Below, piece by piece: positions 1-64,000 of a stretch of DNA of 64,000 bases. Within the stretch, counting starts at the first letter, position 1; each line of letters begins with the position of its first letter. The DNA comes from Tipula vernalis (taxonomy: Eukaryota > Arthropoda > Insecta > Diptera > Tipulidae). Location of the stretch: contig OY282558.1 in NCBI GenBank assembly GCA_958295665.1, positions 330,061,106 through 330,125,105 of the forward strand, read 5' to 3'. The position numbers and the translations under genes are program-made. Under the pieces are notes generated by a model, which ran no database searches, was not told where the DNA came from, and was given only the letters and a program-made list of their open reading frames with translations.

Positions 1-559
1 AAAATCATTTAGATCATTCAGATAAAGTGTTTGTGAGTAAGGCAGAAAATTCCCTCACCAATCCAAAACGATACGAACCAAGTGACCTTCAACATATTGA
101 CACTACCAGCGGGTCTCGTGACGGTATCGTCAAATTATACTGAGTACACTCGCAACGAACACTGAAAATTCACATTTTCTATAGTTAAAATCCTGTCTAG
201 TCAAAAATGTTTCGTAAAACAAATCTTGATTTTTTTCTTAGTCGATCTCGATATTAAGTGAGATCCCTGGCCACAATTATTACCGAAATATTGGTTTGTG
301 CTGTATTCTATCCCACTCATGTAGTCACCAGTATGAATATCCTCTAGAAAGGGTCCCAGGCTCGACAAAACTCCCGGAAGTCGAATCAGTGCAGATCTTT
401 ATGGACTTGGATAAATTCATTAGCTAACCAAACTATGCTTTATTGATGAAAGTGGTAAATCGAGCTAACTAAGTTGTTAACATTAAACTTATCGTTAACA
501 CTTCTACTTTATCAAGCCACAACCACAGAGAGAATTGCTGTCAGAGTTCGACAACACAG
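1..559. other. No gene seen; probably eroded TE sequence
   Basis: No credible reading frame, RNA gene or repeat is visible. Base composition is less AT-rich than the 11-12.5 kb desert. It lies directly downstream (minus strand) of the copia-like RT relic, so it may hold the unrecognisable rest of that element; this is inference only. Confidence 0.3.
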
Positions 560-900
560 CTAAGGGGTTGCGAATTCAACGTCAGTTGTGTGGTAGTTGT
601 AATTTCATGTTCTCCATCCAGCTACAGATAGTAAAACTCATAGTGGTACGCCGCGAGAGAAACAATTTCATCATAACTGTGCAATAGTCGTACTATATGA
701 AACGTCGTACTTCATTTTTCAACTGCAGTATCAGTTTCTATTTTAAAAACCCAATTGTAGCCTACTGCTACTCTATCTTTCGGTACTATTACTAAGTTCC
801 ACATGTTATTCTGGTTTAATGACTGAATACTGAATACCCTCTTCGTCATCGCACGAGGCCATTGTTCTTTGATAATGCTATTGAGTGTCTTTTAATGGTA
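560..900 (-). pseudogene. Ty1/copia-type reverse transcriptase relic
   Basis: On the minus strand a frame at about 715-870 reads LNQNNMWNLVIVPKD, then shortly NWVFKIETD. This is the start of the RVT_2 reverse transcriptase of Ty1/copia LTR retrotransposons, where a 'xxNxTWELVxxPxxxxxxxxKWVFKxK' pattern is typical. A tryptophan and methionine in EQWPRAM just upstream also fit. After about 715 the frame is lost, although a stretch at about 610-680 (YDEIVSLAAY) resembles the following RVT_2 segment. There are many stops and no LTRs were found nearby. The element would copy itself through an RNA intermediate; here it is dead. Identification rests on one motif block, so confidence is moderate. Confidence 0.5.
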
Positions 901-1599
901 TACTTTTACAGGTAGAATAGCTTTGTTTGACGTATCATAACCGTGGGTGTTACATATTCAAAATTATCAGAATTATGTGCTACACACTAAACCGAAGCAA
1001 GATTCCCGGAATACGCCGGATCCACCGTAAACCATTTTATATACAACAAAACCGAAGGGGAAAGGAATGTTAATAGTAGAGACTCGACCCGGTTTCAACC
1101 ACCTATGCAGTCGATAGCTAGTAAATTGGTTTATAAGTGGGTTAGTTAACACAATACATCATAATTTATAACATCATTCTCACCCTGTTCAGCCGCAAGT
1201 TCTGAAAAGTTCTCAGAGACTTAATTAATTAATTAATTATTGTGTGAGGTGAGATTTTTTCATTCCATTATCATCTTAGCTTTATTTCTGCTTGTTCCCA
1301 TGCGGTCACCCAAATTTGTATTAACCATAAGAAATGTTGTTTGACGTTGTTGTGGTAGTTGTTGCGCCTCTTCTTTCTTGTCTATTTCCCCTTCCGCCTC
1401 CCCTGCTGTAATAGTTTTGTGAATGCTTCTGTTGTGTAATTGAATTATATAAGTAGGCTAACACAACATATTGAAATCCTGCCAAAAATGACCAATGGCT
1501 CCTAAGTCCGAAAAAAATGTCCGTCCTTGTATTTGGATGTCTACCCAAGGTATCTCGAGGTAACGACTTGTCCGATTTGGAATTTTTTCGTCAATGTGT
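901..1599. other. No gene; short TTAA microsatellite and a shared GTCCGTCC motif
   Basis: Nothing codes here convincingly. There is a short (TTAA)n run near 1221-1240. At 1465-1560 a segment reading 'CTAAGTCCGAAAAAAATG' followed by GTCCGTCC and TATCTCGAGG resembles a better copy at 5000-5175, so it is probably an interspersed repeat. A Gly/Arg-rich, Thr-run minus frame at 1321-1548 has no recognisable homology and was not called. Confidence 0.4.
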
Positions 1600-2640
1600 T
1601 TCTTTGGACAAGGCGGAGAACTCCGCTGAAATGACATCAGCTGTTTAGATCCCGTCAAGTCTAACTTTGGCGAGACCTGCCGAGTTATTACGCATGAGGT
1701 GCTATTTGACCATCTGTCATTCGTCAACTTACTAGCTTCCTCCTGAAACAGCGGTCTATATAACGCAAGAGGCATTTCAATATCCTCTCTACTTTTTGAA
1801 ATGTGTTGAACTGACCTGTTATCTTGTTAAGAGATGAGAGACAGTTCTGGACTACTTTCGACGAACACCTCAACCAGTCCACGACTTCCTTTATGGCAGT
1901 TACTTCAGCTTGAAAAATGGTACAGTAGTCGGGGAGATAGAAGGAGAGGTTTAACATAAGTTCCTCGCAAAACACCCCAGCCCCGACTTGTCCATCTCGT
2001 TTTGAACCATCAGTGAAGAAGTTTATAAGTCCTGGTTCCAAAACTGCATACATCATCCATCCTCTCTGGATGGGATCCCAGTCCGGGATTTTGTATCAAA
2101 AGATAGTGACGGGACAGTATAGTCGCTGGTCTTGGGAATCTCTTTGTTACACAATACAGATGAGTGTCTTGTATTGTTGCAGGTCCACATTAAGGTGGAT
2201 TTCACGGCTGAACAAGCTGCCAACTGTTTTCCCAAGATGCTAAAAACGCAGTCTCCAGTGCCTGAGTGTACGTTCTCCTCAGTGCACTACTGATCCACAG
2301 AGAGATTGTTCTCTGAAGTTTCTTCAACAGCTTTTGATTGACAGTTTTGTCGAGAGCAGGCCACCGCAGACTGTTACGCCATACAAAAGTGTGGATGTGA
2401 TTACTGCAGTATAAAGCCAATATACAATTCGGGGCTCCAGTCTCCATCCTTTCCCAATGGCATTTTGGCAAGAGTATAGCACTACACACTACCGTAGCTT
2501 TCTTTACCCTTTCCAGAATATTAGGTTTCCAATTTAATTTGCTATCCACAACGAGACCTAGAAACTTCGCTTCATCTGTAAAAGTCAAGGTGAACCCATT
2601 TAAAGTGAGAGGATCGGTATGAGGGAACTGCTCTATTTAA
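1600..2640 (-). pseudogene. Non-LTR retrotransposon ORF2 fragment with RNase H domain
   Basis: Three consecutive minus-strand pieces are in the right order for the C-terminal half of a LINE ORF2. At 2588-2202 there is the segment after the RT domain (FLGLVVDSKLNWKPNI, then WRNSLRWPALDK), at 2056-1724 an RNase H domain starting NFFTDGSKRDGQVGAGV with the first catalytic Asp in FTDGSK and an acidic EVTAIKEVVDW helix, and at about 1700-1600 the usual tail (WSNSTSCVITRQ). RNase H after RT is found in I, R1, LOA and some Jockey-group LINEs; I cannot choose between them. RT palm and endonuclease are missing, frames are shifted and stops are present, so it is a dead 5'-truncated copy. A sister copy lies at 59390-59815. 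Confidence 0.75.
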
Positions 2641-3379
2641 CGTGGTATAAATTACCCGTTTTACTGCTCGCCATATTACTTTGGTCTAAAAAGACCGAAG
2701 TATTGAAATCCTGTCAAATTTGTTTTTATTTTTTGATTTAAAAGAAATTGTATTTATTTATTTTATGTAATTACAATCTAGTCTCCTGGACTAATGAGAA
2801 ATTTGTTTCTGACTTAATCTAGTAACTTAAATTAATCTATGGCTATATGGTTGGTGATGCGAGGTGGAACACGCAGTAGCGTGGTGTACAATTTGAAGCG
2901 CTTCACTGATTGTTGCTCCAACTTATTCCTCGTGTTTATGACCATATAATTTCTTTAAATCTGACCCCAATTGATTTTTGAGGCGTTCCGGGATAGATAT
3001 CGTTTAGCGTATATTAACACGTGATATGTGCGAAACCGACGATGGATGCGTATAGATTCGCTTTTGATTCACAGCGATCGACCAAATATACACCAAAATT
3101 AAATGAAGCGCATGTGCCACGATTTGTGTGGACGAAAACAGAGTTTGATACAATGTTTTTCGATTTGCCGTTTTTACTAAACCCACAACATAAGAATTAT
3201 TTTAGTTTTACAAGGTTTATTTATTTTAAAACAACAAATTCGTTTACAAGTTAGTTATTACAAAAAAAATGATTATTTTTTTGTGTTAACAAGGAAAAAG
3301 TATTTTTTGGTAATGATTATTTTTTTTATCAACAAAGATAACATCGAATACGTGTTACCCGATGAGTAGTTTGTAGTGG
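2641..3379. other. Intergenic TE debris
   Basis: Apart from the repeat at 2744-2850, nothing is recognisable. A short palindrome (TGGTCT, then AGACCG) lies near 2680-2700. Two overlapping small frames at 3004-3254 on opposite strands shadow each other and show no family signature. Confidence 0.3.
2744..2850 (-). repeat. LINE 3'-tail repeat, copy 1
   Basis: TTTATTTATTTTATGTAATT followed by an 'AATCTAGTCTCCTGGACTAA' block is repeated with few changes at 59043-59150. Read on the minus strand it ends in a (TAAA)n-type tail, as expected for a non-LTR retrotransposon 3' end. In the second copy it directly follows a Jockey-type C-terminus, so it is probably that family's 3' UTR. Confidence 0.65.
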
Positions 3380-4990
3380 ATTTTAGATCAGCACAATGCT
3401 GTTTAAACAGACAATCACCAGCTCAAAAGGTTTAGTCCTTGTAAGTCTGCGTACTAAATTCGTGATGCTTAGGAGCTGAGTTGCCTCAATATTCACATGT
3501 TGGCGGAGCCTTTCTTCATGTCTCCGTGATTTTTCCTGAATTGCGTTTAAGATGAGGTTCATTTTAAGATCCCTCTAAAGGTCATTGTTCCTGACATACC
3601 AAGGGCATCAACGATGTTCCTTAATACCATATTCTGAAATCTTTGGATGATATTTACGTTGCTCTGTTTGGTACAACCCCAAAGCTGAATACCATAAGTC
3701 CAAATCGGTTTCAATATTTGCTTATAAAGCAGGAGCTTGTTGTATGTTGATAAAGAAGAGTTCTTTCCCATCAGCCAATACATTTTTCTATATTTAAGTC
3801 TTAATTCTTCACTTTTCTTCTTGACGTGTGCTTTCCACCGTAGTTTAGCATCCAGGGTCATGCCGGGATACTTAGCTGTGTTCGCATGCGGTATTATTTC
3901 CTGATTTATGGTAACCGGAATATGTTCGAATCGTCTGTTTGTAAAGTTGATGTGAACTGATTTAGTTTTATTCTCCATCTTTTTGTCCATTTATTTATTT
4001 GAGTTAAAGCTGATTGTAATTTCTGTCTTGATTCTCCGTTGTTTTTTCCAACAGTTAGGATCGCCGTGTCATCTGCAAAAGTCGCCACTGTGTTGTTTTG
4101 TAACGTAGGAAGATCATAAGTGTATAGTAGCTATAAAACCGACTCTAATACACTGCCCTGTGGAACTCCTGCATTGGTTTATATCAATTCAGAAATTGTA
4201 TCACCTAACTTAATCTTGAAGAACCTATCTTTCAAGTATGATTCTAGTATCTTAGCAAATTGCATTGGTAGAAGATTCCTTAACTTGTGGTTAAGTCCTT
4301 CATGCCACACTCTATCAAACGCTTGTGCAACGTCTAGAAATACTGTTGAACATACTTTTTTCTCCTCTAATGCTTTCTCAATTATACTGGTTATTCTGTG
4401 TACTTGATCAATTGTTGAGTGTTTGTTGCGAAAACCGAACTGATGATTTGGGATCAAGTTTTTACTCTCGATTATCGGATTTAATCTTTTTACCAGAATC
4501 TTCTCAAAGAGTTTGGACATGGCTCGCAATAGCGAAATTGGCCTATAAGACGATGTTATGTATGGTGGTTTTCCTGGTTTTGCGATCATAATTACTTCTG
4601 CAATTTTCCATAAGCTTGGTACACATTTGATTCTAAATACTGCATTTATAAGATTGGTGAGCTTCACCATCGCTTTCCTTCGCAGTTCTTTTAAGATTTC
4701 TGCAGTAATAAGATCGTATCCAGGAGTTTTTTTCGTATTCATATTTGCTTTTATCTCATGCATGACTTCTTTTGGTGTTGTGGGTAGGATTTCTTTACTT
4801 TATTGCACAGCTTATTCAGTTATTATCTCGGCTTCCAACGTTTGGTCTTCATGTGGCTGGAATATTTTTTTGATTTGTTCAGCAAATTCGTGAGTTTTGT
4901 CTTCATTATTTCTAGCCCATTTCTCACTTGCTATTCTTATTGGAGGATTCTGCATTATTGGTCTTTTAATTCTTTTTAATTCTTTTCATG
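3380..4990 (-). pseudogene. Jockey-clade LINE, RT domain and C-terminus, 5' truncated
   Basis: Minus-strand frames follow one another as in Jockey ORF2. At 4763-4179 is the RT fingers/palm: MNTKKTPGYDLI, PGKPPYITSSYRPISLL, HQFGFRNKHSTI and VFLDVAQAFDRVWHEGL, which carries the first catalytic Asp. At about 4088 comes ATFADDTAIL, the FADD active site, and at 3990-3559 the thumb and C-terminal region (IWTYGIQLWG). The end LKMNLILNAIQEK continues past 3559 to about 3400 in another frame. The endonuclease half is absent: homology stops near 4990, a typical 5' truncation. At least two frameshifts make it inactive. Jockey assignment rests on the FLDVAQAFDRVWH and IWTYGIQLWG motifs, which are characteristic. 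Confidence 0.85.
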
Positions 4991-4999
4991 TCAAAAATG

Positions 5000-5175
5000 A
5001 GCAAAAATTTTGTTGGTCCAAAACAACTTTTCTCGACGTTTTGAGACCCCCTGAGTCCGAAAAAACAACAAAACAAAAATGTCCGTCCGTCTGTCTGGAC
5101 GTCTGGATGTCTGTTCCCTTGATATCTCGAGAATGGCTTGTCCGTCAAGAGGGTTGGGTCCTGTCATATTAATTG
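5000..5175. repeat. Interspersed repeat with GTCCGTCC block
   Basis: 'CCCTGAGTCCGAAAAAACAA', then GTCCGTCCGTCTGTCTGG and ATATCTCGAGAATGGC, resembles the shorter block at 1465-1560. It begins at the 5' truncation point of the Jockey copy. Its nature is unknown; it could be the tail or leader of another TE. Confidence 0.4.
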
Positions 5176-5199
5176 ACCCAAAGTCGCCTGGTTTTATAA

Positions 5200-5490
5200 A
5201 TATTTATCAATTTTTTATGTATGTTGGTTTGAATATTGAATTGACCACTGAATTTGGGGTTGAATTGAAGGTTAAGTTAAGGGTGAATTTGCAGATTGAG
5301 TTGAAGTTGAGTTGGGCTTGTATTAGGATATAATGAGCAGTTGACCAGTTTTTTTATATATGCTGGCTGAGGATTGTGTTGAGCGTTGAGTTTGCGGTGA
5401 TGTTGAGGGTTGAGTTGGGTTGCATTTGCGAAATGAATTGAGGCTGAGTTGGAGTTGAGTTTGGGGTGGATTAGGTTTTAGTGAGCAGTT
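5200..5490. repeat. Degenerate TTGAG-rich minisatellite, left part
   Basis: The plus strand is a cryptic repeat of GTTGAG/GGTTGAGTT-like words (for example GTTGAAGTTGAGTTGGGC). It has no clean period. The same language resumes at about 10190 on the far side of the (TA)n tract, so both are parts of one array split by later expansion and insertion. Confidence 0.6.
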
Positions 5491-5526
5491 GAGAAATATA
5501 TATATATATAAAAGTGAGCGTTTATA

Positions 5527-6840
<1,314 letters not shown>

Positions 6841-6927
6841 CAGTTTTGTAAATCACATTTAACGTTTGTGTTATTTCTTATCTTCATGTTTATCGTAATT
6901 GCAAAATAAACGATAAAATCCTTTAGA

Positions 6928-8425
6928 ATGGACCGTTTAACTGTGCCAGAGAAAATTGAAATGGTGGTTCTGGTTTATGGAGAAGCTGGCAGAAATCTTG
7001 AAAATGCTGTTGCTATTTACGCTCAACGTTTTCCGGATAGGATTCGTTCACGTGCTTCATTTGGCCGTACTATCAAACAATTTATTACTGATGGAAATGT
7101 TCAACCGAAAAAGAGGACCCCGTAGAGCAACAGTCACTGGAGAAAATAATGAAATTGCTGTATTGGCTGCAGTGACTCATAATCCTCATGTTAGTACACG
7201 AGAAATAGTTCGCGATTCCGGATTGTCCCTCACCAGTGTTTGGAGAATGTTAAAACGGCACAAGTATCATCCATATCATGTGTCTTTACACCAAGATCTT
7301 CATGGCGCTGATTTCCAAAATCTTATTTATTTATTTTATTTATTTATTTACCAACATAAATTTGGCATTACAGGGACCCCATGCTTACACAATCTGTTTT
7401 GAGCAGGTGCTCATTCATAATAGATCGTGTAAGATGAGGTGGCTTAACAACATATTAACAAATTAAAAATAAAACAGAAACTGCCACTTCATAGTTTAGG
7501 ACCGCCAACACCAAAAATTCACCCGGCAAAATTAAATGTTTTTCTCAAGCATCATGGTTTTTTGCAATTAATGTAAGGCCTCACTTGTACTATTTGTACT
7601 TAATACCATTAAAGTCACTTGGCTGGTTTCCGTGGTTGAATCTTTTAGAATTTTTGAATTTACATAGATATAAAATATTATTTTATTCTACAAAAAAAAA
7701 AAAAAAAAAAAAAAACGATCGACTGATTGACTTGAAACTCAAAGCTATGAAATCGGGTAACTTTTTGTCAATGGGCACGTGAACAAATACAACAAAACCC
7801 CAATTTTTTTCGTTGGGTAATGTTCTCTGACGAATCGTCTTTTACAAACCATGTAACGGTTAATCGACACAACATGCATTATTGGAGTGTTGAAAATCCA
7901 CACTGGCTTCGCCAAGTTGAACATCAGCGCCCTTGCACTGTCAACGTGTGGTGTGGAATAATTGGCAACCAACTCATCGGCCCCCACATTATTGAAGGCA
8001 ACTTGAATGGTCAAATGTACCGAAACTTTTTGGAAAATGAACTGCCAATATTACTTGAAAATTTGAACTTAGAAGTGAGACGGAACATGTGGTTTCAACA
8101 TGATGGTTATCCTGCACACTATTCGTTGGTAGCACGTGAGGTACTTGATCGTGATTTCAATGGTCGCTGGATCGGTAGAGCTGGTCCGATAAATTGGCCC
8201 GCCAGATCACCAGATCTTACTTCGCCAGATTTCTTTTTGTGGGGCTATCTCAAAGACAAAGTTTACAAACAAGAACCAACAACACGTGAGAACATGATTG
8301 AGCGAATCAGAAATGCGTGTGCTGAAATTCAACCAAACACACTTCTCAGTTGTGTACAATCATTGGAAATGCGTATTAATAAGTGCATTGAAGTCGCAGG
8401 CCATCATTTTGAACACTTATTTTAA
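6928..8425 (+). pseudogene. DD41D mariner-like transposase, interrupted
   Basis: The ATG at 6928 starts MDRLTVPEKIEMVVLVYGEA, a helix-turn-helix N-terminus. A frameshift near 7110 moves the frame to RRATVTGENNEIAVL and a second helix-turn-helix (STREIVRDSGLSLTSVWRML). After GADFQN a 427-bp insert (7323-7749) intervenes; homology resumes in the matching codon phase with TFCQWAREQ. Catalytic motifs follow: MFSDESSF (first Asp), WFQHDGYPAHYS (second Asp) and SPDLTSPDFFLWG (third Asp). I count 41 residues between the second and third Asp, giving DD41D. The last 200 residues are intact. The enzyme would cut and paste its own element at TA sites. The frameshift and insert make this copy unable to produce a full protein. 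Confidence 0.92.
7323..7749 (-). mobile_element. Small retro-insertion inside the DD41D transposase
   Basis: The host codons break at CAAAATC (7316-7322) and resume after GAAATC (7749-7754), so AAATC is a 5-bp target duplication. On the minus strand the insert ends in a run of AATA/TAAA units (7323-7350), as in LINE or SINE tails. An A-run at 7692-7714 (plus strand) lies near the other end. No tRNA-type A or B boxes and no protein domain are recognisable; a 5'-truncated LINE 3' end or an unclassified SINE are the likely options. Confidence 0.6.
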
Positions 8426-8459
8426 GCTAAAATTATTTTATTCACCTGCCATTTACATT

Positions 8460-8863
8460 AATAAATTGTTTTGATGACGAATTTCGAGTATTTCCAATGA
8501 AAACGTGATGTTTTTTATTTCAAACGTATTGCAGAATCGAATGCGTGTGTTCTAAGAAGAAGAAATTGAAAAAATTGAATTTCGTCGATTACAACGCCAT
8601 CTATCATGAACCGAACAAAATATTTCATTCAAATCATACGTACTTTTAGTCGTAGAATCCGTATCTGCAATAAAAAATATGGCTTCCTATCTTAGTTTAA
8701 AAGTTACCCCCCGCCTCACCTACAAAGCGGGGGGTGGGGGACTATTTTTTTGCACTAATGTATTTCCCCCGCGGTATGATTAAATTTTTATTATGGACAT
8801 TTTTTCCGTAGAGTGACTATTTTTCGAGATATTTGATCGTCTCAGTTTAAAAGAAACACCCGG
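8460..8863 (-). repeat. Right terminal inverted repeat of the DD41D element
   Basis: Partner of 6438-6840. It begins 35 bases after the transposase stop codon, so the coding part almost fills the space between the repeats. Confidence 0.95.
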
Positions 8864-11115
<2,252 letters not shown>

Positions 11116-12477
11116 TTAATTTTCAGGACCAAAGTTCACCTCATGAGGTTTCAGCCCTTTATATTTTACTTACCACTTTAATATTTATTAATTGCTTTAA
11201 AAGCACGTTTATTGGGATTAGATTCTTGGGTTGAACAGGTCGTAATCATACAAACGTGCCCTAATTTCTAAAAATAAGTTCAAGTTATAAACGTTTGAAA
11301 TGTTCCTCGAAAACAAAGGTCGTCTAATTCCAGAATTCCAGAACGTTATAAAATTTTTTCGCATAATTAAATAAAACAAATATTTTATTTATATTTTTAA
11401 ATAATAAGTTCGGTTTCATTTATTTAATTTTTTGAATTTTTCTCTACCAAAATTTTTCTAAAATTATGTTTGTGATGTTTTAAATTTAAACAAAATTTAA
11501 ATTGTGTAAATATAATTTAAAATAATTACAGAAATGAATAGTAAGTACAAAGTGTAATTATTGTTTTTGATTATGAAGTAAAAATAAAGGAAAATATTTA
11601 ATTAAATGGTTGTACATAATTATATGTCCTGAAAAGAAAGGAATGTAATTTATAAAAAATAAATTTAATTGATAACATCAATTAGATGTAAGGCACAATT
11701 TTATTAATTTACGAGTATAATATACGTTTACATTAATTCTATTAAATTTTTTAAAAACAAAACATGGCATATATAAATAATACTCTGGATTTGTCAAATC
11801 AGGTGATTTGACAACAATTCGCGATGAAGTTACTTAGTTTGGCATTATTGTAGGTACATTGGCTATAAACATGTGAATAAACTCGACCGATTTTATTGTT
11901 TATGCTATGAAATAGTTTAAAAGGTTAAATATCGTATAACAATAATTAATATTATTTTATCATGTCAGATGAAAGGTTTATTATGGTAACATAAATAAAA
12001 CTACACTAACATTTGTTAATAAAACTAACAAAAAAAAATTATTTATGTAGGTACTACAAATATAAGCAAAGCAAAAATTTAATTTAGTACATTATTCTAA
12101 ATTAAAATTGCCTGAAAATGTTAATTACGGTTGTAGAAACTAGAAATTTTAGAAAGCAAACGCGGATCGAGTTTTAAACCAAGTATGTATTTATGTACCT
12201 CCTACATGTCTGCACAAGTCTACAAAATTCAATAAAATTTTCTGGTCAAAATTTCGGCGGTTTGTCCTTCAATTGGTTAAACAGCTAAAAATTTGTTGTT
12301 GTTCTTAATTTGTTTAATTAAAAAATGTATATGCATTTTTCGCGCCTTAAACGTTATCTTTGTTTAATTGAAATTATTTAAGTATTTGTGCAGCAAAATA
12401 TTTAATTTAGCATAATCAGATGTATTGGCCAGAGTCCAGGTCCTAAGTGGTTTAGAGACACAATGACCAAGTTCAAG
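11116..12477. other. AT-rich intergenic stretch
   Basis: Very AT-rich, with no frame, repeat or RNA gene that I can support. It lies downstream of the Dok gene. The small minus frame at 12364-12555 may be only 3' UTR sequence. Confidence 0.5.
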
Positions 12478-12487
12478 TTTATTTATT
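12478..12487 (-). promoter_or_regulatory. Candidate poly(A) signals for Dok
   Basis: TTTATTTATT on the plus strand gives two overlapping AATAAA hexamers on the minus strand, about 250 bases after the Dok stop codon. In such AT-rich DNA the hexamer is common by chance, so this is only a plausible site. Confidence 0.3.
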
Positions 12488-12736
12488 CGTACGACGATTA
12501 AAATCAACAAATTTCGAAAATATGTTAGACACCGCAAAAGCTCAGACACCCGCAAAAATTGACTGGAAAATGTTTATCAATATTTTATAGTTCATGTTGT
12601 ACATTATAATATTTCTGTCTCCATTTCTACTAATAAAATAATAACAATCAGATCATATGAGCTTCTTTGGTCATTTTACAATAAAAAATAAAAATTAAAA
12701 CAAACAAAAATATTTCTTTCAAAATTGCCTTAAACC

Positions 12737-13372
12737 TTATACACGTTTCGGTTTACTAACAATTGCATAGTCTAGTCCATTACATTGTCGATGATCCAGT
12801 AAACCATCTTCGTGTAAAATTTTTGTTTTGGTAATTATTTGTCCGGCAGGTAAAGATGATTTGCGTAACACACCATATCCTAAGTAGCTGTCGTCCGCTA
12901 ATCGACATGGTTGTGTATCTGGGCCGCCAATTAATTCATAATCATTATGCGTTACTGGTTGAGATGTTTGTTTACGATATGCAGGCGGTACTACCGTTAT
13001 AATAGTTTTGTAACTTGAACTAATTTTCGTTGAGGTGCCAAAAAATTCTAAATGATCGTAGTTTTCATCACGATCCTCATTATCATCGATAGTTATTTTG
13101 GCCGGATTTGGTGGAGGGGGTGGCGGTGGATGATGTGTTGGCGGTGGTGGTGGTGAATTTCTTATTTTTGTCGGTTCTGGAGATTTATCATTGGGTGGTG
13201 TTGGTAATCTACTAAGTTCTTTATGTGATTTTGATCGTTGCCACACAAATTCGACTAGCTCATCTTCGGGTGTTGTCAGACGTTCAGTATGTTTTACTTC
13301 ATCGATCCCTAAAGTTTTCCAGGCTTCGGTTATATTTTCAATCGATTCATAATCTCGATAGTTCGGTTTTTG

Positions 13373-13404
<32 letters not shown>

Positions 13405-14545
13405 AATTATTATTATTATTGTTATTTATATTATTCTGCATACGCTTGGAGATTTCAGATGGTATAACTAAGGTCAAATTATTATTATTCGATTTTAAAT
13501 TAACAGTGTTGTCCGCAATAACTTTTAACACGGATCCTGATGATGAAGACGTAGGCGATGGTGTGACGGGTTCATAATTTTGAAATTTTCGATATTTTTC
13601 ACTAGCTTTTGGCTCTATTTTACTATTTTCGATCAAAATTTTGCGTGGCGGTTTATTCGGTATTGAACACTTTGATGATGGCGGTCCCCCGTTTGGAGTC
13701 GTAACCAAATTTAGGGAGTCTGTTGACGATATAAATCCCGTATGCAAAGAATTAGTACTCTGATTTAATGGTGAACCGATTGCGCTAACATCAAACTCTT
13801 GGTTATTATTTGGCGATGGGGGTAATGGGCTACGTGATCCAGCTTCCATGGATAGAGCAGCGTTTAACTGATTTTCTCCACAATCCAAACTATTCATGCT
13901 ATCACCTTTAATCAATTTTTTCATAGTTTTCATTTTCGTAGACATGCATCGAAATATCTGTTGTGGATTTGGATGATCCAAACGAAATATTCCTTCACCC
14001 GTGTCACATTTGCGACCTGCCTCAAACGTAAATTTTCCATCGCGATAGCCGTACTTTCGAATATATCGATATGGCCATTTTGCTATTACGGTCGTGTCGT
14101 TTTTTGGTTTCTTTAATAAGATTTCAGATGATGTCAGTTCTACATTATAAACCCCTATTTCTAAATTACATCGGACTGTGGTTTCGGTTGGAATTAATTT
14201 GACGGTAAATACACCATCATTGTACGATGAACAATATAAATCATTATCCTCCTCGATTGCCGATGTCCGGGATATTGTGTTATTTTTTTCTTTAAACGCC
14301 ACCGATTTGAGCACCGTGACCCAATTTGTTAGATCCTCTTCGTTTTGTGTATTTAGGGTTAGTGTACCAGTCTTTGTAACAATATTAATTAAATTTTCGT
14401 TTGGATCTTGAGTTATTTTAACACAATTTTCAAGCGTGATAATTTTTGAATTCTTTGTCTCATCTTTTGAATCACATATTTCAAGTCTTTCGATGCCATG
14501 GCGACTAGATCGGAACAATAAACAATATTTGAGATTTGTCGATTT
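12737..14545 (-). CDS. Dok: Docking protein Dok, 3'-terminal coding exon
   Basis: This open exon of about 602 codons encodes an adaptor of the Dok family, which is recruited to membranes and receptor or Src-type tyrosine kinases and passes signals through phosphotyrosines. In order it shows the second half of a PH domain (YCLLFRSSRHGIERLE to NWVTVLKSVAF, with the conserved Trp of the last helix), then an IRS-type PTB domain at about residues 90-205 (CSSYNDGVFTVKL, WPYRYIRKYGYRDGKFTFEA, GRKCDTGEGIF), whose basic residues bind phosphotyrosine. The long tail has an Asn run, a proline-rich stretch and Tyr motifs (NYEPV, DYESI, YDHLEF, NDYELIGG, LDYAIV) suited to SH2 binding. There is no in-frame ATG at the front; a splice acceptor (TTCTTATCATTCCAG) precedes codon one. 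The stop is TAA at 12737-12739. The 5' exon(s) were not found. Homology is strong and the frame intact, so it is probably functional. Confidence 0.93.
13375..13432. repeat. ATT trinucleotide repeat coding for poly-Asn in Dok
   Basis: A run of ATT units (AAT codons on the minus strand) broken by ACA and GTT gives an Asn-rich linker interrupted by Cys. It is in frame, consistent with replication slippage in a disordered region, and probably polymorphic in length. Confidence 0.85.
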
Positions 14546-14565
14546 CTGGAATGATAAGAAATAAA
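14546..14565 (-). other. Dok: Splice acceptor of the Dok terminal exon
   Basis: Reading the minus strand, a pyrimidine-rich run ending TTCCAG lies directly before AAATCGACAAATCTC, which continues the PH-domain frame. The PH domain lacks its first strands here, so at least one upstream exon must exist. Confidence 0.75.
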
Positions 14566-15360
14566 CAAATAGAAGGTTAGTTAGTTACTAAATATAATTG
14601 GAAATTTTTTTCGAAGGAGTTTTCAACAGCCAACGCTCAGTAGGTATAGTTCTGTCTAAGTTTCTAAATACAGTAATTAAACGGAAAATATGCAACTATA
14701 AACCATGATACTCAAAGCGAGCAACTAAGTTAAATAATTTTGGATTGAATGAAAAATGCTGCGATATCAAACCAGGCTAATTGACGTTAATTTTTATTTA
14801 AAATTGTTTTCTGCAGAAACCAAAGTGTTAATTGCTTGTGTTAGGTGCTCTCTGTTTAAATTGTTTTTGATAAAACGCGCGTTTCCTAAAAAGTGATTTA
14901 AGCGGTAGTCTCTAGTTTTCTGATTTTTAAATTTCGACTATGTTGCATTTCGCATGCAAATACTAAATGCCTTCTAAAATAAAGAATCTTTCAATAATCC
15001 ACTAAATTCTCAATGAAAATATTAAACGAACATCGATTACGTTCGAAATTACAATAATTTTGGAATATTTTATGTTCACTGAAAAGATGAGCTCAACATT
15101 TTTTTTGTTGAATGATTTAGGCACTACCGGTGCCACTGATGTTGATCGTTGAATTAATCTAGTTTGAAAATATTGAGTTTCATTAATATCTAAACAAAAA
15201 AGCCATGTAAATTTAAGCCATAAAGATATATGAGCTTCATCAAGAGCTATATATGACCTGATTCATTGTTATGAACATTTAACAACAAAATAAAGAAATT
15301 CGTGTTTGTAGTTAGTGTCAAAGAATAATTTATAAACTCTTACACAAATAAAATTTAATG
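14566..15360. other. Dok intron or upstream region; no gene seen
   Basis: AT-rich, stop-filled on both strands. I looked for a short exon that could encode the missing start of the PH domain and found none that I could defend. Confidence 0.4.
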
Positions 15361-15660
15361 TTAAAATAGAAAAAACAATACCATATCCTTCATTTTTCGT
15401 AATTTGAAGGAAATGTCTTTACTCAACGGCGTTAAAACTTCATTAATAAAAATTTGATTGAGCCCAGAGTAATCCTGATTTTCATATAAAGATTTCACAA
15501 TTTTCCTCGCCTTCATAATTTTATCCTTTTTAGTCACGTTAGATATTGGCATGAATAAAGAATCCCGTTTGTTTCTGTATATTTTTACCAAAACAGAATC
15601 ACTGATGAGAACTGGCAGAGAATCACCATCACCATTAAAACCATAGGTGAGAAAATGCCA
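15361..15660 (-). other. Unrecognised open frame, possibly TE-derived
   Basis: A minus-strand frame is open from about 15660 down to 15361 and includes LTYGFNGDGDSLPVLI, IYRNKRDSLFMPISNV and FINEVLTPLSKDISFKLRKM. It has a protein-like composition, but I do not recognise it. It has no ATG at its upstream end and lies just downstream of a Penelope-like fragment in a different frame, so it may belong to that element or be an exon of an unknown gene. Confidence 0.35.
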
Positions 15661-15850
15661 CTCCTTAAATCAGGTATAAAACCTTTCTTGAACGGTAAAC
15701 AAAACGTATTACCTAATTTTATGGGTTTTAAAACGTCCTGAGGAATTCTAAAACCTGTTAGATCTACAGTACAATTCTCTTCATTAATATTTCGTGTCCT
15801 TTATCTCTCGTGAATGTTGTTTCTCCTGCACTTGTGAAAGGTCGCATTAG
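15661..15850 (-). pseudogene. Penelope-like element fragment
   Basis: The minus strand reads LKPIKLGNTFCLPF followed soon by IPDLRSGI. A very similar series (LKLGNKFCLPF then IADLESGI) occurs at 63070-63165, upstream of a segment with Penelope-like RT features. The LGxxFxLP block precedes the RT core in Penelope-like elements. It is only a short scrap here. Confidence 0.5.
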
Positions 15851-16435
15851 TGAAGAAGCCTCTGGGCAGGTCAATTTGAAGATTTTCTCATTTGGATTTG
15901 TTCGTCATTTGGAGTTGTTGTCGAAATATTTTTAATTTTGAATATTAATTTTGATATTTCCTTATTGAACCAAACAATATTTTAAAGATTAATATTCGAA
16001 ATTAGAAATATTTCTTAGTTTTCTTGATTGTTGGTCGAAAAGGATAATTTTGATACATTATATACCATATGTATATGTCGATTTATGGGTAAAATGCGTG
16101 CCATTTTGCATTAAGCAAAAAATTCTTCTTATTTATGGTTTTTGCTAGCGCCAATTCTTTTCGTAAACAATTTTTTAGATCTCCGTTTCCAAAATTATTT
16201 GTTGGAAAATGGAAACAATATTTTTAAAGTTGTTTCCCTTTTCACCAATTGGAATTTGTATTGTTTTTATTGTAAGCGTAGTTTTATTTATTTATTTATA
16301 TAAAAACCTATTTATTCGAAACACAAAAATTTTCAAAATCTCAAAATAACTTTAGAAAATAAAATTTAACTTAATTACTAATTTACAAATGTATAATACG
16401 GTGAAATACAAGAAATTATCTGATGTTCTGCGAAA
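15851..16435. other. AT-rich, no gene seen
   Basis: No supported frame. A (TTTA)n stretch occurs near 16287-16300. It may contain the unrecognisable left end of the following Tc1-like element. Confidence 0.35.
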
Positions 16436-17200
16436 ATGATTTGTAATTCGGTAAAATGGACTGATAAGGCTGAAACACATGGGCCAAAAAGGAAAACAAC
16501 TGAGCTTATTAACCGACAAATCATACAAATGATAAAGAACGACTCTCATATCAGCTCAAAAAAGATAAAGAAGGAACTTCAGGTACCTGTAGGTGCGGTG
16601 ACTTTACGGAGGCGCCTCTTAGAAGCTAAATTGGCTGCCAGGAGTCCGAGAAAATTACTATTGCTCAGCAAGAGGCATGTAGCAAAAAGAATACAATTCG
16701 GTAAGGCGCACGTCAATGTGTGAGGAGACCTCCAAACACTGTCCACGACCCAAAATACACGGTAAAGACTGTTAAGCATGGTGGTGCAAAATTAATTCTT
16801 TGGGCTTGCTTCTCATACTATGGTGTTGGGCCGATATATCCTTTAACGGGCATCATTGATAAATTTGTATACATTAAAATACTTGAAGACACCATGCTAT
16901 ACCGTATGCTGATTATGAAATGGCCCTGAAATGGGTGTTTCAACAAGATAACGTCTCAAAACATACAAGCAAATAGGCGAAGTCATGGTTTCAGAAATAC
17001 AAAATCAATCTTATGGAGTAGCCAACGCAATCACCGGACTTCAATTCCATAGAAAACGTGTGTGATGCTTGTCAAAAATAAAGTGAGCAAAGTTAATCCA
17101 AAAAATGTCCAGCAATTGTGGGAGGCAGTGCACGAAGCATGGAGTACAATATCCATTGAGAGATGTCAAAATTTCAGCTGTGATTCGTAATAATGGGCAT
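16436..17200 (+). pseudogene. Tc1-like (DD34E) transposase relic
   Basis: Broken frames carry Tc1 hallmarks in order. First is a helix-turn-helix region (NRQIIQMIKNDSHISSKKI then VTLRRRLLEAKL) at 16436-16720. At 16720-16930 comes RPPNTVHDPKYT, then KHGGAKLILWACFSYYGVGP, the usual strand after the first catalytic Asp. At about 16938-17060 are QQDNVSKHTS (second Asp) and QSPDFNSIENV (Glu), with 34 residues between them. A TAG replaces the usual Trp before the last motif and another stop lies in the second, so it is dead. The first Asp region is deleted or scrambled near 16715-16725. A Harbinger element later jumped into its 3' flank at 17296. Confidence 0.85.
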
Positions 17201-17706
17201 GCAACTAAATATTGACTGCTTTATTAAAAAACAATACACGGAAGTGGTGCTTGTTAAATTTTTTTTGATGAATTTTTCAATTATTCCTAAACATTGGGCC
17301 GAATGCATAAAAAATAGTAATTGCTAAATGTAAATGCTTTTCCTAAAAGCAAAAGGTCGAAAGTAAATGCATAAAAGTAGCTTTTGCTACGATATGGTTT
17401 ACTGAAAATAGTTTAGCATTTACCTCGAGGAAGTCAAGCATTTGCTTCATAAAAGATATAGCTGCTTCTAGCATATGCCGAATTTTTTGTTTTATTACCA
17501 CAATATTAAAATTCAGAAATGTTAAACAAACGGGTTAACGTCAAAGTAAAATAAATGAACTACAAATAAACCTAGTAGTCTACTAAAACAACTGAATCTT
17601 GTGAATAAATCAAAATCAGGACTCGTACGTCTTGTCAAAACCACTAAATTTATTTAACGTTATTTGTAGTATTTTTTTTACCAAATAAATTAAAAAAAAT
17701 TTAATA

Positions 17707-18225
17707 ATGAGTGAGAAAGAGTGCAATAAAATGGTGTTTATTAAAATGATTAGTGATCATAAAATCATTTTAAATAAATCTCAGTTATCCGAAGTAAAGA
17801 TAAAAAAGTGTTTCGCTAAAACGGGTAACAAAAAAATTATTTTAAAATCATTGGAGCGGGAATTTCTGGATATTTTATAGACTAATGATAACCCAACATT
17901 CACAAAAATATCAGGAGGGATTTCAGCTAAATTTTCAAATGACGATGAAATACATGTGAACGCAGAAGAAAATAGTTCTGCTCAACAGATTTCTGTAAGA
18001 GAAACAGTATCAGTTCCATGCAATAAAAATCAATTCCCATCAAAAATTAAGCTTCCAGAAACTGAAGAAACAAGAAACCTGTTAACAAGCCAATTCCAAA
18101 GATTAGTGTTGTTGGAACAGCTTTCTCTTATAGGAATGCAATTGGAGCAGATTAGACAACAAAATTCAATTAACAATAATGAAACAACTTCAACGGAATC
18201 CGTTCTAAAATTCAATGAATATTAA
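17707..18225 (+). pseudogene. Harbinger Myb/SANT-like accessory protein
   Basis: Starting at the ATG at 17707 a frame runs to the stop at 18223-18225 with one internal TAG at 17878-17880. The last part (LTSQFQRLVLLEQLSLIGMQ, then LEQIRQQNS) is a Leu/Gln-rich helix like those at the end of Harbinger Myb-like proteins, which bind the transposase and the element ends and take the transposase into the nucleus. The Myb domain itself is poorly preserved (SEKECNKMVFIKMISDHKII). The call rests mainly on its position opposite the transposase inside the same element. Confidence 0.6.
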
Positions 18226-18249
18226 CTGTTTTAGTTACATATATTTCCT

Positions 18250-19488
18250 TTATTTAATTTCTGCGTTCTTGTCCTTTAGTTCTTGTTGCTGTGGGGTTGT
18301 TTGCATTCGCTTCATCGTAATTTTTTCGACTTCATCATTTATAATTTCATCAAAATCGTCAGCGTCATCCAAATATTTTGCCATGTTATGCAAAATGAAG
18401 CAACATAAAATTATTCTTGGTGCATTATGAAGTGCAACTCGAACTTTATAGTGTAAGGTCGAAAACCGTCGTTTTAACTGCCCAAAACAACGCTCAATTA
18501 TTATTCTTTCTTTGGTAAATAATCGATTGAATCCTATTTCACCGGCATTGCTTGAATTTTTAAATGGAACCATTAACCATTTACTAATACCGTATCCGTC
18601 ATCGCCAAGTAAAACAACATTAGTGGTAATGCTATTCATAAAAACAAATAATGACTAATTTCGTAAAATTCTACTATCGTGAACAGAACCTGGCCATTGA
18701 ACATCCACGCTGGTACATTTTTCGGTGGCATCACGAGTCGCTTGAATATTTAAAGTGACGTTGTCTTTTCTATTAATATATTCATCGCCTAAATGTCCAG
18801 GTTCATTAATTTTAACGTGTGCACAATCAATAACACCGATTGCATATGGAAATTTAAATTTGGTTTACCACCACTCTTTTGCCACATTGATTTCCCTTAC
18901 CGTTTTAGGAAACTTTATCCATTCGTTCGATTTTTTTAAAATATTATTTAAAATGTTTGAAAAAAAAAAACAAAATGTATTTATGTCTTATGATGTCGTG
19001 GCTAACTAAGCAATAATTTTATGTTATTTTCGATTTTTTACTTTGTTTTTATTTCTTAATATGATAATTAATGAATAATACTAAAAATTATTTTGGGTTT
19101 ATATTCGTTTTAAAGTCCGATCGGAGAAAAAATAGTATGTACAATTCGGAGGAAAAGTGCATTCCCAGACTCCCGTGGTTGCCGGACTCGGCTATCGCCT
19201 CGTCCGCCAATTTCCACTATCGTCCGGGAATGCAGTACTTTTCCTCCTAATTATACAATATACTATTGTAACTTCTTTAATAATACAACAAACTGTACTT
19301 TGATGCACACCTACGTCTTCACCAATACCATTTTGAAAGCGAGGGTAAGACCAATCACCAATAAAATAATCAGCTAACCACTTTATATTATTTTTATTAA
19401 ACCGATATAATTTTTTACATGATTTCTCATCTAAATTTGTACGTTCTTTATAAATTTTTTGTTGGGTTAATATCATTAACGCAGCCAT
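18250..19488 (-). pseudogene. Harbinger (HARBI1-type) DDE transposase
   Basis: Read on the minus strand: an N-terminal part at 19488-19270 with GEDVGVHQSTVCCIIKEVT (helix-turn-helix), then after an insert the core FPYAIGVIDCAHVKI (first Asp), WPGSVHDSRIL (second Asp), LLGDDGYGISKWLMVPF, and ERIIIERCFGQLKRRF with the catalytic Glu (18639-18250). These match the DDE_Tnp_4 order. Stops occur after AKEWW and after SRILRN, and the frame shifts near 18640, so the gene is dead. Between IIKEVT and EWIKFPKT there is about 300 bp of non-homologous sequence including the 19133-19265 hairpin; an intron there is possible but I see no clear splice sites. Confidence 0.88.
19133..19265. mobile_element. 133-bp MITE-like hairpin in the Harbinger transposase
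   Basis: The left arm TAGTATGTACAATTCGGAGG and the right arm, read in reverse complement (TAGTATATTGTATAATTAGG), both run on into AGGAAAAGT and GCATTCCC. The structure folds into one hairpin with a GC-richer loop. It interrupts transposase homology just after the IIKEVT codons. TA-type ends suggest a Tc1/mariner-derived MITE, but the exact target duplication is unclear. Confidence 0.55.
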
Positions 19489-19533
19489 ACTTACGATTAT
19501 ATCGACGAATTATTAATCACTAAACTGATTTCA

Positions 19534-19846
19534 CCGAGCAAATGGCGCAGTGGTTAAAGCTGCGGCGGTTGGATCGGGAGGTACCGGGTTCGAATCCTTA
19601 TAGGGGCGGGATGCAAAAGGCAATCATCTGATTACGATCGGTGGTGAAGATGAACACATCTATGACCCCCTGTTGAGAGTGCAGAGTCAATGGGCCGACC
19701 CACCTTTCATGTCAGCACTACAGGTTGGCATGAAGCAATGCAATGTAAAGGTGGTTTTCAAAGACGGATCTATAGCCGCCCGTCCTCGATTTGGCTACTC
19801 TAGGCGTAAAGTAGGACGGTAAAAAATAAATCAAAAGAAAACAAAC
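19534..19846 (+). mobile_element. tRNA-derived SINE, copy 1
   Basis: A 313-bp unit starting CCGAGCAAATGGCGCAGTGG carries an RNA polymerase III A box (TGGCGCAGTGG) and a B box (GGTTCGAATCC) about 45 bp apart, the spacing of a tRNA gene, followed by a tRNA-unrelated body and an A-rich tail. It is flanked by a perfect 12-bp target duplication AAACTGATTTCA (19522-19533 and 19847-19858). A second copy of the same family is at 34187-34558. It would be copied by LINE machinery in trans. It sits in the Harbinger element, so it is younger than that insertion. Confidence 0.92.
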
Positions 19847-20222
19847 AAACTGATTTCAAGCTGCAAAATAGCAGAATGAAATATTTCTAGTGTTTACTTC
19901 TAAATTTTAGCAAATGCTAGTCTTTATACATTTCAAATAAAGCAGAAGCTTGAAAAATTTTCCAAATTCTAGCAAATGCTAATGTATGCCGAAAAGATAT
20001 AAGCAGAAGCGATTGCTTGGACTTTATACATATAAACCATAGCATTTGCTTGAAATTTCAAGAAAACAGCAAATGCTAGTTTTTTTGTATTCGGCCCATT
20101 GTTTCGGACTGCTATTTATGTGAACACAAAAGTCATCACAAAATGTCAATCAAAAGAATAAATATTTGTTTGTCTTTTTATAGCTTAATGTGACAATATC
20201 AAATATATTTCATGAATAAATC

Positions 20223-21170
20223 TTAATCAAACTTGCGTTTTTGAAAACTTATACGAGTTTTTCTTCTTCTGGATAGCGCTGCTATTAATGAACACAACTG
20301 TAGATTTCGTTTGGGAACATAAATGTACCAGGTAGAAGTGAGATCTAAACAATTAACACGTCCACATAAAGAATCACCCACAAACATAGCCGCTGCAATT
20401 TTACGACTTTTTTCATAAAATGTCAATATGAAGATCATGACACCTGTCAACATAAGACGGCAGGCCTTATACCTGTTTCCACCTAGGCTGACTACGGATC
20501 AGAGTGAAACCCGAGTTTCCTTAAAATATAAATGGTAAATCGCCTCTGAACTGACCCCAATCTATCGATTTGTACTGACTGCATGGTGGGGATACCATAT
20601 AACCACCAGCATACTCAAGATGTGATATAACCAAAGAGACAAATATATTTACACAAGAGAATATATCACGAAACTCCTTTGTTACTCTGCTAAGTGGATT
20701 ACCGTCAAAATAATAGGTAGAATTATAGGGTTAACAGCCCTATAGAATGGCATGACACTTCATTTGCTTGTATTAACAAACAATCTATTAGCAGAGCACC
20801 ATCTAGATAAACTATTCATTTCAGACTGCATTATATCAACATCAACTAAAAACCGAGTTCGCATAAAAATCAGATCATAGGGCCCAAAGGAGAGCCTTGA
20901 GGAACATCCGAATGACAATAGAAAAAATTTGATTTAATGTGATTCAATAAAACAAACTGTTTCCTGTCTATAATCGCAGCCAGTTTTTTTTACAATAATT
21001 ATATGGTCAATTGAGTCATAAGCCTTAGCAAAATCAAAATAGATTGCATCAACCTGTGCCTTAGACTCTATTGATTCAATAACGAACTTTATAAACTGCA
21101 AAAGGTTGGTAAATAGATGTTGCTTTACCACTAAAACCATGCTGGGGAAAGTTGAGATGATATGTAGACA
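20223..21170 (-). pseudogene. CR1/Jockey-group LINE, RT and C-terminal relic
   Basis: The minus strand reads AQVDAIYFDFAKAYDSIDHI (RT motif A, catalytic Asp) at about 21075-21010 and, after a deletion, DVPQGSPLGPM at about 20890. Next are MNSLSRWCSANRLFVNTSKC (20830-20770), a LEYAGGYMVSP-like segment near 20600 and a C-terminal frame at 20453-20223 (DSLCGRVNCLDLTS). The FADD box and the sequence around it are deleted between the last two RT blocks. Several stops are present. 5' and 3' ends are not recognisable. Confidence 0.8.
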
Positions 21171-21532
21171 AAATTAAAATACCCCGATAGTTTTTAGTAT
21201 TACACACAGACAGTATTAGTAACATTAAGTTATATTTACACGAATTTTTGGAATATTCCGAAATTTTCGTGAATTTTCTAAATTTTGACAGGCTTTCCGA
21301 AATTATTCATTAATATCCAGATTTTTCGGTATTATTGAAATTGTTCAGAGATATCTCGAGAATTCACAAAATAAGAAGATTATTCCAATTTTTCTGTGAT
21401 TGTTCCGGGTTATATTCTAAATTTCTTAAGTTTTCCGACATTCTAAATTAATTTGAATTTTGTGTGAAAATGTTCTGCGATTAGCTCTGAGTTTGAGGAC
21501 TTGCAGAATTACACATATACATCTGAATCGCA
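21171..21532. other. AT-rich, repeated GAATTTTC-like words, no gene
   Basis: Short phrases built on GAATTTTC, TTTTCCGA and AAATTT recur at irregular spacing, suggesting a decayed minisatellite. No coding signal. Confidence 0.35.
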
Positions 21533-22262
21533 ATATTTTGTCATTTTTCGAGATTATGCCAAAATTTCGATATTTACGTTTTATATGGCGAGGATCTTCT
21601 TTCATTTTACATACTTATGGATAATTCGATATTTGAAAACCTTCAAGAATATTCAAGATATGTATACTTTGAAAATTTGACATTTTTGAGATTATTTTCA
21701 ATTATATACGAAATTTGTGATGCTTCATCGATATACTTATTTAGGAAACGTTATAGCACTGAGTTGCTGGATGTTTCGTTTTATTTGAGGCTATTGAAAT
21801 GAATCACGTTCTTTTTCATCTAGTCACGAAATCCGATACTTTTAAATAATTTGAGGCTCGACAGTAGGAAGAAATAAGTTTTTTATCTAAAAGGTTTACT
21901 TGCTCATAAGTATAAGAATTATTATTGGGGCCCAAGAAAAATTTTGCGGGGGGCCCGCGATTTGTAGTTACGCCACTGTTTGATCGACTAGATTTATTAC
22001 ATGAATGGGAATTTGGCAATATTAGTATAATTCGCTAATGCAACCTGTACACCTGTAAAATTGTGGTAAAATCAGTCCAGTAGCCATTACCTGGCCCATA
22101 GGCTCATCGGTTCTTAACTGGATTAAATTCTCTTACAATTTTCAGAAAAATATTAACTTCATAATTAAAAATTATAAGAATTTGTTCTTACTAAACTAAA
22201 TGTTAAAATATGGAACCCGAACCCAATATAGTTTAAATCGAATTAGCTTTCTTAGGTAAATT
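21533..22262 (+). repeat. Left arm of a ~3.3-kb inverted repeat structure
   Basis: Long blocks of this arm are found in reverse complement at 24288-24838. Examples are TCATTTTTCGAGATTATGCC at the outer end, TTTGATCGACTAGATTTATT in the middle and ATATAGTTTAAATCGA at the inner end. Similarity is imperfect, with indels. Inside it, near 21960-21980, a 'GATTTGTAGTTACGCCACTG' terminus (CAGTGGCGTAACTACAAATC in reverse) looks like a MITE/hAT-type end. Confidence 0.75.
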
Positions 22263-24287
22263 AGAAACAAATTGTGCTCACACTTAATTTAAATAACTTG
22301 CAATATTTACACAATAATTAATTCATCATTATATTGAATCGTATGTATGTTTAGTTAAGAAAGGATATGATTCATTGGAAATAGCGGAAACTGATACTGT
22401 TTTTTGACGGAAAATGACCATATTACTTGAACAAAACTATTAATAATACTTTGTATTTAATACAATAATATATTAGATTCTATTAAATTCATGCTCTATC
22501 TAAGTGATAATGGCGCTTATGCACATTATTTCATCAAACTATGCAAAGGTAAAAAAAAAAACGTGAATATATTAATTAGCATTACGAGTATGTATACGTG
22601 ATAATCTTCACGCCAAACATGCAAACAAAAACATCAATTACCTTTGCGGACTTGATTAAACTTTGGTTGGTCGTTTCGTATTTAATTTCTACAACAATTT
22701 TACAATTAAACAATAAAAATTTCACTTAAACAATAATCCCATTTGAATAAAATTATGGTCTTCTTATTATTATTATTATTTATTTGTGTACTATTTGTAT
22801 AATACAATATATTTAATGACTAAGATTTTTAAAATACTATGGTACAACGACAACACTAACATTTTTTTATTATTTTGCGGTTTTAGAAGTTTTATTGTTA
22901 CCGGAATATATAAGACATATTTACAATTTGTACTACATATACGATACTCATTCAATTTAGGCGATTGTAGGTTGTATGGCCGCAATTTGGAATGACACCA
23001 TTAAATAAAGTGCACGTGCCACATGGTGGCGTTTTAGCAACTTATTTAAAATTTTAACTTGGTAGTCGTCTGGTGAATGCAACGAACTTAAATATACATT
23101 CAATTGCATTTTAAATCAGAAGTTTATTTTTAAATTAATTACTTATTGTTATTTATTGTGTTTTCTTATTGCGTATATAAATAAAAATAATATTATTAAG
23201 AAATTTAAATTTTGTCACACCTGAAACCTTAAAAAAAAAAATCCTCAAAAAGAATAATAAAATAATATTATTGTGTGTACGGTTACGTATATTCAAAAAT
23301 GTCTAGTCAAGTTGTTTTACGAATGTATCGTAGGTGTTCCCCTGTGGCAATCTAATATTCAATACAATTTCCACATTTATGAATTATATAAATATTAAAC
23401 TAAAAAAAAATAAATTAAAATTAACCCTAAAATGTACAAAATTAAATTACTAATCTTATTTCCGAATACAAATTAATCAATAAATGGTTAATTTAATTGT
23501 CATCCCAATGTACATTATTAATCATATATTATGATTGTCAATTTTTTATAAAAGCTACAAGACAAATTTTAATAAATACTGTTGAAAAATGTTGTTTTGT
23601 GGTTAACAAAAATAAATTAACATAAAACTTTTTAAATTAAATACAATGTCAATTTGAAATTAATATGAAACATAATACATAAATGAGCCTAACTAATAGG
23701 ATCTCACAGTTTGGCATGCTAATGGAGTAATGTTGTGGTTTGAGGATTTTACAATTTTATTTTAAGTGTTTTACCATATTTATGGATTTTTCGCTATAGA
23801 CGTGAATAATATTTCTTTGGCGGCGTTTTTTTTTAAATTCATCTGAAATATACATAAATAATATAATACGTGAATAATATAAACGATACGTGAATAAACT
23901 TTGGTAGTAAAGCGGTATTATTCGGGATGATAATTAACCGTGAACTAAAAACCAAAATTAGTTAAAAGTCAGTCATAAAAATTAAATCGATTGGTTGTAG
24001 AAAAACTTCTTTACAATTTAATCAATTTTAAAGTTGTAATATTCCGAAGCTGTCAGCAAAGAAAATTGAAACATCTTGAATTTCTATCTTTTATGGTTAA
24101 CTTTGGTTTTAATCTAGTAGCGTAACCTTAATTTCAATTCAATTTCAACCGAAAATAGTATCAATTCCCGCCATTTCCCATGAATCTTAACCCTTTTTTA
24201 ATTAAACATACATACATTTACCTGCGTACCAAATTCATTCTTTGGGTAATCTTTTACAATGAAAATGTTGCGTTATACCAAATTTTA
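22263..24287. other. AT-rich core between the inverted arms
   Basis: About 2 kb with no credible protein; small frames on both strands (22786-22995) are shadows of each other. It may be the internal part of a non-autonomous foldback-type element or host sequence enclosed by two insertions. Confidence 0.4.
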
Positions 24288-24838
24288 GATAAAGACAAGC
24301 TCACTCGATTTAAACTATATTGGGTTCGGGTTTCATATTTTAACATTTACTTTAGTAAGAACAAATTCTAATAATTTTTAGTTATGAAGTTAATATTTTT
24401 CTGAAAATTATAAGAGAATTTAATCCAGTTAAGAACTGATGAGCCTATTATGACAAAATCAATCCACTCATCAGGGCATGGCTACTGGACTGATTTTACT
24501 ACAATTTTACAGTTGTACAGGTTGCATTAGCGAATTATACTAATATTGCCAAATTCCCATTCGTGTAATAAATCTAGTCGATCAAACAGTGGCCTAACTA
24601 CAAATCCCGGGCCCCGCAAAATTTTTCTTGGGCTCTCAGTACTATGACGTTTTCTAAATATATCGATGAAGCATCAAATTTCGAATATAATTGAAAAATA
24701 TCAAGAATATCGAAATAATCTCAAAAATGTCAGATTTACAAAGTAAGTATAATTCATAAGCCATGTAAAACGTAAAACATCTGGATATAAGAAATATCGA
24801 AATTTTGGCATAATCTCGAAAAATGACAAAATTTGACT
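24288..24838 (-). repeat. Right arm of the ~3.3-kb inverted repeat structure
   Basis: Reverse-complement partner of 21533-22262. It contains a CAGTGGCCTAACTACAAATC terminus near 24590, pointing outward as in the left arm. It lacks part of the left arm, so it has deletions. Confidence 0.75.
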
Positions 24839-24956
24839 TTTTTCAATAGTTGGTTGATCAAATAAGTTTCGTACAAGAGTTTCTCAAACGGGATCCCAGT
24901 TTCTGATTTATTTATGTTATATTCTGTAACTCAATAACCGCATAGGAATAATATAT

Positions 24957-25080
24957 TACAGAAAAACCTCGGTTTAAGAGACTAATTGGGGATTGGCCTA
25001 TCTCTTATTTTCGACTGTCCCTTAGTCCAAATGTAGAAAACTCGAATATCCCTTACAGAAGTTTGTCCATTTATAGCATT
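24957..25080. repeat. Possible pogo/Tigger-like MITE terminus
   Basis: TACAGAAAAACCTCGGTTTA resembles the TACAGGCAAACCTCGTTTAA terminus of the MITE at 62157. No matching inverted end was found nearby, so at best it is half an element. Confidence 0.3.
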
Positions 25081-25129
25081 CCCAAGTCGTTCAGAAATTC
25101 AGATCATTAGGAAGGAACGTTGCTATTTC

Positions 25130-25600
25130 TTCACCTGTTGTGATGAATTTTGGCATGCACGATGGATATAGTATTCTAAAATTATTTGTAGATAAAGTTC
25201 TGGAATAGGGCCAATTAGGAAGAAATTAGGTGATTTCTAAACCAAATTGTAATGTGTAATGGAATTCGAAAAATACAACATGCCGTCAGTAAAGAAACAA
25301 CCGAGTTCTTTCCTAATTTGCCTTATTCCCAAACTTCATCTAAAAATCATTTTAAAGTACCTTTTCCGTCGTACATGTCAAATTTCATCATAATCGGTTA
25401 AGAAATACGCAAGTTCCTTCCTAATTGGCCATATTTCAGAATTTCATCTAGAACTCATTTTAGAATCCCATTTCCATTGGGCATGTTGAATTTTTACATA
25501 ATTGGTAAAAAAATGGACAAATTCCTTCCTAATTGGCCATATTTTAGAACTACTTCTAAAACTCTAACTCTGCCTAAGGCTTTATTCTTGAATTTTTCCT
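25130..25600. repeat. ~107-bp repeat family, first locus (inverted arrangement)
   Basis: Units contain the phrase TTCTGGAATATGGCCAA or its complement TTGGCCATATTTCAGAA, plus CCGATTATGATGAAATTC. One plus-oriented unit (25190-25290) is followed by about three reverse-oriented units (25300-25590). The same family fills 41770-42840 and occurs once at 27750-27905. Confidence 0.65.
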
Positions 25601-25624
25601 ATATAGGAAACTTTTGATTAAAAC

Positions 25625-27745
25625 TTAACCTATGTTAGTTCTTAATATTAATTTGCACTTAGTAATTACTTTAAATTTGACAGCTAGATCTAAAGGATCT
25701 TTTTTTAAGACACCGGTATCTGGTAATTTTGACTGCACTGCTTGGTTGTGCCTGCTACTGTTTCGATGTGTAGATCCCGATATATACCAGGGTGTATTTA
25801 TCGTTATTCGTTGCAATTTTATTATGGTGGAAGCACAAGCGAACCTCCACAATTGAATACCACACGTCCAGATAGGTTTAAGTAACATTTTATATAGTAA
25901 AATCCTACAGTCTAGGTTTAAGTTGGAATGTTTACCTATTAACCAGTTCATTTTAACACACGTTAAATTAATTTGCTGACGCTTAGCTTCGATATACTTT
26001 TTCCATGTAAGCCTTCTATCTAAATATAAGCCGAGATATTTATCTTTTTGGTAGAATGATATTGTTTATTCTCACAGGCGGACAGATAAGTTTACGGAGG
26101 GTGAATGTAATGTGCGATAATGATAGCACACTGTCTTGTAGAACCCCAGCGAGGATTTCGTATAAATTGGTAGGATTCACCGTTATATTTTAGAAAAACT
26201 TTTCGGTAATTGTCTTCTAACTTTGTGTATAAGTCCTTTATGCCACACTTTATCGAAAACTTGAGCAATGTCTAAAAACACTGACGAGCAGTATTTTTTT
26301 GTTCTAGGACGTTCCTGATTTTAAATACGACTCTATGAACTTGTTCTATGGTTATATGTTCTTCTCTAAATCCAAATTGATGATCAGGAATAACGTTTTT
26401 CTCTTGCAGAATTGGTTTAAGTTTTTCCGGGAGAAATTTTCGAATAGCTTAGAGAGAGTCGGTAGTAAACTGATTGGACGATAAGAGTTTACTTTTGTTT
26501 CGTCTTTACCATGTTTTGGAATCAATGATTTGCGAAATTTTCTAGGTTTTAGGAAAGCAGCCTGTTCTCATTATAGCGTTGAAAATGTTATTAGTTAGAT
26601 ACATTTTTCTGGAAAATCTTTGACCATTTTGCCACTTATGTGATTGATTTTCAGCTTCGGCATCATGTGGTATAAATTAGGGGCTTCCAATTTGTTCGTT
26701 GGGTATGAATACTTTACTAAGATGTTGATTATCTGCATCAGTTCTTGCTCAGTTTCCTCCAGGGAGACGAATCAGAGCACATGAATGTATTGGTTGTTTC
26801 AGCTTACGTATGGCTTTTCATAGAGAGTAATCTGTTGCTTCTGTCACTGTGAGGTGACTGAGATAATGTTGAATCTCTTCATCACGTTCTTTTGATAAGG
26901 CCATTTTCAGTTTTTGGTCGCTTTATTTAAATTTGATTTAACTGTAGGCGATCTATATAGCTACCATTGCATGCTTAGTGAGCGTTTCATCATTAACAGC
27001 TGTTGAACATTCTGAGGCGGTTTGTCCAACTTTTAGTAAACTGAGTTGCTGGGGATCGCATTTGCTTTGTACTGCTGCATCAATTTCATGTTTTGTTTTT
27101 AGCGGGATATTTAAAGAACATTCTTTAGTTGACGTACACTTGAATTGAGTTCAATTAGTATGTTGATTCGTCAGGAATCTACCGTAAGTGATCAGAAGAT
27201 AGATCGTAACACCTTTCGGTCATTACAAGGGGTCTAGCTATACCCTTTGCTAGAAAAAACCAGTAAATCGGGAATTTTTCGTCTCTCAGTTAGCCAATAA
27301 GTTAGGTGGCCAGTAGATATGTGATTCTCACAGTGGTTTTCCTTTCGAAGATATTAGCCTTGAACCCCACTGGATGTGTTTGCCGTTGTGATGACCTGCC
27401 GCAAGGAACTTATCTCACAGAGTTTTGAAGTAATTTGCAAACTGATGTCTTTTAACTAAATGTTTCGGTGGACAATAACCTGCAGATGTGGTGCATTTTC
27501 CTGTCGATTCCTGCATACAGATGCTATTTGCTTGTATATGCTCCTCGCGATGTGATTCACGATGCATAATGTCATAAAAGGTGTATCCTTTGATTTTGAG
27601 AAGGCTCGTGTTTGTAAAATGTGTTTCCGAAATCAGCATAATATAGATGTTGTGTTCAATATGGAAATTTTATACGTCTAGTTTACGTTGCACTATGCCA
27701 TTGGCGTTCCAAACAGCTAATTTAAGTTTATTAATGAGGGTATTC
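25625..27745 (-). pseudogene. Jockey-clade LINE ORF2 with endonuclease and RT, decayed
   Basis: Homology runs the length of ORF2 on the minus strand. It starts near 27735 with KLKLAVWNANGIVQRKLDV and MLISETHFTNTSLLKIKGY, the AP-endonuclease N-terminus, followed by a HTHWGSR-like block and a STGHPTYWP-like block near 27300, then SSDHL near 27190 (endonuclease catalytic His). RT follows with PDHQFGFREEHIT near 26380, FLDIAQVFDKVWHKGL near 26240, and a FRNPRW/GVLQDSVLSLS region at about 26130 in place of the usual PQGSVLGP. The thumb and C-terminus (MNWLIGKHSNLNL, IWTCGIQLW) are at 25951-25625. Many frameshifts and stops. At 2.1 kb it is shorter than an intact ORF2, so internal deletions exist; the FADD box is not visible. 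Confidence 0.85.
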
Positions 27746-27749
27746 AACA

Positions 27750-27905
27750 TGTAAAAATCATTTTAGAATCGCATTCCCGTTGTACGTGCGTAATATCATT
27801 ATAATCGGTTAAAATACGGCCAAGTTCCTTCCTCGCCATATTCCAGAACGTCTTCTAAATATTATTTTATAATCCTAGTTCCATCGCACGTCCATTTCCG
27901 GTTTT
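27750..27905 (-). repeat. ~107-bp repeat family, single diverged units
   Basis: AATCATTTTAGAATCGCATTCCCGTTG, split here as AATCATTTTAGAATCGCATT plus CCCGTTG, with GTTCCTTCC and TTCCAGAACGTCTTCTAAAT, are reverse-oriented family phrases. They abut the 5' side of the Jockey relic, while another array abuts its 3' side, so the LINE may have inserted into a repeat cluster. Confidence 0.5.
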
Positions 27906-29272
27906 GAGAAAACTTAGTTCATCCCAAAGAAATCTTAGTTTAAGTCCTATTCATGGATTTCAATAGGTTTAATCAAACATACTGTGCCCCACTTTTCATT
28001 TTTTCTAAATTGCAGGCATACCTAATGTATGAAATTTTGCATAATTAGTTAGACTTTAATGCCGTGACTTTGCCTGCAATCGACCAAACAGCACAGTGTT
28101 CTATGGCTATCTATGGCTTTTGGACCCGAATGCACTGAGTTTGAATCTCGACAGGGGTGCAAAAGTTGTTTCTTTGAATTTCTGATTCTATATTTTGAAA
28201 TTTATCAGTATTTCTACTTAATGTTGGTGATTTACTCGCATGGTGTAGCTCGCATAAAACTCGCAAATTCCGGAATTTTATTCGAACGATGCAGTACCAG
28301 TACATGATATTAAAAGACGTCAGATATTATGGGTCGGCCACTCGGTTCTCTATAGACGATGATGGCTCCTCATTTTAGAGAACGTTCTGACATATTCTGA
28401 TTGCTTAGAATAATAAGAAAAGCTATCGTTGGGAATCTGGTAAGACCCTTCATGAGTTGGAATCAACAAGATCAAAATATTAAAGTGTATCATAGTCACG
28501 AGGCTGGAGTTATGCAATGTAAGTGGCTGGTCTTTATTTTCATTTTTATCAACTTTTTATGTACCTAAAACAAAACTTCGAATCTAAAATTTACTTTCCA
28601 ATATTAGCCAAGAAATTCAAACCATGAAATTTGTTAAGATTCATTGTAAATTGAGCTCGATATCCGATATAAACCTGCGAAAATTTAGAAGCTAAATTTA
28701 AAGTTAAAGGTTTGAATTTAGGAATACGGAAATTTATAAAATTGATTATTCAGAAAATTACTTTAATTCAATTTTCAATTTCAATTATTTTGATATTTCA
28801 AACCGATTCAAGATTTTAAACAAAAAAATTAAATTTCAAATTTTCACTATATTGTGTGTGTGAGAAAACTTTCAAATTGGATGATTACATCGAAAATTTA
28901 TTAGGTGAAAAAAATCTTTCCATAACGCTGAATTTTGTACAGATCAATTTTAGTTTTTAAATTTTTTCAATGTTTCCTAAGTGTTCATATTTCGTTAAAT
29001 CAAAAGAATATACTAAAGTAAAATTTGAGTACAAGAACTTGAAATTTCGTTCTAAATTGTGTTGCGGCCGAAATAGCGAAATGTGCCAAAAAATTATAAT
29101 TTTTGTAAATTTAGAATAGTCAGTAGCGATAGTTTGACATTGATCTTATTCTGTTCATCTTATTTAGTGCTCGATATATCGATGTTCTGTCAAAGTTTAG
29201 AATAGGATGTTTATTCGGTGTTGTACACATATGATTTTCATAAAAGATCATAATTAATATAGAGGTACTTCA
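27906..29272. other. No gene recognised
   Basis: AT-rich with short frames on opposite strands over 28111-28307 that are shadows of each other. No motif, repeat or RNA signature that I can defend. Confidence 0.35.
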
Positions 29273-29554
29273 ATGGCGCTAAATAAAACTATCAATAATA
29301 ATGATGAAGAAACTGAGTTCGTTACTCATACATTATCATTAACTGTGTTCCATTGGAAACCATTTGCTAAAAAATACGGTTTTCCATTAATAATAATAAG
29401 TAGCAAAACATTAAACAACAAAATAATTAAAATATTTTTTCGATTTAAGCGTCGTATCACAAGCATAAACAAAAATTATTTGATTTTAAAAAATTACATT
29501 TTACATAACCAAAATTGGTATAGAGAGCCATCCATTGGAATTTTTTTAAACTAA
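29273..29554 (+). CDS. Small hypothetical frame, unrecognised
   Basis: A 93-codon frame starts at an ATG in a fair context (TTCAATGGCG) and is rich in Lys, Ile and Asn, with no signal peptide, membrane segment or family motif. A GT following AAATACG could be a splice donor, in which case only the first 35 codons would be a 5' exon; this is speculation. In DNA this AT-rich a random frame of this length is possible, so I include it only as a candidate. Confidence 0.15.
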   Translation: MALNKTINNNDEETEFVTHTLSLTVFHWKPFAKKYGFPLIIISSKTLNNKIIKIFFRFKRRITSINKNYLILKNYILHNQNWYREPSIGIFLN

Positions 29555-29731
29555 AATCCCTCTGTCGTTAATATTATGCGTAACTGCTTCTAACAATCAC
29601 ACCATCATTTGAGCCAGTAGATACCAGTACTTGTAAGTAGTACGCTAACGCCAATGGGATAGGCTTATTTACATCTCAAAAAACTTTTGGCGCAAATTTA
29701 AATTTTATACTGTATGCATAATCCTCTTTAA

Positions 29732-30085
29732 AGCCTGGTTTCCATTATGAAACATTTACTGAGACTATTTTTTACTGAATAAAAACATAAAAATGGAAAA
29801 TGTCATTAAAGAGACAGAGAAATGGTCTTTGTTTTTTATTTTTTTGAAAAATTGCATTGAAAAATTGAAATACTATATTTTTCCAGTCCTGAAAAAATTT
29901 ACTTCGCTTCATATATATTTCAATAAATTTTGTCAGTATACTATAAAAATGTCAGTATACTATAATAATTTTTTCAGTACTGTAAAACTGAAAGTTTTTT
30001 TTTTCTCTCACACAGCACGCGAATATATATTTTTATCCCATTTTGTTTATACTGTCAAGTAAATATTTCATAATGGAAATTAGGC
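29732..30085. mobile_element. 354-bp MITE with TTAA flanks
   Basis: The left end AGCCTGGTTTCCATTATGAA continues into ACATTTACT; the right end in reverse complement reads GCCTAATTTCCATTATGAAA continuing into TATTTACT. Both are preceded by TTAA (29728-29731 and 30086-30089). TTAA targets are used by piggyBac and Kolobok elements. The interior is AT-rich; a chance frame at 29793-30062 falls inside it and is not a gene. Confidence 0.6.
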
Positions 30086-30089
30086 TTAA

Positions 30090-30656
30090 ATCACAACTAA
30101 ATTGAAGTAATTAGCGAGGAAACTTTTCGTTGACCATCTGGCGGTGAATAGAGTAATGTAGTCTTGAAATGAAAAGTCAAAAATTTGAACATACAAATTG
30201 ACCTGAGGCATACAGCATTAAATTGAGATAATTTCTTTCTTTTCGTTGCATTTTAGTGCCAAAACAGCGTTAAATCAAACTTACCGAATACTATTGTAAT
30301 TAGTAATTAACTAATTACCAACTTCAATTTTTATCTAATTTCGTTTTGTTTTATTATCACATTAAAAATAAAAACAATCTGATACGTGTATTTTCATATT
30401 TAATGTTAAGGGCAGTATTCACGTTCACGTACAGTTAAATTGCGCAGTATAATTGAGTAACGTCAATATTTTGGAAAAATTTTGAAAATTTTAAATATAA
30501 ACTTATATACTCGTAGTGCAATTTACTGACGTCACACAAGTGTTTTTTTTTTAGAAATAGTAATATTTAAAAAGTTATATGTATGGTCAAATTTTCGACT
30601 GTCCAAATCTTTCTTGAGACCATTTATTAAATATAGTTTTAAGATCAAAAGGGGGT
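30090..30656. other. AT-rich, nothing recognised
   Basis: No frame, repeat or RNA gene supported. Confidence 0.35.
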
Positions 30657-30932
30657 CAAATAATTGTTTTCTGAAGTTGGTGCCAAAATAGAAACTAAAT
30701 TAAATCAATTTAAGAATTTTTATCAGCTGGACAACCTAAAAACACACAACTTAATACTCTGGCTGATTAGATTACTCATATTGACTTCTGGAGTAGCATT
30801 GGAAGCTATTCGTTTAGCTCGGTATGTTCTGTGCTAAATCGGTTGAAATGAAAGTTTTACCCGTATGAAGTATAACAGTTTTGTCCGTAAATGTTCGTAA
30901 GATACCGACTTCAGGAAACAATTATTTAGTTA
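30657..30932. repeat. ~275-bp unit with inverted ends
   Basis: The left end AAATAATTGTTTTCTGAAGT continues into TGGTGCC; the right end in reverse complement reads AAATAATTGTTTCCTGAAGT continuing into CGGTAT. The paired ends are about 27 bp. It looks like a MITE, but no target duplication is clear. Confidence 0.45.
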
Positions 30933-31119
30933 TTTTTCAAGCAACGTTGAAGCCGGTTTTTTTACTTTTGGTTACATTTGGTGCCTATTTTTCCGAAAAA
31001 GTTACTAGTTACACCTGATAACTGACTTTCTGAATCGAAAGGAAAATTCTTTAACTATCAGACCCATTATGTAAGTTGTGAGTGTAACATTAACATATCG
31101 TATGTTTTTTTAGCTGCCC

Positions 31120-31170
31120 GGAGCTGCTATCCATAGCCGTCATATAAAGGTGGCTCCCGATAGCAGCTCC
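31120..31170. repeat. Perfect 12-bp stem hairpin
   Basis: GGAGCTGCTATC and GATAGCAGCTCC are perfect complements separated by 27 bases, in a locally GC-richer patch of AT-rich DNA. It may be the remnant of a MITE; no function can be assigned. Confidence 0.5.
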
Positions 31171-31416
31171 ATATAAATACTACATTAAATTTAAATTTAG
31201 GTATAGATAATTGACTGCTCCGCATGGCCATCTATTGGGCGCAAATAAAAAAACGCACTAATATACACAGTACTAGGGCTAACATCTTCGGAATCCTGAG
31301 AAAATTTAAATAATTTAGACTTTTAAGCATAAAAATGTCAATAAGAAGTTTTTATTATATTTTACTAAAATGTTTTTAGTTCTTGATTAGTAAAAATTTC
31401 TCTGGCAAAGCAATAT

Positions 31417-31859
31417 TGTTACGTTTTTGCCTTGTCAATCAAGGTCCATATCACTGGATTGTTAATAAAACAAAATTAATTTAATTTATCACCAAACGAA
31501 TTTATTTATGTCACACAAAAGTTATAACAACACTATTTACTAACGATAATTCACAATAATTTCCACACAATTTTACTGTACTCTTATAAATTTTATTTCG
31601 CACTACAACATTTTTTAAATCACTTTTAATTCCTTTTTAATCTTTACACAATCGCTTGCCAAATACTAATAATCCAATTCGACTTTGTTCGCCTTTTTAT
31701 ATACACAAACCAAACTTCTAGAAAGCTCTTGACTTTTCCAGTTAGAATAGTGTAGAAACATTACGTAACAATTTTATCATGGAAAATTCCATTTTACTAC
31801 AGTTAGACATTGAGCTATTAATTTAACTTATTCTATAACTCCTAGATGCCACCGTCACA
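31417..31859 (-). mobile_element. Solo LTR, copy 1 (minus orientation)
   Basis: A 443-bp unit reads on the minus strand from TGTGACGGTGGCATCTAGGA to AAAACGTAACA, so it has TG...CA ends. A TATATAAAAAGGCGAAC promoter lies about 175 bp in, and AATAAA-type sequence follows downstream. It is flanked by ATAT on both sides (31413-31416, 31860-31863), a 4-bp duplication as made by Gypsy-type retrotransposons. No internal coding region adjoins it, so it is a solo LTR left by recombination between two LTRs. Confidence 0.85.
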
Positions 31860-32102
31860 ATATGAAAATTTTACAAATCTAAACTTTTAATCAGAAATAT
31901 GCAGCTACTCAAATAATGACATTTAGGGAAATTGGGAGTTTCAATTTTTCCAAATTTTTATGACTAAGGGATTTTTACACAAAAATTCCCTAAAATAATT
32001 GTATACATAATTTTAATAAAATATTTAGCCAATGGAACTTCATGTTGAGAAACATTGCTAATCAATCACAATGCTGTGCAGGCACGAAAAACGGAATAGT
32101 AT

Positions 32103-32559
32103 TGTGACGGTGACACCTAGTGTGTAATAGAATAAGTTAAATTAATAGCTCAATGTCTAACTGTACTAAAATGGAATTTTCCATGATAAAAATTGTTCTA
32201 AATGTGTCTACGCTATTCTAACTGGAAAAGTCATGAGCTTTCTAGAAGTTTGGTATGTGTATATAAAAAGGCGAACGAGATCGAATTGGATCAGTAGTAT
32301 TTGGAAAGCGACAGTGTGAAGATTAAAAAGGAATTAAAAAGTGATTTAAAAAGTGTTGTAGTGCGAAATAAAAATTATAAGTGTACAGTAAAATTTGAGA
32401 ATAATTTACATAAAGTAATTTTGTGAATTTTTATTAATAAACTGTGTTGTAATAATTTTTGTGTGAAATAAATAAATTCGTTGGTGATAAATTAAATTGA
32501 TTTTGTATTATTCACAATCCAGTGATACGAACCTTAATTGACAAGGTAAAAACGTAATA
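32103..32559 (+). mobile_element. Solo LTR, copy 2 (plus orientation)
   Basis: A 457-bp relative of the 31417-31859 LTR in the opposite direction. It starts TGTGACGGTGACACCTAG, contains TATATAAAAAGGCGAACG near 32260, and ends CGTAATA, where CA has become TA. It has its own 4-bp duplication GTAT (32099-32102 and 32560-32563). Different target duplications show two independent insertions, followed in each case by loss of the body. Confidence 0.85.
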
Positions 32560-32563
32560 GTAT

Positions 32564-33540
32564 ATTTCAATACGGTATTTTATGATCTTAGGCGATAAAA
32601 TTGATGAAATGTTATTCTAAAATATTTTTGAACACAATTCTAGAATATGAAAAACTGGAATGAAACTGGACCATTTCAAAACACATTAAGATGAAATTTG
32701 AGACGTTTAATAGAAAGGCAATTTTAAAACGGTTGTTAGATAAATTTTGCAATATGAAAAACTGGGTTGAAACTAGACTATTTCTTAGTCTCTTCTTCGT
32801 ATATAAGAAGTCAGTTTTATTGTAATCGATGTAGCCTAATTCTTTTTATAATCTTATAACTCAAAGACCATTGTTGAGATTCATTGTTGAACCATTGTTG
32901 TTGTATTATTTCATAGTATTTTAAAAAAATTTGCTTTCAGCTGCTATGTCTGTGACGATGAAGAAATACATAGAATATCGCAAAATGTACGATCCGGTCG
33001 GAAATGCCAGTCGTTTATAAAAAGTAACCGCTAACAAAACTGACCGGAAAAGAAACCGAATCCGTATGAAATCCTTTCAGTAAAAATACAAAGCAATTTT
33101 TCGTTCAGTGTGTATTTACTAATACCGATAAGTAGCTATTAAAAATATCTAAATAGCTTGAATTTTGAAACAAAATGTGCTTCTTAATCATTTTCGCTGT
33201 TAAAAAAGCGAATTACAACAAGTTCATATACAAAAATGTAATATGCTGTTAACTTCACACAAAATGGTGGAAGCCCGAGAGGAAATAATCAAATAATATA
33301 AAAAACAAACTAAAAAATAACAAACTAAAGGTATTATCACGCGCACATGGGACTTTCTATTTCCGAGATCCTGACTGCCATCATTAATTGGGGTATCGCT
33401 ATAAATTTCAGGCATGTCTTATTTCTATAAACGTAAAAAACGCACAACCAATTTTCTTTAAGTGACAAGAGCACCTTGCACACAACTGGCTCTTTTAGAC
33501 CGAATCCATAGTCGAACTTGCCACGTTGCATTACCAAGTA
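32564..33540. other. No gene recognised
   Basis: Moderately AT-rich. Overlapping minus-strand frames at 33224-33537 contain hydrophobic stretches (VIIPLVCYFLVCFLYYLI) but no family signature or credible gene structure. Confidence 0.35.
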
Positions 33541-33893
33541 ACTGATTGGCTACATTAAAGCATAAGCGGAACTTTGGCGCTCTTTGTGTTTTTTTTGGCA
33601 AATGTTACTACGGCGATTGTTTCAATGAATTAAAAGAATTAACGCCTCCACTTAAACAATATGTTAGATCCGCAAGGCTTGCTCAATATTCTTCCATTCG
33701 CATCTTTCTAGCTGGTCTTGGCAGAACTAATAAATTTAGATCTACATATTTATCAAGAACCACCAGATCGTGGAATGTACTTGAAGAAAGCGCATTTCCA
33801 CTATCATTTAAACTGTACCTATTTAAAAAACGTAAACATGAGGGCCCTAAAAGACTAAGAACTCTTCCTATCCCAACCTTTCATTCACTGTAA
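33541..33893 (+). pseudogene. LINE ORF2 C-terminus, severely 5' truncated
   Basis: The frame LKHKRNFGALCVFFGKCYYG, then LKELTPPLKQYVRSARLAQY, LGRTNKFRSTYLSRTTRSWN and FPLSFKLYLFKKRK is the characteristic end of many CR1/Jockey-group LINE proteins (conserved 'R.xRxxWNxLP..xFP...xLxxFK' pattern). The stop is at 33891-33893. The upstream part is missing, so the copy is truncated at about 33541. A 3' UTR probably follows to about 34030, where a palindrome CATTGTTAC/GTAACAATG occurs. Confidence 0.75.
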
Positions 33894-34186
33894 AAACTGT
33901 GTTAGCATTAAGAGCAACGCCTCAGTGAACCTTAGTAATACTATAAACGTTCATAAACTAACATTGTAATTTTCTACCCAACTTAAAGAAACTGCCTTTC
34001 TGGCTGCATTGTTACAATATCGTAACAATGTAGAGTTCGTGAACGCACTCCATTGGTTTGCATGTGGCAATGCCTTAAGTACGTATTATTTTAGTCCTAT
34101 TATTATTTGCATTGAAATTTTTCGGTATACCATTATATTCCTGAAAGAAAAAATCCCCCCAAAAAAAAATTAACAAAAAATACAAA

Positions 34187-34558
34187 CCGATCAAACGGCG
34201 CAGTGGTTAAAGCTGCGACGGTTGGATCGGGAGGTACCGGGTTCGAAACCCGATAGGGGCGGGATGCAAAAGGGATTTTTCATCATCTGATTACGATCGG
34301 TGATGAAGATGAACACATCTATGACCCCCTGTTGAGAGTGCAGAATCCATGGGCCAACCCACCTTTCATGTCAGCACTATAGGTTGGCATGAAGCAATGC
34401 AATGTGCAGGTGGTTTATACAAAACGGATCTATAGCCGTACGTCCTCGATTTGTCTACTAATGCTTAAAGTAGGACGGTAAAAGTAACCTGCGAAAGAGT
34501 TGGGAGTGCCTTTGAGCCCCAAAACAGATTGCATAGATTAAAACCAAAAAAAAAAAAC
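34187..34558 (+). mobile_element. tRNA-derived SINE, copy 2
   Basis: Begins CCGATCAAACGGCGCAGTGG, with A box (CGGCGCAGTGG) and B box (GGTTCGAAACC), and follows the body of the 19534 copy closely for about 300 bp (for example TGACCCCCTGTTGAGAGTGC). It is longer at the 3' end, with an extra 'GGGAGTGCCTTTGAGCCCC' segment and an A-rich tail. Flanks show a 7-bp duplication ATACAAA (34180-34186 and 34559-34565). The copy has a better B-box stem (GGGTTCGAAACCC), so it is closer to the tRNA ancestor than copy 1. Confidence 0.9.
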
Positions 34559-34565
34559 ATACAAA

Positions 34566-35640
34566 GACCACATTAAATTTTTGTTAACTACAATATGAAA
34601 AGAAAAGGAACCTATATATAATTTCATGTCATCACAAAATATTGACCAAACCCAAAAAATTAAAAATTTCGAAAGACAGAACCTCGGCGCATTAAATGAC
34701 GGCACACCAATATTTGCTCGAAAAAAATAAACCCGAAATTTTTAAATCACCGAATATTGAAAGAAAATAGAAAAAAATCCCGAAAAAATATTTCTTTAAA
34801 CTAAGTCTGCAACGTTGATGAAGCGGTTTCGACGATCATCAATATTAAATCCTCTAAATTTCAACATTTTGTAGCACTTTGACCAATTTGGTGGTTCTGG
34901 ATTTTTTTCTGGGTCAGTATTTTCTATTTCTGGATAAAGTAGCCAACCTTTGTACAAGTCACAACATTCGTCAGAACATAACCCCGAATTTTTAAAATCC
35001 AAACAAAAAGCCAGAAATTACCAGAACAATATTCAGGAAAAGGAGGACGAAGGTCCAGAAAATGAATCCTTACGATTTAGAAAAAACACCAGGCCTATTT
35101 TCTTTAAGCTAAAACAAATGAATGAACTTTACGAGATCGTATTTTCCATGTGAACTGCACTAGAACTCTAGATTAGAGATCGGTTCTTGGTGGTTGGACG
35201 ACTAGATAGTTAAGTCGGATTTAAAGACGTCACTTTGTCGAAGGGTATATTTCCCCAAGCAATTTTAAAGTTGTGGTTTCATAGAAATTCGGTCGCTTTT
35301 GGAAAGACTTCGGCCTGCCTCGATAAAGAAGGGCCAAATGGACGAAGGTTATTAACAATTGTAGACGTAAGAAACTGAGGTTTGAACATCTACAGCAGAT
35401 GTCGGGTGAACCGGAAAGCGTGATACTGACAACGAGGTCAAAAAAGCCATCGACGCAACAATAGCGACAGGGAATCCGATAAACAAATATCATTGATTAG
35501 GTGAATGAAGAGCTCAGAGTTTCAGAGAGGCGGGTCGATTTGTAGTTTTACTTTATGACGGCGAGATCTTCCAGGCTGTTATTACAATAAATTGTTGGCA
35601 ACCCTTAAAAAAACAATTTGACAGCTGAGAGTTTAGGGTC
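34566..35640. other. No gene recognised
   Basis: The 34796-35002 minus frame (CCDLYKGWLLYPEIENTD) and a segment at 35170-35500 with higher GC look protein-derived but match nothing I recognise. They may be decayed TE coding fragments. Confidence 0.3.
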
Positions 35641-35648
35641 AGTAAAAA

Positions 35649-36740
35649 TGGAGCGTTACACGATACAAAAACGTGTTTTCATTATTGAACAATATCTCGT
35701 TTGGCGGCCACAGTTCGAAAATTTCATACAAAATATGGTCGGAATAGTGTTTTAACTTCGTCAACTGTGAAGAGATTAATTGAAAAATTCAGGGAGACTG
35801 GATCAGTTGGAGACGCTAACAAGACTGGTCGTCCAAAAACAATCCGTTCAAATATCAATATCGAAGCAGTGCATGACAGTGTTGGTGAAAATCCCAGAAT
35901 ATCAATTCGGCGTCTGGACAACAATTGCAAATTTCAAGAAGCTCTCTACAGCATATACTCACAAAAGATCTGTCTCCATCCTTACAAAATTCAATTAACA
36001 CAACAACTGAAGCCTAATGACCTAAGCACATTTTAATCTTGATGGCTTTGTTAATCGCCAAAATTGCCGTGTTTGGGGTTCAGAGAACCCACATGTGATT
36101 ATCGAAAAACAAATGCATCCACAACGTGTCACTGTTTGTTGCGAATTTTAGACTGGATCCATCATTGGACCATACAAGCAGTGACTGTTTCTGGTGCTCG
36201 ATATTGCAACATGATAACACAATTCTTTGCGTCGAAATAGGATGATATTGATGTGACCAATATGTGGTTTCAATAAGACTGCATGAGACATTTCCTGGTC
36301 GTGTACTCTCTCGTTTCGATGATCAGATTTGGCGCCCTAGATCGTGTGATTTATTTAACACCATTAGATTTCTTTTTATGGGGTGATTTGAAGTCAAAGG
36401 TCTATTACTAAAGATACATGTTAAACCGAAAGTGGTCTGACTGAAAACGTCCGAGATAAATTCAACACGTACACGGCGGCTTGAGTGAAAGCAAAGATTA
36501 TTAACAAGAAGATCTTGTTAATAATCTTTGCTTTCAGTCAAGCCGCCGTGCGTACATGTTGAATTTATCTCGAACGATTTCAGTCAGATCACTTTCGGTT
36601 TAACATGTATCTTTAGTATATGTCAATAAGCCTACAACCACCCGTGCATTACAGAAGGAAATTAAACGCTGCATCAACGAAATTCAGCCACATTTATGCA
36701 GAATGGTTATAAACCCACCGAAACAAGTTATGTGACGAGA
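35649..36740 (+). pseudogene. Mariner-superfamily (DD41D-like) transposase relic
   Basis: From the ATG at 35649 the pieces are MERYTIQKRVFIIEQYL, SSTVKRLIEKFRETGSVGD, TGRPKTIRSN, PRISIRRL (two helix-turn-helix units), HPYKIQLTQQLKPND and, after a frameshift, LDGFVNRQNCRVWGSENP and QMHPQRVTV. TNMWFQ marks the second Asp region, where the Asp-bearing block has mutated. LTPLDFFLWGDLKSKVY holds the third Asp. After the 36406-36618 insert comes the C-terminus (ALQKEIKRCINEIQPHLCRM). Many stops and shifts; dead. It differs from the 6438 element by family details, but the PLDFFLWG end is of the same general type. Confidence 0.83.
36406..36618. mobile_element. 213-bp palindromic MITE
   Basis: Two arms of about 105 bp are near-perfect reverse complements, meeting at AAGATCTT near 36512-36519. 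The outer ends read TACTAAAGATACATGTTAAA on each strand. TAT occurs on both sides (36403-36405 and 36619-36621), and deleting the insert plus one TAT joins the transposase codons for KSKVY and VNKPTT without a gap. It is therefore a real insertion in the mariner relic. Arms differ at only a few positions. Confidence 0.85.
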
Positions 36741-38187
36741 GTAATTACATTATTCTAGAACTGCACCAAATGTTACGATTGTGATGAAGCAAAGTCTCCT
36801 GCTAAACCTACTAAACTCTAATGTCATGTCACAGGCCAATAATGTTCCTATATCTTGCATAAGCAGCACTCTTTCTATTTTTACAAACCTTTGTTACAGT
36901 TACAACCTTTGAATGAACTTGATACAGTTTTTTACTGAAGACATATATGTTTTGTACTGTAAAACGAAAAACAAATCGGATTCGTCACCGACTAATTTTT
37001 TTAATTGTCTGTACAAAAATAAAAGTTTTATTAAAGGCATCCGTTTATGGCAGGTTAATAAAAGGATAACAATTTTAAATGCTACTTTACTCAAATTTTA
37101 ATTTTAGAAAAATTAGAGTCGGTGATTTATCTTATTTTACATGAAAATCATTTTTTAATTTTTTAAGGTCTTTTTATTTATAAAGGATACGATATGAATA
37201 TTAAAATTCTGAAAATGACATATCATAAATCATAAAAGAAACAAAATGTATTTTATTTTTTAATATTCTCGATTTGATTCAAAGTCTATTATTTGATTTA
37301 TTTATAAAACGTATAAATCAATTTACATATAATAAGATACTAATGACTTTATAATGATCCGATTAGAAATGAATTCGATTCATTGTATTTTTATAACACA
37401 AAAAGTATCGTGAATGGCATAAACACCTTAATAGATTTTTATGTTGTTAATCTGTCTAGGGATTTTTATTTTTAAAGGTAATAAATTTTATACGTTATTC
37501 TTAAATACATAAGTAGTTTAAAAGTAGTTTTACAAATTGTCAGTGCCTTATTCCTTTAAATTTTAGAATGAACAAAAAAAAAAAAACGAGATTTTTTATA
37601 TTTTATAAACATATTTGTTGGTGGTTGACCATTAAATCTTTAACATTCTTCAAATTTTTAAATATCTTACATTTTTTATGTTTTGTATAATGAAAAAATA
37701 ATAATACACTTTACGACCGAATGCCGTGAGGTAAAGTAAAATAATTTTATATAAGTTCATTGTCGTATTACAAACAGTGGCAACAATTTTAACCTTTTGG
37801 AGATTGAAAATTATTTATTGGCTTGCTTCCGATGTTGAGGAACAAGGTATAATAAAAAAAATTGAGTCATTGTGCAACCAAATAATTCTCTAAACTTGGC
37901 AGAGATATGATCATATGGCTATGTTGCTCAAAGTTACTTGTAAAATTTCCGTCGAGTTACAATCACAGCTCGTGTAAAGAAATTCACAATACAACACATG
38001 GAGGATTACCAACGTTTTAGCAAGCAAAATTCTGACGATTTTAAGGCAAATGTCCTTATGGAGCTTCAATCCATATAATGTAGAGTTGATTTTACTACAA
38101 ACCTTGATAATCTGGGAATCCCACGTGAATCTATTGTTGATACAAGTGCCTAAATTATTAACGCGATTTTAAAAAGGGATTATTTTA

Positions 38188-38255
<68 letters not shown>

Positions 38256-38729
38256 CACTGTTCGTGCAATAAAATGATAAGTCAAAAACGTCATTTTTCA
38301 TGAGAACGCTTTTTAGGTTTTTCAACTATAACTTTTTCGACAGATGTTTAATTAAGAATATTCTTTACCGCAAACGGTTCACTTCTCCTAACAATTTCGG
38401 AAATTATTTAAAAGATCTAAAAAAATTAGTTTAAATAGGCAAACGCAAAACTCTTCGTGTACAAATTTATTAAAACAATATTGTAAGTACTAGATACAGT
38501 TGTTTTGGCTGAGGAAACTTTAAATTCTTATATTGTAAGTATAGTTATAGTTTTTATAAGGAAAAACGGAATTATTTTTTACTATTGTAACTTCAATTAT
38601 TGCAATATTGCAATAGAGTAAAAATTTAATAACATCTGTAATACAAAAATAAAACACAATAATAACTGGTAAAGTTTAATTATGCATCATAATTTGAATC
38701 ATTTATTGAATACGAAATATAGAAAATTT
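36741..38729. other. AT-rich desert with one (AT)n tract
   Basis: No gene recognised. Small opposite-strand frames at 36900-37101 are mutual shadows. Extreme AT content from 36900 to 37700. Confidence 0.45.
38194..38253. repeat. (AT)30 microsatellite
   Basis: Sixty bases of uninterrupted AT dinucleotides, a much shorter relative of the long tracts at 5.5-10 kb. Confidence 0.95.
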
Positions 38730-39965
38730 TAATCATCTGGATCTTCATCTATATGGTCAGTGTAGGGCAAAGTTTCATAAAATGATTTGTATATTCCAGG
38801 TATATAATTTATTTCACTCAGATACTTTAAATCCATATATTTGCACTTAGGAATCGAAATCTTTCGTTATATAATTTATCAACAATATACTACGGTTGAT
38901 TTGCTTTCTCTTCCTCCCGGGACGTTTTGAACCAGATGCCTCATCAAAATATAAAAAAATTTCTTCAAAATTTTCTTCAATACCGTATTTATAAAATAAT
39001 TTGTTTGGCTCATCTTTTGACATAAAAATTTCCCGAAAATTGAACAGTTAAGTTTTTAGTGTTTTTTGCAAAAAAATTTGAGTTCGAAATTTTTTTGAAA
39101 TCGGAAATATCAGACTGGTTCATTTCGTGTACCATATACGTAGATCCACTGATTTTAGCATTTCTAATGAGGCTATAATATTGAGCTGGTATATAGATAG
39201 TTTTTTTTTTGCGACATTTCTCTATCGTGGAATGCATTGAGTCACCCTCATTTTGTGTGTGTCCCTTCTCGAAAAATTTATGGCTTATATCAACTTTCAA
39301 TTGTCTGGATGCCCAAGAATAAAACGAAAATATGATTTTATTTTTATTTTGCCCAGGGCAGTTATCGGTCCAAAAGATGAATTTTTTCACATTGTTTTTG
39401 TTTTTTTCTTCTACCATAAATTTAAATAAGCAACTGGATACTTCCGACGCACCTTGACTCGCAATAGTTTCGTCCCACATGTAACAATGCCCCTGATGAC
39501 TAGCTAAATTATAAATGGTGAAATTATGTACATTTAATTTTCTTTTATAGAAAAAACTACTTGTTTCGCCAAACGGACACTGCAACACTTTCTGAAAGTC
39601 AAAACAAGCAGCTACAATATTTCTATGTACTATTGCGGAAGCTTTGTCAATGTTTTTCAACCTTAGTGCTTCATTTTTTAATCTTTTGTGTTCATCTATG
39701 AATGTTTTGATTTTTTCTTTATCTGAAGCAGACATATTATCGAAGCTGGTGCATTCATTACATTGGTCTTTTTTTTGATTTGAAAAAGCGTATGTTAAAG
39801 TTATAATTAAAAATTTCTCTGTACTGGCGTTCTGTGACCTGCTCTGTGCTAATGTCGTTCTCTTCAATCCATTTAACATATAATCTAAACATTTTGGCAA
39901 CTGAAAGATCATTATCTAAATATTGCTCTGTTGTTTGAGCTCGCAAGTAGTGTACCTCGCAAGTA
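38730..39965 (-). pseudogene. DUF7869-type protein, frameshifted, probably TE-derived
   Basis: The minus strand encodes most of a family that I recognise as DUF7869 proteins, common and repetitive in insect genomes, with no assigned function. N-terminal part in one frame: VHYLRAQTTEQYLDNDLSVA, FNYNFNIRFFKSKK. After a frameshift near 39775 in an A/T run: DQCNECTSFDN, then VHNFTIYNLASHQGHCYMWD, FIFWTDNCPGQNKNKIIFSF, HKFFEKGHTQNEGDSMHSTI. The Asp in TDNCPGQNKN and the acidic GHTQNEGDSMHS block are reminiscent of an RNase H-like integrase/transposase fold; that is inference. The C-terminus continues in shifted frames through SKRPGRKRKQ to HIDEDPDD and a stop at 38730-38732. The 5' side is cut at about 39965 by a LINE fragment. 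At least two frameshifts, so inactive. Confidence 0.75.
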
Positions 39966-40600
39966 GTGAATACCAACTTGGATAGTCCTTTCGTTTTGGT
40001 GTCATGCATGGAATACAAGATTCAATAATATTATACAGTTCGTTATAAAATATTCTGATTGAATCATTAATGCTTAAAGAACCAAATAAATTTGACCAGT
40101 CAATCGAACTTATTATGGAATTAATGCGATCATAATTTCCCTTTTTCCATACCCTAATTAATCGTGTTGAACCTTTCGATGTTTTGATATGTTTAATAAT
40201 TACATTAATTTCTAACGGTGGATGATGGGAATCAATTTTAGACAAAACGTCTGAAGCCAGCCAATGACACATGAATATAATCCTGAATATTTGAAATAAC
40301 TAAGTTTAATATTCTACCTTTAACATTTTTTATATAATTATGCTGTTTAGTGCCCGTGAAATTTAGCATATTAATGAGAGACTCAGCAGTACCGGAAAGA
40401 GATACCATGGTTGAATTATTTAAGTTACTCCCAGGAACCATAGGAAGGTTAAAGTCACCAGCTATAATAAAGTCAGAGTTTGGATTTAAATTAATAATAG
40501 AAGAAATATTATCAAAATAATGATAACAGTCGCCAGTTTTGGCATTAGATATGTAGGGAACATTAATATAAAGCAACTTCCCATTATCACTTCGAATGCC
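39966..40600 (-). pseudogene. CR1/Jockey-group LINE endonuclease fragment
   Basis: The minus strand shows WIGIRSDNGKLLYINVPYIS, SDFIIAGDFNLPMVPG (the GDFNLP endonuclease motif), NYIKNVKGRILNLVISNI and, in the next frame, SKIDSHHPPLEINVII and the linker to RT (RVWKKGNYDRINSIISSIDW, KDYPSWY). The RT itself is absent. The fragment is bounded by a Tc1-like transposase tail at 40600 and the DUF7869 relic at 39965, so it is an internal piece caught between rearrangements. One frameshift or stop separates the two parts near 40270. Confidence 0.8.
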
Positions 40601-41120
40601 AATCCAATATCTTTCAATTGGTCTAAGTTCTGATGAATTTGGCGGATTTTGCTTTTTCCACTTTAACATATGTTTCATCGTCCATATGCCAAGACGGTCG
40701 CCATACAGTTTTCGTGAACGGTTTTGGCTTAAATTTTTTTGTTTTTCACTTCGTTTCGGAATATTTTATTTTTTATATGTCTTCAAGTCATGCCTTATTT
40801 TTACCCGCTGGATCATTCCAACACTAGTACCTAGTTTCCCACATAAATCTCTGACAGACATTGATTTGTTTTTGCGAATTTCACTCACAGTTTTGGCGTC
40901 TAATTTAAGATTGTTGGGACCTTGTTTTCGACCGCTTTTTCGTAAATCCTTTACCGTACCATGTTCCCCAAACTTATTAATTATTTTTCTCGCTGCATCT
41001 TTACTTATATTTTCGCGCTTTGCTAAATTTTTAAACCAAACACCTTTTTCAGTGCACCAATTGTGCAAAATATATTTATGGACTTTTTCTTTTATTCGTG
41101 GCATAATTACAACTGAATAA
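40601..41120 (-). pseudogene. Tc1-superfamily transposase with catalytic core deleted
   Basis: The ATG at 41120 (minus) starts MPRIKEKVHKYILHNWCTEK. Helix-turn-helix units follow (NISKDAARKIINKFGEHGTV, GRKQGPNNLKLDAKTVSEIR, MSVRDLCGKLGTSVGMIQRV). After a frameshift near 40760 there is a MDDETYVK block carrying the first Asp (about 40680), and immediately the PPNSSELRPIERYW block with the final Glu at about 40605. The roughly 100 residues that normally separate these motifs, with the second Asp, are missing. So this is an internally deleted copy, fused at its end to the LINE endonuclease fragment. Confidence 0.85.
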
Positions 41121-41769
41121 CAAATTATCAAAATCAAACGCAATATTTATCTACAAAGAACTATTCTATCTAACGGAACTTTTCCATTACCATAGAATTA
41201 GTGCAAGCCAAAGAAAACTTAATTTTTTTGTGGATACTTTCTTTTCGATACAGTCCTTACTAAAAACTACAAAAACATAATTCTCTCTTTGAGTAAATTT
41301 ACTCTCCAACTAATGCGAGATCGTTTTGAGCGAGGTAAAAAATATATATTCAGAAAAATTTTCGTGTGGGTAAGTAGCTAGTATGCGCTGGAAACACCGG
41401 TGAGCAAACAAGGTTAGCTTGATCTTTCGAGTCATGTGTTCGTGACGTCATACAATTCCGCCACGTGTTTATAAATAAATAGAGAAAAAGCGAATGAAAC
41501 ATTTTGTGTTTTTATTTTTCGATTTTTTTACTTAACTCCTTTAATATTAGAGTTTTGTGTCGTCACAAAAAAAAATGGGGTTGGTGGTTGGTTTACATAT
41601 TTAGAGCTAAACTGGTATTAATTGAATCATGACCGGTGAATAAAGGGAATATGTATATGTTTATTTGTTTTTTTTTTTGTTAACTAACAAACTAAAAATG
41701 GGTTTTCATTGCGCTATGGGTTATTTATTGTTGCCAACCAGGAATATACATTTGAATACGATACAGACT
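41121..41769. other. No gene recognised
   Basis: AT-rich, no supported frames. It may contain the 5' flank of the Tc1-like element, but I found no matching inverted terminus. Confidence 0.35.
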
Positions 41770-42840
41770 AAATGTGGGATTCTAAACTGATTTTTAGATG
41801 AGATTCTGGAATATGGCCAAGTGGAATGGAGCTTGGTTATGTCTCAACCGATTATGATGAAATTCGAGTTGTACGATGGAAATGGGATCCTAAAATAATT
41901 TTTAGATAAAGTTCAGGAATATGGCCAAGTGGGATCTAACTTGGCTATTTCTTAACCGATTTTGGTGAAATTCGACACGTGCGACTTAAATGGGCTTCTA
42001 TAATGATATTTAGATGAAGTTCTGGAATATGGCCTATTAGGAAGGAACTCCGTTAGTTCTCAACCGATTATGATGAAATACGACTTGTGCGACGGAAATG
42101 GGATCTTCAAATGATTTTTAGATGAAGTTCTGGCATATGGACAAGTAGGATGGAACTTGGCTGTTTTTTGAACGATTTTGATGAAATTCGATACGTGCGA
42201 TAGAAATGGGATTCTAAAATGATATTTAGAAGATGCTCTGGAATATGGCCAAGTAGGTTGGAACTTGGCTATTTCTTAACCGATTATGATGAAATTCTGG
42301 AATATTTTGTATTAGGATCTAACTTGGCTATTTTCTAACCGATTATGATGCAATTCAACACGTTAACAACACAAAGTTAATAACCGATTATGATGAAATC
42401 CAGCATGTACGATGGAAATTTGATGCTAAAACATTTTTTAGAAGAAATTCTGGAATGCGGTTTATTCGAAAGGGAGTCGATAAACCCAATTAGAAAGGAA
42501 TTTGGCCACATCTTAATCGATTATGATGAAATTCAGCATATAAGATTATAAAATAATTTGTTGATATCCTTTAAGGATTTCTTCTCAAAATCATTATAAA
42601 CTCCCGTTTTTATCGTATTTGATCAAATCCCAGAACTTAATCTAAAATTCATTTTAGAATCTAATTTCCATCGTTCCTGCTGAATTTCATCAAAATCGGT
42701 TAAGGCCAAGCTCCTTACTAATTGGTCATACTGCAGAAGTTCATCTAAAACTCTTTTTACAATCCCATTTCCTTAGTACACGCTGAATTTCAAATAAACA
42801 ATTAAAAAGTGGTCAAATTCCTTCCGAATTAGCCGATCAA
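41770..42840. repeat. ~107-bp tandem repeat array, second locus, with inversion
   Basis: From 41770 to about 42560 some seven diverged units run in the plus direction, each with GGGATTCTAAAATGATTTTT, AGATGAAGTTCTGGAATATG, GCCAAGTAGGATGGAACTTG and CCGATTATGATGAAATTC. From about 42600 to 42840 two or more units run in reverse. Units vary by indels. This is the largest cluster of a family also seen at 25.1-25.6 and 27.8 kb. No protein is encoded. Confidence 0.8.
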
Positions 42841-43128
42841 TATCATCAATAACTTGAAGAAGATCGGTGCTTGTACTATGATTGTTACGGAAACCTGATT
42901 AAAACTGTGTTAAATATTTATATTTTGTTATATGGTCGTTAATTTGATCACGCATAAAATCTCGAAAACTTTAGATAATACCGATACCATACTGATTGGT
43001 CTAAGATTATCCAGCGAGTACGTAGTATTAAGTACGTTAATGGTGATATAACAAAAGGTAATTTCTTCTTTAAAAAAATTAGATTCATTGCATCATGACC
43101 AGCTGCGTTAGATTTTATGCTGTAAATA

Positions 43129-44629
43129 CAGTCCGTTACAGTTGATCAAATCCAATGAAAACAATGTAGGAAATACCCTTGCATGATTTAATTCTAACCC
43201 CCTTATTATTTGGGTTTTTACTAAAATTTAAAGAACATTATCACTAAAATAAAAGGATGAACATTTTTTTTTTTTTTGGAGTTTTAAAGTCGTACATTTT
43301 GTTATTTTGTTGGGAAGTACCAAAAAAATGCATTTTTTTATTGTTACATGTGAATAAATCCACGCCAGAATTTGAATAAATACACGAAATATTTTTATGA
43401 AATTATAATTTTTGTTTAATATTTAAGTTTTTATTTATTTATAATAATATATTTTTTTATTTATTTTAATAATGAGTGCTGCCTCCATTCTTTGAAATAA
43501 GCTCAAATATTCTATTGGGCATTGAATCGTATAGCGACTTCAAATAATTCAAAGAAATTTCGGCCCAAGCAGCTTTGATGGCTTCAATAAGTGACTCCTT
43601 ATCATTATACTGCTTATCCCCTTCATAAACCTTGCGAGAAAGTCATCCCCAAACGTTTTCCATAATATTTAAATCAGGAGAGTACGGGGGCCATTTAAGT
43701 AAAACGACGTTTTACTTGGAAATTCAGCCTTTTACCTTGCTGAATCCAAAATAGACAGATACAACTTAGCTGTCATTTTTTGATTTTGAAAAGCTAATTT
43801 AATCCTACCGTAGTATGAAATACCTCCCCCGACCATAACCCTTCCTTCCCTGCTATGATGTCGATTGAGAACTAGCTCTTCTTTGCGTAGGTTATGGAAA
43901 TAATAGTTATAACCATCGGGCCCATCTAAATTGAATTTTTTCTCATCTGAAAACACGACTTTATACCACTGGTTATTCCATCCATATCATACGCTCTTTC
44001 CCAAATTAAAGCCGATTGTTTTTTCGAGCTTCGTTTAATGGTGTTTTTTTTCTTAGTTTTCATCCGTTTAAGATGTTTAGCTTTAACACCGGCTTTCTCC
44101 TTGATTCTGCGAGCAGATAGAGCAGAATTGGAGGCAATACGAATTATTTTACGCTTATCTACCGGTTTTAATTTCGAAACAACTAATAATTTAGCATAAC
44201 AGAGTGACTTCGGCCTAGTTTTTTGGCTATGAATCGGCTCGAATGTCTTTGATCGTGGTAAGCATCAATTTTTCCCTTTTCAACATCGTTTAGGCTTTTG
44301 TTTTTTCCCATTTTTTAAAAAAACAATTTACAACACTAATTTAATTTTTATTTAATATTTTTTATTTTAATAAAACTAAACAAAAGAAAGGAAAATGAAC
44401 GGATTTATTCACGTGTACCAATAAAAATGAATTGTTCTTACCGTGTTTAAATGAAAAACAAAAAAAGGAACATTTCCAAAGCCAACTAGAAAACAAATTT
44501 TTAGTCATTTGAGTGATGAAATCATCTACCTTTCAGAGTAGAAAAAACAATAGCGATAGAATCCAAAAGAGATGAATTGTGGAGTTCCCATTTTTTTATT
44601 TAGTGGATTTAATCTGCTGTAACGGACTG
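43129..44629 (-). mobile_element. Tc3-like DNA transposon, nested
   Basis: The ends read TACAGTCCGTTACAGTTGAT at 43127 and, in reverse complement, TACAGTCCGTTACAGCAGAT ending at 44631, with TA as target on each side. Inner inverted words such as GTGAATAAATCC pair near 43350 and 44410. It encodes one transposase pseudogene (43466-44311). The insertion split a LINE. Confidence 0.9.
43466..44311 (-). pseudogene. Tc3-like transposase, internally deleted
   Basis: The ATG at 44311-44309 starts MGKNKSLNDVEKGKIDAYHD, the bipartite DNA-binding N-terminus of Tc3-type transposases, then SRFIAKKLGRS. Frames break in the middle. VFSDEKKFNLDGPDGYNYYF equivalents at about 43956 carry the first catalytic Asp, with GRVMVGGGISYYGRIKLAF following. 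The second Asp block is absent (deletion near 43715-43735), after which YSPDLNIMENVW holds the Glu. The C-terminus EAIKAAWAEISLNYLKSLYD, then PNRIFELISKNGG, ends at TAA 43466-43468. At about 280 codons it is shorter than Tc3A-type enzymes (about 330). It is dead, but the ends could still be moved in trans. Confidence 0.88.
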
Positions 44630-45091
44630 TACTTTTCAAAATATCTAATTCCATTACACTGCTAACTGAAAACAAATTAGAAGTGAAACTACTTGTAGCA
44701 TTAAAATCTGGAAGAGGAAAGGCAACCGACTTGTTAGGTATGTTGCAAAAATAAGAATTTACTACAGCAGACCTTCTTTTTCTTATGCCAATCGTATTAA
44801 TATTTCCTCAAATTCTTGCCATAGTTAGCTTATGGTTATGAAAGTAATAATTTTGTTTAGCGACTCTAATCAAATCAGTAACACAATTTCGTTCGTTCTG
44901 ATATACATATTTTGCGGTGCTTCATATCGGAAGTTCTTATTGTAGTACAAACTGGCCCCTCAGTTTTAGTTTCTATGAAACTTATTTATATTACCTTAAA
45001 TAATAAAATTAGTCACGGTTTAATTACTAGACACATTTATTCTCATTCTCCACATTAACCATTAAAATTCGAAGAGTTGTCAAATGTTATA

Positions 45092-47090
45092 CTTATTTAT
45101 TTATTCATCATTAAAAAAAACAAACACAAATATGGAAAAGCCTTTTCACAATAATTTAAAAACACCTTTTTTTGTGTAACGCAGTTTAAACATACATAGG
45201 TGCGATATAATATAATTTAACATAATTAAAAACTAAAATTAAAATACAATAAAATAAACAGGTAATAATAGTATTTAAAAATGAGTCAGGAAATCAAATA
45301 GGATAATTGAGGTCAGGATAAAGAAAGAGAAATAAGAATTAATTCATTTTACTGGTTTCATCATAAAGTTTTTTAAAGTTACACAAACTAGTCGCAGCTT
45401 TAGCAGTTGGATGAACATTATTCCATAGTTTAACTTCATGGAGAAAGAAAGATCGATGTCTCGGTTTAGAGACTTACATGACTTAGGCAGATTCAAATTT
45501 AATGTGTATCCCGATTTACTAAAATTAAGATTTTCATATAGATAACAAGGAGTTCACTTCTGAATCAATTCTAGATATTTATTCAAAGTCATGTTAAATA
45601 TTTGTTTCGACAAAGCTGTAATAGGATCACCAATACGTTTCAAAAATATGTACCTCGCACATTTAACCGTTTCAAGGATATTTTGGAAAAGTTCAGATAT
45701 ATTGGAGCACAGTATGATATTAAAGGACTCACTAGAGTTCGAATCACTTGAAATAAATATTGCTGTGCTTCAAAGTTTACTTAAAATCCAGTATATTTTT
45801 TTCTGCACATGTTATTTACATGCACAGACCAGTTCAATTTATTGTCTATGAACAAACCCAAGCTTTTGATTTTGTCATAGAAATCGATCCTTTCATTATC
45901 AATTACTAGATGAATAAACGGTATAATACTTGCTTTTTATTCGAAAGGATAATAGCTTGAGATTTACTGGCGTTAATTTGGAGTTTTTTTACGGTTGACC
46001 AATCAAGTACCTTGGATAATATGATAGTTTGTAAGTACTATTAGTTTTTTGAACGACTTTGCTTATTTTATTTATGTAAATAGAGAACAATATTAGCCCC
46101 AAAATCGAACCTTGAGGAACTCCAGAAGTAATACTAAAATGTTAGTTTTACTAAAATGTTCATAATATTTTACTGATTGCTGTCTTAAATGTAAATAAGA
46201 AACGACTAATTGAAAAGCGCATTTAGAAAAGTTATACTCTTTACATAGCTTCATCACTAAGGTTGTATGGTCAATTTTATCAAATGCATTAGAAAAATCT
46301 AAACGAACTAGAATACCAAATTTACCAACTTCTATATTAGTAGTAATATCGTCCACAACTTTTAAAAGTGCTGTAGTAGTGCTATGATTCGCTCGAAAAT
46401 CAGATAGATATTTGTTTAATAAGTTATACTTTGTTAAATGACCGTTTGTATTGAATAATTTTTTCAAACAGTTTGGATAACACTGGTAAAATGCTAATTA
46501 GGCGAAAATCGTTCACAATAACTGGGGCACGTGTTTTAGGAATAGGTGTAACTATGGCTATTTTCCACGTATCTGGAAAGACAGATTTAGTAAGTGCTGA
46601 ATAGAATTTATTAGATAGGTTAAATGGGGCAAAATTATTGGCATTAAAAGTTTAATAAAAATAAGTGGTATGCCATCAGCACCAGCCGTGTCGGATTTAA
46701 TTCCATCAAAATGACGGGAAACTTCATCATTAGAAAGATTACGAGAATAGAAAGCAGTTTCAAAACTGTATTGCAACGTATCCAAATTCAACTTATTATT
46801 ATTTGCAAGGAAAACCGAACCAAAATATTCAATAAATTCTTCCCGAGTTAGATTAGATTTCGAGTCAGCACAAGGAGAATGAATGTAAGCCATAAAATTT
46901 TTCCAGAATAGTTTACATGGGATGTTTTTGTTAAAACGATCATTGAAAAATTGTCGTTTTGTGAACTTAATCATATTCTTTACTTTATTCTGACCGATTA
47001 AATTCAGTTTTATTTCGTTTCCAGTTCTAGTAAAGAAAATCGCGAATATTTCGATACCTGAGAATTTCATTACCAAAGTTAATCTCATTT
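45092..47090 (-). pseudogene. CR1/Jockey-group LINE, RT to 3' tail
   Basis: On the minus strand, 47088-46558 gives the linker and RT start (FTKRQFFNDRFNKNIPCKLF, LTREEFIEYFGSVFLANNNK, IKSDTAGADGIPLIFIKLL); 46467-46093 the RT palm (DFRANHSTTTALLKVVDDIT, VRLDFSNAFDKIDHTTLVMK). GSILGLILFSIYIN follows at 46085, KIKSLGLFIDNKLNWSVHVN near 45860, and the C-terminus KLWNNVHPTAKAATSLCNFK to a stop at 45339-45341. The FADD part is deleted near 45990. A ~240-bp 3' UTR ends in an (AATA)n-like tail at 45092-45105. The endonuclease half is missing (5' truncation near 47090). Frameshifts near 46500, 46090 and in the thumb make it inactive. Confidence 0.87.
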
Positions 47091-47884
47091 AATGGAGGTT
47101 TCACTAAGTACTTTCGAAGCGGTGCAAAGTGTTAAGTAAATCTAATAAAAAAGCATTCGCAGAATTTTAATAAATGATGAAGGAGAGGGTGTGCGGAGTA
47201 AAAAATTGGGTAAATTATCCATTGTAAATCTAAAATAATAATAATAATAAAAACAAAATGTAATTTAATGTGTTAATGTAATTCTTCTAAACCGTTGAAA
47301 ATTATTTATTTAATTAAATTGTTGGTGAAAAAATTATTTAGGGAACATTAATTTGAATTTACATATTTAGAAATATCGGCCTTTCAAGTTTTGCCTTTTA
47401 AATAAAATATCGAACTTGATAAATCGCTAATTTTATTTGCACTGACCTATTCCAACCAATTTTATATTATACTGTCGATAACAAATTTATCACCTCATAT
47501 TGACAATTGATAATTAAAATTATTGTATAAATTATAATTAATATACGTTTGTATGTCTACTAAATTATTAAACAATTTAATTGTTAAATTAACTGTAAAA
47601 TTATTCTGTACAAATATCGTTTAATTTAAATCATTTTTTTTTTTACTAATTATAATACAACATAAACTACGGTTGCCGTTTTGTTTTATTTTAAGAATTT
47701 AATCGAGCATGGAATTTTAATTCGACTATTTAATTAAAACAAATAACAAAATTAAAGCGGATAATAAAAATACTAGCAATGATTTATGTATGTTTGTTTA
47801 TACAAATGTACGTATATGGAGTGAAACTGAATAAAATGACCGTGATCACTCTAAACAATTTAAGAATTAATTGGCGTGGTCATT
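47091..47884. other. AT-rich spacer, no gene
   Basis: Very AT-rich DNA between two oppositely oriented LINEs. No frames or repeats worth calling. Confidence 0.45.
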
Positions 47885-48463
47885 GATAAATGATAAATGA
47901 AGTCTTGCAAAATCGTAATGCGAAATTTGAAGAACCAATCAATTTAAATATGGATGGTAAATTGATCACAAACCAAAGGGAAGTTGCAAATAATTTCAAC
48001 AAATATTTCAATGATATTGGTGTGTTTTCCTGTAAGACTAGCCCTAATATTTTAGTGAATCGTAATGTAAATAGCATGCTGCGCAATTTTGAAGTTACGG
48101 ACTACGAAGAAGTTAATTCAATCATATCTTGCTTAGATTCTTCCAGCTCAATGGGTTGGGACTCCATATCGGTAAAACTTATTAAGAAATTTAATTTTAA
48201 AATAACACCAATTTTATGTACTGGTATAAATGAAACAATCTTAACGAACAAGCTGCCCAATGAGTTGAAAATTGCTCGTATTACTCCGATATTTAAATCA
48301 GGGTCTAAGCAAGACATTAATAATTACAGACCGATATCCGTTCTTCCAACATTTTCAAAAATTTTTGAAAAGATTATCCATAAAAGGTTACAACTTTATT
48401 TAGACAACAATCAATTAATTAGTTCTAATCAATTTGGCTTTCAAAGAAATAGCAGTACGCTTT
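47885..48463 (+). pseudogene. CR1/Jockey-group LINE C, first half of RT
   Basis: The open frame from about 47890 reads MINEVLQNRNAKFEEPINLN, LITNQREVANNFNKYFNDIG, SSSSMGWDSISVKLIKKFNF, KLPNELKIARITPIFKSGSK, NYRPISVLPTFSKIFEKIIH and SNQFGFQRNSSTL, the linker and first RT blocks of a LINE. It is cut at the codon for the Leu after SST by the 11.6-kb insertion. The partner half is at 60092-61259 in the same phase. The 5' end is truncated at about 47885; a weak direct repeat TTAAGAA (47860 region and after the 3' A-run) may be the target duplication. Confidence 0.9.
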
Positions 48464-48702
48464 ATGAATGTGAATTTCTTCCTAAACTTTCCTAAAATCA
48501 CAAAAACAAGAAATTGTGAGAATGTATGAGTGAAACTACGCATTAACGAATAAATTATACATTACTCAATAAGTAAATGATATTCAACCTTTTGTATTGA
48601 TACGTCTAAATATTATGTGAAATATTTTTTGAATATTCCATTATTAATTTCTGTATGATAATTTATGTTGATAAAAATACTAATGTTCAATACCATACGT
48701 CG
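48464..48702 (+). repeat. Left terminus and sub-terminal region of the TIR element
   Basis: Holds the left inverted terminus (48464-48497) and about 200 bp of AT-rich DNA up to the first diverged satellite monomer. CCTAAACTTTCCTAAAAT here recurs in reverse complement at 59833-59852 near the other end. Confidence 0.7.
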
Positions 48703-51700
48703 AATTTCCGAACGTTTTCCGATACTTAGAAACACCGGCCCAAAATCCTAAGTGTATTTTTGAGTACCTAACTGTGAATGTAAACTAACAGAAAACATCA
48801 TCGTTTGAAAAGTTGTAGAGACTAAGGGTGTTTAGTATAACAAAATCATATTACGGCTTCCGTATATGTCTTACGTAAATTTTCCCAGCATTTTCCGCAC
48901 CTTAGAAAACCGGCCAAAAATACTAAGTATATTTTTGAGAAACTGTGAATGTAAACTAACAGAAAAACATCACCGTTTGAAAAGTTGTAGAGACTAAGGG
49001 TGTTTAGTATAACAAAATCATATTACGGCTTCCGTATATGTCTTACGTAAATTTCCCCAGCATTTTCCGCACCTTAGAAAAACCGGCCAAAAATACTAAG
49101 TATATTTTTGAGTAACTGTGAGTGTAAACTAACAGAAAAACATCATCGTTTGAAAAATTGTAGAGACTAAGGGTGTTTAGTATAACAAAATCATATTACG
49201 GCTTCCGTATATGTCTTACGTAAATTTCCCAAGCATTTTCTGCAACTTAGAAAAACCGGCCAAAAATATTAAGTATATTTTTGAGTAACTGTGAATGTAA
49301 ACTAACAGAAAAACATCATCGTTTGAAAAGTTGTAGAGACTAAGGGTGTTTAGTATAACAAAATCATATTACGGCTTCCGTATATGTCCTATGTAAATTT
49401 CCCAAGCATTTTCCGCAACTTAGAAAAACCGGCCAAATATACTTAGTATATATTTTTGAGTAACTGTGAATGTAAACTAACAGAAAAACATCATCATTTG
49501 AAAAGTTGTAGAGACTAAGGGTGTTTAGTATAACAAAATCATATTACGGCTTCCGTATATGTCTTACGTAAATTTCCCAAGCATTTTCCGCAACTTAGAA
49601 AAACCGGCCAAAAATACTAAGTATATTTTTGAGTAACTGTGAATGTAAACTAACAGAAAAACATCATCGTTTGAAAAGTTGTAGAGACTAAGGGTGTTTA
49701 GTATAACAAAATCATATTACGGCTTCCGTATATGTCTTACGTAAATTTCCCAAGCATTTTCCGCAACTTAGAAAAACCGGCCAAAAATACTAAGTATATT
49801 TTTGAGTAACTGTGAATGTAAACTAACAGAAAAACATCATCGTTTGAAAAGTTGTAGAGACTAAGGGTGTTTAGTATAACAAAATCATATTACGGTTTCC
49901 GTATATGTGTTACGTAAATTTCCCAAGCATTTTCCGCACCTTAGAAAAACCGGCCAAAAATACTACGTATATTTTTGAGTAACTGTGAATGTAAACTAAC
50001 AGAAAAACATCATCGTTTGAAAAGTTGTAGAGACTAAGGGTGTTTAGTATAACAAAATCATATTACGGCTTCCGTATATGTCTTACGTAAATTTCCCCAG
50101 CATTTTCCGCACCTTAGAAAAACCGGCCAAAAATACTAAGTATATTTTTGAGTAACTGTGAATGTAAACTAACAGAAAAACGACATCGTTTGAAAAGTTG
50201 TAGAGACTAAGGGTGTTTAGTATAACAAAATCATATTACGGTTTCCGTATATGTCTTACGTAAATTTCCCAAGCATTTTCCGCAACTTAGAAAAACCGGC
50301 CAAAAATACTAAGTATATTTTTGAGTAACTGTGAATGTAAACTAACAGAAAAACATCATCGTTTGAAAAGTTGTAGAGACTAAGGGTGTTTAGTATAACA
50401 AAATCATATTACGGTTTCCGTATATGTGTTACGTAAATTTCCCAAGCATTTTCCGCACCTTAGAAAAACCGGCCAAAAATACTACGTATATTTTTGAGTA
50501 ACTGTGAATGTAAACTAACAGAAAAACATCATCGTTTGAAAAGTTGTAGAGACTAAGGGTGTTTAGTATAACAAAATCATATTACGGCTTCCGTATATGT
50601 CTTACGTAAATTTCCCAAGCATTTTCCGCACCTTAGAAAAACCGGCCAAAAATACTAAGTATATTTTTGAGTAACAGTGAATGTAAACTAACAGAAAAAC
50701 ATCATCGTTTGAAAAGTTGTAGAGACTAAGGGTGTTTAGTATAACAAAATCATATTACGGTTTCCGTATATGTCTTACGTAAATTTCCCAAGCATTTTCC
50801 GCAACTTAGAAAAACCGGCCAAAAATACTAAGTATATTTTTGAGTAACTGTGAATGTAAACTAACAGAAAAACATCATCGTTTGAAAAGTTGTAGAGACT
50901 AAGGGTGTTTAGTATAACAAAATCATATTACGGTTTCCGTATATGTGTTACGTAAATTTCCCAAGCATTTTCCGCACCTTAGAAAAACCGGCCAAAAATA
51001 CTACGTATATTTTTGAGTAACTGTGAATGTAAACTAACAGAAAAACATCATCGTTTGAAAAGTTGTAGAGACTAAGGGTGTTTAGTATAACAAAATCATA
51101 TTACGGCTTCCGTATATGTCTTACGTAAATTTCCCAAGCATTTTCCGCACCTTAGAAAAACCGGCCAAAAATACTAAGTATATTTTTGAGTAACAGTGAA
51201 TGTAAACTAACAGAAAAACATCATCGTTTGAAAAGTTGTAGAGACTAAGGGTGTTTAGTATAACAAAATCATATTACGGTTTCCGTATATGTCTTACGTA
51301 AATTTCCCAAGCATTTTCCGCACCTTAGAAAAACCGGCCAAAAATACTAAGTATATTTTTGAGTAACTGTGAATGTAAACTAACAGAAAAACGACATCGT
51401 TTGAAAAGTTGTAGAGACTAAGGGTGTTTAGTATAACAAAATCTTATTACGGTTTCCGTATATGTCTTACGTAAATTTCCCAAGCATTTTCCGCAACTTA
51501 GAAAAACCGGCCAAAAATACTAAGTATATTTTTGAGTAACTGTGAATGTAAACTAACAGAAAAACATCATCGTTTGAAAAGTTGTAGAGACTAAGGGTGT
51601 TTAGTATAACAAAATCATATTACGGCTTCCGTATATGTCTTACGTAAATTTCCCAAGCATTTTCCGCACCTTAGAAAAACCGGCCAAAAATACTAAGTAT

Positions 51701-54700
51701 ATTTTTGAGTAACAGTGAATGTAAACTAACAGAAAAACATCATCGTTTGAAAAGTTGTAGAGACTAAGGGTGTTTAGTATAACAAAATCATATTACGGTT
51801 TCCGTATATGTCTTACGTAAATTTCCCAAGCATTTTCCGCACCTTAGAAAAACCGGCCAAAAATACTAAGTATATTTTTGAGTAACTGTGAATGTAAACT
51901 AACAGAAAAACGACATCGTTTGAAAAGTTGTAGAGACTAAGGGTGTTTAGTATAACAAAATCATATTACGGTTTCCGTATATGTCTTACGTAAATTTCCC
52001 AAGCATTTTCCGCAACTTAGAAAAACCGGCCAAAAATACTAAGTATATTTTTGAGTAACTGTGAATGTAAACTAACAGAAAAACATCATCGTTTGAAAAG
52101 TTGTAGAGACTAAGGGTGTTTAGTATAACAAAATCATATTACGGCTTCCGTATATGTCCTATGTAAATTTCCCAAGCATTTTCCGCAACTTAGAAAAACC
52201 GGCCAAATATACTTAGTATATATTTTTGAGTAACTGTGAATGTAAACTAACAGAAAAACATCATCATTTGAAAAGTTGTAGAGACTAAGGGTGTTTAGTA
52301 TAACAAAATCATATTACGGCTTCCGTATATGTCTTACGTAAATTTCCCAAGCATTTTCCGCAACTTAGAAAAACCGGCCAAAAATACTAAGTATATTTTT
52401 GAGTAACTGTGAATGTAAACTAACAGAAAAACATCATCGTTTGAAAAGTTGTAGAGACTAAGGGTGTTTAGTATAACAAAATCATATTACGGTTTCCGTA
52501 TATGTCTTACGTAAATTTCCCAAGCATTTTCCGCACCTTAGAAAAACCGGCCAAAAATACTAAGTATATTTTTGAGTAACTGTGAATGTAAACTAACAGA
52601 AAAACGACATCGTTTGAAAAGTTGTAGAGACTAAGGGTGTTTAGTATAACAAAATCATATTACGGTTTCCGTATATGTCTTACGTAAATTTCCCAAGCAT
52701 TTTCCGCAACTTAGAAAAACCGGCCAAAAATACTAAGTATATTTTTGAGTAACTGTGAATGTAAACTAACAGAAAAACATCATCGTTTGAAAAGTTGTAG
52801 AGACTAAGGGTGTTTAGTATAACAAAATCATATTACGGCTTCCGTATATGTCTTACGTAAATTTCCCCAGCATTTTCCGCACCTTAGAAAAACCGGCCAA
52901 AAATACTAAGTATATTTTTGAGTAACTGTGAATGTAAACTAACAGAAAAACGACATCGTTTGAAAAGTTGTAGAGACTAAGGGTGTTTAGTATAACAAAA
53001 TCATATTACGGTTTCCGTATATGTCTTACGTAAATTTCCCAAGCATTTTCCGCAACTTAGAAAAACCGGCCAAAAATACTAAGTATATTTTTGAGTAACT
53101 GTGAATGTAAACTAACAGAAAAACATCATCGTTTGAAAAGTTGTAGAGACTAAGGGTGTTTAGTATAACAAAATCATATTACGGTTTCCGTATATGTCTT
53201 ACGTAAATTTCCCAAGCATTTTCCGCACCTTAGAAAAACCGGCCAAAAATACTAAGTATATTTTTGAGTAACTGTGAATGTAAACTAACAGAAAAACGAC
53301 ATCGTTTGAAAAGTTGTAGAGACTAAGGGTGTTTAGTATAACAAAATCATATTACGGTTTCCGTATATGTCTTACGTAAATTTCCCAAGCATTTTCCGCA
53401 ACTTAGAAAAACCGGCCAAAAATACTAAGTATATTTTTGAGTAACTGTGAATGTAAACTAACAGAAAAACATCATCGTTTGAAAAGTTGTAGAGACTAAG
53501 GGTGTTTAGTATAACAAAATCATATTACGGTTTCCGTATATGTCTTACGTAAATTTCCCAAGCATTTTCCGCACCTTAGAAAAACCGGCCAAAAATACTA
53601 AGTATATTTTTGAGTAACTGTGAATGTAAACTAACAGAAAAACGACATCGTTTGAAAAGTTGTAGAGACTAAGGGTGTTTAGTATAACAAAATCATATTA
53701 CGGTTTCCGTATATGTCTTACGTAAATTTCCCAAGCATTTTCCGCAACTTAGAAAAACCGGCCAAAAATACTAAGTATATTTTTGAGTAACTGTGAATGT
53801 AAACTAACAGAAAAACATCATCGTTTGAAAAGTTGTAGAGACTAAGGGTGTTTAGTATAACAAAATCATATTACGGTTTCCGTATATGTCTTACGTAAAT
53901 TTCCCAAGCATTTTCCGCAACTTAGAAAAACCGGCCAAAAATACTAAGTATATTTTTGAGTAACTGTGAATGTAAACTAACAGAAAAACATCATCGTTTG
54001 AAAAGTTGTAGAGACTAAGGGTGTTTAGTATAACAAAATCATATTACGGCTTCCGTATATGTCTTACGTAAATTTCCCCAGCATTTTCCGCACCTTAGAA
54101 AAACCGGCCAAAAATACTAAGTATATTTTTGAGTAACTGTGAATGTAAACTAACAGAAAAACGACATCGTTTGAAAAGTTGTAGAGACTAAGGGTGTTTA
54201 GTATAACAAAATCATATTACGGTTTCCGTATATGTCTTACGTAAATTTCCCAAGCATTTTCCGCAACTTAGAAAAACCGGCCAAAAATACTAAGTATATT
54301 TTTGAGTAACTGTGAATGTAAACTAACAGAAAAACATCATCGTTTGAAAAGTTGTAGAGACTAAGGGTGTTTAGTATAACAAAATCATATTACGGTTTCC
54401 GTATATGTCTTACGTAAATTTCCCAAGCATTTTCCGCACCTTAGAAAAACCGGCCAAAAATACTAAGTATATTTTTGAGTAACTGTGAATGTAAACTAAC
54501 AGAAAAACGACATCGTTTGAAAAGTTGTAGAGACTAAGGGTGTTTAGTATAACAAAATCATATTACGGTTTCCGTATATGTCTTACGTAAATTTCCCAAG
54601 CATTTTCCGCAACTTAGAAAAACCGGCCAAAAATACTAAGTATATTTTTGAGTAACTGTGAATGTAAACTAACAGAAAAACATCATCGTTTGAAAAGTTG

Positions 54701-57700
54701 TAGAGACTAAGGGTGTTTAGTATAACAAAATCATATTACGGTTTCCGTATATGTCTTACGTAAATTTCCCAAGCATTTTCCGCACCTTAGAAAAACCGGC
54801 CAAAAATACTAAGTATATTTTTGAGTAACTGTGAATGTAAACTAACAGAAAAACGACATCGTTTGAAAAGTTGTAGAGACTAAGGGTGTTTAGTATAACA
54901 AAATCATATTACGGTTTCCGTATATGTCTTACGTAAATTTCCCAAGCATTTTCCGCAACTTAGAAAAACCGGCCAAAAATACTAAGTATATTTTTGAGTA
55001 ACTGTGAATGTAAACTAACAGAAAAACATCATCGTTTGAAAAGTTGTAGAGACTAAGGGTGTTTAGTATAACAAAATCATATTACGGTTTCCGTATATGT
55101 CTTACGTAAATTTCCCAAGCATTTTCCGCACCTTAGAAAAACCGGCCAAAAATACTAAGTATATTTTTGAGTAACTGTGAATGTAAACTAACAGAAAAAC
55201 GACATCGTTTGAAAAGTTGTAGAGACTAAGGGTGTTTAGTATAACAAAATCATATTACGGTTTCCGTATATGTCTTACGTAAATTTCCCAAGCATTTTCC
55301 GCAACTTAGAAAAACCGGCCAAAAATACTAAGTATATTTTTGAGTAACAGTGAATGTAAACTAACAGAAAAACATCATCGTTTGAAAAGTTGTAGAGACT
55401 AAGGGTGTTTAGTATAACAAAATCATATTACGGTTTCCGTATATGTCTTACGTAAATTTCCCAAGCATTTTCCGCACCTTAGAAAAACCGGCCAAAAATA
55501 CTAAGTATATTTTTGAGTAACTGTGAATGTAAACTAACAGAAAAACGACATCGTTTGAAAAGTTGTAGAGACTAAGGGTGTTTAGTATAACAAAATCTTA
55601 TTACGGTTTCCGTATATGTCTTACGTAAATTTCCCAAGCATTTTCCGCAACTTAGAAAAACCGGCCAAAAATACTAAGTATATTTTTGAGTAACTGTGAA
55701 TGTAAACTAACAGAAAAACGACATCGTTTGAAAAGTTGTAGAGACTAAGGGTGTTTAGTATAACAAAATCATATTACGGTTTCCGTATATGTCTTACGTA
55801 AATTTCCCAAGCATTTTCCGCACCTTAGAAAAACCGGCCAAAAATACTAAGTATATTTTTGAGTAACTGTGAATGTAAACTAACAGAAAAACGACATCGT
55901 TTGAAAAGTTGTAGAGACTAAGGGTGTTTAGTATAACAAAATCATATTACGGTTTCCGTATATGTCTTACGTAAATTTCCCAAGCATTTTCCGCAACTTA
56001 GAAAAACCGGCCAAAAATACTAAGTATATTTTTGAGTAACTGTGAATGTAAACTAACAGAAAAACATCATCGTTTGAAAAGTTGTAGAGACTAAGGGTGT
56101 TTAGTATAACAAAATCATATTACGGCTTCCGTATATGTCTTACGTAAATTTCCCCAGCATTTTCCGCACCTTAGAAAAACCGGCCAAAAATACTAAGTAT
56201 ATTTTTGAGTAACTGTGAATGTAAACTAACAGAAAAACGACATCGTTTGAAAAGTTGTAGAGACTAAGGGTGTTTAGTATAACAAAATCATATTACGGTT
56301 TCCGTATATGTCTTACGTAAATTTCCCAAGCATTTTCCGCAACTTAGAAAAACCGGCCAAAAATACTAAGTATATTTTTGAGTAACTGTGAATGTAAACT
56401 AACAGAAAAACATCATCGTTTGAAAAGTTGTAGAGACTAAGGGTGTTTAGTATAACAAAATCATATTACGGTTTCCGTATATGTCTTACGTAAATTTCCC
56501 AAGCATTTTCCGCACCTTAGAAAAACCGGCCAAAAATACTAAGTATATTTTTGAGTAACTGTGAATGTAAACTAACAGAAAAACGACATCGTTTGAAAAG
56601 TTGTAGAGACTAAGGGTGTTTAGTATAACAAAATCATATTACGGTTTCCGTATATGTCTTACGTAAATTTCCCAAGCATTTTCCGCAACTTAGAAAAACC
56701 GGCCAAAAATACTAAGTATATTTTTGAGTAACTGTGAATGTAAACTAACAGAAAAACATCATCGTTTGAAAAGTTGTAGAGACTAAGGGTGTTTAGTATA
56801 ACAAAATCATATTACGGCTTCCGTATATGTCTTACGTAAATTTCCCCAGCATTTTCCGCACCTTAGAAAAACCGGCCAAAAATACTAAGTATATTTTTGA
56901 GTAACAGTGAATGTAAACTAACAGAAAAACATCATCGTTTGAAAAGTTGTAGAGACTAAGGGTGTTTAGTATAACAAAATCATATTACGGTTTCAGTATA
57001 TGTCTTACGTAAATTTCCCAAGCATTTTCCGCAACTTAGAAAAACCGGCCAAAAATACTAAGTATATTTTTGAGTAACTGTGAATGTAAACTAACAGAAA
57101 AACATCATCGTTTGAAAAGTTGTAGAGACTAAGGGTGTTTAGTATAACAAAATCATATTACGGCTTCCGTATATGTCTTACGTAAATTTCCCCAGCATTT
57201 TCCGCACCTTAGAAAAACCGGCCAAAAATACTAAGTATATTTTTGAGTAACAGTGAATGTAAACTAACAGAAAAACATCATCGTTTGAAAAGTTGTAGAG
57301 ACTAAGGGTGTTTAGTATAACAAAATCATATTACGGTTTCCGTATATGTCTTACGTAAATTTCCCAAGCATTTTCCGCACCTTAGAAAAACCGGCCAAAA
57401 ATACTACGTATATTTTTGAGTAACTGTGAATGTAAACTAACAGAAAAACATCATCGTTTGAAAAGTTGTAGAGACTAAGGGTGTTTAGTATAACAAAATC
57501 ATATTACGGCTTCCGTATATGTCTTACGTAAATTTCCCCAGCATTTTCCGCACCTTAGAAAAACCGGCCAAAAATACTAAGTATATTTTTGAGTAACTGT
57601 GAATGTAAACTAACAGAAAAACATCATCGTTTGAAAAGTTGTAGAGACTAAGGGTGTTTAGTATAACAAAATCATATTACGGTTTCCGTATATGTCTTAC

Positions 57701-57945
57701 GTAAATTTCCCAAGCATTTTCCGCAACTTAGAAAAACCGGCCAAAAATACTAAGTATATTTTTGAGTAACTGTGAATGTAAACTAACAGAAAAACATCAT
57801 CGTTTGAAAAGTTGTAGATACTAAGGGGGTTTAGTATAACAAAATCATATTACGGCTTCCGTATATGTCTTACGTAAATTTCCCCAGCATTTTCCGCAAC
57901 TTAGAAAAACCGGCCAAGTATATTTTTGAGTATATTTAGAAACTT
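48703..57945 (+). repeat. Satellite array, 173-bp monomer, ~53 copies
   Basis: Head-to-tail repeats with period 173 bp: the anchor GTAGAGACTAAGGGTG recurs from 48815 to 57814 (last copy with a base change), 53 times by spacing. Diagnostic words are CTGTGAATGTAAACTAACAG, TTTAGTATAACAAAATCATA, TTCCGTATATGTCTTACGTA and CTTAGAAAAACCGGCC. Monomers are very similar inside the array; the first and last are diverged or truncated, as expected when unequal exchange homogenises the middle. Variants (CATCATCG or CGACATCG, CGGCTTCC or CGGTTTCC, CCGCACC or CCGCAAC) alternate, giving ~346-bp dimers in much of the right half. No frames. Confidence 0.97.
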
Positions 57946-58189
57946 TACTTTTGTGTTTGAAGAGTAAAACATTGGTATAACTCTTGGCCTTGGGCTAAAA
58001 TTACTGGGAGGGGGGAATGATATTTCTACTTTTTCCAGTAGATATGTTATGAGAGATTGGCCTCTTTATTTTTCTGATTTACCAAATCGAAAATATTGGG
58101 ATTACCATGAACAATTAATATATTTGTCTATAAAAAAGCCGATAAAATCAAATGATTTACAGACAGACAAATTAAATTCTTAAGAAAAA
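57946..58189. other. Unique spacer after the satellite
   Basis: About 240 bp with a short G-run (GGGAGGGGGG near 58008); no coding signal recognised. Confidence 0.4.
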
Positions 58190-58885
58190 TATGTCCGCCA
58201 GGTGGCCACCTAGCATTGATATAAACGCCGGCTCATTTTTGAGCATTTTTTATGGCGTGTCGGTAGTATTTCGATCGATTTTCGGTCCTGCTGAAATTAC
58301 CGGCCTTCAATACCAAGTTCGTCCACTTCTTGTGCCAAAAAATTCGCGTAGCATTACGTTGTCTCTCTAGCGATTATCATTGACAGTAACAGCCTTCCCT
58401 TCGTTAAATACAAAAAAGTATTATTAATATGATTCGTTTCGAGCAAATCTCGCACCAGAATTACTTTTTTGTCGAATTGAGCTTTCTCGTGAATAATTCG
58501 AGAATTTTCGGATACCTAATAAAGACTGTTTTGCTTATTTTGCACTGCAATTGAACAATAATGCGGTTCATCGCTCATGATAATTTTCAACCAAAAGTTT
58601 GGTTCGATTTAATTGGCGAGAGTAATAGGCATTAAATTGTGTTAATATAATTTTGTTCAAAATTCGACGCAAAGGGGTGGGATTACATACCAATTGCGGT
58701 GCACGTTTTCTTGTTGATGTTCCTGCGTTTTCATTGACATCATCACACACAATATCAATATTCTCGCTTTATAAACGTCTTGTTCTCTTTTAGGCGTCTT
58801 TAGACAACGACATTTTGATCGAAATTCTCTTTGAGAGCAATAAACTGAAAATTTATTTTCATAAAACAGTTTAAACATTTCTGAT
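58190..58885 (-). pseudogene. Mariner-superfamily transposase relic inside the satellite element
   Basis: The minus strand holds a heavily decayed transposase: FKLFYENKFSVY near the start; NENAGTSTRKRAPQL and NPTPLRRILNKI, which match the second helix-turn-helix of mariner-like enzymes (usual 'ENPxxSxRRxxxxLGIS...LxRIL' pattern). MSDEPHYCSIAVQNKQN, at about 58570, corresponds to the first catalytic Asp block, and VIHEKA-like, YANFLAQEVDELGIEG and FQQD blocks follow to about 58330. The third motif is lost. Several frameshifts and stops. Like the 35649 relic it belongs to the group with a long Asp-Asp spacing, but the spacing cannot be measured here. Confidence 0.65.
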
Positions 58886-58962
58886 CGCTGGCCGGTTTTT
58901 CTAAGTTACGGAAAATGCTTGATAATAATATGATTCTGTTATACTAGACACCCTTATACCCT
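58886..58962 (-). repeat. Inverted satellite scrap
   Basis: GGCCGGTTTTTCTAAGTTAC, then GGAAAATGCTT and, after a deletion of about 35 bp, ATATGATTCTGTTATACTAG and ACACCCTTAT, are the reverse complement of parts of the 173-bp monomer. It lies 950 bp beyond the array, in opposite orientation. Confidence 0.85.
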
Positions 58963-59039
58963 AGACAGACTGTGGTTTAATAAATCCGATTTAGCTAAAC
59001 TAGTTTAAGTTTCTATGCAAAAATAGTCCTCTCTGGAGG

Positions 59040-59815
59040 GATTTTTTATTTTATTTATTTATTTTATGTAATTACATTCTAGTCTCCTGAACTAATGAGC
59101 AATTTGTTTCTGACTTAATTTACTAACTTAAATTAAGCTATGGCTTCTTCCCATTAGCGTTCCATAGTGTTTAGTAAATTGAAGTAAACCACATCTTTGT
59201 AGTGGATTTTACATCAGCACAATGCTGTTTAAACTGACAATCACACAAGCTCAAAAGGTTAGGTTCTTTAAGGTTCACATGTTGGCGGAGCCTTTCTTCA
59301 TGTCTCTGTGCTTTTTCCTGAATTTTCTTTATGATGAGGTTCATTTTAAGGTCCCTAGAAGGGAATATCAGTACGAAACCTTTCCCCAAAAGATGGTAAT
59401 GGAAACAAGTAATCGGTGGTACCGAGGATATCTCTGTTACACTATAAAGATGAGTATCCTGTATTGCTACAGGTCCACATAGAAATGGATTTGATCCTTA
59501 ATGCCTGAGTGGGTGTATCCTGAGTGCAGGGTGGAAAGGGTGGAAGTTCTCTAAATTTTCATCAGCAACTTTTGGTTAGCCTTACTATTTAAGGCTGGCC
59601 ACCAAACAACAATCCCATATGAAAGTATGGGCCTTATCATTGAAGCATAGAGCCAGTATAAGATTTGCGGTTCAAGACCACAACGTTTTCCAATAGCAAT
59701 TTTAAAGGTGTATAGCGTATAATAGCTTTCTTTACCCTTTCTAAAATATTAGGCTTCAAACTAAATTTGCTGTCCAAAACAACACTAGGTATTTCGCTTT
59801 ATTTTTATTTATTAT
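59040..59815 (-). pseudogene. Chimeric LINE fragment: Jockey 3' end joined to RNase H LINE piece
   Basis: From the 3' side: a tail repeat at 59043-59150 (same as 2744-2850), a Jockey-type C-terminus at 59370-59170 (DLKMNLIIKKIQEKAQRHEE, LRQHVN), then at 59390-59815 a segment matching 2090-2590 of the RNase H-type LINE (for example GTAGCAATACAGGATACTCA on the minus strand and TTTACCCTTTCTAAAATATT on plus). All lie in one orientation, but they belong to two families as judged by the 1.6-5 kb locus. So it is a rearranged or template-switched retro-copy. No intact frame. Confidence 0.7.
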
Positions 59816-60091
59816 TCAAATGATGATGTTCTCATTTTAGGAAAGTTTAGGTTTGGGCTCATTTTAGGCCATATTCATTTTATAAACTATGTAATTCAAA
59901 TTGCGTTTTCTTCTTTATATAATGCTAATTATCGGTTAATTCGAATTAAGTATATTATAATCACGAACACATGCAAAGCTATTAATCTTTAGGAAAAACT
60001 TCACACATTTGCGCAAAGACGTGAAGTTTTTCCTAAACGATCCTATTTTTTTTTTTTTTTTAGGATAGTTTAGGATAAACTTCACGCGAAT
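59816..60091 (+). repeat. Right terminus of the TIR element, hairpin-rich
   Basis: ATTTTAGGAAAGTTTAGG (59834 region) copies the left end's sub-terminal word in inverse. Then AGGAAAAACTTCAC/GTGAAGTTTTTCCT form a 14-bp stem with a 15-base spacer at about 59993-60035, and CCTAAACGATCCTA/TAGGATAGTTTAGG flank a T-run (60045-60063). The last 30 bases are the terminal inverted repeat ending GCGAAT at 60091. Repeated terminal words may be transposase-binding sites; inference. Confidence 0.65.
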
Positions 60092-61259
60092 TACGCTTTC
60101 TGCTATTTTAAACTTATTAGAAAATATTTACAATAACCTTGAAGCTAGGAAATTTACGTCTTGCATTTTCATTGACTTAGCCAAAGCTTTTGACTGCATA
60201 GATCATAACATTTTATTAAAGAAATTAAGTAGCCTTGGCGTGATTGATAGCGCTCTTTCGCTTCTTGAAGATTACTTACTTAATCGCAAACATTATGTTC
60301 AAATGGGAAAATATAAGTCCGAAGAACTATTTCTAAAGTGTGGAGTACCTCAAGGCTCTATCTTAGGTCCATTATTATTTAATATCTACATCAATGATGT
60401 TTTCTTGCTCAATTTATCTGGCAAACTTCAACTTTTTGCGGATGATGCGGTAATTACATATGATGCTTTGAGTACAGAAGACCTACAATTACAGATGGAA
60501 ACCGATTTAAAAATCTTAAATAGCTTTTTTCTCGCTAATAAGCTTCGCCTTAATAAATCTAAAACTAAATTCATAATCTTCTCTGTAAAGAAAAAACTGT
60601 TTGACGATTTTAGGGAAATTTCTCTGGATTTGGAAAAAATCTCTAGAGTAGATAATATTTGTTACCTAGGACTGAATCTTTGCTATAACTTAAACTGGAC
60701 GATTCACATAAACTCCATAAAGCAAAAGCTGGCGCCGTACGTAGCTGTCTTTCGACGTATTGGAAAATATATTACAAACCAGCAAGTTGCAATGAACTGC
60801 TACTATTCATTTGTTCACTCCCGTTTACTTTATTTGATTCAAATTTGGGGATCAGCAGGTAGTACTAAAGTAAAAGAATTACAAATATACCAAAACCAAG
60901 CTTTAAAGGCAATCAAGAATATTGACATGAGAACACCTACCATTTTCCTTTATTCCAATCGACTGTTACCAATATCGCAGATGGTAGAATATGAATTTAT
61001 CCTATTGGTTTATAAACTTAAGTATAATATGATTAAAAGTAATAATGTTTTAATTACTAATTATGAGATAACCAAACGCGCTAACAGATCTGCAGCTCAT
61101 TTTCGTTTACCACAATATTTTTATAAAATATCTCAAAGTAGTTTTTTCTATCGGGGATTAAAATTGTTTAATGACCTTGAGGATAATTGGAAGTCTATGC
61201 CATTAGGTATCTTTAAAACAAATGTGAAAAATTTATTGCTTTCTGAGTTTGTTCAGTAA
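60092..61259 (+). pseudogene. CR1/Jockey-group LINE C, second half of RT and C-terminus
   Basis: The frame continues that of 47885-48463: AILNLLENIYNNLEARKF, CIFIDLAKAFDCIDHNILLK (motif A), VPQGSILGPLLFNIYIND, LQLFADDAVITYDA (FADD active site), LANKLRLNKSKTKFIIFSVK, ICYLGLNLCYNLNWTIHINS, AGSTKVKELQIYQNQALKAI and the C-terminus AAHFRLPQYFYKISQSSFFY to a TAA at 61257-61259. This half is open throughout, so the LINE is young or was intact before being split. It would copy RNA to DNA at the target site. The endonuclease half is absent because of 5' truncation, so the copy could never move itself. Confidence 0.93.
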
Positions 61260-61500
61260 TATAGAATGAACCATATTGTTCTTTGATTGATTGATGTTAA
61301 TTACTAACTTTATTGTATTAGTTTAGTTTATGTATTTAATTTTTATATTATGTTATAATATCCGTTGAAATTTTTGTATTACAATATTACTATGTTGAAA
61401 AAATTTATATCTGATTAATATTAATTATTAATATTTTCCAAAATAAAAACGTACGTTTTTCGGAAAATAAATAAAAAAAAAAAAAAAAAAAAAAAAAAAT
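61260..61500 (+). other. 3' UTR and poly(A) tail of LINE C
   Basis: AT-rich 3' UTR with AATAAA near 61468 directly before an uninterrupted A-run of about 25 bases (61474-61499), the retrotransposed tail. The long pure A-run suggests a fairly recent insertion. Confidence 0.8.
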
Positions 61501-62154
61501 TAAGAAATTTGATGTATCGAAAATTGTTTTTTACATAAATTATGATTCAAAAATGCAATTTTGTTTTATACAAGCATATCAGTTTCTTAGAAATTTCTAT
61601 AATTTCTGGTTAAACATAATTCAAAGAAAACTTGATTTGCTGATGCATGCATGAATCGAATCATCGGTTAATTCTGTTTAAGTTTTTTACTGTAGCCCTT
61701 CGTTTACACGGCTCATAAATTTTAATGTGTTTAATCTTTTGGTCATTTGATGACAGTAATCATGTGTGATTTTTTTTATTGTTTACATAACTATGTATTT
61801 ATGGTGTATGGGTGACTCAATTTTCTGGTTACAGAAAATATACACTCATTTTAAGGTGGCGGGTATAAGTGAGTTTACTCAAGTTTGTTCGTTTGTTTAT
61901 GAATATTTTTTATTCAGTTTCAATTTTTGATTAGAGAACTGCTAGTTAACGATGTAACTAGTTTACATCTCTATGTTACTTGACTGGTTTCAATATTGCC
62001 CTACTCACTTATCAAATGTAGCGTTGAGGTGCTTCTAAGAATTTATTCGCCTGCGTAGATTTTTGTAGCATTGCAATTTAAGGACAGAAATCATTGCAAT
62101 TTAAGGTACAGAATTGCTATGTTTGTTGACAGCCTTTGTAATACCTCTAATAAC
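61501..62154. other. No gene recognised
   Basis: AT-rich with no supported coding or repeat feature. Confidence 0.4.
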
Positions 62155-62156
62155 TA

Positions 62157-62423
62157 CAGGCAAACCTCGTTTAACGAACGTATTGTGTCCCTGAAAACCG
62201 TTCGTTAGTTGAGGTTTTGTTGTGCGAGGTAAATAATTTTATGTGCTATTTTTGGCGAAAAAATATTTGTATGGTTTCTAAAATTTTACCATTTATGTAC
62301 ATAAACTGTACTTACAATAATATTCGAGGTTTGAAGTTCGTAATACGAGATTTTTCAACAATTTTGGATGTTCGTTAATTCGAGGATTCGTTATTCGAGG
62401 GTTCGTTAAATGAGGTTTACCTG
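62157..62423. mobile_element. 267-bp pogo/Tigger-like MITE
   Basis: The left end TACAGGCAAACCTCGTTTAA and the right end in reverse complement TACAGGTAAACCTCATTTAA, both running on into CGAAC, are flanked by TA (62155-62156, 62424-62425). The interior is full of GTTCGTTA and CGAGG words in both orientations and encodes nothing. Termini of the form CAGG.AAACCTCG.TTAACG are typical of pogo/Tigger elements. Confidence 0.8.
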
Positions 62424-62425
62424 TA

Positions 62426-63019
62426 TCCTTCTCCTCCTTCAACCTCAGCCGATATTCTCAAAAAAATTTCAGCTAACAAGAAAAATGTGTTGTTTTTGTA
62501 AGATGATGGAAGCTAAGAGTTATAATTTAGATACCGACCCGACCAGGTTTTTTTATGATATAAATCTGTGGTCATAACCAAAAAAACTTATTTTATTATC
62601 TAATACAAAAAGCTTAAAAAAGTGAATTAAAAAAATATTCCATTTGGTAAAGAAATGGAATGGATTTTTTCCAAAATTTAAGAGTTGTTTGCAGCAACAA
62701 TAGTGTCCAGATATTGAAGATTTTTTTCGAAAGAATTTGGTATTAGCGACAGCCAGAAATTAGACATTTTTTTGTTGGGTGTCCTCGTTTAAATAAGAGT
62801 CGTAGTGAGCTGATCGATCAAATAAACAGAAAATTTCCGGAAGAAGTACCCGGCGGAATTTTTTAATAGTGCTTCGATCCGTTTTGATTTGGTGTACGAA
62901 GAGGTTAAAAAACGACATAATAAAATTTTTGTGAATTTGTTGTGCCAATACAGCAACCCAATTCAGAGATTCAGCCAAATCACGGTCATATTGAAGGAAG
63001 GGATATTAACGATGAAAGG
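62426..63019. other. No gene recognised
   Basis: A minus frame at 62760-62978 has no family signature that I can name. Possibly the 5' part of the following Penelope-like element or another decayed TE. Confidence 0.3.
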
Positions 63020-64000
63020 TGGGTCGTAAATTTGACAAATTTCTAAATTCCTATGGACATCATAAAAATTCTAAAGTTAGGTAATAAGTTTTGTTTACCT
63101 TTTAAAATAGAAATTGTTCTTTATTACAAAATTATAGCGGACCTGGAGAGTGGTATTTCAGGACTAGATGAGACGGCCCGTAACACGATTAGAAATAGAT
63201 TATTAAATATGTTGACAAATTTTAAATCAAACAATTACAATATTTGGGTAAAACATTTGTGAGTATTGAAAAAATTCAACATAGATTCGAAGGACTCAAA
63301 AGGCAAACAATTTTTGAATGAACACCCCGAATTGTATGTGTTGAAAGCTGTCATGCGTAACATAACGGTACTTATGTCAAAAATGGAATATTTAGAAAAA
63401 ATGGAGTTACTCTTGTCAGACAGAAACACTTTCATTGAAATGCGTATACATAGTTGGTATTTCTTCAATGCAATCAAAATTAAATGTAATCATTGGCTCT
63501 TGGGAACGTATGGTCTGGAGGAAGAAGTTTTAGATAAGTGTTTGGTTTACCAAACAAGTTAGTTCAACAATGGGAAACCTAGTAAAGAAACACGCTGAAC
63601 CCGAAGAGTTAAAAACATCTCCCGTCAAACATATCTTTTTTAAATGTTTGTTGATGATGTTATTGCGGCCATTCCAAATTAAGGATTTGATAATTTTTTA
63701 AATTGATTGCATCGCAAATTGAATTAACAGGTGAAACTGAAAATCATGGTCGTTTAGCCTTTCTAGATACAATAGTAATACGTAATGAGGATTGAAGTTT
63801 AACGGCTTCTATTATCTTACAAAAATAACACAGTTTCCTTTTTAGCTGTTATGACGAAAATTTCAAAATATTAAGTGATGTTCTGATTTAAAATGGTTAT
63901 TAGAGGTATTATAAAGGTTATCGACAAACATAGCAATACGGGAAATATTTTGGAAAATACGCGCGAAAATCCAAATTTAATCGTTAAAAATAATCGCAAA
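63020..64000 (+). pseudogene. Penelope-like element RT relic, cut by window end
   Basis: Frames at 63053-63562 read LKLGNKFCLPFKIEI, IADLESGISGLDETARN, then after a stop at 63259-63261 FLNEHPELYVLKAVMRNITV and LMSKMEYLEKMELLLSDRNT, matching the pre-RT block of Penelope-like elements (usual 'ILPADKGNxTVxMxxxxYxxKMxxLLxD'). Beyond a gap FVDDVIAAIP (63649-63680) is the RT active-site box and TENHGRLAFLDTIVIRNED the next block. Stops and indels make it dead. The GIY-YIG endonuclease that would follow lies outside the window, if present. The 15661-15850 scrap is related. Confidence 0.75.

What the first reader, a model, noticed from the sequence alone, without database searches (positions are those of the whole stretch)
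48464..60091. A satellite array carried inside a TIR element with an 8-bp target duplication
Seen directly: the 11.6-kb block is flanked by TACGCTTT on both sides, has 34-bp inverted ends matching at 26 positions, and interrupts a LINE whose coding frame is continuous without it. Inside are ~53 copies of a 173-bp satellite and no own transposase. Known precedents exist for satellites born from tandem repeats inside non-autonomous DNA transposons. If the whole block moved as a unit, the satellite is mobile; if the array grew after insertion, this is a satellite birthplace. Either would be of interest. I do not know of this family being described.
Basis: partly seen in the sequence, partly recalled or inferred. 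Interest (0 to 1): 0.88.

Follow-up and report, generated by a model that had tools for sequence, protein, structure and literature searches.

The report
Jumping satellite DNA in a transposon
In an insect genome (likely a fly), a 173-base satellite repeat sits inside a DNA transposon found at many sites, nearly all checked copies being flanked by their own 8-base target duplication and holding from about one to over a hundred repeats, so the satellite likely spreads as the transposon's cargo and is likely reshaped after each landing.

Summary
The block at 48464-60091 (11,628 bp) has a perfect 8-bp duplication, 34-bp inverted ends matching at 26 positions and 53 monomers of 173 bp, and splits a LINE frame that is open once the block is left out; uninterrupted LINE copies exist elsewhere. 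It is one member of a dispersed family: 245 left and 206 right termini genome-wide. All 21 copies read carry the satellite at the same internal place, from about 1.3 to at least 113 monomers. Of 24 copies with both ends, 22 have perfect 8-bp duplications of different sequence; a 23rd is explained by nesting. Elements of 17-30 kb are included, some with unread interiors. Three siblings (backbones 0.2-0.4% apart) hold arrays of about 53, 85 and 100 monomers with about 3% internal diversity, shared private variants and scrambled order. So a diverse multi-monomer array was likely already in the unit that jumped, then was rearranged and lengthened. Some copies hold inverted arrays in the right arm (foldback form). 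An unrelated satellite, also of 173-bp period, occurs in a similar inverted arrangement. Closest precedent: Tetris of Drosophila virilis. No transposase was tied to these ends.

The parts
48456..48463 (.). left copy of the 8-bp target duplication TACGCTTT
48464..48497 (+). left terminal inverted repeat (34 bp, 26 positions matching the right end)
   Evidence: 245 genome sites at up to 3 mismatches over its first 26 bases, control 1
48464..48702 (+). left subterminal segment; 89-99% identical in the 20 other copies read, 95% or more in 14 of them
48703..57917 (+). satellite array, 53.2 monomers of 173 bp; the first monomer is diverged and stands in the same place in the other copies read
57918..59034 (+). 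non-coding inner segment, found in 15 of the 20 other copies read (and in part in L012); in most it begins at the same monomer phase
58887..58956 (-). degenerate inverted satellite fragment, probably the relic of a right-arm (foldback) monomer; whole inverted monomers stand in the right arm of some other copies
59035..59809 (.). segment with reverse-transcriptase-like remains and pieces similar to window 2138-3574, present wholly or partly in most other copies read
   Evidence: the RT likeness was read by eye
59810..60091 (+). right subterminal segment, with several inverted TIR-like motifs at 59988-60086
60058..60091 (-). right terminal inverted repeat
   Evidence: 206 genome sites at up to 3 mismatches over its outer 29 bases, control 0
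60092..60099 (.). right copy of the 8-bp target duplication TACGCTTT
47890..48463 (+). 5' part of the interrupted LINE (RVT_1)
60100..61256 (+). 3' part of the interrupted LINE (RVT_1)

Best explanation
The block is one copy of a dispersed, apparently non-autonomous, foldback-type TIR DNA transposon with 8-bp target duplications, whose left arm (and in some copies the right arm) holds a 173-bp satellite array that likely travels with it and is likely rearranged and lengthened after landing. Shown directly: the termini, the duplications, the fixed place of the satellite in the element, the spread of array sizes, the multi-monomer block repeats inside arrays, and variants private to sibling copies. 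Inferred: a transposase supplied in trans cuts and pastes the whole unit, array included; after landing, unequal exchange or similar copying of blocks of several monomers changes array length and order; the next jump disperses the new version. The transposase and its superfamily were not found.
For: Genome-wide 245 left and 206 right termini against 1 and 0 in controls. From 110 left and 100 right places listed, 53 left ends pair with a right end in the correct orientation within 50 kb, 2 in the wrong one. All 21 copies read have the satellite next to the left segment. Perfect 8-bp duplications in 16 of 17 copies and in 6 of the 7 longest pairs, among them elements of 11.6, 11.7, 13.8, 17.1, 19.7, 21.3, 23.2, 25.0, 26.9 and 29.8 kb. 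The exception (L024) is a nested copy: its right flank AACCCGTT equals the left flank of an outer copy whose left end lies 689 bp away. Siblings L013, L014 and L015: backbones 0.2-0.4% apart over about 2,430 bp, within-array diversity 2.9-3.5%, median nearest monomer in a sibling 0.6-1.2% against 2.3-2.9% to the window's array, 3-5 distinct monomer types shared pairwise against 1-2 with the window copy. A 30-mer common to the three, chosen as absent from the other 18 sequences in hand, occurs at 91 sites genome-wide, all in four element copies (37, 25, 24 and 5). A 30-mer chosen as shared by the window copy, L009 and L010 occurs at 6 sites, two in each of them and nowhere else. Exact internal repeats of 0.9-2.1 kb inside the three sibling arrays, and spacings such as 12 or 19-20 monomers in long arrays, show block duplication.
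Against: No autonomous partner was identified. MULE, hAT and P-like transposase domains are all abundant, but only 150 each of 1,401, 3,396 and 2,537 candidates were scored, and I compared the lists with the termini by eye only. Array order is not kept between siblings: the longest exact block shared among L013, L014 and L015 is 374 bp, so transposition of an unchanged long array is not shown. Order tests gave 3 low results over about 156 comparisons, no more than chance allows. By mean distance L014 is hardly closer to its siblings (3.3-3.6%) than to the window's array (3.4%), and many variants of L013 and L015 also occur in L012 (61% and 55%); L012 and L028 share 3 monomer types too, so sharing is not exclusive to siblings. 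One 29.6-kb pair (C2:199.7 Mb) has no duplication. The 31.6-kb pair is long because of a nested second carrier, and the middles of the 23.2-, 25.0- and 26.9-kb copies and 6.9 kb of the C80 copy were not read, so nested insertions may lengthen those too. 56 of 95 exact left termini on C1 and C2 lack the satellite by the exact pattern.
Confidence: 0.86

Rival explanations
1. The element jumps with one or two monomers only, and every long array grew in place afterwards (pure satellite birthplace).
For: Compact copies with about 1.3-1.8 direct monomers exist (L016, L018, L020, L021, L022). Most monomer haplotypes are array-specific and arrays contain block duplications.
Against: Siblings 0.2-0.4% apart share 3-5 distinct monomer types and private variants, and their within-array diversity is about ten times the backbone divergence. 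The window copy, L009 and L010 each hold two monomers with the same private variant. All this assumes that satellite and backbone mutate at like rates and that copies do not exchange monomers.
Confidence: 0.12
2. A free-standing satellite array was captured by, or inserted into, the element at many sites (for example by reintegrated circular DNA).
For: Circular-DNA reintegration is an established idea for array growth (discussed in PMC4079207, section read).
Against: The array starts with the same diverged first monomer and, in most copies, ends at the same phase. Compact copies already hold monomers in both arms. Every satellite site that was listed lay in or next to an element copy: 100 listed of 2,311, 6 of 6 and 91 of 91.
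Confidence: 0.04
3. The dispersed copies are segmental duplications or assembly artefacts rather than transpositions.
For: Arrays are hard to assemble; read support was not available here.
Against: The 22 copies with perfect duplications have 22 different octamers, and uninterrupted LINE copies exist.
Confidence: 0.03

Closest known systems
Tetris foldback transposon and its TIR-220 repeats, Drosophila virilis (PMC4079207; abstract, the section Characterization of Tetris and part 1 of the Discussion read)
   Same: Apparently non-autonomous TIR element of foldback form; tandem repeats of about 220 bp inside the arms, variable in number; target duplications of 8-10 bp; no transposase found; arrays of up to 66 copies reported.
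   Different: Only three structurally complete copies were described there, and the authors suggest that larger arrays may have disrupted transposition. Here 22 of 24 copies keep perfect duplications, with arrays of 53 to more than 100 monomers among them. The 173-bp repeat and the ends were not compared with Tetris sequence.
Galileo (P superfamily), Drosophila mojavensis (PMC3573991; passages read)
   Same: Tandem repeats inside long TIRs that expand and contract independently in each arm; chimeric copies flanked by non-matching sequences instead of duplications, like C2:199.7 Mb here.
   Different: Two or three repeats of about 210 bp; 7-bp duplications; transposase-coding copies are known.
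Helentron-type HINE elements of the Pacific oyster (PMC7492417; passages read)
   Same: Mobile elements that disperse satellite-like arrays with monomers mostly of 140-180 bp.
   Different: Rolling-circle elements (recalled); the longest array there is 29.3 monomers.
Interspersed tandem repeats 172TR and pvB370 of the Drosophila virilis group (PMC10462019; passages read)
   Same: Medium-length arrays of 0.5-10 kb at about 2,000 dispersed loci; a new 1.5-kb 172TR insertion was seen between strains.
   Different: Their way of moving is stated there as unknown; here the carrier, its ends and its duplications are visible.

Membership tests
TIR (class II, cut-and-paste) DNA transposon | terminal inverted repeats at both ends, same ends in many copies | tested here: met
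TIR (class II, cut-and-paste) DNA transposon | constant-length target site duplication, different at each site | tested here: met
   8 bp in 22 of 24 copies, 22 different octamers
TIR (class II, cut-and-paste) DNA transposon | DDE transposase in an autonomous relative with the same ends | tested here: inconclusive
   none identified; incomplete lists
Foldback-type element | long inverted arms containing tandem repeats | tested here: met
   full-length inverted monomers in the right arm of C1:155.6 Mb and C80; compact copies L016 and L018 with inverted monomers next to direct ones; in the window copy only a relic fragment
Tetris family | sequence identity of ends or repeats to Tetris | not tested
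   no Tetris sequence was compared
hAT, Mutator-like or P superfamily | related transposase plus superfamily-typical ends | tested here: inconclusive
   8-bp duplication allows several superfamilies (recalled); all three transposase types occur in the genome but none was tied to these ends
Satellite DNA | long head-to-tail arrays of similar monomers | tested here: met
Satellite DNA | megabase blocks in heterochromatin | tested here: inconclusive
   2,311 pattern sites genome-wide, too few for such a block of close relatives; unassembled sequence not seen

The most novel reading that the evidence does not exclude
In this genome the satellite has no home of its own: it lives as cargo of foldback transposons, which carry arrays of several kilobases, possibly up to about 30 kb, to new sites where block duplication remakes them; and two unrelated carriers have converged on exactly the same 173-bp unit, pointing to a shared, perhaps nucleosome-length, constraint on what can be amplified inside such elements.
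Probability: 0.4. Interest if true: 0.86.

Novelty: new variant of a known kind. Interest (0 to 1): 0.76.

Why it matters
How satellite-like arrays spread to many dispersed sites, and whether a transposon can still move once a long array has grown inside it, are open questions: the first is stated as unknown for the D. virilis group (PMC10462019, passages), and for the second the Tetris authors suggest that large arrays disrupt movement (PMC4079207, section read). Here one genome holds a graded series from about one to more than 100 monomers in elements with intact ends and duplications, with siblings young enough to separate what moved from what grew. That makes the order of transposition, growth and homogenisation directly testable.

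Tried and rejected
A transposase-binding-like motif shared by the TIRs and the satellite monomer (as proposed for Tetris and Galileo) was tested by local alignment against 500 Markov shuffles: lowest p 0.108 over 8 comparisons, rejected.

Similarity between the two 173-bp satellites: alignment scores 17 and 20 against maxima of 24 and 25 in 50 shuffles each, so no likeness was found.

The near-equal lengths of the window copy (11,628 bp) and a C4 copy (11,632 bp) suggested an unchanged twin; the window's private 30-mer is absent from C4, so this was dropped as a coincidence.

Superfamily from transposase searches: MULE, hAT and P-like families are each too abundant to assign. Rfam found nothing in the window at the gathering threshold.

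Order of monomers kept between copies: not shown beyond chance (an earlier form, stopped with an error).

Literature: searches (PMC open-licence library only) listed no title or abstract start that describes this family or satellite; this does not prove it is undescribed. A review (PMC12628747) was also read in passages.
Full report
What is in the window. The block 48464-60091 (11,628 bp) is flanked by TACGCTTT on both sides, the only two places of that octamer in the window. Its 34-bp ends match at 26 positions. It holds 53.2 monomers of 173 bp at 97% matches, a left segment of 239 bp, and a right part of 2.2 kb. No ORF of 120 aa or more lies wholly inside it. The right part contains a degenerate, inverted satellite fragment at 58887-58956. 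Leaving the block and one octamer out gives an open LINE frame of 577 aa. The two LINE halves match the reverse transcriptase family. A 126-aa peptide across the junction finds uninterrupted LINE copies; the top 8 of 150 scored matches are 100% identical over its full length.

The genome. The window lies in an unnamed assembly of 1.27 Gb in 340 contigs, three of them 371-464 Mb. The named relatives seen for a Dok-like gene exon in the window are dipteran, the top one from the sand fly Lutzomyia (120 of 481 hits listed, many unnamed), so the host is likely a fly.

A family of elements. The outer 26 bases of the left end occur 245 times and the outer 29 of the right end 206 times with up to 3 mismatches, against 1 and 0 for reversed controls. 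Of 110 left places (100 listed, 10) and 100 right places listed, 53 left ends have a correctly oriented right end within 50 kb, 2 a wrongly oriented one. The satellite stands at the fixed offset from an exact left end in 69 copies, 0 in controls; 53 of the 69 pair with a listed right end, with lengths from 883 to 31,556 bp, median 5,994. Of 95 exact left ends on C1 and C2, 39 show this exact pattern and 56 do not. The pattern caught all 21 of the copies it was tuned on, but those were chosen among the closest matches, so the 56 may be older, deleted or satellite-free relatives.

Copies read. I read the window copy and 20 of the 39 other scored places. All 21 have the satellite next to the left segment, from about 1.3 monomers to at least 113 (L012, 19.7 kb of array read without reaching its end). 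With both ends in hand for 17, 16 have perfect 8-bp duplications, all different. L024 is the exception. Another left end lies 689 bp away; L024 sits inside the array of that outer copy, and the outer copy's left flank AACCCGTT equals the right flank of L024. I infer a nested insertion followed by loss of the inner right end. Right ends were not found for L021, L022 and L028; L012 was completed later.

The longest elements. Of the 7 longest pairs, 6 have perfect duplications (21.3, 23.2, 25.0, 26.9, 29.8 and 31.6 kb); the 29.6-kb pair has none, though 3 of 3 interior samples are satellite. The 21.3-kb copy is satellite along most of its length by the sites listed and its right end. The middles of the 23.2-, 25.0- and 26.9-kb copies, and 6.9 kb of the 29.8-kb C80 copy, were not read. 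The 31.6-kb copy is different: 3 of 3 interior samples are an unrelated tandem repeat with a period also of 173 bp. That repeat runs in + and then - orientation both there and at C1:381.24-381.25 Mb, with 934 sites genome-wide, and its carrier appears inserted in the right segment of our element. So a second satellite with an inverted, foldback-like arrangement exists, with no sequence likeness found.

Foldback form. In the 3.0 kb read at its right end, the C1:155.6 Mb copy has ten full-length and two partial inverted monomers; the C80 copy has four full-length and two partial ones; both begin with direct monomers on the left. Compact copies L016 and L018 have 1.3-1.8 direct monomers followed at once by about 1.3-1.5 inverted ones. 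I infer that the ancestral element was a foldback with monomers in both arms, and that arrays expanded repeatedly, mostly in the left arm.

Did arrays move, or grow in place? Three copies on C3 bear on this most. L013, L014 and L015 have backbones 0.2-0.4% apart, different duplications, and arrays of about 53, 85 and 100 monomers (array lengths 9.2, 14.7 and 17.3 kb). If each array had grown after insertion from one or two monomers at the backbone mutation rate, its monomers should differ by a few tenths of a percent. They differ by 2.9-3.5% within arrays and 3.3-3.6% between the siblings. The nearest monomer in a sibling is 0.6-1.2% away (medians), against 2.3-2.9% for the window's array; 56-84% of common variants are shared between siblings, against 8-30% with the window copy. 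Against this, the mean distance of L014 to the window's array is only 3.4%, and L013 and L015 share 61% and 55% of their variants with L012. Pairwise the siblings share 3-5 distinct monomer types, against 1-2 with the window copy; L012 and L028 also share 3. A 30-mer shared by the three, chosen as absent from the other 18 sequences in hand, occurs at 91 places in the genome, all in four element copies, the fourth on C1. A 30-mer shared by the window copy, L009 and L010 occurs at 6 places, two in each of them; their backbones are 0.9-1.1% apart. So a diverse multi-monomer array was likely present in the unit that moved; this assumes that satellite and backbone mutate at like rates and that copies do not trade monomers.

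What changed afterwards. Sibling arrays do not keep their order: the longest exact block shared among L013, L014 and L015 is 374 bp, while repeats inside each array reach 906, 2,099 and 1,766 bp. Exact repeats of 300 bp or more recur at spacings such as 12 (L012) or about 20 (L014, L015) monomers. This fits repeated block duplication by unequal exchange or a like process, which I infer. A formal order test gave low values for 3 of about 156 comparisons, no more than chance allows; I do not rely on it. I therefore do not claim that a 53- or 100-monomer array was moved unchanged; the lower bound on what moved is 3-5 distinct monomers.

Where the satellite lives. The genome holds 2,311 sites of a 45-base monomer pattern with up to 3 mismatches, 0 in controls; 505 of them lie in the 21 sequences in hand. 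The 100 sites listed all fall in three places that carry a terminus of this element (for C1:4.3 Mb only the right end is known). I saw no free-standing array, but 2,211 sites were not listed and unassembled sequence is out of sight.

Known kinds. Tetris of D. virilis is the closest: an apparently non-autonomous foldback element with about 220-bp repeats in its arms, 8-10-bp duplications, three structurally complete copies and arrays of up to 66 repeats; its authors suggest that larger arrays may disrupt movement (PMC4079207, sections read). Galileo shows two or three arm repeats and chimeric copies without matching duplications (PMC3573991, passages). Oyster HINE elements carry arrays of up to 29.3 monomers (PMC7492417, passages). 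The interspersed 172TR arrays of the D. virilis group move by an unknown mechanism (PMC10462019, passages). The present family works like Tetris at larger scale and with more well-preserved copies. Superfamily membership is open. I file it as a new variant of a known kind.

Noticed in passing
G000 C1:420.314-420.337 Mb and C1:381.244-381.254 Mb (L036, L049-L051): A second satellite, without sequence likeness but also 173 bp in period, in + then - arrays, 934 sites genome-wide; its carrier appears to sit inside a copy of the present element.
   Followed up: partly
window 25291-25564 and 41775-42297: A 108-bp tandem repeat present in two arrays in opposite orientation about 16 kb apart (75-80% alike), with further pieces at 27748-27891 and 42624-42792.
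   Followed up: no
window 21531-24835: Inverted arms (among them 45 bp at 98% and 344 bp at 89%) about 2-3 kb apart, looking like another foldback-type element.
   Followed up: no
window 31419-32557 and 36406-36618: A 460-bp inverted repeat and a 213-bp palindrome.
   Followed up: no
window 5530-6437 and 8864-10023: Two AT dinucleotide runs of about 0.9 and 1.2 kb.
   Followed up: no
G000 C3:279.6, 281.0 and 292.0 Mb (L013-L015): Three nearly identical young copies lie within 12.3 Mb of one chromosome, which may point to local hopping.
   Followed up: partly
window 2138-3574: Pieces similar (82-93%) to the right part of the element, next to reverse-transcriptase remains read by eye.
   Followed up: no
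window 12740-14584, minus strand: Exon of a Dok-like docking protein with PH and PTB domains, an ordinary host gene whose named relatives place the genome in Diptera.
   Followed up: yes
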